From: a virus
Strand: one strand, 5' to 3'
Virus record (IMG/VR): IMGVR_UViG_3300047284_000549
Span: 1-38,798 of that record
Length of the DNA stretch: 38,798 nucleotides
Positions within the stretch are counted from its first letter, which is position 1. Each line of letters starts with the position of its first letter. This document shows positions 1 through 38,798 of this stretch, one piece after another. A model generated the notes under the pieces. That model saw only the letters and a list, made by a program, of their open reading frames with translations. It was not told the origin of the DNA and did no database searches. The position numbers and the translations under genes were made by a program.

Positions 1-9
1 AACGGACAT
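1..9 (-). CDS. First three codons of a downstream gene, probably terminase large subunit gp17 (partial)
   Basis: Only ATG TCC GTT (Met-Ser-Val) is visible before the window ends. The start is supported by a Shine-Dalgarno GGAG placed 6 nt upstream of the ATG and by the gap after the gp16 stop. The identity as the packaging ATPase/nuclease gp17 is inferred only from T4 gene order (13-14-15-16-17); three residues cannot confirm it. The leader is similar to that of gp16, where GGAGTTTAC also precedes the ATG. Confidence 0.5.
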
Positions 10-43
10 AGTAAACTCCGAAGTTAATTTCTTTCCTATATCT

Positions 44-51
44 TATTTATC
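44..51 (-). promoter_or_regulatory. Candidate T4-type late promoter, GATAAATA
   Basis: Read on the minus strand this is GATAAATA, one base off the T4 late consensus TATAAATA. It overlaps the gp16 stop codon and lies about 35 nt before the inferred gp17 ATG, leaving room for a short leader that keeps the GGAG ribosome site. Late promoters of this kind are read by the gp55 sigma-like factor with the gp33/gp45 co-activators in T4. Chance occurrence in AT-rich DNA is possible. Confidence 0.4.
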
Positions 52-493
52 CTTCTGCTTTCTTTTGCTGCTTCAGTAATTTTGATAGTTCAGCAGTTGA
101 CCCAACAAATAGTGCATTGGTTACATTTTGTGGACCAACAGATTTCTTTGGATTTTCAATCTCATTGACCTTTTTCTGCAAGTCAATTAGTTTATCAGTA
201 ACATCACCGACAGATTTGATTAGTTGACCAGCAACTTCATAAGCACGTGGGTGATCTGATTGTTGTGCCAAATCCAAAGCACCCTGAACTGCTTCTTGAC
301 CTTTCATGATTAATGTGTAGAGTTGTGCCCTACTATAATCATAATCATCTTTAATATCGTTATTATTTTTTGGTGGCTCTGTAATTTCTGTGGGAGTTGC
401 TTCTTTTACAATCTCACTAGAAACTTCAAAGACCTCATCCAATCCATCAAACTGGTTCATCTTGACCTGTGACTGGGTTCCATGTTCTTCCAT
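47..493 (-). CDS. 16: Terminase small subunit gp16
   Basis: About 148 residues; T4 gp16 is 164. Gp16 assembles as a ring and regulates the gp17 large terminase during headful packaging. Recognition rests on a T4 gp16-like layout: an acidic N-terminal part, a DDYDYSRAQLY motif, a long helical central stretch (YTLIMKGQEAVQGALDLAQQ onward, then a heptad-like LIDLQKKVNEIE) and a C-terminal NVTNALFVGSTAELSKLL motif that closely resembles the T4 C-terminal NATVFMGSPTELM. The frame is open back to an ATG at 535, but the ATG at 493 (protein start MEEHGTQ) has a strong GAGGAG 7 nt upstream, so 493 was chosen. It overlaps the end of gp15 by 47 bp. Order and overlap fit coordinated late expression with the neck genes. 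Confidence 0.85.
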   Translation of the reverse strand: MEEHGTQSQVKMNQFDGLDEVFEVSSEIVKEATPTEITEPPKNNNDIKDDYDYSRAQLYTLIMKGQEAVQGALDLAQQSDHPRAYEVAGQLIKSVGDVTDKLIDLQKKVNEIENPKKSVGPQNVTNALFVGSTAELSKLLKQQKKAEG

Positions 494-1241
494 CTGTAAA
501 CTCCTCAAATAATTCATTGAATCCAAAATCATCATTCCAATCTGCAGTCTCAGGATCTGGTTCTACAGAATAACGCAACTCACGTGCTGCAGTAGTCTCC
601 ATCGTTGAATATGTATCAACGATAGCCTTTCTGATTTCCTTGCCACTGTTATCTGTGACTGGACCATAAATGTAGGTTTTAGCTGTAAATGATAATGTAT
701 AAATTAAAGTTCTTCTCTCCTCAAACTCACCCTCATAATCATCTTGATATGACACATCATTAAGTGTTACTGGGAAATCTTTCTTCTCTCCAATTTCTGG
801 AAGAACATTAACTGTTATGGAGTAAAAGGGTTGGAAATATGGTAATATTTGTTCAACAATTTGTAAACCATCATCTTGATTTTTAGTTATGATTGAAAGT
901 GTAAAACCAACGTTGTATGGAACTGGCATATATGTAGTTTTCCCATCTGCACCTCTAACAGTTTGTGTTGGAGAAACCTTACGGGTTGCATCATACGAAA
1001 TTGACGACATTTCGAAAGCAATTCGAGGTAAAGTGATGGCAGCACTTTTCTTACTGTCCTCTAAGTTTCCAATCTGACGTAGACGAGCTAACCATTTCTG
1101 CTGACTACCATATGCCAGAGGAACTTTCATTGCCTCAATGACAGAACCATTCTTCCTTCTAATTTCAATGTTATTGAAAAGAGTACCGAATGCGATAACT
1201 GTCTTTCTAAAAATTTCGTTATATGTGTAAGTTCCTAACAT
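447..1241 (-). CDS. 15: Tail terminator / proximal tail sheath stabilisation protein gp15
   Basis: 264 residues, close to T4 gp15 (272). In T4, gp15 forms a hexamer at the head-proximal end of the tail, stabilises the polymerised sheath and provides the surface to which the head's neck (gp13/gp14) attaches. The N-terminus, with RKTVIAFGTLFNNI followed by a basic segment and AYGSQQKWLARL, is typical of gp15 in T4-like phages. The middle (GFTLSIITKNQDDGLQIVEQ, then ILPYFQPFYSITVNVLPEI) is also characteristic. The start overlaps the gp14 stop as TAATG, with a GGGAG 9 nt upstream of the ATG, so translational coupling is likely. The last 47 bp overlap the start of gp16. No membrane segments or signal are seen. 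Confidence 0.88.
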   Translation of the reverse strand: MLGTYTYNEIFRKTVIAFGTLFNNIEIRRKNGSVIEAMKVPLAYGSQQKWLARLRQIGNLEDSKKSAAITLPRIAFEMSSISYDATRKVSPTQTVRGADGKTTYMPVPYNVGFTLSIITKNQDDGLQIVEQILPYFQPFYSITVNVLPEIGEKKDFPVTLNDVSYQDDYEGEFEERRTLIYTLSFTAKTYIYGPVTDNSGKEIRKAIVDTYSTMETTAARELRYSVEPDPETADWNDDFGFNELFEEFTDGRTWNPVTGQDEPV

Positions 1242-2116
1242 TATACGTTGCTCCCAAAATTACCAACTTCACCAAATGGATTGTGCTCAGTGAAATCCAA
1301 AAGAATGTTCCCCTGATCTTCATAATATTTATTCTCATCATAATTGCTATTCATATTATCAAGTGTATTCGTGTATGCTACATTCCAAGATGCAGATGAA
1401 GTTTGACCAGTGATGACTTCTTGTGGTGCAAATTTACCAGTTCTGTTATAGATGACAAGTTTTCTTGTTGTTGGATTCCAAGATCTAACTTGTGCTGTAA
1501 TACCAGATGTTGCACCAGTAACGACTTCATCCACAACAAATGATCCAGTGCCACCAACGTTCAATGTTACTTCCACCGCAGTTGAAAGTGTTGTTTCGAT
1601 ATTATCAATATCTGCAATACCAGTATCGAGTTTTTCATCACTATATTCGAAGATTTCTGTCTTTAGATTCCAGACAAAATTCTTTCCAAACTGATAAAAT
1701 GGTGATTCATATTCAACAAAATTAATTTGAAATAGTTTCTTTGCCAGTGGAAACCAAATTAGATCACCTTCATTTGGTCTACCTTCAACAATTAATGTTG
1801 CGTTATCATCGACTGCCTCGGTAAATCTTTTTCTAGAAATAACAAATTCCATTTGATCAGTAATTCTCAAACCAAATTTACTGTACAGTTCTCCATCACC
1901 ACCGAATCCAGTTGTGTCGGCAATATATGCTTCTATTGCAAATGCTCCAGTGAATCTAGAAAGAGTATCTTCACGAAATACTTGATCTTCTTTATACAAT
2001 GTCCTTGGCAGATAATATACATCTCTACCAAACATTTTAATTTGTTCGATGACAAGACTCTCATGGAGATCTTGCTCACCAGTAATTGAATAGGAAAAGT
2101 AAGGATTAGTTGCCAT
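1241..2116 (-). CDS. 14: Neck protein gp14 with an added beta module near the C-terminus
   Basis: 291 residues against 256 for T4 gp14. Gp14 caps the portal side of the filled head with gp13 and makes the tail-docking site. The N-terminal two thirds (MATNPYFSYSITGEQDLHESL, then MFGRDVYYLPRTL and GDLIWFPLAKKLFQINFVEY) fit neck protein gp14 of T4-like cyanophages, and the C-terminal LDFTEHNPFGEV is the usual ending. Between them, at about residues 179-250 (DNA about 1370-1580), sits a GSF-x-VDEVVTGATSG-ITAQV-RSWN module, repeated as F-x-PQEVITGQTSSA. This resembles modules in the large baseplate/fibre proteins of this window rather than core gp14, and it accounts for the extra length. The ATG is 1 nt after the gp13 stop; only a weak ribosome site is seen, suggesting coupling. 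Confidence 0.85.
   Translation of the reverse strand: MATNPYFSYSITGEQDLHESLVIEQIKMFGRDVYYLPRTLYKEDQVFREDTLSRFTGAFAIEAYIADTTGFGGDGELYSKFGLRITDQMEFVISRKRFTEAVDDNATLIVEGRPNEGDLIWFPLAKKLFQINFVEYESPFYQFGKNFVWNLKTEIFEYSDEKLDTGIADIDNIETTLSTAVEVTLNVGGTGSFVVDEVVTGATSGITAQVRSWNPTTRKLVIYNRTGKFAPQEVITGQTSSASWNVAYTNTLDNMNSNYDENKYYEDQGNILLDFTEHNPFGEVGNFGSNV
1370..1580 (-). other. TSGA/TAxV beta module inside neck protein gp14
   Basis: The translated segment contains GTGSFVVDEVVTGATSG, then ITAQVRSWNPTTRKLVIYN, then GKFAPQEVITGQTSSASWNV. The pattern (F-x-x-x-E-x-(I/V)-x-G-x-(T)SG-x-x-A-x-V, then W-N-x-x-(T/S)-(R/K), then G-x-F) recurs in the 2,387-aa protein, gp8 (QITARGRVISWNSTTKVLKY), the 717-aa protein and the giant protein. 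It is a small beta-rich unit by appearance. Its presence in the neck complex is inferred to be a surface decoration. Confidence 0.6.
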
Positions 2117-2117
2117 A

Positions 2118-2915
2118 TTATCCGATCATGTCCATTGGTGGGAGTTCATATGTAGTTCTTAATTCATCATCTAACTTATGAAGTTCATCAATAGCATTAT
2201 TGTAAATTGCATCACCATTCATGGTAATACCACCAGGTAACTGAACATTTTGATATTTTGTCAAATTTGTACCCCAGTACTTTTTGATCATAGATGTAGC
2301 ATAATCTTTAACCCAAAGTTCATTGTAAATTTTCGTATATGCTACTGGATCTGTTGCACGAAGACACTCAAACACCATATAATCTCCATCGTGTACATCT
2401 GCACCCCAATCCATATCAATATACAAACGATTACCTGCTCTATTGTAACGAATTGGTTTAAAATGCTCTAGCATGAAATCGATCATGCTTAGATGCTGTT
2501 GGATCATATAATAATGATAGAACTGAGTAGAAGTAAAATCATATAAGTCATTTAGACGAATTTGATAACGAATATCAAACATATTCGCAGTTCCTTTGTC
2601 TGTGAAACCAAAAATGTTATCCACAGAAATTACCCAATCTGGAACGATTAGATAATTTTGCATTTCCGAATATGTAAATCCACCTACCGTACCAACAGTT
2701 GTGTTCGACTTTGCTGCATCAATTTCAGCTTGAGTAAACTGATGCTTTAGATAAACTCTCTCAACACCATCAAAATGAAACTCATTGAATTTTTGAAGAG
2801 TGTAATCAATAGCATCGTCAATCTGATCATCAGATACATTGACCTCTAATACTGGCTTCCCTAATTTACGAAGGCAGTATTCTTTAAGTGTTGCTTTTGA
2901 AGTTGGTTTTGCCAT
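2118..2915 (-). CDS. 13: Neck protein gp13
   Basis: 265 residues; T4 gp13 is 309. With gp14 it completes the head after packaging and forms the connector to the tail. The sequence begins MAKPTSKATLKEYCLRKLGKP, followed by VLEVNVSDDQIDDAIDYTL and FNEFHFDG. This is the standard gp13 start in T4-like phages, where 'LK-x-YCLR-x-LG-x-P-V-x-x-(V/I)N(V/I)' and a following acidic 'DD-Q-(I/V)-(D/E)-D-x-(I/V)' are well conserved. Later motifs AYTKIYNELWVKDYATSMIKKYWGTNL and MNGDAIYNNA also fit the family. The start lies 6 nt downstream of the fibre-gene stop with no convincing Shine-Dalgarno, so it probably depends on translation of the upstream gene. It heads the tight gp13-gp14-gp15-gp16 run. Confidence 0.9.
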   Translation of the reverse strand: MAKPTSKATLKEYCLRKLGKPVLEVNVSDDQIDDAIDYTLQKFNEFHFDGVERVYLKHQFTQAEIDAAKSNTTVGTVGGFTYSEMQNYLIVPDWVISVDNIFGFTDKGTANMFDIRYQIRLNDLYDFTSTQFYHYYMIQQHLSMIDFMLEHFKPIRYNRAGNRLYIDMDWGADVHDGDYMVFECLRATDPVAYTKIYNELWVKDYATSMIKKYWGTNLTKYQNVQLPGGITMNGDAIYNNAIDELHKLDDELRTTYELPPMDMIG

Positions 2916-2921
2916 GGGTTA

Positions 2922-5900
2922 TTAGAGTGGTAGGTAACGGATTGAAACATTATTTGTTCCACCTGCAGGAGCAGTATTGAATTTAACAACTGGTGAGAAT
3001 GTTGCAGTTGTAGTAGTACTATTGACAGATGCTACTGTAAAAGTAATATTTTCTGCCGAAGAACTTCCTCCAACCAAAAGACCACTGATGGTAATTGTGT
3101 TACCAACCGCATAATTAGTACCACCATTATTTACTGTAACTCCAGTGATCTGACCAGAACCACCTCTAGTTACATTGAAAGTTGCTCCAGTTCCAGATCC
3201 GTTAGTTGTTGAAGCAACTCCAGTATAAGTTTGATTTGCTGCTCCAACAACTGCAACACCAACTGGAGTTCCAATCGTTGAAATTTCTGCTCTTCTCAAA
3301 TATGTTAGGTTATTTGCAGAAAGTGTAATTGTTGTTCCTGAAATATTGGTGATTGTTGCGTTTGCAGCAATTCCAGCACCAGAAACTGGTTGTCCAACTA
3401 CTAAACCAGTTGAAGATGAAACAGTAACAGTATTCTCTCCACGATGACCACTTACTCCAGATAGCACAGTCTCATCAGCATAAGTATAATCAACTGTTGG
3501 TGTGGAAATTAATCCATCCACAATTACGAGTAAGTTATCTACTGAACGACCACTATTTGCCAAGAAAGCCGTTTTACTTCCGTCACCATTTGCTGGTACG
3601 TTACTGTATGTTAATTCATTTCTAGAAATATTAATAGCATTTCCAGCATCATTATATGTGACAGTTACTCCAGAATGTGATGCATTTGTAACAAGGGCAG
3701 CAGCTGCTGCATCCTGTGCTCTTTCTTCTGTGAAGTAAAGATTTGTCCCCTCAGTTAGATTGGTTGTTGACTTACCACTAAATGCAGTGTCAAATCTTGC
3801 TTGAGTATAGTATAGGTTCGTTCCTTCGGTTAGGTTTGTAGTGGTCTTTCCACCAAATGCTGTATCAAATCTTGCTTGGGTGTAATATAGATTTGTTCCC
3901 TCAGAAATATCTGTAGTTGAAGCAGATGCTCCAATAGTTGCTCTACCTTTTGCATCAACTGTAATTTTTGTATAAGTTCCAGCAGTTACACCAGAATTTG
4001 CAAGAATAATAGGAATGACTACGTTTGCAGAACCATTGAAGTTTTGTGCTGTTCCAGTTGCGTCACCACTAATATTAAATGTTCTCGATGTTTGTAAAGT
4101 AGTTGCTGTAGAAGCATTACCAGTTAGTGCACCAACAACACCTCCGTTTGCAGTAATTGCTCCAGTGAATGTGGATGTACCTGTTACTGATAGAGTACCA
4201 GAAGTAGTTACATTGCCAGTTGTATCGGCAACAGTAAATGCTGTTCCATCAACACTAATACCACCATTTGCTGCTAATGAACCAGTCAAGGTAGTATTTC
4301 CAGTGACACTCAAAGTGCCAGCAATACTTGTATTTCCTGTTGTATCTGCAACAGTAAATGCTGTTCCATCGACACTAATACCACCATTTGCTGCCAATGA
4401 ACCAATTAAAGTAGTTGATCCAGTGACAGATAAAGTAGATGATAGTGTTGTTGTTCCAGTTACACCAAATGTACCACCCACAGTAGCATTACTAGATACT
4501 CCTAAAGTTCCAGTGATAGATGCAGATGCCGTTGCTGGATTGAATACAAAAATATCTGCTGCAGAAGAATTTTTGATCGTCAGTGATCCAGCATTTAGTG
4601 TTACTGATGAACTGGTTGATAATGTATTAGTTAATGATACTGCACCATTGAATGTCGAAGTAGCAGTTACTGTTAAGGTATCTGAAGATGCATTACCTAA
4701 AGTTGTATTACCATTTGCAATTAAATTGCCAGAAAGTGTAGTAATTCCAGTGACACCCAGAGTTGATGATAAAGTAGTTGCTCCAGTTACTGCAAGAGTT
4801 CCACCAACTGAAGTATTGCTACCAACAAAAAGTTTCTTCGTAATTGCTACACCACCAGCAGTATAGATTGATGAGGTTTGATCTGTTGCTGAGGCAGCAT
4901 CTGTAGAATTATTTTGCTTAATAATTCCAGAATAAGTTTGTGTGCCCTGATAATCAATACCACCCTGATAAACTGCAGCACCATAAACTTTAAGATCACC
5001 ATTAACCACAAAGTTTTCACCAATATGAGCACCACCAGTAACTTGTAATGCACCTTCAAGTGCTGGGAGGCTATTGCCAGAAGGAATTGGTCTAGAAGTT
5101 GAATTTGTAATTGATGCAATTCCAGCAACACCCAGAGTTGATGATAAAGTAGTTGCTGCAGATACACCCAAAGTTCCTGCAATTGCTGTATTACCGTTTG
5201 AAGCAGTAACGACAAATCTATTAGAATTGACTGAAAGATCACCCGTGATACCAACAGTGCTTGAGAAAGTAGAAGCACCAGTGTGACCAGTTGTTCCAGT
5301 AAACGTAGTGTTACCAGTAACACCTAAAGTTCCAGCAATAGTAGTATTACCCGTTGCACCAGAAACAATAAACTTGTTTGTGTTTACGGTGATGTCATAT
5401 GCACCTGGCATCGTTAGGCCAGTGATATTTACCAGTGCTCTGCTGGAGTTGATGACAGATGTATTATTAACTTTGTAATCCTTACCAGAAGCAGTATTCC
5501 AGTGCTCACTAGAAGTCCAGTTTGTATTTGTAGAATCCCAAATAATAGTTTTATCTGTTGCTCCACGAAGGGTTAATCCACCTCCATCAGCTGTGGCATT
5601 TGTTGGTGAAGCAACTGAACCCAACTCAATATTTTTGTCATCGATAGTCATCGTGACAGAATTTACTGTAGTTGTAGTTCCATTGACGGTCAAGTTACCA
5701 GTGACGGTAATGTTACCACCCACTGCAAGATTATTGGATCCTGAAATAGTAACAGGAGCATTGAATGTTGATGTAGCATTTACAGTTAGTGAGTCAGTAG
5801 ATGCATCACCTAAAGTTGAGTTTGCATTTGCAATTAAATTGCCAGAAAGTGTAGTAACTCCAGTAACACCTAACGTTGATGAAAGGGTAGTTGCTCCACC

Positions 5901-8831
5901 AACTCTTAATTGTGAAGCAATTCCAGCACCACCCGAAACAACCAATGCTCCAGTATTTGTTGCTGAAGAATCGGTAGTATTTGAGATAGTTGCAATACCA
6001 CTTACACCAAGAGTTGATGATAGAGTAGTTGCTCCCGTTACACCAAGAGTTCCAGTAAGTGTGCTATTACCACCAACTCTCAGTTGGTTGTTGATTGAAG
6101 CACCTCCAGCAGATACAACTAGAGCACCAGTTCCAAGTGCTGTAGAATCCGTTGCATTTGTGATGGTCGTCACACCAGCAATTGTTGCCCCCTGACCGAC
6201 TCTAAGTTGCTTGGCAATACCAATACCACCTGATGTTACAATAGAGGCATTGGAGGTCGTTGTAGCATCTGTTGTGTTGGATACTGTGATGATACCAGCA
6301 GTATCAACATTACCTGTATTTGAAGCTACGTTAAATTTAAATGGTGAAATACCATCGTTGTCAACCGAGATACTACCTTTGAAAACAGTATTGCCACTGT
6401 AACTAACAGCACCATCTACATCAAACTGACCGTAGATTTTCAAATTACCACCAACTACAAGTCCGTTTGCAATTGAAGCACCACCATCAATCTTTAGAGC
6501 ACCATAAGTTCCTAGGGATGCATATGCAGTTCCAGCAATTGCACCAGCAACATTAGTATTAGTTGTATTTTGAATATTAACTGTTGATGCTGATTGAGTG
6601 GTTAGATTTCCTGTAAGTGTAGTTGCATCTGTAACTGCTAATGTTCCAGTGATTGAAGTATTTCCAGATGATGTATCAACCTGGAATTTTGTAGCAGCAG
6701 ATCCATTTTGAATTTTGAAATATTCAGTTGCAGCCGTATCTGAACCAACAATGGTTACGTTGTTGTTTAATGTTGCTGCACCAGTTAGAGTAAATGTACC
6801 TCCAACGTTCAAGTTCTGTGTAATACCAGTACCACCAGTAACTACCAGGGTGCCTGTTGAAGTGCTAGTTGATCCAACGTTACTACTGAGGGCAAGGTTG
6901 CCAGCAATAACACCAGCATCAGTACCAGAAAAGACTTCAGAATTATTTGTTGCATTGTAGAGGAAACGATAACCACCAGTGGTTCCTGCTAGGGTTGTGT
7001 ATGAATCATCCCAACCATAGAAACCTAGTCTTGCTTGAGTGTCGTAGTATCTGAACTCAACACCACGATCCTTATTATCATCTGTGGTGGGAGCAGTATC
7101 ACCACCAAGAGTTAGAATAACATCATCGATACTGATTGTAGTTGAATTAACAGTTGTGGTTGTTCCATCAACTTGTAAATTACCCTTAATCTGTAAAGTA
7201 CCAGTATCGTCACCAACACCAGCAGGGTCAATTACTATGGTGGAATTAGTTGAACTGATGACATTATCTGCAAAATAGATATTCTCTACACGAACATCAG
7301 AATTTGTAGAGGATAGATAAACTTGCTCATCCGCAGTAATTTCAATCTTAGCCTCACCAGTTCCTGCATTGTTAGCAGTTAATCTTAAGAATCTATTGGA
7401 TGCTGTATTTGCATCCATAAGAATTGTAAGAGAACCAGGACGATTGATTGTTTGAATCGATGTACTAGTTTTATCTAAGGTAATATCTGAAAAAATTGTT
7501 GCTGTAGTAGTATTGATATCTACATTATCGTCAGCAGCAAGGCACTTAAGTAAAGGACTACCACTAGTATTATTAACTGAGAGGTCATTAATGGTTGTGA
7601 TGCCACGGTAACCAGTACTAGCAGTAAGTTCGTTGTCAAGTTCGTAAGCAGTGTAAGAATTTCCATCTGCAAAACGAATTTGATTATTTTGGAGTTGAGT
7701 ATTATCTACACCAGCAGATGCAATAACTACATGACCGTTTGCGTCTACATCAAAATCTTCTTGGTCAAATGATGCCAGTCCCTTTTGTCTAGATGATACT
7801 GTACCTAGATATCTCCAACCAACTGTTCCATCTGAAGCATCCCCAGAAGTGTGAGTAGGAGCAGCAGCACCCGAAGTTCCAGCATTCAATGCCTGATATA
7901 GTTTTCCAGCATTGGTTACTTTGTCATATCTGGAATACGAAGTTGTAGTTGCCCATGCAGATGCGGTAGTTCCTTCTACTGCTGTTGCAATTGGAAAATC
8001 GGTAATACTATAAATTCTTCCCCAAATATCAACACCAATCCTAGTAGAATATACTGTCTGAGTTGCACCAGCAATTCCAGGAACGTTGAATAATTTTTGA
8101 GTTGCACCACTTCCAAAATAAACGGGAGAAGCAGCAGCAACTCCTGTTTCAGCAAGATCTAGGATTGGGTTACCAGCAACAGCATTACCATTAACGATAG
8201 TTAATCTACCAGTATCGGAAACGGAAATTGAACGGGTAACAATATTTCCTTCAGATGCCCTTGTTACAATACCTGGAGTTGTTAATGACGCAAATGCTGT
8301 TAGGTCAACGTCTAATGGTTGAGCATCAGTAATTCCATAACCAGCTAGTGAATTTGGTGTTGATGCTCCCTTAACACGACCTTGAGAATCGACTGTAACT
8401 TTTGTATAAGTTCCAGTTGCATTTTCATTTAATGGATCATAATGAGGTAATGCTGGAACAAATGATAGTTGAGCAACAAGACTTAAGTTTGAGGATCCAT
8501 CAAACGTTGCGGCACCAACTAGGTCACCAGCAAGGCTAATTTGACGAGCATTCGCAAGACGAGTTGCAGTTGAAGCATTACCAATAAGTGTTGCAGTAAT
8601 TGCACCTGCAGCAAAACCACCATCAGCATCTCTTTTTACCAGAGTATTTGCTGTATTGGTTTCTGCTTCAATTGGTCTTTCGTATTTTAACTGGTTCCAT
8701 GAAGTAACACCATCACCAATCTTAATACGACCAGTATCAATTTCGATGCCAAGTTCACCTTGTGCTAAGGTTGGGTTAACGTTTGCCCACTGCTGAGCAC
8801 CATCTCTTCGTAACTGGATCCTATTTGCCAT
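2922..8831 (-). CDS. Long tail-fibre-like structural protein with Mtd_N-type N-terminus
   Basis: 1,969 residues. The first ~55 residues (MANRIQLRRDGAQQWANVNP, then LAQGELGIEIDTGRIKIGDG and TSWNQLKY) match the N-terminal domain of major-tropism-determinant/phage fibre proteins. It continues with fibre motifs (GNASTATRLANARQISLAGD), a small chitin-binding-like patch (about residues 288-345, ASAWATTTSYSRYDKV), two TTTTVNS-IDD modules, then a very long stretch of short beta repeats (TLGVTGATTLSSTLGVTG type, about residues 640-1580). Next come a second GNASTATTLQTSR block, three TEGTNLY(Y/F)T repeats and, near the C-terminus, an IVDGLISTPTVDYTY unit and a GSGTGATFNV/NNGGTNYAVG unit. No chaperone or S74 peptidase ending is visible. 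It sits where T4 has gp12/wac. Its own late promoter and preceding terminator make it separately transcribable. Inferred role: trimeric fibre or whisker; receptor unknown. Confidence 0.8.
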   Translation of the reverse strand: MANRIQLRRDGAQQWANVNPTLAQGELGIEIDTGRIKIGDGVTSWNQLKYERPIEAETNTANTLVKRDADGGFAAGAITATLIGNASTATRLANARQISLAGDLVGAATFDGSSNLSLVAQLSFVPALPHYDPLNENATGTYTKVTVDSQGRVKGASTPNSLAGYGITDAQPLDVDLTAFASLTTPGIVTRASEGNIVTRSISVSDTGRLTIVNGNAVAGNPILDLAETGVAAASPVYFGSGATQKLFNVPGIAGATQTVYSTRIGVDIWGRIYSITDFPIATAVEGTTASAWATTTSYSRYDKVTNAGKLYQALNAGTSGAAAPTHTSGDASDGTVGWRYLGTVSSRQKGLASFDQEDFDVDANGHVVIASAGVDNTQLQNNQIRFADGNSYTAYELDNELTASTGYRGITTINDLSVNNTSGSPLLKCLAADDNVDINTTTATIFSDITLDKTSTSIQTINRPGSLTILMDANTASNRFLRLTANNAGTGEAKIEITADEQVYLSSTNSDVRVENIYFADNVISSTNSTIVIDPAGVGDDTGTLQIKGNLQVDGTTTTVNSTTISIDDVILTLGGDTAPTTDDNKDRGVEFRYYDTQARLGFYGWDDSYTTLAGTTGGYRFLYNATNNSEVFSGTDAGVIAGNLALSSNVGSTSTSTGTLVVTGGTGITQNLNVGGTFTLTGAATLNNNVTIVGSDTAATEYFKIQNGSAATKFQVDTSSGNTSITGTLAVTDATTLTGNLTTQSASTVNIQNTTNTNVAGAIAGTAYASLGTYGALKIDGGASIANGLVVGGNLKIYGQFDVDGAVSYSGNTVFKGSISVDNDGISPFKFNVASNTGNVDTAGIITVSNTTDATTTSNASIVTSGGIGIAKQLRVGQGATIAGVTTITNATDSTALGTGALVVSAGGASINNQLRVGGNSTLTGTLGVTGATTLSSTLGVSGIATISNTTDSSATNTGALVVSGGAGIASQLRVGGATTLSSTLGVTGVTTLSGNLIANANSTLGDASTDSLTVNATSTFNAPVTISGSNNLAVGGNITVTGNLTVNGTTTTVNSVTMTIDDKNIELGSVASPTNATADGGGLTLRGATDKTIIWDSTNTNWTSSEHWNTASGKDYKVNNTSVINSSRALVNITGLTMPGAYDITVNTNKFIVSGATGNTTIAGTLGVTGNTTFTGTTGHTGASTFSSTVGITGDLSVNSNRFVVTASNGNTAIAGTLGVSAATTLSSTLGVAGIASITNSTSRPIPSGNSLPALEGALQVTGGAHIGENFVVNGDLKVYGAAVYQGGIDYQGTQTYSGIIKQNNSTDAASATDQTSSIYTAGGVAITKKLFVGSNTSVGGTLAVTGATTLSSTLGVTGITTLSGNLIANGNTTLGNASSDTLTVTATSTFNGAVSLTNTLSTSSSVTLNAGSLTIKNSSAADIFVFNPATASASITGTLGVSSNATVGGTFGVTGTTTLSSTLSVTGSTTLIGSLAANGGISVDGTAFTVADTTGNTSIAGTLSVTGNTTLTGSLAANGGISVDGTAFTVADTTGNVTTSGTLSVTGTSTFTGAITANGGVVGALTGNASTATTLQTSRTFNISGDATGTAQNFNGSANVVIPIILANSGVTAGTYTKITVDAKGRATIGASASTTDISEGTNLYYTQARFDTAFGGKTTTNLTEGTNLYYTQARFDTAFSGKSTTNLTEGTNLYFTEERAQDAAAAALVTNASHSGVTVTYNDAGNAINISRNELTYSNVPANGDGSKTAFLANSGRSVDNLLVIVDGLISTPTVDYTYADETVLSGVSGHRGENTVTVSSSTGLVVGQPVSGAGIAANATITNISGTTITLSANNLTYLRRAEISTIGTPVGVAVVGAANQTYTGVASTTNGSGTGATFNVTRGGSGQITGVTVNNGGTNYAVGNTITISGLLVGGSSSAENITFTVASVNSTTTTATFSPVVKFNTAPAGGTNNVSIRYLPL
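3000..3235 (-). other. GSGY-family beta module at the C-terminus of the fibre protein
   Basis: Translated segment NGSGTGATFNVTRGGSGQIT, then GVTVNNGGTNYAVGNTITIS. This is the same alternating plan (G-x-GA-x-F-x-V, a short variable loop, then V-x-x-x-G-x-x-Y) that forms clusters in the giant protein, the 717-aa protein and gp8. It sits about 70-100 residues from the C-terminus of the 1,969-aa protein. Confidence 0.6.
3735..3910 (-). repeat. 75-bp tandem repeats encoding TEGTNLYYTQARFDTAF
   Basis: Three in-frame copies, 75 bp (25 residues) apart: two full copies of TEGTNLYYTQARFDTAF, then TEGTNLYFTEERAQ. A related SEGTNLYYTQARF copy precedes them. The anchor CAAATCTTGCTTG occurs on the plus strand near 3791 and again at 3866. 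The repeat type is common in marine cyanophage fibre-like proteins and probably forms a rigid trimeric segment. Confidence 0.85.
4100..6900 (-). repeat. Long array of short beta repeats (T-G-x-TTLSSTLGVTG)
   Basis: About 900 residues built from near-repeated units of about 10-20 residues, such as ATTLSSTLGVTG, ITTLSGNLIANGN, TSIAGTLSVTGN and GGASINNQLRVGG. These alternate with longer units carrying TDSSATNTGALVVSGGAGIA. The regular T/S-G-V spacing suggests a beta-helical or triple-beta-spiral shaft. The same repeats cause long open frames on the other strand that are not genes. Confidence 0.8.
4190..4430 (-). repeat. 120-bp near-identical tandem duplication
   Basis: Two adjacent 40-residue units, each with GSLAANGGISVDGTAFTVAD and TTGN. 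The DNA of the two copies is nearly identical: CCACCATTTGCTGC begins at 4261 and again at 4381 on the plus strand, with only scattered single-base differences nearby. The low divergence suggests a recent tandem duplication or gene conversion within the fibre shaft. Confidence 0.85.
7800..7975 (-). other. Possible small carbohydrate-binding module in the fibre protein
   Basis: The translated segment ASAWATTTSYSRYDKVTNAG, then KLYQALNAGTSGAAAP, ending GWRYLG, follows the aromatic layout of small chitin-binding-type (CBM5/12-like) modules: W near the start, Y-x-x-x-D-x-V, a G-(K)-LY-x-A unit and a final W. The match is by pattern only, and similar units are common in phage tail proteins without proven sugar binding. 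Confidence 0.4.
8667..8831 (-). other. Mtd_N-type N-terminal domain
   Basis: Residues 1-55 of the fibre protein: an IQLRRDGAQQW strand, P-x-LAQGELG(I)E-x-D-TGR-(I)K(I)GDG and a W near residue 46. This signature is shared with the N-terminus of Bordetella phage major tropism determinant and many tail-fibre proteins, where it is taken to attach the fibre to the tail. Confidence 0.75.
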
Positions 8832-8868
8832 TTGATATCAACCCGAAATAGTTAATTCTTCCCTAATT

Positions 8869-8876
8869 TATTTATA
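8869..8876 (-). promoter_or_regulatory. T4-type late promoter TATAAATA before the fibre gene
   Basis: Perfect match to the T4 late consensus on the minus strand. It lies just downstream of the terminator and 37 nt upstream of the fibre ATG. Late transcription in T4 starts about six bases after the motif, giving an expected leader of roughly 30 nt. Placement in one of the very few true gaps of the window supports it. Confidence 0.75.
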
Positions 8877-8881
8877 TTAAT

Positions 8882-8904
8882 AAAAAAAGGGTCTTACGAC
8901 CCTT
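8882..8904 (-). terminator. Rho-independent terminator after the small coiled-coil genes
   Basis: On the minus strand: perfect 7-bp stem AAGGGTC / GACCCTT with loop GTAA, followed by a run of T. It lies 7 nt past the stop of the 73-aa gene. The U-tract is only on the minus strand, so it ends transcription of the upstream baseplate block before the fibre promoter. Confidence 0.88.
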
Positions 8905-8911
8905 AACTATA

Positions 8912-9133
8912 TTATTCTGATTTCTCTTGGGATTCTTCTACCTGCTCAACTTGCTCTTGAGGATGTAGGTATTGGATTGTCTCCATTGCACCCTGTAACT
9001 TTAATGCAGTTTGTTCATTTTCACGAATTTTTGCCGCAAGTTGCTGATTCTCTTGAATAATAGCATCATATCGAAGTTTGAATTGCTCAAGAAGAGTTTC
9101 TGGAGCAAGAGTTTCGGGCACGTCAACTGTCAT
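8912..9133 (-). CDS. Small coiled-coil protein, 73 aa, function unknown
   Basis: 73 residues, MTVDVPETLAPETLLEQFKL, then a heptad-like helical stretch (RYDAIIQENQQLAAKIRENE, then QTALKLQGAMETIQYL) and an acidic Gln/Glu-rich tail. No signal peptide or membrane segment. An AGGAG lies 5-6 nt before the ATG and the start overlaps the preceding 81-aa gene by 11 bp, so the start is well supported and the two are probably translated together. It is the last gene before a strong terminator. The helix could mediate oligomerisation; a role as an assembly chaperone or minor structural part is only inference from position between the DUF4815 protein and the fibre gene. Confidence 0.8.
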   Translation of the reverse strand: MTVDVPETLAPETLLEQFKLRYDAIIQENQQLAAKIRENEQTALKLQGAMETIQYLHPQEQVEQVEESQEKSE

Positions 9134-9368
9134 GTTTTTCTCCTACTAACTGTAATAATAAATTTTTAATGGTGGACATATCGGATTTTAACTCAGAAAC
9201 ATCATTTTGTAAAGTGGAGATCAATTGTTCTTTTTGTTTTCTCTTCATAGCTGCTTCTACAGCATTTGTATATAGATCTTGATTTACATTCACAATGGCA
9301 CCACTCCGAGAGTCTCTGTATAAATTGTCAAATCCCTGTACTCTTATATATGTAGGTTGTTGATCCAT
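9123..9368 (-). CDS. Small protein with YIRVQGxxxLYRDxxSGAI motif and coiled-coil tail, 81 aa
   Basis: 81 residues. The N-terminal half carries YIRVQGFDNLYRDSRSGAIV and NVNQDLYTNAVEAAMKRK; the C-terminal half is a predicted coiled coil (QKEQLISTLQNDVSELKSDM, then STIKNLLLQLVG). Small proteins with a similar 'RD-x-x-(S/T)-GA(I/V)-(V/L)N' start followed by a leucine heptad are familiar near baseplate genes in marine T4-like phages, but I know of no assigned function. The ATG is 1 nt from the stop of the 2,387-aa gene and no Shine-Dalgarno is visible, so coupling to the upstream gene is likely. It overlaps the 73-aa gene by 11 bp. Confidence 0.8.
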   Translation of the reverse strand: MDQQPTYIRVQGFDNLYRDSRSGAIVNVNQDLYTNAVEAAMKRKQKEQLISTLQNDVSELKSDMSTIKNLLLQLVGEKHDS

Positions 9369-9369
9369 A

Positions 9370-12300
9370 TTATAAATCTAGTAATGCGATTACACGGAAG
9401 TCCTTAATTACTGGGACATATGCTTGATTTTGGCTATTCATGATAATTTTGATTTGGAATGATGTGAAGTTCAGACTATTTACTGTGTAATCAAAGTCAT
9501 GTAACTCAAATTTTTCAGTTTTTGCAATTGATGTATCCGATACACCTGTAGTATTAAAATACTCAAAACCAATTTCATCGACTGATAAAGTTGTTCCAAC
9601 TGGCACTGCTTTATATAGAACTTTAATATCAGTATAAGGATGCAAGTTCGCACTAAACATAACTTTCAAACTATTAGCTGGATTTGCTAATTCAACAAAT
9701 TTAGAAACATAGATTGCCTTGTTTCTGTCACCAGAAGACTTTCTAGAATCTGCAGTACTAATATCAATATTATTGATTCTATTAGTTGTTGTAATTAAAC
9801 TTGTCCTATCCAAATCGATAACAGGAGAAATATTCTCGTTGTCACTTGTTATATTAACTTCATAAATCAATGACTTGGAACCATTGAGTTTGGTATCCTC
9901 ATTGATCTTTGAGCAGATTATCTTTTGATTATTAATAATATTTGGTACGTTTGCAATGACATCTTCGTAAATACCATCATTTACAAATGATGTCTCTAAC
10001 AATGTTTGACCATCATCATTAATGGAAGAACCAGAAACACAATTAAATCTATGTGTAATTTCTGTTTGTGGTAACTTCATCTGAGTGATTTGAGGTGTGA
10101 GGCACTCAAACGCAACATTTTGTGTTGCATACACTAGATCACCACCCGATACAATTCCATTGGTTGCAATAGAATCTGTTGTAATCTGATATGTGTCTAA
10201 GGTTGGATTAGAAATACCAGAGTGGTCAGTATTAATTTCAATTAGTGGAATTCCATCTAAATTATAACACTGAACTGCTTCATCTGTTGAATGTGCCTGA
10301 AGATTGGTTCCTCCAGCCGCACGACCACCAGATGGAATGGTAATGATCTTACCATCTGAACTAATATCAGTATATTTAATAATTTCAGATCCAATCTTAA
10401 TATAACCTGGATTTGCAACATCCAGTGATAAACCATTAATTACGGTATGGAATGCACTTGCATCATTAACATGCAATTCAAAGTCTGATGTAACACCATC
10501 CGAAACTGTAATTCCATTTGTATGGAAAGCAGCATCAATTGCAGTGTCAGCAACTTCTGAAATAACACCAGAAATTCTGACATTATTTGCTGGATCGTGC
10601 ATACCATGATTTTGGTGAACCACAGTAATACGGTTTGCTGTATTGTAGTATGCTGGAGTTAATGTGATATAACGGTTAATGTCATCTCCAGTTAGTGTAA
10701 TTCCACCAGTAGCAATTACACCAGAACCAACAGTGGATCCACCAACTGTCATAGTTACAGTATCACCAACTGCAAATGTTCCAGTAACAGCCTTCACCGT
10801 GATAACTCTGGTCGATGAGTTCCAGTTTGTTACTGTTGCTTTTGCACCACCTGGGGTTGTGATGGATTGTCCAACTGTAAATGATCCAGTTACTCCAGAA
10901 TTTAGTGTAATTGTCCCGAGAGATCTACTTGAAACAATTCTATAAACAGCCAATGCACCACCAGTTACACCAGTTCTAAATGTTCCAGAGATATCATCAA
11001 TAATAATATAACCATTGTTACCTCCAGTTCCTTGAACAACTTGTCTAATAATTGCAGAAGGTGTTGGTGATGTATCAGTTAATGAAATCTCTGCACCAAC
11101 AGTATATGAGATAGTTGGAGAATTTAGGGTTAGTTTTAATTGTGGTTTAGTTGTACTGATTGGGTTTGAGACTAAATTGTGAATTTGACCATTTCCAATT
11201 CCAAGTTGTGCATTATTGAATACAACTTTTCCATTAACACCAGTTACAAATTTTGCCTTATACATGCTAAACTTTAGATCTTCATATTGATCTGCGGTCC
11301 ATGTAGTTGCGTTCTGTGATTTGAATAGAACACCAGCATAAGGTTGTTCGGAGATAGTTCTATCATTTGAAATATCATTCTCACCCATTCTGGAAATCCA
11401 TACCTTATACTCATTAGAGTCGGTGAATAACACTAATGCATATTCTTGTGACTCTTGTAAATATACAGGTGCTGGGAATACAAATGTGGTTGGGATTGAT
11501 GCGTTGTCAGATAGTTGAACATCTTTTGGTTGAACAGTTACATCCGAGAATGGAAGAATTTTTGTGGTTGGATAACCATTCTGCATTGTACGAATTTGTA
11601 CGTTGATGGGAATTTTTTCATCCTTCGTTTTGAAGTAAACATCAACTTTAGTAATAAATGCCCCACCTTTGGAGTCCACTAAGAATGACTGTGCAAGAGG
11701 GTCCCACCAACCAACCTGTCTAGTCTCTGTTCTTGTGCTTCGTATTGTTTGGTTCTGGGTTACAGTATCACGAACAATATCTGCGTTTCTTACAGAAAGA
11801 ATAGTTTCTTGTTGTGTTTCTAACACACCAGATGCTTCGTAAGTTGCTTCTGCTGATGAATCAACGTCTCCAAGAATTCTTGAGTCTGTTTTACTTGCAG
11901 TGAATCGTAAAATTCTTCTGCCAGTTCCCCATCTTGGATTTGCATCAATTGATGGTACTGGAATGAAGAATACTCCAGTTAAATTGCCACTCTGGTCGGA
12001 AATTAATCTCTTTTCCTTGACCACAGCACGGGCACCAGAAGTTTGTCCGATGAGAACTTCTCCTTGAATTGGGTTGCCATAATATGCACCATTTACTTGT
12101 GATGCCATTGATAGAGTATCAATGTTAATAACACCAGTTGTTGACGCATATGATCCAGGTAAAGATGTTCCATCATATGGACTAAATGTAAATCCATCGT
12201 TTGGTGATAATAATCTTAATCTCACACCACTGCTTTGTCCAATTACAGTCTCATTTACTTGGAATGGAATATTATTAGTCTTAGCATCTTCAGTTGAGTT

Positions 12301-15300
12301 TTTAATAACTTCAATAATCTTTGGTGTGCAATATGTTGCCACTGAACTAGTATCAAAGAATGGATACATTCTAGTTTTTGGCTTAAGTCTTTGAATTTTA
12401 AATTCAATATTTCTGGAACGAATCCATGGAATATTAGCACGTGCAATTACACTATCACCTAAACTCTGTCTATCAATACGTGGAACAACTTGAGTTCTTA
12501 CACCTTGTCTGGTTTGATTTGTAGTAGTTGTGACATTTGTAGATTGTAAGACTCTACGTGGTGCTCCAAAGCAAAAACACGATTCTTGCCATGACCCACC
12601 CGAACTTCTGCTAGTTACACCACTCCATGTTGTTTGCCATGCACCCCACTGAATTGGTGCGAATCCACTTTGATCTGCACCAAATCTCTCAACAGTTGCG
12701 TTGAAGTCACCTTCTACGTTTACAATTCTTTGTGGTGCACGTTGTGTATCTACCCAATCATCCGATGATGGTGTTAGATCACATCTACCAATGAATGCAA
12801 ATACGTTGAATGGGTTAACATTTTCAACTCTTGATGCATATGGTTGATTGATAAATCTCACAGATTCATATGGAAGTGTTACAATTGCATTATTAACACT
12901 CTTTACTGCATTTGATGTTGATGTTGAGTTGTACTCAAGTGGTACGTTTGATGTGTAGTGTGCTGGACGTAAGAATCCTGCCGTAAAATCCATCGAACAC
13001 TCATAATCAGGGTGATTAGTTCCAGCAGCAGTAAGTGATGTGAAATCATCAACTAGGAACCCATTTTTAAATTTATCAAAACCATCAGCATCCTTAATTG
13101 ATAATGTATTGGTTTCCATCTCCAATAAATTCAATGAAGTATAATATTCAACTTGATCAAGTCTCTTTTCAATTACACCAATATCTCTCATCGTGAAACG
13201 TCTATTGTTCTCACGTTTGATAATTACATTTTCTGGATTGTATCCATATGCTTCATGTGTTAATGTACCAAGTAGCATTGAATTGCTAATCTCATCTGGT
13301 GGAACAGGAGTTTCGTCGGACTTTCCTTTAATAATTTGGAATTCTCTTTGATCTGTTAAAAATACCTTATCAATTCTTGGTAGATAGAATTCATAGTCGC
13401 AACGGAAATCTGATTCTGGTTTTGGAATATCAGTAACAGTTGCATTATTAGATGCTCCACCAGATAAGAAACTTCTATCTTTAAAGTCTAGAGACGCACA
13501 GTTTACAAAATATGGATCAGATGTAGTTCCAGTTCCACTTAATACTGGAGTAACTGCTGCTCTAAAATCCAACACATCACGAAGTTGCTTATTTCCTAAT
13601 GCTGGAATTTCCTCATAATCAACTCCAACATAGGATGAACCATTAAAGTAGTCTCCAGATGATTCGTGGGAGAATCTATCATAAACAACTAATATTTTTC
13701 TTAATGGTGCAGATGCATTTGGCAATCTAATGATTTTTGAAATATCATAGAAATATCCATTCTGGTTTGAATCTAGGTAGAAATTAGAAGTAATGTCCTT
13801 ACTACCATTCCATACAGATCCTTCATTATCATCAATTAAACCTTCTACTAATTCATCATTTGTGTTTGTACCTGAAACAGTTTCTCCAGGTAGGAATCTA
13901 TTGCTGTTCTTATATACAAATTCGCATCCTAGAGTTACACCTGAGAAATTAATAACTAATCCCTTTGCTCCAGATGTTTTTCCAGTAATTAATGTCCCCT
14001 TCTTAAAGAAGGTTGCATCCTGCATCATAATCTTAGGAACAGTTGGTAGTGAATCATTTGATGACTCATACACAGCATGTAGTTTGTAGCAGTCTGTTGC
14101 ACCTAGTGCAATTTCATCATCTTGAATTCTAGTTCCGTAAATTGATCCATAGGACAAACCAAATTTAGTAACGTCTCCAGTGATAGCAGTTCTATCAACT
14201 TTCATTACGTTCATTTTTGTGGCAGTCTTAATCTTTTTCTCTACCTGGTTTTTTGAGATAGATGTAATCAATCTGACTGAAGTATATCCACTTAAGTTGC
14301 TTACGGTTAAAGATGTTCTTGGTGTACCTGAACTATTAAATGAAATTTTGTCTGAAATATCAATGATAGTACCTGCTGTTGGAGCAAGTGAAATTAGCAT
14401 GTAATGATCTTTATCATATGCTAAGAATTGCTCATCAGATGGTAACGTAATCGTGAAATTATTAGATCCAGTAACCGTAATATTATCGAATGATCTAGCA
14501 ACAATAACAGATTCATCTGATACTGCCTTAATAGAACTCTTCGGCATCTCAATTAATAGATCTGCCGTTTGTTTATCTTTGATTTGTGGTCTCTTTCTAT
14601 AAAGTGTGTTATAAGTACCGTTTGATAGAGTGCCACCACTTTCCAATGTAATTGAAATTGCACTAGAAATTTTATTTACGATATTTCCAGAAGTGATATC
14701 AATTTTTTTAACTTGAGCATAATTACTTTCGGTAAAGTAAATCATATCACCAGGACGTAAATCTCTGGTAAAGTTGCTTAGAGTACCAGTGAGTGTTGTG
14801 CTGTTTACATTAAATGTACTTCCCGAAATTACTTTCTTTTCATCAAGAATTGCAGTTGCTTGGAATGTTACAACATCACTGCTGTTTCTACCGACGATTG
14901 CTTTTGCGTCAGAAAATTCATAACTAAATTGTGAACTTAATGTTCCTAGTTCTAGACCGTCTTTCTCAATAACTTCACCATCAATAAATTTACCATAGAC
15001 TTGGTAAACTTTAACTAAAGAATTGGTTTGATCAGATTCAACAAATGCCTTTGCCTTAGATGTTCTACCACGAATTACATTACCTTGAACTAGGGTAACA
15101 CTGTTTGATAGTTTAAACAGACTTAGTGGTTGAATATCAAATAGATATGCTTTATAAGTCGTAGATGCTGCTGTTACATCACTTCCATTATCATATTCAA
15201 ATATAGCAGTTCTGGCATATCCAATAATATTTCCAGCAGTAGTTCCTGCAGAACCACGTTGATCTCTCAATTCTAATTTTTGATAGTTTGTTGTGATGCT

Positions 15301-16533
15301 GTTACCATTAATGATAGGAGAACCCCATACAGTATCAACTAGCAAATAGTTACCCATTTCAAATGGGATGATACTATTTTGTAGTGCTTTAGTATCTCTT
15401 GGTTTTACTAAATCAATATAAGATGGAGCAAGAGTCTCTACTTCAAAACCTTTCACATATGCTTTGCCTGGTCCAATTTCTACAGCATACTTATCTTCTG
15501 CTGGTGCATTTCCCTGTTGCGTTTTTGTACCTGCGGCATAAACACCATTATTGAGTCCGTCATCTAGTGATTCTCTTAATCTAATATCAAAATCTTTAAC
15601 TGTATAATTTCCAGATTCATCATAAGTACGAACTGCCAGCATTTTTTCCAGTTCGGAATACTGAGTTCTTTCTACGAATTTTTCTACTTTAGAATTATTG
15701 AGTCTTAGTAGTTCAATAAAGTTTTTATCCGTATCATCATCAATAACTTTTTTGACAAGAGATGCTTTGATTCGGAATCTATGTCCACCTGGTGCAGCAT
15801 AGTTTGAAGTTCCAGTTGCATTATCATTCAGTGATTCATCATCTTCAGGAGTGATAATTGATTCTGAAATTTCTAGACCAACACGATATGATGGATAGTT
15901 GCTGTATTGATCTAGAATAATTGTTTGCTCTAAAACATCAACAAAAAAACCACGGATGAAATAAACACCAGAATTGATTGTTGCTGTGGAACCAATTGCA
16001 ATAGCATTTGTTGGTAGTAATTGTGCAAATGGTGTACCAATCTCAATTAGGTTTGTTCCAAATGTAATCTCTTTATCACAGACCAACTGTTCGTTATTTT
16101 GGAAAGTTCTAACAGTATTGTTATCCCCACCAGATTCAACATATTTCACATATAATGTAATATAACCCTTTTCTGAATCTGATGCAGATAGAGTATAAAT
16201 TACCTTTGCTTTGACACCAGTTGTTAGACCAGTAATAATTGTACCTACAAGACTTTCACGATATAGGTCAACGGAAGTACCTAAAAAGTTAGCTTGTAGC
16301 AGTACTGCCTGGGAATTGGTGTCATAACCAATTTGACCAGGAATTACCATCGCACCTTCTTTGAATAGGTGCGTTCCTACAGATTCGATCTGATTCTGTA
16401 GGATTGTTTGCATTGTGGTAAGTTCTCTTGCCTGAATTGGGTAACCAGGTCTGAAAAGAACTCTATAAAAGTTCCTAGTCTTGTCAAAGTCATCATAGTA
16501 TGGTGAGATATTGAGATTAGTATTCTGGGGCAT
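9370..16533 (-). CDS. Very large virion structural protein, DUF4815-type N-terminus (2,387 aa)
   Basis: The N-terminus (MPQNTNLNISPYYDDFDKTR, then NFYRVLFRPGYPIQARELTT and MQTILQNQIE, LFKEGAMVIPG) is the hallmark of the DUF4815 family, a standard structural protein of marine T4-like phages. Family-like segments continue to about residue 560. The middle has RFTMRDIGVIEKRLDQVEYY, MDFTAGFLRPAHY and IDRQSLGDSVI. Further on, GWWDPLAQSFLVDSKGGAFI and TKVDVYFKTKDEKIPI begin another conserved beta block. The region between contains repeated TSGA-x-A-x-V modules (for example VLIGQTSGARAVVKE, FKKGTLITGKTSGAKGLVIN). An odd ESCFCFGAPRRVL segment lies near 12,585. The gene follows gp8, where T4 has gp9-gp11, and starts 14 nt after the gp8 stop with AAGG 13 nt before the ATG. 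Inferred role: baseplate periphery or fibre attachment; I cannot equate it with one T4 protein. Confidence 0.82.
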   Translation of the reverse strand: MPQNTNLNISPYYDDFDKTRNFYRVLFRPGYPIQARELTTMQTILQNQIESVGTHLFKEGAMVIPGQIGYDTNSQAVLLQANFLGTSVDLYRESLVGTIITGLTTGVKAKVIYTLSASDSEKGYITLYVKYVESGGDNNTVRTFQNNEQLVCDKEITFGTNLIEIGTPFAQLLPTNAIAIGSTATINSGVYFIRGFFVDVLEQTIILDQYSNYPSYRVGLEISESIITPEDDESLNDNATGTSNYAAPGGHRFRIKASLVKKVIDDDTDKNFIELLRLNNSKVEKFVERTQYSELEKMLAVRTYDESGNYTVKDFDIRLRESLDDGLNNGVYAAGTKTQQGNAPAEDKYAVEIGPGKAYVKGFEVETLAPSYIDLVKPRDTKALQNSIIPFEMGNYLLVDTVWGSPIINGNSITTNYQKLELRDQRGSAGTTAGNIIGYARTAIFEYDNGSDVTAASTTYKAYLFDIQPLSLFKLSNSVTLVQGNVIRGRTSKAKAFVESDQTNSLVKVYQVYGKFIDGEVIEKDGLELGTLSSQFSYEFSDAKAIVGRNSSDVVTFQATAILDEKKVISGSTFNVNSTTLTGTLSNFTRDLRPGDMIYFTESNYAQVKKIDITSGNIVNKISSAISITLESGGTLSNGTYNTLYRKRPQIKDKQTADLLIEMPKSSIKAVSDESVIVARSFDNITVTGSNNFTITLPSDEQFLAYDKDHYMLISLAPTAGTIIDISDKISFNSSGTPRTSLTVSNLSGYTSVRLITSISKNQVEKKIKTATKMNVMKVDRTAITGDVTKFGLSYGSIYGTRIQDDEIALGATDCYKLHAVYESSNDSLPTVPKIMMQDATFFKKGTLITGKTSGAKGLVINFSGVTLGCEFVYKNSNRFLPGETVSGTNTNDELVEGLIDDNEGSVWNGSKDITSNFYLDSNQNGYFYDISKIIRLPNASAPLRKILVVYDRFSHESSGDYFNGSSYVGVDYEEIPALGNKQLRDVLDFRAAVTPVLSGTGTTSDPYFVNCASLDFKDRSFLSGGASNNATVTDIPKPESDFRCDYEFYLPRIDKVFLTDQREFQIIKGKSDETPVPPDEISNSMLLGTLTHEAYGYNPENVIIKRENNRRFTMRDIGVIEKRLDQVEYYTSLNLLEMETNTLSIKDADGFDKFKNGFLVDDFTSLTAAGTNHPDYECSMDFTAGFLRPAHYTSNVPLEYNSTSTSNAVKSVNNAIVTLPYESVRFINQPYASRVENVNPFNVFAFIGRCDLTPSSDDWVDTQRAPQRIVNVEGDFNATVERFGADQSGFAPIQWGAWQTTWSGVTSRSSGGSWQESCFCFGAPRRVLQSTNVTTTTNQTRQGVRTQVVPRIDRQSLGDSVIARANIPWIRSRNIEFKIQRLKPKTRMYPFFDTSSVATYCTPKIIEVIKNSTEDAKTNNIPFQVNETVIGQSSGVRLRLLSPNDGFTFSPYDGTSLPGSYASTTGVINIDTLSMASQVNGAYYGNPIQGEVLIGQTSGARAVVKEKRLISDQSGNLTGVFFIPVPSIDANPRWGTGRRILRFTASKTDSRILGDVDSSAEATYEASGVLETQQETILSVRNADIVRDTVTQNQTIRSTRTETRQVGWWDPLAQSFLVDSKGGAFITKVDVYFKTKDEKIPINVQIRTMQNGYPTTKILPFSDVTVQPKDVQLSDNASIPTTFVFPAPVYLQESQEYALVLFTDSNEYKVWISRMGENDISNDRTISEQPYAGVLFKSQNATTWTADQYEDLKFSMYKAKFVTGVNGKVVFNNAQLGIGNGQIHNLVSNPISTTKPQLKLTLNSPTISYTVGAEISLTDTSPTPSAIIRQVVQGTGGNNGYIIIDDISGTFRTGVTGGALAVYRIVSSRSLGTITLNSGVTGSFTVGQSITTPGGAKATVTNWNSSTRVITVKAVTGTFAVGDTVTMTVGGSTVGSGVIATGGITLTGDDINRYITLTPAYYNTANRITVVHQNHGMHDPANNVRISGVISEVADTAIDAAFHTNGITVSDGVTSDFELHVNDASAFHTVINGLSLDVANPGYIKIGSEIIKYTDISSDGKIITIPSGGRAAGGTNLQAHSTDEAVQCYNLDGIPLIEINTDHSGISNPTLDTYQITTDSIATNGIVSGGDLVYATQNVAFECLTPQITQMKLPQTEITHRFNCVSGSSINDDGQTLLETSFVNDGIYEDVIANVPNIINNQKIICSKINEDTKLNGSKSLIYEVNITSDNENISPVIDLDRTSLITTTNRINNIDISTADSRKSSGDRNKAIYVSKFVELANPANSLKVMFSANLHPYTDIKVLYKAVPVGTTLSVDEIGFEYFNTTGVSDTSIAKTEKFELHDFDYTVNSLNFTSFQIKIIMNSQNQAYVPVIKDFRVIALLDL
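14850..16533 (-). other. DUF4815-like N-terminal region
   Basis: Roughly residues 1-560 of the 2,387-aa protein. Landmarks in order: SPYYDDFDKTRNFYRVLFRP, GYPIQARELTTMQTILQNQI, YFIRGFFVDVLEQTIILDQY, SNYPSYRVGLEISE, VEIGPGKAYVKGFEVET and DLVKPRDTKALQN. The boundary on the C-terminal side is approximate. Confidence 0.7.
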
Positions 16534-16547
16534 CGGAGTTACTTACC

Positions 16548-18083
16548 TTAGAATTCGATTACGATTTTGATATCCTCGATCTGGTCTCCAGCACGAGAAA
16601 TAGATCTTCTATTATCTATATAGATAACATCTCCAGAGTCTTTTTTAATTTCTGGTTTTGCGTATCCATTTGTGAATTTCATACCCAAATCATACTCCGT
16701 ATTATTGATAGTACGAGTTGCTGTATTTGGAATAATTGGGAAGTTGACATCTGGTTCTGCAGAAGTACCAGATGAAGCACCAATAACTGGGTTACCTCCC
16801 TCAAATTGTGCCAATGATCCTGTAATTTCTGGGAAGATGCCATCAACACGGTTTTGATAATACTTCAATACTTTAGTAGTGGAATTCCAGGAAATTACTC
16901 TTCCACGTGCAGTAATTTGTTGTCCACCAACGGTTCTGGTTTGTGTGATGATTTCATCAGTTTGGAAAGAACCAGTAAATGTCGGTGGGAAAATAACTGC
17001 ATATGTTCCAGATAAAGTTAATTCAGATGCAAGTTCGGTTGTTCCATATCTATTTGGATTTACTACCAATCCAATACGACGATAATCGTTATCAGTTGGG
17101 AAGTCACCAGAACCTTCTGCATAAGAAAACTTAGTGTTGATCATTACACGGTATCCACCAAGTTCAAAGGATGGATCTGAACCATGACCACCCTTTGGTG
17201 GAACAATTACATCTAACTGAGCTCCAGATCCTGTTCCAGCACCAATACCGTTGATTTCATCAACAATAATCTGACCGAATGAATATCCAGATCCACCAGA
17301 TGTTACCGTTGCAGAAACAATTTTACCACCGTCAACCACGATAGAAACTCTACCACCACTTCCATTTCCTTTAATGGGGACATTCTCATATGTACCATTA
17401 TTATATCCAGAACCAGACGAAGAAATTACAACTGTATCGATTTCCCCAGATGCAGATTCAGCCTGCACTGCAACATCACTAAGAACTGGCATGTATTCAT
17501 TCGAAAAGAATTTCAACACAGAACCAACAGGAATTGTAAACATATATTTCCAACGATAACCATCAGTCGTGGTAATGATTGAAGTTGATGTTCCCGTTGG
17601 TTCCACAGTTGATGGTTTGCCGTTGGGGTCAGATGGTGAAGTGCCATTGAAGATGCACTTATAAACCTGATACTGAGAATTTACAACATAGAAATCAGCA
17701 TCATATAATTTTGTAGCACCAGAAGATGCTGTTTTTGTGGAAGAGTAATCGTGACGATACATGTCATAGGTATATCCCAATCCACCAGTAGTTTTCTCTG
17801 GTGGAGTCCAGTCAATTCTACGAATAACTTGAATGGTGTCGTTTGATAAAACTCTCTTTAGAGAAATTAGATCATCGTACACATCACTAAATTGTTGGAA
17901 AGAATCAACAGGAGTTGGGGGAGCATTTTCATTATCCCACTCTTGTGGTCTACCAATAAAGACATATAGACGATCTCTATTTAAACCAGCAACAATATCT
18001 GAAGCAGTTTTATCTGGACCCTCAAGAGTTTTGATAAATCGTTTAGCTGCAAATACCCTAAATTGATCAGTAAGTAAGGCCAT
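16548..18083 (-). CDS. 8: Baseplate wedge protein gp8 with a GSGY insertion
   Basis: 511 residues against 334 in T4. Gp8 is a core component of the baseplate wedge. The N-terminal ~200 residues keep the gp8 layout: LYVFIGRPQEWDNENAPPTP (T4 has FITFGRSEPW and later APPYPTDS), a DDLISLKRV helix, VIRRIDWTPP, DFYVVNSQYQVYKCIFNG, then PTGTSTSIITTTDGYRWKYM and FTIP (T4: DGYVWEYLFEIP). The C-terminus SGDVIYIDNRRSISRAGDQI followed by EDIKIVIEF is also typical. At about residues 213-298 sits a block of GSGY type, and at about 365-440 a QITARGRVISWNSTTKVLKY unit; together these explain the extra length. A perfect TATAAATA lies 24 nt upstream of the ATG; the Shine-Dalgarno (AGAG, 8 nt) is weak. Neighbours on both sides are structural. 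Confidence 0.9.
   Translation of the reverse strand: MALLTDQFRVFAAKRFIKTLEGPDKTASDIVAGLNRDRLYVFIGRPQEWDNENAPPTPVDSFQQFSDVYDDLISLKRVLSNDTIQVIRRIDWTPPEKTTGGLGYTYDMYRHDYSSTKTASSGATKLYDADFYVVNSQYQVYKCIFNGTSPSDPNGKPSTVEPTGTSTSIITTTDGYRWKYMFTIPVGSVLKFFSNEYMPVLSDVAVQAESASGEIDTVVISSSGSGYNNGTYENVPIKGNGSGGRVSIVVDGGKIVSATVTSGGSGYSFGQIIVDEINGIGAGTGSGAQLDVIVPPKGGHGSDPSFELGGYRVMINTKFSYAEGSGDFPTDNDYRRIGLVVNPNRYGTTELASELTLSGTYAVIFPPTFTGSFQTDEIITQTRTVGGQQITARGRVISWNSTTKVLKYYQNRVDGIFPEITGSLAQFEGGNPVIGASSGTSAEPDVNFPIIPNTATRTINNTEYDLGMKFTNGYAKPEIKKDSGDVIYIDNRRSISRAGDQIEDIKIVIEF
17185..17445 (-). other. GSGY composite block inserted in gp8
   Basis: About 85 residues: SSGSGYNNGTYENVPIKGNG, then SGGRVSIVVDGGKIVSATVT, SGGSGYSFGQIIVDEINGIG and GTGSGAQLDVIVPPKGGHG. 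T4 gp8 has no such stretch. Unit for unit it parallels a block at 30287-30560 in the giant gene, including the ending (D/N)V(I)(V/I)PP(K/Q)G. Confidence 0.75.
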
Positions 18084-18106
18084 TTTGTTACTCTATTTTC
18101 CTTAGT

Positions 18107-18114
18107 TATTTATA
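18107..18114 (-). promoter_or_regulatory. T4-type late promoter TATAAATA before gp8
   Basis: Perfect TATAAATA on the minus strand in the 31-bp gap between the 717-aa gene stop (TAG at 18115-18117) and the gp8 ATG. Expected start about six bases downstream gives a leader of roughly 18-20 nt. It would let gp8 and the genes behind it be transcribed independently of the giant gene. Confidence 0.72.
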
Positions 18115-20268
18115 CTATTCAGTTTCGTCTCTAACTAATTGGAAGTATTCCAGATTAGCCACCTTTGCGATAGCACCATTAGCTCCAGTAATTGTTTCTA
18201 ACAATTGATATTCATAGTTGATGACTGGATCTGGGAATACAGGAGACTTGACATACAGATAATTGTCTGTCTTAACAAATAGTGGATTTGTTTCCAATTC
18301 AATTGGTTCTTGTTCCATTTTAATTGCGATTGCTCGGGTTGTATTACCAATAATAGAACCAACGGGATTTGAAAGTTCAACAGTTGTTGAATTAATGATT
18401 CTGGAAATAACAGTATTATTTGGAATTACATCACCAGCAACTACCATACCCTCTTCTAGATCTAAAGTATTTGATAGTATTAGGAATCTACTATTAGTTG
18501 CCATCTGCCCAGATGTTTCCCATACACCATTTGTTATGATGCGATAAAATACAACTGTAGATTGAATATTTCCAGTTTGTCCTGTCATTATTTCATTTGA
18601 CACCCAAGTGACAGTATTTGTTGGGTTCAGTTTTATTTTAATCACTGATACATGTCTTTCTCCATCAGTCAGTCCAGTAACTTCAACAATCGATGCCTCC
18701 AGAGGTGGTACAGTAGAATCACGGACAACTTCACCAACTTCAAATAGTGTAGTATTCTGTCCTCCAGTGGTTTCTTCAATACCATATAGTGAAGCTGCAT
18801 TTCCTCCATTTAAATAAATTTCACCCTCAAATGCAGTTTCATCATTATAAATGTCTGCAAATCCATCACCACCAACAACAGGTTCTGATGTTGCTGTCAC
18901 TTCACCAATATAATCATCTTGAAATTTTACATCTTGTAAGATAGTAATTGGATTTGTTAATAAAGTGATAAAGTTCCCAGATGAAGGATCAACAAGTACA
19001 TGTGGATTTAGGAGTGCAGAACCAGAGATTCCTCCAGTGAAAGCAATAACGTTACTTTTTTCATTAGCACGACCAGCATCAATAAATGCCAATTCATCAA
19101 CTTGGAATGTGATATAAAGTGCTTTTGTTACTGGATTCCAATCATAAACTCTTGCAATTTTATTAGATGCGTTGGGAGTTGTTCTATTAACTCTATCGGA
19201 AACAGCAAATTGATATCTAGAAATTCCAAATGAATCATCAGCACCAGGATCTAAAATAATTTTTTGATCATATCTAAAATTAATTCCTCTATTACATCCA
19301 GTAAATTGATTTGCTGTTTTTCCAGTGTAATTTATAATCTCTTTATTCAAGAATAGAGATCCAGATCCAGGATAAGCTGAAGTTGATTCTACTGTAATTG
19401 AAGAATCTGATGGTTCAACATCCTTAACTAATCCAGTCAATGGTTTGACTGATGAATTGTAAATTTGACGATTTTTTACTTTTCGAACTAGTTTTGATTG
19501 TCTAGCAAAAATAACCTCAGGAGCAGTTGTATATTTGCCACCAGGATCGGTAACTTGAATAGAATCTAATTCACCAAGATTTACAGCTGCAACAGCTTTT
19601 GCTCCAGAACCACCACCACCAAGTAAAAGAACTAGTGGATTAGTTTCGTAGAATTCACCTGGGTTTTCAATTCTAATATTAGATACTATACCAAATTCGT
19701 CTACTCCAACAACACCACTGGCACCTGCTCCACCACCACCACTAATACTTACGGTTGTGTTAGTTGGTAAGTACTCTCTACCAGGGTTCAATATGGATAA
19801 TCCAGTCACAAATCCCGTTATAGGAACTGCAGCTGCTCCTTGTCCTCCTCCACCTCTAATGATTGCTGTTGTTTCACCAAAATAAGAATCACCTTGAGAT
19901 GTCAGTTGCACATAGTCAATCTCTCCAGTTATATTACCTTCCAGATCTTTTTTTAAGAAAACTTTTCCACTAGCACCAAAAGGTTGACCCTCTCCTAAAT
20001 TTTGTGGGTTTGTGCCATTAATTTCAACACGAAGAGGGTCATATCCATATCCTGGATTTAAAACATCAACTCGTATAATACTTCCATCTTTTATAATTGG
20101 TCTTAGTTTTGCTTCCTCCGTTGGAGTTCCAGCATTTGTAATTCTTAAAATAGGTGGTCTTTCTGGGTCATATCCAGATCCACCATTCTCGATAGTAACA
20201 CTATCAACACCTAAGTTATTATTGAAAATGGGAGTAATTATTGCTCCTGATCCAGGTACTAATGCCAT
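18115..20268 (-). CDS. GSGY-repeat structural protein, 717 aa
   Basis: I do not recognise a T4 counterpart. The N-terminal ~260 residues are six or so repeats of the type V-x-x-x-N-x-G-x-G-Y-x-P-x-x-x-P-x-(V/I) followed by GGGG-x-GA-x-A (for example VTIENGGSGYDPERPPILRI, TVSISGGGGAGASGVVGV, LDSIQVTDPGGKYTTAPEVI). Residues ~285-335 hold an SSITVESTSAYPGSGSLFLN, EIINYTGKTANQFTGCNRGI unit also found in the giant protein. Later come VGEVVRDST and IMTGQTGNIQSTVV units and a RFLILSNTLDLEEGMVVAGD unit. The start is firm: GGAGGA about 7 nt before the ATG, 16 nt after the previous stop. Position between a wedge-like giant protein and gp8 suggests a baseplate component or decoration. Confidence 0.8.
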   Translation of the reverse strand: MALVPGSGAIITPIFNNNLGVDSVTIENGGSGYDPERPPILRITNAGTPTEEAKLRPIIKDGSIIRVDVLNPGYGYDPLRVEINGTNPQNLGEGQPFGASGKVFLKKDLEGNITGEIDYVQLTSQGDSYFGETTAIIRGGGGQGAAAVPITGFVTGLSILNPGREYLPTNTTVSISGGGGAGASGVVGVDEFGIVSNIRIENPGEFYETNPLVLLLGGGGSGAKAVAAVNLGELDSIQVTDPGGKYTTAPEVIFARQSKLVRKVKNRQIYNSSVKPLTGLVKDVEPSDSSITVESTSAYPGSGSLFLNKEIINYTGKTANQFTGCNRGINFRYDQKIILDPGADDSFGISRYQFAVSDRVNRTTPNASNKIARVYDWNPVTKALYITFQVDELAFIDAGRANEKSNVIAFTGGISGSALLNPHVLVDPSSGNFITLLTNPITILQDVKFQDDYIGEVTATSEPVVGGDGFADIYNDETAFEGEIYLNGGNAASLYGIEETTGGQNTTLFEVGEVVRDSTVPPLEASIVEVTGLTDGERHVSVIKIKLNPTNTVTWVSNEIMTGQTGNIQSTVVFYRIITNGVWETSGQMATNSRFLILSNTLDLEEGMVVAGDVIPNNTVISRIINSTTVELSNPVGSIIGNTTRAIAIKMEQEPIELETNPLFVKTDNYLYVKSPVFPDPVINYEYQLLETITGANGAIAKVANLEYFQLVRDETE
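19480..20265 (-). repeat. GSGY repeat cluster in the 717-aa protein
   Basis: About six tandem units of 35-45 residues covering residues 1-260. Typical cores: ENGGSGYDPERPPIL, LNPGYGYDPLRVEI, LNPGREYLPTNTTVSISGGG, ENPGEFYETNPLVLLLGGGG and TDPGGKYTTAPEVIF. The glycine runs appear in the DNA as CCACCACCACC stretches on the plus strand near 19,605 and 19,730. Confidence 0.8.
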
Positions 20269-20284
20269 CTATATTCCTCCGAGA

Positions 20285-21169
20285 TCAAACTTCTAATTGT
20301 AAGATAGTCAATGAAACAGTCACAGTGTTAGTAGATCCTGATTTATTTACAACTTTAATATAGATATTTGATCCTGGAGTTTCATCATCATTCCAACCAA
20401 CTACTGGATTTGAAACTGAAATAGTTTCTGGTCCAGTAGTAATAAATTCTGAAATTACACCAGTATTTTCTATAGGTGGTACACCTTCAGATCTTGAACT
20501 ATCATTCGTTCTAGACTCTACATCCGTATACAAAATAACTCTAGCTGCAATATTTGTTTGGATTTTTAATAGTGAATATGTTTTAAAACCTGTAATTGTA
20601 ATATTTCCTGATGCATTATCTGATAGAGCAGAACTAGTACCAGAAACAGTTATTCTGGAACCAAGTCCAACTTGACTTGATAATTCCGAATAATTTGCAA
20701 CTCGATTCCAAGTATTGTTATGTGCATAATATAATCTTCCTGTGGATAATACCTTAGAAATCATACCATCCTTAACAGTTGCAGATGGAAGATCGGGAAT
20801 ATCTGAATATGTGCTCCAATTTAAACTGACTGAATTCCCAGTTGTTGCTACAGATGATAGTGATGGTTTATTTAAAATTGAAGCAATACCAGAAGAAGCA
20901 TTCCAATCACAATTAATTTGTGCAGCAGGTATGGTGGGTAGATTGGATAGATCATTATATGAAAGTACTGCTGGAATAAAATTAGTCCCATTTGATCTTA
21001 ATACCTTACCAGCAGTGGTATCATCGATACTTACTTGTATAGATGAACCATTACCAAGTGCTTGGTACAATTCATCCACCATGTTATTTAACTTGGTAGC
21101 ACCAAATCGTAAACTGTCACCAGTTCCATCATTCGGTGATGTTCCGATATTTAATGATTGTTTTGCCAT
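20285..21169 (-). CDS. Fibre/baseplate-like structural protein, 294 aa
   Basis: MAKQSLNIGTSPNDGTGDSL, then RFGATKLNNMVDELYQALGN, is a recurrent N-terminal signature in marine cyanophage structural proteins ('NIGTSPNDGTGD(S/T)LR-x-(G/A)-x-K-(I/L)N-x-x-x-(D/E)LY-x-ALG'). The middle has TAGKVLRSNGTNFIPAVLSY and NDLSNLPTIP, a fibre-type segment, then KDGMISKVLSTGRLYYAHNN, TWNRVANYSELSSQVG. The C-terminal ~100 residues look like a compact beta domain (NITITGFKTYSLLKIQTNIA, RVILYTDVESRTNDSSRSEG, SNPVVGWNDDETPGSNIYIK) resembling a tail-fibre end domain seen in many phages. The ATG has an AAGGAG 14 nt upstream, longer than usual. It lies between the giant gene and the 717-aa gene; the exact role is unknown. 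Confidence 0.78.
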   Translation of the reverse strand: MAKQSLNIGTSPNDGTGDSLRFGATKLNNMVDELYQALGNGSSIQVSIDDTTAGKVLRSNGTNFIPAVLSYNDLSNLPTIPAAQINCDWNASSGIASILNKPSLSSVATTGNSVSLNWSTYSDIPDLPSATVKDGMISKVLSTGRLYYAHNNTWNRVANYSELSSQVGLGSRITVSGTSSALSDNASGNITITGFKTYSLLKIQTNIAARVILYTDVESRTNDSSRSEGVPPIENTGVISEFITTGPETISVSNPVVGWNDDETPGSNIYIKVVNKSGSTNTVTVSLTILQLEV

Positions 21170-21191
21170 GGTGGTTGTATATTCTCCTTAA

Positions 21192-21199
21192 TATTTATG
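21192..21199 (-). promoter_or_regulatory. Candidate late promoter CATAAATA overlapping the giant-gene stop
   Basis: CATAAATA on the minus strand, one base off the T4 consensus, covering the TAA stop of the giant gene and 23 nt before the next ATG. If used, the transcript would begin within or after the AAGGAG element, leaving that site incomplete. It is therefore weaker evidence than the sites before gp8 and the fibre gene. Confidence 0.35.
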
Positions 21200-24100
21200 T
21201 TTGGTCATAAGTAAAAATAGTATTATCTAGATTTAATTCATCACTATCTAGAGTTGGTGTAGCTCCAGATGGAACATCAGGAACTTGATTGTCCACTTCA
21301 ACTGATGGATAGATGTATCCACTACCAGGATTGGAGATATCAACACGATAAATACCAACTCTTGCTAGTAATTGAGAATCAAATCCAGTCGGTGATAAGA
21401 CTTCAACTGATGGTCTAGAAGTATATCCAGATCCAGGTGAAGTTATTGTTGCTGTATCTAGTCTTCCAGAAATAATTTCAGCAACTGCAGATCCATTTCT
21501 ACCCTTAACTGATCCAGAATATTCAAATGTAATTAGTGAGTTTGAAGACTCAATAACAGCAACTTCACGATTATATTCTTCACCCTCAATGAATATTTCG
21601 TCACCAATCTCTACTGGTGGTACAACAGCAGCCGAGATAACGTCTGCATCGGAACCAATGTACGAGAAAGCAACAAATGAGGATCCAGCACGTGGAATTT
21701 CAGTAAAGGTTATACGAGAACCAACAAGTTTGAATCCAATTCCAGGTTCCTGCAAGACACCGTTCACAGCAACAATAATATTATTTTCTGGTAGAATTAC
21801 ATTGGACTGAACACCAGATGTTACAGTTAATGAATAGAAGGTTCCTGAAAGTTTGAGGTTGAATGAACTTCTTAGTGAATCAAAGTCAAACGAAATATCA
21901 TCTAGTAGTCTTAATTTACCAAGATAATATGAATGGAACTGTGCCCCAGCTGCAGGTGCTTCAGAGAATTGAATATTGTCTGCAAATACAGTATATGCGT
22001 AATCTGCACCAGGTGGCTGTAGAATGCCATTAACAAATACAAGTAGATGACCATCAGGATCTGGGAAATAAGGAGATCCATTATTGGTTGTTAATTTGAA
22101 AGAAGTTAATTGACCATCAAATCCTCTAGAATATCTAGATGCACGGGCAACAACCTCGGCAGATAGTAATACAATTGCTCTAAATCCATAACCAGATATT
22201 AGTTGTGCATTATTTTCAAAGGAACCTTCAACTTCACCAACCCAAATTTTGATCGTAGTTCCAGATTGTTCAATTCTAGTAATTTTTGCAGAAGCTTCAC
22301 TTGGTGTAGTTGTGATTGAAATTAAATTAGCATAGATTTTTGGTTGTAAAGTTCCAGAACGATAAACACCAATAACATTACCAGCAATTTGAGAAGATGT
22401 GTCAAAGTCGGAAGTTTTATTGCCAACTACCATTGTACCAGTTAAGGTATCATATGAAACAATAGTCGCATATTCTCCAGATGGTAAGTTATTAACAATA
22501 ACATCTAACCTATCACCTTGTACAAATGCATCTGTACTATTTCCCGAAGTTACAATTGAACCAGTATCAATTTGCAGTTCTGTAACTGTTGTGGTTCTAA
22601 TGTATTCTCCAATTAGTGGAACTCTAACACCAACAGCATCCATACATGTTAGTAGAACATCAGACTCTGATGAGTAAATTAGATCTGATCTTGTGAATGA
22701 TCCTTCAACAGTTTCTGTATCCAACGTCAATACACCAGAGGTATTGTCAATAATAGATCCTGAGTTATAATTCCATTGTGTAATTATTGCTTGTGATGCA
22801 GATGTTAATGAATAAATTATTTCATTTTCAGAGAATTTACCCATCATTGGTTGTAACATCAGATGATTATCTATGGATGTAATAGTTGCTGTTGCAGTGC
22901 TAGTATCTCCAGTAATAATATTTCCGATTATTAATGTTCCACCAGATACATTAATTAAATCAACATACCCTTCACCTTCAGAATCGATATAGGTTTGATA
23001 TATTGTTGCGGAAATTCCTCCAGTTGCAGCAATGGTTTCTCCCTCAACAAATCTTGGAGGATTGGCTCCAACTCCACCTAATTCAATATAGTATCTTGTG
23101 TAAGTTTCTCTAATTTTAAATTTATTTTGTTGAATTAGTGCAACTTCAGCATATGAAGTTGAAGTATCCCCATATACAAATGCTGATGGTTCCATAGACA
23201 GAGTATATGGTGTTGGGATAGTTCTTATTGCATATGATGGTGATGGCACATTAATTCCTGCATCTCTAGTTTGATTGGTAATTTCTGATGGAGTATCAAT
23301 AATTAATTTAAAGAAGGTGATTAAATTATCAATATAAGTTGATGTAGTTCCAACAACTAAACCAGTTTCAGAATATCTTGGTTGACCAGTAGTTGGTCCA
23401 AGAGCATTCAATGATTGATTAATTGCTCTACCTGCCCAAACTCTAATTCTCTCTAAGTGATATTTTAGATGAACGGGGTTATAACCAGAGAATGCAATGA
23501 AGTTGTAGAAAGCATCCAACCAAGATAGTGCTCTTGCATAAGATTTGGCATTACCATTCGTGATTAAATCATAGATCATATCATTTAGAATTGTTACTCC
23601 AAATGATACAGATCCTGGATATAATGGGTATGCTGCCTTTGTCTCATTATATGCTTCTTGTGTGATATAACTTGTGTTGAAGATTAATAATTTTGCAGCA
23701 CTTCTTCTACTGGTTGATGAGTATTGTGAAGATTCTTCTGAAATTGTGTAAAGTAGTAGATCAAATAAAGTTGAAATCGCAGATGTTACGTTGGCACAAC
23801 CAGATGGATTTTGATTATCTACCCCATCCGCAATTATAGTGAGATCTCTATATGCAGAAGTTGATGTGTATAGAGCAACATATGCTCCACTTGGAGTGGT
23901 AATTGAATTTTTAGAGTATAGTAGATTATTAACTGCTTTTTGTGCAAGTGGTTTAGCAAGTTCTAATGCCTTATGCATTGCAAGTAATTCATCTTCAACA
24001 TACAGAATATTTGTATTTGAATCAATATAATATTCAAAAGCACTTATAGTTGCATTATTACCTCCAGTTAATAGATCAGTGATCATTGCAGGTATTAAGT

Positions 24101-27100
24101 AATCACCCAAATCTCTGATGCATTTTTGTGTGTTTGGATTTGTGAATAGGTCATATGTAACACCACTGGAAGTGTTGGTCCATTTAAAGAATTGTTCAAT
24201 TCCTTCGGCAACTTCTTCAGCAATATATTTCTTGTTGAAGTATAGTAAATTACCAGCATCTCTAAATCTATTACCAGTTGGGGCTAAGATATCAGCAATA
24301 GTATCGCATAGTGAAGTAATTTCATTCGTAACCGAAGTATTGAATGGAGATTCAACAGGAACATTAATAATACTTGAATATTGAACAACAATTGTATCAA
24401 GTAAAATTGAATTTATGATTTCACCGATCTTCTGATATGCATATACGGATTGTAATAATTCCCCACCAATAAATCTCAAAGCACCTGACTTTTCAAGATA
24501 ATATTTTGCAGTATAAACCGTATTATAATTACCACCATTTGTTAAATCATTGATAATTGCATCTACAATATATCCAGCATCTCTTGCACAAATGTTAGTT
24601 CCATCTTGTCCACCTGCTTCATCACCTGGAATTAGTAACAGTGGGTATCTTGCTTTCAAGTAACCAACCATTTCGGAAATGATGAAATCTTTATTTTTGG
24701 TAATGTACTCTGCAGCATCTTTAAATTCTTGTCTAGCAGGATCGATTGCTTCTACTGTTAGTTGCTTACTGATTGGATCAATTTGTCCAACAATTCCAAC
24801 GGATGTTCTTAATGAATCATATGATGCAGAAACATACGATTCTGGATAGATGTCTGTTGTTCCATTTAATCCATTAAAGTGGAATGATACAATATCAGCA
24901 GAATCATCTTCAAATTCTTCATTTTCTGGTGTAAATGTTGCAAGATATCTTGCCGTCATTGATAATCTGAAATCATCCATCAATCCACGGAAACCAGTGT
25001 TATCTTGATAGGTAGATCCAATTCTCAACGTTTGACCAATATAATTATTGGTATCCGCATATGTCTGAGTCTGTAAGACACCACCAATATACATTTTGGT
25101 AGTTCCAGACTTTCTAACCACAGCAATATGTGTCCATGTATTCACAGGAACAGTTGTATTTGATGTAATTCTAGAAGAACCATTTGTATAGAAAACTAAT
25201 TGATTTAATGTATTAAAATATAGTGTTGGTACAACTTGAGCAGTTGAACCAGTTCTCATATCGAGTAGGTATTGTGTTGTTGCATTTACTGTTTTGTAAA
25301 TCCACATCTCCAGAGTGAAGTCATTAGTACCAAGATCTAATTTCTCTGAATTATCAATCTTAATATTATTTGTTCCAGTGTTACTTACACCAAATGCTGC
25401 AGCAGATAGACCGAACTTACAATCATATGCTGGTTGTGTTGCAGTTGGAACTGTCTTAGTTGAAATAATATCATCAAGAGTTTGCCATAGTGTATTAATA
25501 GTCGAAGCAACGTTGGCACAAGTTGGATTTGAAGAATCAACAGTTAGTGTTGGATCTGTTGCTGGAGTTAAGATGGTATACTTTGCATAATTTAAAGTAA
25601 ATGTTGCATCTCCAGTGCCTGCTGAGGCAGGATTCTGATTCATAACTAAAGTTGTTCCATCGGTAATTGAAACAATCTTAGTGTCTGCACTAAATCCAGT
25701 TCCAGTGATATCCATTCCTTCTACAAGACCAACAGTGCTTGAAACTGTTAAAGTTGTAGAAGATGAAGTTCTTACCGTGCTTGGAAGAGTAACAGTGAAG
25801 TTTCTCATCGCAGCAATCATTAGATCTCTGGCATATTTAAATGCAGCACGAGACTCATTCTCTTCACCAAGAATATATTGAATATTTCCATTACCATCTA
25901 CATAGAAATCACCTGCATTTACTGTTGCTGAATTTCCACCATATTGTAAATCAAATTTAATTGCGTCGATGATATAACCAAGATCTCTCTTGCATGTAGT
26001 TTCACCTGGTGAGAATTCACCAACGTTTAATGTTGGTAGTGAATTTATATTTCCTGCAGTAATAGAAGTTGTTAAAATAGCAAATAATGTATCAATAGTC
26101 GTTCTGACATTTGCACATGAGTTTGGATTAGTATTTGATACTGTTCCTGATGATGGATTTGGATCGGCAATAATTGTTAAATCTTTTACTGATAATTGAT
26201 TTGTTACTGCCTGCTTACATAGATCTCTTGCTTGATTGAATGCATATACTGATTCTACTTCTTCTCCAACTAATCCATTGGAAATTGGAACACCATTATT
26301 GAAATAGTATTCGGTTGCCATTCTTGTCCACTTATTTCCACCGTCATATAAGTCCTGAGCAATTGCTAGGACAACATAACGAAGATCTCTCTTACATTTT
26401 GTTGGATTTGGATTTGTGAATGCTGGATATTGTGTTGCAATAGACGCAAATGCAGTTGCGACAATATAGTCAATATTTGCACGGATTAAATTAGCACCAT
26501 CTTTATAACGATATGAAGATGATGGTGAGTTTGGATAGTAGAAATCTGGATACTTTTTAGCAATATATCCAATCACCTCTTCCTTGATTAACTCACGGTT
26601 TGCTTCAATTCTATCTGCGGCATCTAGATATCTAAATTCTGGTCTAGATACTAGACGAACTTTTGGTGTTCCAACATTTGTCACATCCCAGTTTACTAGT
26701 GTTTCACCTGAAGTGAATGTACCAGTTGGTGGTTTAATGTATAGATATGAATTTGCTGAGTTTACACCAATAATATCTGCATAGGCACCACTGGTCCTTC
26801 CTTTGATTCTATAATCTGGGAAGAATGTCCCCTTTGATTTATTTTTGTAAATAATTTTTCTAGATCTTACAGTTTCACCAATTGTAAATGCACCATCAGT
26901 AATGGTAATTCCAGAGATTGCTGAAAGACTTGGTTCTGGGGAATTTGTTAAACATGCAGTTAGAATTGCGATTAGTGTATCAATATTTGCTCTAATATCT
27001 GCACATGAATCAGGACTGGTGTTCGATCCAGTAGCTGCATCTGCAATGATAGTTAAATCAGTTTGTGCACCAGGGATAGTTAACGTATTCGTTACTGCCT

Positions 27101-30100
27101 GCTTCATGTAGTTTCTTGCCTGGTTAAATGCGTATACAGAAGGCACCAACTCATTGCTGAGACTTCCTGCACCAGAACCCTCAAAATATGCTTTGGTTGC
27201 CACGTACATGTTTGCATTTCCACCAGACACTAGATCATTGGATACTGCATCAATGATATAACCCAAATCTCTCCTGCAAAGTGTATCACTATTGTTTGGG
27301 AAATCAAAATCTGGATATTGTGTTCCAATGTCAACAATCACTTTATTAATAATTGCTGCCTTATTCAATTGAATTAGTTTTTTAGCATCATATGCTCTAT
27401 GATTAACTGGAGGTACAGCATTTACATAACTGATTTTTGTATTTCTGATATAATCACCAGAAGACCAGGTTCCAGTTGAATTATCATAAACTAAGTTGAT
27501 ATTTTGTGCGTATTCTGATAGTGGGAAATTCTGGTTGACAAATTGTACATAATTATCGATCTTGGATGCACCAATAATAGTCTTACTGATATCATCAACA
27601 ATCGTGTTGGGGTTTTGTGGTAGTGGTAGTCTCTCATAAATCATACCAAAGAATGTTGATCCTGGGTTAATCTCCAATCTAGAAACAATCTGATTGGTTG
27701 ATGGATCACGATATGGATTTAGTTTAGTAATCTTACCGACAATTGAAGTCTCAGCACTGATGAAATAGTCATTTAGTTGTAATTCGAATAGACCTGTTTC
27801 AAATTCTGATGTACCACTTGTTCTACTGATAACTAGTTTATTAGTAGGTGATCCTAAATTCCATGCACCAGGATTTGGATATGGTAAAGATGCAATCGAT
27901 CCTGTTGTTAGTGGAGTTGTTACAATAGCAATTAGAGTATCAATTGCTGCCTTAACATCTGAACAGTTATTTGGATTTAGGTTTGTATTTGTATTTGGAT
28001 TTGCTCCACCATTTGTTGCTAGAACTCTATCTGGTAGAATGTCTACATCTTTTGTTGGTAGTTGATTGGTAATTGCTTCTTTGCATAGATCTCTCAATCT
28101 CTGGAATGCGAAGATTGATTGTACTTCTTCACCGACCAATCCATTAGAAATTGGACTTCCATTACTGAAGTATGCAGAGATTGCAGCAACAATATTCGAG
28201 TTTCCTCCACCCCTGATGTCGTCAATTAATGCATCAATGATATATCCAAGATCTCTCTTGCACTTATCATTTGCACCTGCTCCCCCAGGAACCACGAAAG
28301 ATGGGAATTCTGCCTGCATATCATTGAATGCAGTTTGGATGATATATTCTCTGTTTGCTGTCATTAAATCAGCAGCATCGGAGAATCTATGAGCAGTTTG
28401 TGCAGTTAAATTATTCCAAGCACTGACTTGAGTTGGATATTTTGGTAATGAACTTGCAAGGTTGATCTCTTCAATAATTGCTGTTTTCTTATTGAGGTTA
28501 GTAATTTGTTCACCAAATAAGAAAATTGTATCCTGAATTACGGTACTTACGGAAGTAATTTGAGCATTCAAACCAGTAGCAGAAGCAATGATGGTCTCAT
28601 TGACTTGGAATGATCCCACAATGTTGATTACATCTAAGTATCCAGTACTACTAGATACAACAGTAGCCGTTGCATTTGTGATAATTCCTCTAATTTGTTG
28701 ATTGATCTCTGGGAAGATTCCAGAAATGTTAGTCAATGAAATTCTCTTAACTGGAATTTGCTCAAATTCAATTTCACGATATACAACAGAAGCTGCTGGT
28801 TTTGGTGGCTCACTGAATTCGATATTACCATTTGCAATGGTATATGACTTTCCTGGAGACTGAACAATACCATTGATCAATATCATTGTCTGTCCAGTGG
28901 TAGCAATAATTTGCTCACCATTGATCTTTAGTGGGAATGAAGTCTTGATACCATCAAACTGGGATGAAATATCATCTAGTTTCTTAACGACAGAAGTTAG
29001 AATTTCCTCAGATGAGGTCAATCTCTTATTTCTGAATAGAACATCAGTATTGCTGAATTCAGTATAGATTGGTTGAGCAGCAGCAAAATTAGTAATTTCA
29101 CTGAAGTTTGTGAATTCAGAAATATCAACTCTCTTAGTGAAATCTGTTGATACTTTTCTTCCAGATAGATCCTTACCACCAGTTAGGTTTAATTGTCCGA
29201 ATAGGTTAAATCCAGCTGGGTGGTTTAGTTTCCTTACGGTATTTCTCCACTGATTAATTGGAATATCACTATTCACAACATAAGAGAAGTCCTGATAGAA
29301 ATAAGAATCTTGGATTTTTTGTACAATTTCTGATGGTTTACCTACGTTATCGATAAACTTACCAGGAGTTTGTGTAACAGGACCAATATTTAGAGTACCT
29401 TTTGCAGAATTGATATTGTCAATAGTTCCACTTGCCTTAGATACTAGACCTGTCACCTTTTCACCAATAATCCATTCACCAGTATAATCGACTAGTTTTA
29501 ATAGTCTAGGACCAATCTGCCAACCATCATTAGTTGATACATATCCAACTGCAGTTGGATTATCTGCATCATTTCCTTGATAGACCTTTTCACCTTGAAG
29601 GAATCTAGATGTCTCTACAATTGCTTCTGCCTTACCACCAAAGACTTCGGTAAGTAGAATTTGTTTTCCAGCACCACTATTCAAGAATGTAATAAACTGA
29701 CCATTTTGTGCATCTTGTAGTGTTAGAGCAATTCTCAATTGATTATCTTCTAATCCATTCACTTCACCAGCAATTGCATAATATGTTTGTCCCTCAACAA
29801 GTGAGGTCAAACCAGCTGAAGATGGTTGTGGTAATTGACCAGCAACGGATCCGAGATCATCAGCACGTAATGAAATTTCAGCACCAGTAGTGATACCATG
29901 TGGGAAGTTGAACTGGAAGTATCCAAGATCGACGTTTACGACATAGTTGAACTCTGATTTTAATGTGACAGTTGGTTCTGAAGAATATCCAGATCCTGGA
30001 TCTTTAACAACGACTTCTTGTAAACGATTATTTTTTACAGTGGCAACAGCAACAGCACCAGTTCCACCACCACCACTAATAACAACAGCAGGTGGTGAAG

Positions 30101-33100
30101 TGTAACCAGAACCAGGATCTGTAACCTTAATCTCAGTAAGAACTGAAGTATTGAATAGTTGAACAACAGTTGGGAAGGTAATTTCTGGCTTCAGAGTGTA
30201 GTCATGTGGATAATCATAACCAAAGTTATTATTCTTCAGTCTCTTAATCTTACCAACTTGAGTTCCCTGTAGGAATACTGATGCACCAGTTCCTTGTGGT
30301 GGGATTATGACATTCAATATCGCACCAGAACCCGATAGTGATGGACCTAGAATTCCAGGAATTGAATCAATATCAATATAACCAGTAGTGTATCCCTTAC
30401 CAGGATCAACTAAATCTACATCAGTAATTGTTCCAGTTACGGGATCTCCACCAAGTTCAACGGTAATATTTACCTTTCCACCTTCACCATCTCCAGAAAT
30501 TGGTACTTCTCTATAAACACCAACCGCATATTCAGTACCACCATTATCAATATCAATCCTATCGATTTGACGATCAGATGCAATATCAGTTACGATAGGT
30601 AGTTTTTTGTAGAAACCACCCTTATTAACTAATTTGATGCTATTGATTGGTCCAGATGCTTTTGTTGAAGTAGTTGAGTATTTTGTGGAATCTAGAATTA
30701 CAGGTCCTTCTGGTTCTCTCTCCAATACAAATCTAAATTGCTTAGATGATGGTGTCGCAGTAATTCTATACTTGCCCTTATATGGAGTGTCTACAACGTC
30801 AATGAAAGAATTAATTCCAACAGGACTATCAGAACCAGTATGTGATGGGTCGAAGTAATATGAGATGTTGGTAACGTCACCAATTGTTTTAAATCTTACA
30901 TAAGGAATAACACCTGGTGGGTCAATACCAGCATTACCATTTCTGGTTATATTGTTGAATGAATACTCAAGTTTGTACTGATTATCCTTAGAGAATGACA
31001 GATAGTATCCAGCATTAGAAGGATCTCCAACATCAAAGATGTATTGGTGACCTCTAACAAATACCAATGATGGATGTTTTGCATAAACTTGTACAGCAGA
31101 AATGCTGCTACTAGTAATTGGATCTAGTGTCGCAACACTTCTCAATCCGTATACATATTCTCTACTATTGATTCTTCTCTTCACAAAGAAGCTACCATTG
31201 TAGCTACCATACAAGAATCCCTCAACGTAGATGATATCACCAACTGAATAATTATGAGCACTGTTTGTTACAATTCCAACTTCATCGGTTCTTGTAATTA
31301 CTGATGCTTTTACAATTTTTCTTAGATTACTAATTAAAGTTACTTTATTAACCGCAGTTAATCCAGTAATAGTTGCAGTCTGATATGTACTATCGAAAGA
31401 AATATTTACATTATTAAATCCAATAGAAACGATATCACCAGGTAGGAACGAAGACCCTGGTTCGGTAGCAACAATTTTTAAAACATAATCATCTGCACTA
31501 AAATTCTTGAATTCGGCATGACCAGATGGAATATCCGAAGTATAATTGGATAATGCAAATTGGAATGTTCCTAAAGTGCCAAAATATGGAACATCGGCAA
31601 ATGTATATGAAAATTCATTGATTGATGCAACATCATCTTTCAATCTAGATGTTGTATTTAAGGTGCCAAATACTTTTCCAATCAATGCATAATTGTCACC
31701 CTTTTCAATAATTGTACCATATGCACTAACAACATCCTGAGCATTTTCTCCAGTACCTTGAATGGTATACCACTGGAGTAATTGCCCAACTTCGAAGTTT
31801 GCATTTTGATTAAACGTAATTTTCTTAATATTGTCTGCCTTTGTTACCAGGGAATCACGTAGATAATATTTCTTAATTACATCTGTAGTGACCTTTAGTG
31901 TTTTACCTGAAGGTGTTGGGATAGTTGCAGTACGTGATGTGAAGTTTGATGTATTTGAAACAAACGTATATACACCAGGAAGGTGTGCAGATACTGCATC
32001 AGAAAAATCTAATAACTGATAACCAGCAGATCCCTGATTGTAGTTGGATAATAATGCTGGATTGTAATCTTCATCAATTGAATAAGTTACATCCGTAATA
32101 TTGATTGAAGATACATTGTATAGATCATTAAAATTATAAGATCCTAGTTTTGTGTGATTGTTATCTAATTTGGTAAGAACGGAAATATCAAATTGAACTG
32201 TAGAGTTGAAATGTAAAAGTAATTTTGTATTGAAGTCTCTGTCAAAAGATGTTGTTGGTGCAACAAAATTTGCATTATATCTTGAGATGTCTTTAGATAA
32301 TCTAAATTCATCAATATTACCAACAAATTCATATTGTCCAGCATAACTTGCTGATGCACCTATTGTCAGTCCAGTTGCATCTGGGGTTGCAGTAGATGTA
32401 CCTGTGAATACAGATATTCCATTTACAAATGCTTTAATTACTGATCCAGTTCTAGACCATGCAACATGAGTCCAAGTATTCAAACTAACTGGAGTGCCAG
32501 AGGTTTGTTCTTGAACAGTTCCATCATAATGAGTTAGATATAGATTTGAACCTGACTTACGTAGACCCCAATACCAATTAACTCCATTTAAAGCACATAC
32601 CATTGAATATGTACCAGATGGTAAAGATGGTACATAAACCCAAGCTTCTAATGTATAGTCACCAGATAGATCAAAATTAGATGCATCAGTAACTGTAATA
32701 TAGTCACCTGCACCATCAAGTAATAATGATGATCCACCAAACATAGATCTTGCTGTACTAATACTTGCATTTCCAAAATATGTTGGGATTACACTATCTG
32801 ATGATGTAGATCCTAAAATAAATGTATCCGATGAACTGTCAACAGAAATCGAAGATCCCTTCCAGGTTTGGTTTACTAAAACTCTAGAATCATTCAGAAT
32901 TTCACCACTGTGTTTAAATTTAACAATATCGACAAATGAATTTGTTGTAGTATCAACAGATACTCCAATATTGATATTATTAAATACATCTATTGCAATA
33001 CCAATGCCTTTGATTGAAGAGAATGTGGTAGCAGTTGGAGAAATTCTCTTAGCCCAAACCAAGTCAGCATAGTTGTTCAAATCAATTCTAATCAGTGTGA

Positions 33101-36100
33101 CTTTCTCAGTGTTTCCAGTAGAATCATTTGTTTCTGTAGCATATACATATAAACTTTCATAGTCATCAATTTCAATTTGTGCATCGATAAATTTATAATT
33201 TGTTGGATTTGGAATTCTTCTACCCCAATCAAAATTGATGTTTACGTTATCATATGATAGCTTACCATAGATAATATCTTCTCCACCAATGATACCTGAG
33301 AAATAAATATCTTCTCCACGGAATATTAAATCTGTTAATTTTTCCTCTTCAGTATCTGTAGTTACTTTTCTCTTCTCAATTACATCACCCAGTTCATTCA
33401 TCAGTACAAACCACATATCATTTCCAGATACAGTGTTGGTATCAGTGTATCCACCCAATGCTAGTAAATCTAAATCTGAAGACCAATCAATTGCAGATGC
33501 ATAGTCTCTTCTAGTTGATCCAGAAATTCCAGCTAATTCTTTCTGCCACTGAATTACTCCATCTGGTTGATTTTGTGCGTTAAATCCCGAAATATATTTT
33601 GCAACTAAAATATCAGGATTGTATGTAAGATTGATCGTATTTTGTGAGGTTTCACCCACAACATAAATTGTATGTGGATTTGTCTCAACGACAACTAATC
33701 TCTTCCATACAGCATCTTTAGCACCAGCTGCTGGATTTATTGGAGTTAATGTTCTCTTCCAGATTAATCTTCCATCATTATTGAACTTAGCTAGGACTGC
33801 TGCTTTATCAATACTCTGAACGATTCTACCGCAAGCATAGATACTGCGATCTTCAGCAACATAAGAATCAAACCATTCAACTTTTCCACCAATTGAGTCG
33901 AATTCTGTTACAAAATAATTTGCTTTTTTGTAAATTTGAGGATGAGTAATTCTAATCTGAGGTGGATTTTCAACATCGTATCCATTACCTGAATTGATAA
34001 TATCGACAGTTTTTACTCTTCCTTGATCTTCAAGATTTAATTGGATTACTGCATCTTGTCCAGAATCGGAAATTAATTCATACTGTGGTGGAATATCAGA
34101 ATTGTATCCAATTCCCTCTTGGATTACTGAAACGGTTTCTAATCCAGCAACAGTCTTAACCTTAAAGTTTTTGAAATTTGTATCTAAGGCTGGTTCTGTA
34201 TCAATAATTACAGTATCTCCGATAGTCAGACCATGATCATCTTCTGTAGTAATAGTTGCAATTGTTTCATTATTTACATATGATGATGTGTAACTTAAGA
34301 TTTTGGATCCCTGAACAGTTTCTACTTTTGCTGAAGCACCAAATCCATCAGTACCTGTATTGTCAAAAGTAACTTTATCATTAACTTTGTAATTGATACC
34401 TGGGTTTTCAATCACAAAACCATCAATTTGAGCAGACTCAAATTTAGTTGTTGTCTCTACTTCAATATCAACTTTTGATTCAATATCAACTTTAGGGAAA
34501 TAATCAAAAATTTCAAGAGATTGTTCTTCAGTTAATTCAAGAACTTCGAGTTCTTCAGGGTTTGAAATTACACCATCGTTGTCAGAATCTTGAATTTCGA
34601 AAATAATAGTTTCACCAGCTTCTGTTGTGATGAAATCAGTTCTGGAATTTGGCTGTCTTTCAGTATCAATATCTACATTTTCATATGGATCCCTATAACG
34701 AACAACATCTTTAGGGATGCTGAATTGAACAGCATCTTGTGATAGGTTCCAAGTATCTGGTGATGAATAATATTGTGGACCAATAATGTATGGATACTGT
34801 GGACTACCCTGTGCAGATGCATCAATTGTCACAAAATATGCATATGTTCCTGTTGGATATTCTGGTGTCTTGCAGAATCTTCCATTATATTCATCTAAGT
34901 CTCCATATCCAAAAGAATATTGATAGTCTTGTACGAAAGAACCTGCTTCATACAATTCTAATGGAGGACCATCAATTCTAGATGGTAATGGATTTGTATC
35001 AGCATTGTATACAATATTTGTCTTTAACTTATATGAAGTACGCATTCTTCGAACACCTTTCGAAGAATCCGTTGGATCTGTATATCCATATGGACCATAA
35101 ATTGGGTTACCATCAAATGCCCATCCAAGAATAGGTGAGTGTAAGAAAGTGCCTTCATTTTCCTGAATTACTTGTTCAGAATTTTTGAATACGTTATCTC
35201 CAAGAACATATCTTAATGTTTGAGGATTTGAAACGTGAGCATATTCACCACCGTATTGAGTATTATAACCCGCAAATACATAACCACGTGCAGTATCATA
35301 CTTATCACTTAATTGATACTCAAGATCATATAACCAGTTGAATACATTGGTCTGGAAAATTGCTCCTTCTCCAATCGATTCAAGTCTAATTGTCGTAATG
35401 CCTTGAGTATAACCAACACCTCTATTGGTGATTTGGATGCCAATTACCTTTCCTTTATCTTCTCCAACTGTACCAATAACTGCCTTTGCCTTAGCACCGA
35501 AACCATCACCATTAATATAAACGTTAGGTGCTGTTGTATAACCTTCTCCAGCACTAATAACAGCAATCGAAACTACCCTACCATTGATGATGATTGGTTG
35601 TGCTTCTGCACCTGATCCAGAACTCAATACTGCTGTTGGAACGGAAGTATAATCAGAACCTGATGAAATTAGATTAACTTTTGAAATAGGTCCTCTAACC
35701 GATGCTAAAGCAGTAGCACCATAACCACCACCTCCAGAGATGCTGATAATTGGTTCTGAAGTGTACCCCTCACCTGGGGAGTCCACAAGGATCTGAGTAA
35801 CTACCCCATTCGTTACAATTGCTCTAGCAGTTGCTCCAGCACCCCCACCACCAACAATTGATACAAGAGGGGAATCGGTATAACCACTACCACCATTGGT
35901 TACCTCGAAGGCAGTGATAGAACCATTAACGGTTACTGTTGCTTCTGCTCCAGTACCATTCCCCCCAACAAAAGTTAGAATAGGTGGATTTGCTGCATCA
36001 TAACCTACACCAGGATTGGAGATATTTACCGAAATAACACCACCATAAGTAACATAATCATTTGATTTAAATGACCAGGCAGAAACACCGTTAACCCAAG

Positions 36101-38798
36101 TTGCAATTGGTCCTGAAGAAATCTCCTTTCTAACTGAAGTGGTGTTTGGTACTAATGGGAATCTATTTAATTTTCTTTGGTTTCCAGGAATTAGGGCTGA
36201 ATTAACAAATGGTCCAATTCTGTAATTTGGAATTCCAGTCGATGCAACATATGCGTATTGATCATTGAAAAATGTATTTTGAATATTTGTAGTGAATTTG
36301 CTAATGATTCCATCAATAGCATTTTCATCACTTTTCCCTTTATTGAGGTCAACTGAAATTAGAATATTTCCTTGTGGTGAGAACTCTGCAGACTGTGGAA
36401 GAACATAAGAAAATACGGTGTCACTAATACGAGAAGATACTTCAAACGTTCCGTTATACACAATTGGGTTTGCACCGTAAACTGTCACCTGATCTCCAAC
36501 TAAGAGACCATGTGGATTTGTGCAAGTAACAGTGGCAGTCTTATTGTTAATACCACCAGGAACAATAGTATCAATTTGTACTAATTTTTTGACATTATAT
36601 AACCAACTTGTAATTTTTTCATTATCTGTAGTTGCACCTAATTTAGCAACAGATAACTTATCACCTGGTAGATAGTAAGATCCAGAGTCAATTAATTCTG
36701 TGGTTGCTGCCTCAGCAATACCAACAATTTTTAATACAACTTCATCCTCTAATCCTCTATTTGCATAGACAAAGATATCGGATGATACTTCAGTACCAGC
36801 ATCCCAATCTTCATTTACATTATTTTTTGAACGAGTACACTCCAAAAACTGGTTCAGTGTTTTTTCTTTATATTGAACATATTCTACAGTATCTTCTGGA
36901 CCACCAATAATGACGATACCATTTCTTTCTGGCCATCCTAATGTAGAGTCAACAGTAATAATATTACTTTCTGCTGTTAATGATTCAACTAATCTTGTTC
37001 TGTATGGAATTACAAATGATCCAGTTTTTGTTTCCTCAGAGATGGAAATTTCATAAATCTGAGTATCACCAACATAAATTGAAATTACGTTTTCAATCAA
37101 TGCTGTTGCAAATTTAACATTCAGATCAACAGCATCATCATATTGATACAAAACGGAGTTTACTAGATTATTAGGATTGCCACTAACTAGTTTTGCTCTG
37201 AGAATCGTATCTACAGACCAAGTTGCTGCAGATGGTTTAAAGATTTCATCTTTAGGGTAATTAATATCAACGTCTTGTCCATATAATACTTTGAACAAGT
37301 ATTCTAAAGCATTTTTGGTTCCCTTAGATAGGTAAAATTCCTTGATTGTCTTTACAATCTGAGAAGCATTTACTTGAGTGTAATCAATTAATAGATCAGG
37401 TAAATACTGTCTAGTGAATTTCTCAAAAATTTGTAGTAAAAATAGAGAATCTAAGTTAACAACAGTAGAACCAGCAGCATGTTGTCTAGATCTTGATGTT
37501 AACTCACTTGAGAATACTTGCTCACCATTTTGATCATAGCTAACTACTCCACTGACACCACGGCTGCATCCATTAAAGGATGATGACTCGTAGAGACCAT
37601 TTCCTGCGTGAATAATAGTAAAACCTGTTATTTCACCAACTCCAACATCAGCTGATGCTTTTGCCTCTGGAGGTGGAGAAATAAAGACAGTTGGTGGTTC
37701 GTCTGCAGAATAACCACTACCAAATGAAGTAATGTTAATATCAGTGATAGTTCCATTGAAAATAGTTGCTGTTGCTGTTGCACCAGTTCCACCATAAGGG
37801 ATGCCACTAATATCTTTTCTATTGTCTACAATATAAACTGATGGTGGGTCAACATATCCACTTCCACCAGTTAATAGATCAATATTAATGACACTGCCAT
37901 TGTTAACAGTTACGTCTAAGATTTGTGCTCCTACTGGATCAACAATTCTAACTCTAGGTTCAAATGTATATCCATTTCCTCTGGATAGAACAACAAAACC
38001 AGATACTTGCCCATCAGTCAATTCTGCACGAAGAACAGCAGGGTTGCTTCCCTCTTCAGTTGGTGAATCAATATAAATTAATGGTGCAGTAGTATATCCA
38101 GATCCACCATCCAATATTTCTAAACTACCAGAGATAATTTTTCCATCACCATCAATTAATGCTTTTGGTGTAATTTTTGCACCACCTGCATTTATAAATT
38201 TAACTTTAGGTGGGGTTAAATATCCAGAACCACTATTTAATAGATTGATTTTTGTGATTGAACCAGTTTCATCATCAACAATAGCTTCTGCTACAGGAAG
38301 AGTTCCATTTTCTGATGGTTCAGTAAATGAAATTCTAGGTGGATTTTGACTGGTGTAACCACTTCCACCACTGAGTAAGTTCAGTGATTTTACACCATCG
38401 ATTAATGCGACAGCAGCACCACCAGAACCATCTCTTTCATTCGGTGAAAGGATTGTAACTCTTGGTGTGAAATTTATATCGTAACCCGATCCATTATTTT
38501 TTACAATAATATCAACTAAATTTCCATTTTCAATTTTTGATACAGCCGATGCTCCTGAACCCACTTCCTTTGCAGTGTATTCAATCGACCTGACATATAA
38601 CTTATGTCCAGGTGCTGGAAGTTCAGTTAACTGAACTTCATTTTTTTCATTGAAAGTGAAATCGACATATGGATCTAACTGAACTCCATTTAAAGTTACG
38701 ATTGAGAGAATCTCAGACCTTAAAATATATTCAGCTCCATTTAAAGTTGCTGGATAATTTTTTTTGCCTTGAACACAAGTAACTTCATCTAAACCTTG
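21195..38798 (-). CDS. Giant modular virion protein, at least 5,867 aa, 5' end outside the window
   Basis: The frame is open from the stop at 21195 to the window edge without a stop; the first visible residues are QGLDEVTCVQGKKNYP. Modules in order (visible residue numbers): LNGVQLDPYVDFTF unit (~34-70); GSGY cluster (~80-390); a helical region FLLQIFEKFTRQYLPDLLID, then VKTIKEFYLSKGTKNALEYL and FKVLYGQDVDINYPKDEI (~450-550) that resembles wedge/tail-protein-I-type baseplate proteins such as T4 gp7; second GSGY cluster (~925-1140); YHYH domain (~1212-1367); EF-hand-like loop (~1404-1416); beta-propeller-like region (~1622-2000); LamG (~2007-2202); third GSGY cluster (~2717-2950); helical cysteine repeats (~3460-5133) interrupted by a second LamG (~4458-4645); fibre-type NGVLQEPG units; final GSGY pair. 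It lies ahead of gp8, where T4 has gp6/gp7. Inferred: baseplate-attached adhesive or scaffold protein. Confidence 0.85.
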   Translation of the reverse strand, partial: QGLDEVTCVQGKKNYPATLNGAEYILRSEILSIVTLNGVQLDPYVDFTFNEKNEVQLTELPAPGHKLYVRSIEYTAKEVGSGASAVSKIENGNLVDIIVKNNGSGYDINFTPRVTILSPNERDGSGGAAVALIDGVKSLNLLSGGSGYTSQNPPRISFTEPSENGTLPVAEAIVDDETGSITKINLLNSGSGYLTPPKVKFINAGGAKITPKALIDGDGKIISGSLEILDGGSGYTTAPLIYIDSPTEEGSNPAVLRAELTDGQVSGFVVLSRGNGYTFEPRVRIVDPVGAQILDVTVNNGSVINIDLLTGGSGYVDPPSVYIVDNRKDISGIPYGGTGATATATIFNGTITDINITSFGSGYSADEPPTVFISPPPEAKASADVGVGEITGFTIIHAGNGLYESSSFNGCSRGVSGVVSYDQNGEQVFSSELTSRSRQHAAGSTVVNLDSLFLLQIFEKFTRQYLPDLLIDYTQVNASQIVKTIKEFYLSKGTKNALEYLFKVLYGQDVDINYPKDEIFKPSAATWSVDTILRAKLVSGNPNNLVNSVLYQYDDAVDLNVKFATALIENVISIYVGDTQIYEISISEETKTGSFVIPYRTRLVESLTAESNIITVDSTLGWPERNGIVIIGGPEDTVEYVQYKEKTLNQFLECTRSKNNVNEDWDAGTEVSSDIFVYANRGLEDEVVLKIVGIAEAATTELIDSGSYYLPGDKLSVAKLGATTDNEKITSWLYNVKKLVQIDTIVPGGINNKTATVTCTNPHGLLVGDQVTVYGANPIVYNGTFEVSSRISDTVFSYVLPQSAEFSPQGNILISVDLNKGKSDENAIDGIISKFTTNIQNTFFNDQYAYVASTGIPNYRIGPFVNSALIPGNQRKLNRFPLVPNTTSVRKEISSGPIATWVNGVSAWSFKSNDYVTYGGVISVNISNPGVGYDAANPPILTFVGGNGTGAEATVTVNGSITAFEVTNGGSGYTDSPLVSIVGGGGAGATARAIVTNGVVTQILVDSPGEGYTSEPIISISGGGGYGATALASVRGPISKVNLISSGSDYTSVPTAVLSSGSGAEAQPIIINGRVVSIAVISAGEGYTTAPNVYINGDGFGAKAKAVIGTVGEDKGKVIGIQITNRGVGYTQGITTIRLESIGEGAIFQTNVFNWLYDLEYQLSDKYDTARGYVFAGYNTQYGGEYAHVSNPQTLRYVLGDNVFKNSEQVIQENEGTFLHSPILGWAFDGNPIYGPYGYTDPTDSSKGVRRMRTSYKLKTNIVYNADTNPLPSRIDGPPLELYEAGSFVQDYQYSFGYGDLDEYNGRFCKTPEYPTGTYAYFVTIDASAQGSPQYPYIIGPQYYSSPDTWNLSQDAVQFSIPKDVVRYRDPYENVDIDTERQPNSRTDFITTEAGETIIFEIQDSDNDGVISNPEELEVLELTEEQSLEIFDYFPKVDIESKVDIEVETTTKFESAQIDGFVIENPGINYKVNDKVTFDNTGTDGFGASAKVETVQGSKILSYTSSYVNNETIATITTEDDHGLTIGDTVIIDTEPALDTNFKNFKVKTVAGLETVSVIQEGIGYNSDIPPQYELISDSGQDAVIQLNLEDQGRVKTVDIINSGNGYDVENPPQIRITHPQIYKKANYFVTEFDSIGGKVEWFDSYVAEDRSIYACGRIVQSIDKAAVLAKFNNDGRLIWKRTLTPINPAAGAKDAVWKRLVVVETNPHTIYVVGETSQNTINLTYNPDILVAKYISGFNAQNQPDGVIQWQKELAGISGSTRRDYASAIDWSSDLDLLALGGYTDTNTVSGNDMWFVLMNELGDVIEKRKVTTDTEEEKLTDLIFRGEDIYFSGIIGGEDIIYGKLSYDNVNINFDWGRRIPNPTNYKFIDAQIEIDDYESLYVYATETNDSTGNTEKVTLIRIDLNNYADLVWAKRISPTATTFSSIKGIGIAIDVFNNINIGVSVDTTTNSFVDIVKFKHSGEILNDSRVLVNQTWKGSSISVDSSSDTFILGSTSSDSVIPTYFGNASISTARSMFGGSSLLLDGAGDYITVTDASNFDLSGDYTLEAWVYVPSLPSGTYSMVCALNGVNWYWGLRKSGSNLYLTHYDGTVQEQTSGTPVSLNTWTHVAWSRTGSVIKAFVNGISVFTGTSTATPDATGLTIGASASYAGQYEFVGNIDEFRLSKDISRYNANFVAPTTSFDRDFNTKLLLHFNSTVQFDISVLTKLDNNHTKLGSYNFNDLYNVSSINITDVTYSIDEDYNPALLSNYNQGSAGYQLLDFSDAVSAHLPGVYTFVSNTSNFTSRTATIPTPSGKTLKVTTDVIKKYYLRDSLVTKADNIKKITFNQNANFEVGQLLQWYTIQGTGENAQDVVSAYGTIIEKGDNYALIGKVFGTLNTTSRLKDDVASINEFSYTFADVPYFGTLGTFQFALSNYTSDIPSGHAEFKNFSADDYVLKIVATEPGSSFLPGDIVSIGFNNVNISFDSTYQTATITGLTAVNKVTLISNLRKIVKASVITRTDEVGIVTNSAHNYSVGDIIYVEGFLYGSYNGSFFVKRRINSREYVYGLRSVATLDPITSSSISAVQVYAKHPSLVFVRGHQYIFDVGDPSNAGYYLSFSKDNQYKLEYSFNNITRNGNAGIDPPGVIPYVRFKTIGDVTNISYYFDPSHTGSDSPVGINSFIDVVDTPYKGKYRITATPSSKQFRFVLEREPEGPVILDSTKYSTTSTKASGPINSIKLVNKGGFYKKLPIVTDIASDRQIDRIDIDNGGTEYAVGVYREVPISGDGEGGKVNITVELGGDPVTGTITDVDLVDPGKGYTTGYIDIDSIPGILGPSLSGSGAILNVIIPPQGTGASVFLQGTQVGKIKRLKNNNFGYDYPHDYTLKPEITFPTVVQLFNTSVLTEIKVTDPGSGYTSPPAVVISGGGGTGAVAVATVKNNRLQEVVVKDPGSGYSSEPTVTLKSEFNYVVNVDLGYFQFNFPHGITTGAEISLRADDLGSVAGQLPQPSSAGLTSLVEGQTYYAIAGEVNGLEDNQLRIALTLQDAQNGQFITFLNSGAGKQILLTEVFGGKAEAIVETSRFLQGEKVYQGNDADNPTAVGYVSTNDGWQIGPRLLKLVDYTGEWIIGEKVTGLVSKASGTIDNINSAKGTLNIGPVTQTPGKFIDNVGKPSEIVQKIQDSYFYQDFSYVVNSDIPINQWRNTVRKLNHPAGFNLFGQLNLTGGKDLSGRKVSTDFTKRVDISEFTNFSEITNFAAAQPIYTEFSNTDVLFRNKRLTSSEEILTSVVKKLDDISSQFDGIKTSFPLKINGEQIIATTGQTMILINGIVQSPGKSYTIANGNIEFSEPPKPAASVVYREIEFEQIPVKRISLTNISGIFPEINQQIRGIITNATATVVSSSTGYLDVINIVGSFQVNETIIASATGLNAQITSVSTVIQDTIFLFGEQITNLNKKTAIIEEINLASSLPKYPTQVSAWNNLTAQTAHRFSDAADLMTANREYIIQTAFNDMQAEFPSFVVPGGAGANDKCKRDLGYIIDALIDDIRGGGNSNIVAAISAYFSNGSPISNGLVGEEVQSIFAFQRLRDLCKEAITNQLPTKDVDILPDRVLATNGGANPNTNTNLNPNNCSDVKAAIDTLIAIVTTPLTTGSIASLPYPNPGAWNLGSPTNKLVISRTSGTSEFETGLFELQLNDYFISAETSIVGKITKLNPYRDPSTNQIVSRLEINPGSTFFGMIYERLPLPQNPNTIVDDISKTIIGASKIDNYVQFVNQNFPLSEYAQNINLVYDNSTGTWSSGDYIRNTKISYVNAVPPVNHRAYDAKKLIQLNKAAIINKVIVDIGTQYPDFDFPNNSDTLCRRDLGYIIDAVSNDLVSGGNANMYVATKAYFEGSGAGSLSNELVPSVYAFNQARNYMKQAVTNTLTIPGAQTDLTIIADAATGSNTSPDSCADIRANIDTLIAILTACLTNSPEPSLSAISGITITDGAFTIGETVRSRKIIYKNKSKGTFFPDYRIKGRTSGAYADIIGVNSANSYLYIKPPTGTFTSGETLVNWDVTNVGTPKVRLVSRPEFRYLDAADRIEANRELIKEEVIGYIAKKYPDFYYPNSPSSSYRYKDGANLIRANIDYIVATAFASIATQYPAFTNPNPTKCKRDLRYVVLAIAQDLYDGGNKWTRMATEYYFNNGVPISNGLVGEEVESVYAFNQARDLCKQAVTNQLSVKDLTIIADPNPSSGTVSNTNPNSCANVRTTIDTLFAILTTSITAGNINSLPTLNVGEFSPGETTCKRDLGYIIDAIKFDLQYGGNSATVNAGDFYVDGNGNIQYILGEENESRAAFKYARDLMIAAMRNFTVTLPSTVRTSSSTTLTVSSTVGLVEGMDITGTGFSADTKIVSITDGTTLVMNQNPASAGTGDATFTLNYAKYTILTPATDPTLTVDSSNPTCANVASTINTLWQTLDDIISTKTVPTATQPAYDCKFGLSAAAFGVSNTGTNNIKIDNSEKLDLGTNDFTLEMWIYKTVNATTQYLLDMRTGSTAQVVPTLYFNTLNQLVFYTNGSSRITSNTTVPVNTWTHIAVVRKSGTTKMYIGGVLQTQTYADTNNYIGQTLRIGSTYQDNTGFRGLMDDFRLSMTARYLATFTPENEEFEDDSADIVSFHFNGLNGTTDIYPESYVSASYDSLRTSVGIVGQIDPISKQLTVEAIDPARQEFKDAAEYITKNKDFIISEMVGYLKARYPLLLIPGDEAGGQDGTNICARDAGYIVDAIINDLTNGGNYNTVYTAKYYLEKSGALRFIGGELLQSVYAYQKIGEIINSILLDTIVVQYSSIINVPVESPFNTSVTNEITSLCDTIADILAPTGNRFRDAGNLLYFNKKYIAEEVAEGIEQFFKWTNTSSGVTYDLFTNPNTQKCIRDLGDYLIPAMITDLLTGGNNATISAFEYYIDSNTNILYVEDELLAMHKALELAKPLAQKAVNNLLYSKNSITTPSGAYVALYTSTSAYRDLTIIADGVDNQNPSGCANVTSAISTLFDLLLYTISEESSQYSSTSRRSAAKLLIFNTSYITQEAYNETKAAYPLYPGSVSFGVTILNDMIYDLITNGNAKSYARALSWLDAFYNFIAFSGYNPVHLKYHLERIRVWAGRAINQSLNALGPTTGQPRYSETGLVVGTTSTYIDNLITFFKLIIDTPSEITNQTRDAGINVPSPSYAIRTIPTPYTLSMEPSAFVYGDTSTSYAEVALIQQNKFKIRETYTRYYIELGGVGANPPRFVEGETIAATGGISATIYQTYIDSEGEGYVDLINVSGGTLIIGNIITGDTSTATATITSIDNHLMLQPMMGKFSENEIIYSLTSASQAIITQWNYNSGSIIDNTSGVLTLDTETVEGSFTRSDLIYSSESDVLLTCMDAVGVRVPLIGEYIRTTTVTELQIDTGSIVTSGNSTDAFVQGDRLDVIVNNLPSGEYATIVSYDTLTGTMVVGNKTSDFDTSSQIAGNVIGVYRSGTLQPKIYANLISITTTPSEASAKITRIEQSGTTIKIWVGEVEGSFENNAQLISGYGFRAIVLLSAEVVARASRYSRGFDGQLTSFKLTTNNGSPYFPDPDGHLLVFVNGILQPPGADYAYTVFADNIQFSEAPAAGAQFHSYYLGKLRLLDDISFDFDSLRSSFNLKLSGTFYSLTVTSGVQSNVILPENNIIVAVNGVLQEPGIGFKLVGSRITFTEIPRAGSSFVAFSYIGSDADVISAAVVPPVEIGDEIFIEGEEYNREVAVIESSNSLITFEYSGSVKGRNGSAVAEIISGRLDTATITSPGSGYTSRPSVEVLSPTGFDSQLLARVGIYRVDISNPGSGYIYPSVEVDNQVPDVPSGATPTLDSDELNLDNTIFTYDQT
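21230..21450 (-). repeat. C-terminal GSGY pair of the giant protein
   Basis: Two units close to the C-terminus: TITSPGSGYTSRPSVEVLSP and VDISNPGSGYIYPSVEVDNQ, followed by a short Asp-rich tail. Confidence 0.75.
21655..22045 (-). repeat. Two NGV(L)Q-PG fibre-type units
   Basis: VFVNGILQPPGADYAYTVFA then DNIQFSEAPAAGAQFHSYYL; and VAVNGVLQEPGIGFKLVGSR then ITFTEIPRAGSSFVAFSYIG. Related units lie at about 28770-28900 (LINGIVQSPGKSYTI) and at 38595-38700 (LNGVQLDPYVDFTF) in the same gene, and at about 3460-3540 in the fibre gene (IVDGLISTPTVDYTY). Confidence 0.75.
23400..28420 (-). repeat. Array of about seven helical, cysteine-paired repeats in the giant protein
   Basis: Each unit has: DA-x-x-x-(I/L)-x-x-N-(R/K)-x-(Y/F/L)I-x-x-x-x (helix), YP-x-F, C-(K/R)-RDLGYI(I/V)DA-(I/V)-x-x-DL, GGN, a Y-Y/F-x-x-(G/S) helix, GEE(V)-x-S(V/I)-(Y/F)A(F/Y)-x-(Q/K)-(A/L)R-(D)-L helix, LTIIAD and N-P-x-(S)-C-(A/S)-(N/D)-(V/I)-x-x-x-IDTL. 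The first cysteine of units 1-6 lies near 28262, 27279, 26398, 25994, 24589 and 24122; the second near 27960, 27005, 26112, 25517, 24314 and 23795. A seventh, degenerate unit (ILNDMIYDLITNGNAKSY, near 23,575) has neither. I know of no name for this repeat. Confidence 0.75.
24865..25425 (-). other. LamG/concanavalin-like domain 2, nested in the helical array
   Basis: FGLSAAAFGVSNTGTNNIKI, then LDLGTNDFTLEMWIYKT, VNTWTHIAVVRKSGTTKMYI, TLRIGSTYQDNTGFRGLMDD and FRLSMTARYLATFTPE. This order (DFTLE-W-Y, TWTH-A-VR-SG, LRIG, G-(M)DD-FR-S) is the standard LamG-3/concanavalin-A-like layout, a fold often used to bind carbohydrate or protein surfaces. It lies between helical units 4 and 5. Confidence 0.82.
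29950..30650 (-). repeat. Third GSGY cluster of the giant protein
   Basis: Units include VDLVDPGKGYTTGYIDIDSI, VTDPGSGYTSPPAVVISGGG and VVKDPGSGYSSEPTVTLKSE, plus LVNKGGFYKKLPIVTDI and DNGGTEYAVGVYREVPISGD. The part at 30287-30560 parallels the insertion in gp8. Confidence 0.8.
30740..31100 (-). other. Beta domain with RGHQYIFDVGDPSNAGY start
   Basis: HPSLVFVRGHQYIFDVGDPS, then YYLSFSKDNQYKLEYSFNNI and YVRFKTIGDVTNISYYFDPS. The layout 'P-x-L-x-(F/L)-x-RG-x-x-Y-x-FD-x-(S/G)D-x-SN' followed by a ligand-poor beta region is common in marine cyanophage structural proteins and recalls a cupredoxin-like sandwich. No complete copper-ligand set is evident, so only the fold type is suggested. Confidence 0.45.
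32195..32780 (-). other. LamG/concanavalin-like domain 1
   Basis: FGGSSLLLDGAGDYITVTDA, then FDLSGDYTLEAWVYVPSLPS, LNTWTHVAWSRTGSVIKAFV, GLTIGASASYAGQYEFVGNI, DEFRLSKDISRY and a closing TKLLLHFNS. This is a textbook LamG-3 layout. In phage tail proteins such domains are candidates for surface glycan recognition. Confidence 0.85.
32800..33935 (-). other. Beta-propeller-like region
   Basis: About 380 residues of repeated four-strand-like units: SYVAEDRSIYACGRIVQSID KAAVLAKFNNDGRLIWKRTL; IYVVGETSQNT DILVAKY GVIQWQKEL; LLALGGYTDTNT DMWFVLMNELGDVIEKR; IYFSGIIGGEDIIYGKLSYD; LYVYATETNDSTGNTEKVTL. The G-(x)-(x)-T, then A-K-(F/Y)-x-x-x-G, then W-x-(K/R) rhythm resembles SBBP-type bacterial beta-propeller repeats. 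Likely five to seven blades; the count is uncertain. Confidence 0.6.
34551..34589 (-). other. EF-hand-like calcium-binding loop
   Basis: Residues DSDNDGVISNPEE: acidic or polar at loop positions 1, 3, 5 (Asp, Asp, Asp), Gly at 6, Ile at 8 and Glu at 12, followed by an acidic helix-like segment (LEVLELTEEQSLEIFDYF). The loop fits the EF-hand/dockerin consensus fully. A single loop suggests structural calcium. Confidence 0.6.
34700..35165 (-). other. YHYH domain
   Basis: HSPILGWAFDGNPIYGPYGY, then TSYKLKTN, LYEAGSFVQDYQYSFGYGDL, DEYNGRFCKTPEYPTGTYAY and QYPYIIGP. The GWAFDG-(F/Y/N)PIYGP-(Y)G signature with LDE-x-NGR-x-x-x-TPEYP-x-GTY defines the YHYH family, found in secreted/surface proteins and in large marine cyanophage proteins. 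Function is not established. Confidence 0.85.
35380..36030 (-). repeat. Second GSGY cluster of the giant protein
   Basis: Five to six tandem units: VNISNPGVGYDAANPPILTF, FEVTNGGSGYTDSPLVSIVG, ILVDSPGEGYTSEPIISISG, VNLISSGSDYTSVPTAVLSS, IAVISAGEGYTTAPNVYING and IQITNRGVGYTQGITTIRLE. Period about 36-45 residues, each followed by GGG-x-GA-x-A. Confidence 0.85.
37150..37450 (-). other. Baseplate-wedge-like helical region
   Basis: FEKFTRQYLPDLLIDYTQVN, then IVKTIKEFYLSKGTKNALEY, LFKVLYGQDVDINYPKDEIF. The pattern 'I-x-x-(F/I)Y-x-x-KGT-x-x-(A/S)-x-x-(F/Y)LF(K/R)-x-L(Y/F)G-x-(D/E)V-x-(I/F)-x-YP' is familiar from wedge proteins of T4-like phages (gp7 group) and from tail protein I-like proteins of other myophages. 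It is the best clue that the giant protein is anchored in the baseplate. Confidence 0.55.
37640..38560 (-). repeat. N-proximal GSGY cluster of the giant protein
   Basis: Seven or so units: VKNNGSGYDINFTPRVTILS, LNLLSGGSGYTSQNPPRISF, INLLNSGSGYLTPPKVKFIN, LEILDGGSGYTTAPLIYIDS, VVLSRGNGYTFEPRVRIVDP, IDLLTGGSGYVDPPSVYIVD and INITSFGSGYSADEPPTVFI. This is the most regular stretch of this repeat in the window. Confidence 0.85.

Follow-up and report, generated by a model that had tools for sequence, protein, structure and literature searches.

Phycobiliprotein-like domains with a conserved candidate bilin site in the giant gp7-type baseplate protein of T4-like marine cyanophages

T4-like cyanophages carry a giant gp7 gene, also annotated 'baseplate wedge initiator' (phrog_701; SSZBM1_208 of S-SZBM1, gp7 of P-SSM4). 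The locus described here appears to hold the same gene with the same downstream order, although the modules of the C-terminal third differ among phages and the contig edge truncates the 5' end of the present copy. T4 gp7, a protein of 1,032 aa, shares a short match and the order of the downstream genes with the giant, but it is only about one sixth of the size, and T4 is without the phycobiliprotein-like domain that is our main subject. The nearest cellular counterparts of this domain are the beta subunits of phycocyanin and phycoerythrin (PF00502), with which it is predicted to share the fold of helices B-H, the motif Cys82-x-Arg84-Asp85 and, probably, the second site at Cys153. It differs from them in having no X-Y helices, in standing in tandem or nested within a virion protein, and in being only about 15% identical. 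In phycobiliproteins, the X-Y helices serve alpha-beta and antenna assembly. Phage CpeT (PF06206) belongs to a bilin-attachment family and, among the 30 genomes that we compared, occurs only where the domain occurs; it is a possible partner of the domain and no relative of it. Besides bilin lyase genes, marine T4-like cyanophages have bilin synthesis genes, whose role 'remains a mystery' in the words of one paper (PMC3037559).

The window, that is, the whole stretch of DNA analysed here, is an entire IMG/VR record of 38,798 bases. On its minus strand, the frame at 21195-38798 runs for 5,867 codons without a stop and reads through to the final base. The earliest listed start, GTG 38564, falls within GSGY repeats close to the N-terminus of the translation, and the only start codons short of the window edge are internal. 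A sequence-only reading had described just such a frame, with neither a stop nor a credible start, and had seen in it a single genuine virion gene, cut off where the contig ends, that combines modules of baseplate, adhesion and repeat type. Both points are borne out. The PHROG family phrog_701 (6,136 positions, 'virion structural protein') matches the giant from model position 226 to 6116 across seven overlapping pieces, and single uninterrupted genes are collinear with it in S-SZBM1 (5,056 of 5,867 residues) and P-RSM6 (5,016 of 5,867). The coding claim is therefore beyond chance. The metagenomic source and the missing start might raise the suspicion that the frame is misassembled or is open by chance, but given this collinearity with intact isolate genes and with phrog_701 this is hardly credible, and we reject it.

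The alignments place residue 421 of the frame at position ~638 in the S-SZBM1 protein and ~641 in that of P-RSM6, so that some 217-220 N-terminal residues are missing past the window edge, which puts the full-length protein at an estimated ~6,085 aa. This is ordinary for the group, since isolate genes of the gp7 type span 4,454-8,573 aa (P-RSM6 8,573, P-SSM4 7,312, S-WAM1 6,737, S-SZBM1 6,619, P-RSM4 6,603, Syn33 6,376, MED4-213 4,458 and P-HM2 4,454 aa). A unique size is thus rejected. The sequence-only reading had called the gene very unusual by comparison with T4 gp34 (1,289 aa), the wrong yardstick for cyanophages, in whose T4-like members such genes are standard; it had also overlooked the phycobiliprotein-like domains. 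Two families, phrog_19630 and phrog_18802, match the giant separately, in its N-terminal part and in its C-terminal part, and this suggests that the gene is split in some phages.

By sequence comparison, we identify the giant as gp7, a baseplate wedge protein, and its source as a marine cyanophage of the T4-like type. In addition to the family match of its core (Table 1), a search of PDB sequences with residues 420-620 gave three matches at E<=10, and baseplate wedge proteins of the gp7 kind take the first two places (E 0.0044 and 0.67); in the better of these, residues 486-514 weakly match T4 gp7 residues 733-761. The genes downstream of the giant fit the T4 order, and those upstream fall outside the window. 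The equivalent gene of P-HM2 lies between gp6 and gp8, after gp25 and gp6, and that of S-SZBM1 is preceded by two baseplate wedge genes. Further on, the same strand of the window encodes a phrog_358 protein, a 1,969-aa structural protein, a head-tail adaptor, a head closure protein, a sheath stabilizer and a small terminase. The phrog_358 protein (window 9370-16533; 2,387 aa) matches its family end to end and contains 14 cysteines.

We propose that this gp7 was enlarged by a long C-terminal extension, in which beta repeats are combined with a YHYH domain, a pair of lectin-like domains and a set of seven phycobiliprotein-like domains that are partly nested. The YHYH domain (window 34815-35261) sits inside a baseplate protein. 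GSGY-type repeats are numerous, occurring at window 37500-38798, in many places within 21195-38798 and 18115-20268, and in the gp8-like protein.

Table 1. Coordinates of the giant gene, its domains and the genes that follow it (window positions; residues are those of the truncated frame).
Feature	Position	Strand	Remarks
Giant gp7-type baseplate wedge gene	21195..38798	-	5' end cut by contig; 5,867 codons; phrog_701
gp7 core, residues 405-861	36216..37586	-	phrog_2885 'baseplate wedge subunit', 5.1e-134
YHYH domain, residues 1180-1328	34815..35261	-	Pfam PF14240, 1.2e-30
Concanavalin A-like lectin domain 1, residues 2028-2168	32295..32717	-	PF13385, 4.8e-21
D1, phycobiliprotein-like, residues 3471-3634	27897..28388	-	Cys 3513, second Cys 3612
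D2, phycobiliprotein-like, residues 3800-3956	26931..27401	-	Cys 3841, second Cys 3932
N-terminal half copy, residues 4056-4092 (model 2-38)	26523..26633	-	Read as first half of D4
D3, phycobiliprotein-like, residues 4096-4252	26043..26513	-	Cys 4135, second Cys 4228; nested between the D4 halves
D4, C-terminal half copy, residues 4258-4446 (model 35-154)	25461..26027	-	Cys 4269, second Cys 4427; beta insertion
Concanavalin A-like lectin domain 2, residues 4474-4616	24951..25379	-	PF13385, 2.4e-14 and 1.4e-14 (two overlapping pieces)
D5, phycobiliprotein-like, residues 4690-4842	24273..24731	-	Cys 4737
D6, phycobiliprotein-like, residues 4844-5024	23727..24269	-	Cys 4893, second Cys 5001
D7, degenerate phycobiliprotein-like copy, residues 5029-5175	23274..23714	-	No Cys
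Baseplate wedge / tail fibre connector-like, 294 aa	20285..21169	-	phrog_677
Baseplate wedge subunit, 717 aa	18115..20268	-	phrog_708
gp8-like baseplate wedge subunit, 511 aa	16548..18083	-	phrog_438; gp8 name from T4 gene order

The seven phycobiliprotein-like copies lie within residues 3471-5175. The Pfam model of the family, PF00502 (Phycobilisome), is weak in three window pieces, one scoring 28 bits against a cut-off of 22.2 and two falling below it, and it reaches its curated cut-off in only 2 of 20 genomes. When D1 was compared with PDB sequences (to E 10), all 47 matches were phycobiliproteins or fluorescent proteins of that family. A six-copy profile reached 2.6e-5 at best, and for a 54-copy profile, with a best E of 1.6e-7, the best 60 of 171 matches all belong to the phycobiliprotein family. 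Aligned by hhalign to beta phycocyanin (E 3.2e-6), the phage Cys falls on Cys82; the alignment pairs helices B and E and sets the phage Cys, Arg and Asp on Cys82, Arg84 and Asp85. Cys82, which Arg84 and Asp85 follow, is the bilin-attachment residue of the host phycobiliproteins. Sequence similarity to the host proteins covers only ~60 residues, helices B-E.

Given an alignment of 54 rows, drawn from IMG/VR loci and the window itself, AlphaFold2 modelled D3 with a pLDDT of 92.5 and a pTM of 0.89. All of the 50 matches listed for it by Foldseek are phycobiliproteins or phycobilisome entries, and VIA-align superposes model residues 1-152 on beta-subunit residues 35-177 (Z 17.9, 1.9 A, 133 aligned of 158). 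The N-terminal X-Y helices are absent, the phage domain starting at the equivalent of residue 35, and the tandem copies D5 and D6 abut, leaving no space for them. From the profiles and the predicted structure, we conclude that the phage domain is a phycobiliprotein fold, that is, beta-subunit helices B to H without the X-Y helices. In the open-licence literature searched, we found no description of such a domain in a phage protein, which does not prove that there is none. A pattern search of bacterial genomes, suited to close relatives only, gave no relative of the domain among 95 candidate stretches, and a search of bacterial genomes for S-PM2 CpeT gave 0/7; therefore, we name no host donor.

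From 50 loci, we aligned 313 copies or parts of copies and kept the 159 that cover at least 75% of the model. Every copy with a residue at the Cys column has the Cys (156/156), with CxxD conserved in 155 of these and CxRD in 105; Asn at column 13 is kept in 123/123 copies and the second Cys in 131/148. In the window, six of the seven copies keep Cys-x-Arg-Asp, at residues 3513, 3841, 4135, 4269, 4737 and 4893. As the full model itself favours the motif, we held the motif columns out and rebuilt the model from columns 50-130 only, dropping identical stretches. The held-out model places C..D correctly in 143 of 150 distinct copies, against 1.1% in random stretches of the same proteins, and C.RD in 88 of the 150; C..D is absent from D7 and six other copies. 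For the second Cys, the same kind of test gives a weaker result, the strict pattern being present in 85/152 (identical stretches dropped). Copies that have the conserved Cys and Asp are only 20-74% identical to D3. In the model, Cys133 opens the last helix and residue 152 is aligned to the final residue, 172, of phycocyanin; judging from these ranges, the second Cys (model 133) probably corresponds to phycocyanin Cys153 if the last helix is ungapped.

Matches to the domain fall into three classes: full copies, which begin at model position 1-7; N-terminal halves, most of which end at 30-39; and C-terminal halves, which begin at 23-38. The bracket order in the window is N-terminal half, full D3, C-terminal half D4; S-PM2 has three N-terminal halves, one full copy and three C-terminal halves. 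Several nesting levels are seen in long-frame residues 1118-2231 of L007 and 125-1158 of L024, and five levels with three different insertion points in residues 870-1735 of L021; in residues 376-877 of the L038 long frame, nine N-terminal halves stand in a row before the contig ends. Over 30 distinct strings, a resumed fragment matches the last-opened one in 54 of 67 cases, whereas 2,000 shuffles averaged 27 and never exceeded 41 (matches below 5 bits and repeated token strings were dropped). Read from the sequence, these patterns suggest that copies are inserted in the B-E loop of other copies, just before the Cys, up to five levels deep, and one fold inserted into itself in this way would be an unusual architecture. 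An AlphaFold2 model of the 403-aa nest is less certain (pLDDT 76.9, pTM 0.58), and among the 50 matches listed for it only the inner domain is matched (Z 17.6, 136 aligned). In some of these matches, the range starts in a helix of the N-terminal half, and so the N-terminal half copies may instead supply the inner domain with one more helix at its N-terminus rather than form part of a split outer domain.

A tblastn search with D3 (E<=1e-3) found 359 of 50,697 phage records, of which 358 are cyanobacterial by name (Synechococcus 280, Cyanophage 60, Prochlorococcus 18, Marine 1), and D1 (E<=0.01) found 353 records in the same groups. The gp7 core region is found in 483 records, extending to phages of Sinorhizobium, Agrobacterium, Methylophilales and Pelagibacter, and the T4-type capsid protein in 2,500 records from many hosts. 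Because core and capsid reach other hosts, the domain is an addition limited, as far as seen, to cyanobacterial phages. Some of the other proteins that carry it are annotated as short tail fibre or tail fibre, and it is present in phages of Prochlorococcus, a host that lacks phycobilisomes according to a review (PMC2984593). A 4,971-aa long tail fibre of S-CREM2 has been detected by mass spectrometry (PMC10665884). We searched the S-CREM2 genome for the domain and it is absent, so this detection gives no proof of the domain in virions.

Among 30 complete genomes (28 cyanophages, HTVC008M and T4), the domain is present in 21. CpeT, a T-type lyase, is encoded by 17 of these 21 and by none of the 9 domain-free genomes; at E<=10, P-SSM7 and S-SSM4 are added with scores above the cut-off and ACG-2014f with a weak match, and the domain-free genomes remain at 0/9. 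S-SKS1 has the domain and no CpeT. On a gp23 tree of 28 of the 30 genomes (S-TIM5 gave no gp23 match, and T4 lay outside the gp23 search), the domain needs three changes and CpeT three (one if relaxed); because the domain changes only three times on this capsid tree, independent contrasts are too few to separate its link with CpeT from ancestry. Seven IMG/VR records longer than 100 kb and possibly incomplete, five from 160 capsid-sampled loci (mostly short contigs) and two selected for the domain, include five with the domain, one of which has CpeT. Bilin reductases do not track the domain in 20 genomes (5/13 with it, 2/7 without), and the S-type lyase CpeS is limited to 3 of 37 records, of which two are domain-free. 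In S-PM2 (L051), cpeT (17614-18141) lies upstream of a domain-bearing fibre-type gene (19590-30929), and a 2OG-Fe(II) oxygenase gene separates the two; in the Syn1 record, cpeT (19950-20462) lies upstream of another (21183-33236), so that 0.7-1.5 kb separate the two genes in these phages. Reviews name Cys153 of the beta subunit as the residue that T-type lyases serve (PMC10452541, PMC10254012).

We tentatively prefer the reading that the giant is a gp7 baseplate protein whose phycobiliprotein-like modules bind bilin, although we place it just short of probable. The domains would derive from a cyanobacterial phycobiliprotein, would be positioned on the exterior of the baseplate, and would carry a covalent bilin attached during infection by phage CpeT or a host lyase. 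In its favour are the held-out conservation of C..D, the probable second site, the confinement to cyanobacterial phages and the co-occurrence with CpeT. Points against bilin binding are the Arg, kept in 105/156 copies, the second Cys, kept in 131/148, the PF00502 cut-off, passed in 2/20 genomes, and a fold taken from a predicted structure. The short stretch of similarity to host proteins, the seven copies lacking C..D, the CpeT link that ancestry may account for, the bilin reductases that do not track the domain, and the domain-bearing IMG/VR records and S-SKS1 that lack CpeT also count against it. It is also quite possible that the domains are bilin-free, a host-derived globin-like helical module reused as a rigid spacer or as a receptor-binding module of the baseplate, with Cys and Asp kept for folding. 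The missing X-Y helices, the loss of Arg in one third of copies, the frequent nesting and half copies, and the lectin-like neighbours in the same protein all fit this idea, and apo-domains would still fold as modelled. What folding alone hardly explains is a near-invariant Cys and Asp in copies that have diverged so far from D3. An obligatory disulfide between the two conserved cysteines is unlikely as well, because the second is missing in 15 of the 146 copies that keep the first.

The domains could also act as phycobiliprotein mimics in the infected or lysing cell, capturing bilins or lyases or binding phycobilisome linkers, their location in the virion being incidental. They are seen only in phages of cyanobacteria, several of which carry bilin genes, as mimicry would have it; yet they form part of baseplate and tail fibre proteins and are not free, and they occur in the Prochlorococcus phages, whose host has no phycobilisomes to mimic. 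We consider this improbable.

The preferred, bilin-binding reading can be carried a step further, to a virion that acts as a light sensor, in which bilin-bearing baseplate domains, chromophorylated through the phage's bilin genes and T-type lyase, switch state on illumination and gate adsorption. This seems unlikely to us, but if true, it would explain why P-HM2 fails to adsorb in the dark and why phages of phycobilisome-free hosts keep bilin genes. P-HM2 has six domain matches and CpeT, and S-PM2 also carries the domain. Jia et al. (2010) reportedly described light-dependent adsorption with the host of S-PM2. According to a modelling paper, P-HM2 was unable to adsorb in the dark and the podovirus P-SSP7 could infect there (PMC7112961); another paper credits P-HM2 with light-specific attachment (PMC7852597), and a review lists light-dependent adsorption for several cyanomyoviruses and the freshwater phage AS-1 (PMC2984593). 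A simpler cause of such light dependence would be host physiology, and coccolithoviruses are also reported with a light effect in the modelling paper (PMC7112961). The domain-bearing S-PM2d218 acquired mutations in a chemostat, some among very large genes of unknown function and most in other genes (PMC9910659). Although most mutated genes were others, the large-gene mutations might be as expected of a gene in contact with the host.

A conserved pigment site in a baseplate or tail fibre domain offers a concrete candidate for the protein substrate of the phage bilin genes. Two questions thereby become testable, whether the virion is pigmented and whether the pigment gates adsorption. The domains may thus bear on light sensing by cyanophages or on the use of their pigment genes.

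Follow-up and report, generated by a model that had tools for sequence, protein, structure and literature searches.

Recursively nested domains of the phycobiliprotein family in a giant tail protein of T4-like cyanophages

A giant open frame runs through the window analyzed here (the whole 38,798-nucleotide stretch of the viral record IMGVR_UViG_3300047284_000549), and it raises the question of what the helical, cysteine-bearing repeats within its product are. A preliminary description made from the sequence had reported about seven copies of an unnamed repeat. The copies are real: a helical unit of ~150 residues recurs in the window protein (n = 7; identity to copy 3, 28 to 51% for the other window copies), and its motifs are as originally quoted. 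The run is not simply tandem, however. With N for helices A-B and C for the stretch from the CxRD helix E to helix H, the window array reads NC NC NNCC NC NC NC; copy 3 lies inside copy 4, within its helix B-E loop, so that the first two helices of copy 4 are displaced upstream and its two halves are split by copy 3. A LamG/ConA-like lectin domain separates copies 4 and 5 (Table 1). In the outer C half of copy 4, an inserted beta element also parts helix G from helix H.

Table 1. Features of the giant open reading frame, in window positions.
Feature	Position	Strand	Residues (aa)	Details
Giant virion structural ORF	21195..38798	-		Single open frame, 5' end cut off
Array of seven phycobiliprotein-like domains	23340..28385	-	3472-5153	
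Copy 1	27906..28385	-	3472-3631	CKRD Cys 3513, second Cys 3612; PF00502 match
Copy 2	26946..27392	-	3803-3951	CRRD Cys 3841, second Cys 3932
Outer N half of split copy 4, helices A-B	26532..26630	-	4057-4089	
Copy 3, nested in copy 4	26058..26507	-	4098-4247	CKRD Cys 4135, second Cys 4228
Outer C half of copy 4, helices E-H	25461..26006	-	4265-4446	CKRD Cys 4269, second Cys 4427
LamG/ConA-like lectin domain	24951..25379	-	4474-4616	PF13385; between copies 4 and 5
Copy 5	24285..24725	-	4692-4838	CARD Cys 4737, second Cys displaced (4831); best PF00502 match
Copy 6	23742..24266	-	4845-5019	CIRD Cys 4893, second Cys 5001
Copy 7, degenerate	23340..23702	-	5033-5153	Without cysteines

Phycobiliproteins are the pigment-carrying proteins of cyanobacteria, the hosts of cyanophages, and by homology and fold the repeat is almost certainly a domain of this family of bilin-binding globins. 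The earlier proposal of an undescribed domain family therefore fails: large fragments match the named Pfam domain PF00502 (Phycobilisome) with 34.7 and 23.4 bits against a curated cut-off of 22.2, single window copies alone falling just under it, and 26 of 60 diverse single domains match PF00502 at an E value of ≤0.01 and no other family. Phycobiliprotein structures were matched as well, making up 59 of the 60 listed PDB matches for a profile of 6 copies (best, 2e-5) and 60 of the 60 listed for a profile of 60 domains (best, 1e-7). Alignment with cyanobacterial phycobiliproteins (hhalign; sequences fetched with a phycocyanin query that is a 100% match to a Synechocystis genome) gave a probability of 97.7 and an E value of 1.5e-12 over 116 columns. 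An AF2 model (pLDDT, 85.7) and Foldseek agree on a globin-like fold built from helices A, B, E, F, G, and H; phycobiliproteins are 49 of the top 50 Foldseek matches (~165 columns; TMt, 0.55 to 0.74), at probabilities of 1.00 but with E values that, taken by themselves, are weak (best, 0.022). The sequence-level match spans helices A to G, and helix H is placed by topology. Together, the Pfam, PDB-profile, and Foldseek results rule out an unknown fold. The N-terminal X-Y helices, which serve alpha/beta monomer assembly in phycobiliprotein antenna subunits, are absent, as each domain begins at helix A and is preceded either by a beta module or by another N half; the domain is therefore a member of the wider family only and not an antenna subunit. 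A search of openly accessible journal papers turned up no earlier account that places phycobiliprotein domains among the structural proteins of phages.

The giant ORF, whose product is at least 5,867 aa long (5,867 aa lie inside the window), encodes the gp7-position baseplate wedge/tail protein and is phrog_701-like. Annotated relatives show the gene order gp25-gp6-[giant]-gp9-..-gp8-VrlC, the baseplate/tail context of T4-like cyanophages (gp6-giant-gp9/gp8-VrlC), and the window protein is a whole-protein homolog of PHROG families phrog_701, phrog_4527, and phrog_5342. These are labelled "virion structural/tail fiber" without a domain identity, and we came across nothing that links them to phycobiliproteins or to nesting. 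The ortholog cluster T4-GC969 was detected in S-SM1 virions by mass spectrometry (PMC3037559), and the domain protein is very probably located in the virion, its presence itself being taken from that cluster. Viral relatives were sought with single-domain queries, their alignment having no conserved 7-mer. The domain was found in 357 phage records, all of them cyanophages save one labelled "Marine," and in none of the other T4-like phages. A phage lyase gene, cpeT, occurs in 15 of 31 records and adjoins the domain gene in about 10 of those 15; two large contigs that keep the Cys motif, G024 at 171 kb and G011 at 128 kb, yielded no cpeT, cpeS, or bilin reductase.

Cysteines are rare outside the repeats, as had been noted (8 in ~4,200 aa, versus 16 in the ~1,570 aa of the repeat region). 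The claim of a cysteine pair in six copies needs amendment: the first cysteine (C-x-R-D) is present in six window copies and missing from the seventh, while the second stands at an equivalent position in five, that of copy 5 being shifted by ~5 residues. The two are the most informative columns of the domain. Across 144 non-redundant C halves, Cys1 is kept in 139, the Asp in 140, and the full CxRD in 124. Phycocyanin and phycoerythrin beta subunits carry a second bilin Cys at 153/155, the helix-H N-cap, and Cys2 lies at the helix-H N-cap in 127 of the 144 phage C halves, in the same hydrophobic register; its likeness to Cys-153/155 is placed by topology, past a longer G-H loop, with helix H left unaligned by hhalign. 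The first repeat cysteine is the bilin-attachment cysteine of the C-x-R-D motif, a motif of covalent bilin binding (PMC10151467). Ahead of Cys-84, the canonical PGGNAY-RR segment has been cut short or has given way to the nested insertion, which leaves an altered chromophore pocket.

Most simply, the near-invariant C-x-(R)-D motif and a second Cys resembling that of beta subunits would reflect retained covalent bilin attachment, with loading by phage CpeT or host lyases and with host or phage bilins. Judged from residue conservation, the chance that a bilin is attached in at least some copies may be a little short of even. The alternative that survives best is that the host-borrowed phycobiliprotein fold is only a rigid, insertion-tolerant building block without bilin, in which Cys and Asp persist for the sake of folding, of thiol chemistry, or of a different ligand. 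The altered B-E loop, nesting at this chromophore-proximal site, the occurrence of the domain in phages without a detected lyase or bilin gene, and the employment of the fold in large structural proteins all favor such a scaffold, which we regard as a substantial possibility on the doubtful side. Against it, the two cysteines, exact CxRD included, are the most conserved columns at 25 to 50% identity in a protein otherwise poor in Cys, the domain is confined to phages of cyanobacteria, and in about 10 records the lyase gene neighbors the domain gene.

If bilin attachment is retained, phycobiliprotein-like tail domains may be the reason for the pigment-making and pigment-attaching genes of these phages. 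Since 2010, what phage pebS/pcyA do has been described as "a mystery" and what phage cpeT does as "unresolved" (PMC3037559), and we found no paper naming a phage-encoded client protein; a virion protein with a phycobiliprotein fold and a bilin motif, often beside cpeT, is a candidate. It is unlikely, though conceivable, that cyanophage tails are themselves biliproteins, with nested arms that carry bilins via phage Ho1/PebS/PcyA and CpeT and that possibly form a light-responsive element in host adsorption; such a tail photoreceptor is speculative. If true, it would explain the light-dependent adsorption of cyanomyoviruses (PMC2984593) as well as the hitherto unexplained bilin genes.

The preliminary description had instead suggested a disulfide or metal link per repeat, and the joint presence of both cysteines in 124 of 144 non-redundant copies fits a structural site of that kind. 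However, Cys1 is retained in 14 to 15 of the 17 non-redundant copies without Cys2, and in beta subunits of phycobiliproteins the counterparts of these positions are two distinct bilin sites located away from each other in the fold. With Cys2 lost independently, a disulfide pair is disfavored, and a structural site joining both cysteines is very unlikely.

That the copies are recursively nested can be held with high confidence. Among relatives, the order of half-domains forms a balanced-parenthesis word of up to 10 levels, reached in L060, where one array holds 12 domains. Eighteen of 22 distinct nested N/C words are perfectly balanced (shuffles: mean, 2.96; maximum, 10 in 20,000), a figure that is not fully blind because C was counted only where the CxRD helix matched, a rule set after unpaired "extra C" matches had appeared. 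The off-by-one words are L077 (an ORF shorter than its relatives'), L053 (a missing CARD-containing segment), L049, L080, and the L046 group, which is one N short. The unpaired matches (L008-L020, L022, L024, and L036), which had at first resembled breaches of nesting, prove to be pieces of helix H or of helices F-G-H lying out of place (hmm 76-122 or 39-121), a sign that insertion may occur at additional sites.

Balanced words, the depth of 10, and the tracking of pairs all agree with an A1-B1-C-B2-A2 order of matching halves. One and the same domain of a relative is matched by the outermost N and by the outermost C, with ~990 aa between them, and half pairs could be followed between relatives that differ in how many inner domains they hold (tracking between the distant arrays L074 and L060 was uninformative). 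AF2 modeled the nested pair with a pLDDT of 85.7 and a pTM of 0.82 and a 4-deep nest, from 5 sequences only, with a pTM of 0.75; an independent BFVD model aligned over the whole nested pair (TMq, 0.67). The balanced-word and pair-tracking tests rule out a simple tandem repeat. Separate tandem repeats of N-type helical hairpins and C-type helical modules, stacking independently, could produce the observed runs of N halves (10 in L041 and L060) and shift their lengths through tandem duplication, but this is strongly disfavored by equal N and C counts, balance far beyond that of shuffles, tracked half pairs, innermost N-C units that are contiguous full phycobiliprotein folds, and the high pTM of the nested models.

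Taken as a whole, we lean toward nested phycobiliprotein-family domains in a T4-like cyanophage tail protein with bilin attachment retained. On this reading a domain of this family was recruited into the giant baseplate/tail protein, with copies placed recursively in the loop that joins helix B to helix E (the C-x-R-D helix) of other copies. The chain would accordingly lead outward through one short N half after another, reverse direction in the innermost domain, and come back through the C halves, so that both termini of this monomeric arm would lie at its base. The earlier idea of a spacer or stack still fits these results, though the form is more unusual, because nested copies would make hairpin-like arms. 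Such arrays are a natural system for studying the folding of deeply discontinuous chains, and thousands of residues of "hypothetical" cyanophage tail proteins now have structural names.

Among known systems, phycobiliproteins (PF00502; phycocyanin, phycoerythrin, and allophycocyanin) share with the phage domain the globin-like fold of helices A-B-E-F-G-H and the C-x-R-D motif; the second Cys with which helix H opens in beta-type subunits is a likely further parallel, the phage position being set by topology. The phage domain differs in lacking the X-Y helices, in its shortened B-E loop and long G-H loop, and in being nested many-fold in a virion protein of >4,000 aa, where the motif makes bilin a candidate ligand. 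Other bilin-binding globins are the BBAGs, which bind bilins without a lyase, and smURFP, an engineered allophycocyanin fragment whose short chains match the phage profile, but both stand alone, un-nested, and are no part of virions. The core-membrane linker ApcE (L-CM, with its PB-loop) likewise places a phycobiliprotein domain in a giant multidomain scaffold, and its extra loop at the helix B-E position, the phage insertion site, offers a precedent; ApcE has one loop insertion, whereas the phages insert whole domains recursively, and Ser replaces Cys in the three ApcE sequences examined. Related domains are also inserted recursively in the Si3 insert of cyanobacterial RpoC2, down to six levels, the depth singled out by a survey from 2026 that covered 2.7 million domains (PMC13114784). 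Si3 has a different beta fold, and the same-family nesting of the phage arrays exceeds it at 10 levels.

The window, a viral contig from IMG/VR, encodes the structural gene module of a T4-like cyanophage relative, with genes in the order small terminase, gp15, gp14, gp13, tail fibre, a VrlC-like giant, gp8, wedge proteins, and a giant ORF whose product contains YHYH and LamG domains and numerous beta modules. Seven copies of the helical repeat noted in the preliminary description were located in this protein. Pfam analysis of the repeats returned PF00502 (Phycobilisome) at 34.7 bits (E = 2e-8), above the cut-off. Among the PDB sequence matches listed, phycobiliproteins account for 59 of 60 with a profile of six window copies and for 60 of 60 (best E = 1e-7) with one built from 60 diverse single domains, 26 of which individually matched PF00502 and none of which matched another Pfam family. 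Alignment to cyanobacterial phycobiliproteins with hhalign extended from helix A to helix G (probability 97.7, E = 1.5e-12, 116 columns). An AF2 model of aa 4051-4454 (pLDDT 85.7, pTM 0.82) found phycobiliproteins in 49 of its 50 best PDB matches (probability 1.00, TM by target 0.55-0.74); because Foldseek gives only modest E-values (0.02-0.15), the fold assignment depends on independent methods agreeing. The repeats, suspected earlier to be an undescribed domain family, thus match a named one. The domain is a phycobiliprotein-family member, classed by family and not as a pigmented phycobiliprotein; it begins at helix A and lacks the X-Y helices of antenna subunits. Short structural matches of the model to Arthrobacter phage proteins (Bridgette 8eci_1, rank 6; Judy, rank 49) probably fall on its beta insertion. 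The two LamG/ConA-like domains of the giant protein are candidates for receptor binding.

Each unit was treated as two parts, the N half comprising helices A-B and the C half running from helix E, which bears CxRD, to helix H; the matches were then placed in order along every related ORF. In the resulting words copy 3 of the window is inserted within copy 4, and some other ORFs nest more deeply (see table). When a C half was counted only where the match includes the CxRD helix itself, 18 of the 22 distinct, complete words with nesting formed perfectly balanced parentheses, whereas 20,000 composition-preserving shuffles averaged 2.96 and never exceeded 10; this is no strict p-value, since the words are phylogenetically non-independent and the counting rule was fixed after partial matches were seen. 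Words of 28, 26, 24, and 22 elements are exact under either C-counting rule. In ORF L073, the outermost N and C halves lie ~990 aa apart, and the same domain of L072 is the best match for both (0.72 versus 0.38 and 0.73 versus 0.37), while the number of domains between them differs; this lends nesting independent support. A four-deep chain of L074 was predicted to fold with pTM 0.75 from an input of only five sequences, and an S-CAM1 tail protein modelled in BFVD aligns over the entire nested pair (TMq 0.67).

In cyanobacterial ApcE the PF00502 match is split in two, covering profile 2-55 and 67-154; the extra PB-loop separates helix B (..SRAANRIF) from the SLRD helix E and occupies the same B-E loop as the phage insertions. 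Phycobiliproteins therefore tolerate insertion at that site. In some arrays a half is displaced at the G-H loop or the F loop, suggesting that further insertion sites exist. C halves whose pieces flank nested groups, the break falling past the GGN segment or in the loop joining helices G and H, suggest second and third sites in L022, L024, and L036. Giant ORFs of close-relative contigs (L076 to L079) differ in start or end points, probably through frameshift or assembly differences.

Positions and half-domain order in the window and related contigs
Sequence	Feature	Position	Detail
Window	giant ORF	21195-38798	minus strand; 5' end truncated; at least 5,867 aa
Window, giant protein	seven helical copies	aa 3472-5153	NC NC NNCC NC NC NC
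Window	LamG/ConA-like domain	24951-25379	inside helical array
Window, giant protein	LamG/ConA-like domain	aa ~2028-2168	
Window, copy 4	beta insertion in the G-H loop	within 25461-26006 (aa ~4336-4401)	similar insertions in L004, L005, L006, L023, L080
L059, L032	word		NNNNCCCC
L017	word		NNNCCC NNCC
L026	word		NNCNNNCCNCCC
L074/L075	word		7 N, 7 C, then four NC, then NNNCCC
L006	word		NNCC NNNNNCCNNNCCCCCC NC NC NC
L060	word		10 N, 7 C, 2 N, 5 C
L041	ten N halves in succession	7655-10288	contig ends within first C half; array incomplete, depth at least 10
L022	interrupted C halves	aa 909-948, 1593-1680	ORF coordinates
L024	interrupted C halves	aa 899-998, 1626-1670	ORF coordinates
L036	interrupted C half	aa 1404-1447	ORF coordinates
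G018 (IMGVR_UViG_3300036770_003690)	bilin reductase PF05996	1326-1976	E = 4e-59
G021 (L076)	cpeT adjoining domain-bearing giant tail gene	5631-6104, then 6173-18397	

A tblastn search with one domain found 999 places in 357 phage records, all Synechococcus, Prochlorococcus, or cyanophage save one 'Marine', and a second domain gave the same spread (328 records). For comparison, the window neck protein retrieved 2,363 records from T4-like phages of many hosts (only 378 of them named Synechococcus, with another 61 named Cyanophage). Within this search, the domain is confined to cyanophages. It occurs in gp7-position baseplate genes of P-HM2, Syn19, and P-SSM3 and in short-tail-fibre genes of S-PM2 and ACG-2014e. 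Syn19_088 is part of cluster T4-GC969; mass spectrometry of purified virions detected the S-SM1 protein of that cluster (PMC3037559).

The two repeat cysteines are the most informative columns of the family. Of 144 non-redundant C halves, 139 retain Cys1 (of the C-x-R-D motif), 140 the Asp of that motif, 124 the complete motif, and 127 Cys2 (at the helix-H N-cap). The earlier observation that both recur in six window copies held for Cys1, but Cys2 keeps its position in five copies, is shifted in copy 5, and does not occur in copy 7; cysteines are indeed scarce elsewhere (8 in about 4,200 aa). In phycobiliproteins and bilin-binding globins, CXRD is the motif for covalent attachment (PMC10151467). 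A divergent nested pair in the L008-L020 group (NCKED, DCADD) has Glu or Asp for the motif Arg in both copies and lacks Cys2 in the outer one, offering natural variants for probing CxRD.

CpeT belongs to the T-type bilin lyase family, which loads the Cys-153/155-type site that the Cys2 position resembles. Of the 31 records tested, 15 carry the cpeT gene, and in about ten it lies within 1.8 kb of the domain gene on the same strand (some judged on contig coordinates only); these records are partly related and so not independent events. The placement of cpeT nevertheless differs: upstream in S-PM2, ACG-2014e, and contigs G010, G018, G021-G023, and G026, and downstream in G002 and G003. CpeS and bilin reductases occur in three contigs each; G018, the contig with the 10-deep nested array, carries both a reductase and cpeT. 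Against attachment, the available sequences of G024 and G011 hold no cpeT, CpeS, or bilin reductase though their domains bear Cys, and the loop preceding Cys1 is shorter than in antenna proteins. Bilin attachment in at least some copies is plausible, though we lean slightly against it. A disulfide within each repeat, suggested previously, is disfavored as obligate because Cys1 is retained in 14-15 of 17 copies without Cys2.

The nested phycobiliprotein-family domains would probably form arms. By their topology, each inserted domain would extend the arm while both chain ends remain at its base, so that arms could be fitted into the loops of a baseplate protein rich in beta structure and lengthened by nesting. 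If bilins are present, each arm would be a pigment-bearing rod. Adsorption is light-dependent in several cyanomyoviruses (PMC2984593); a tail biliprotein as a light-responsive element in adsorption is a speculative candidate, and an unlikely one. The open-access literature searched yielded no account of phycobiliprotein domains in structural proteins of phages; the fold family is already known, and no description of this setting or architecture turned up. In a 2026 census covering 2.7 million domains, cyanobacterial RNA polymerase is highlighted with six levels of nesting (PMC13114784), whereas the phage arrays nest one family within itself, up to ten deep.
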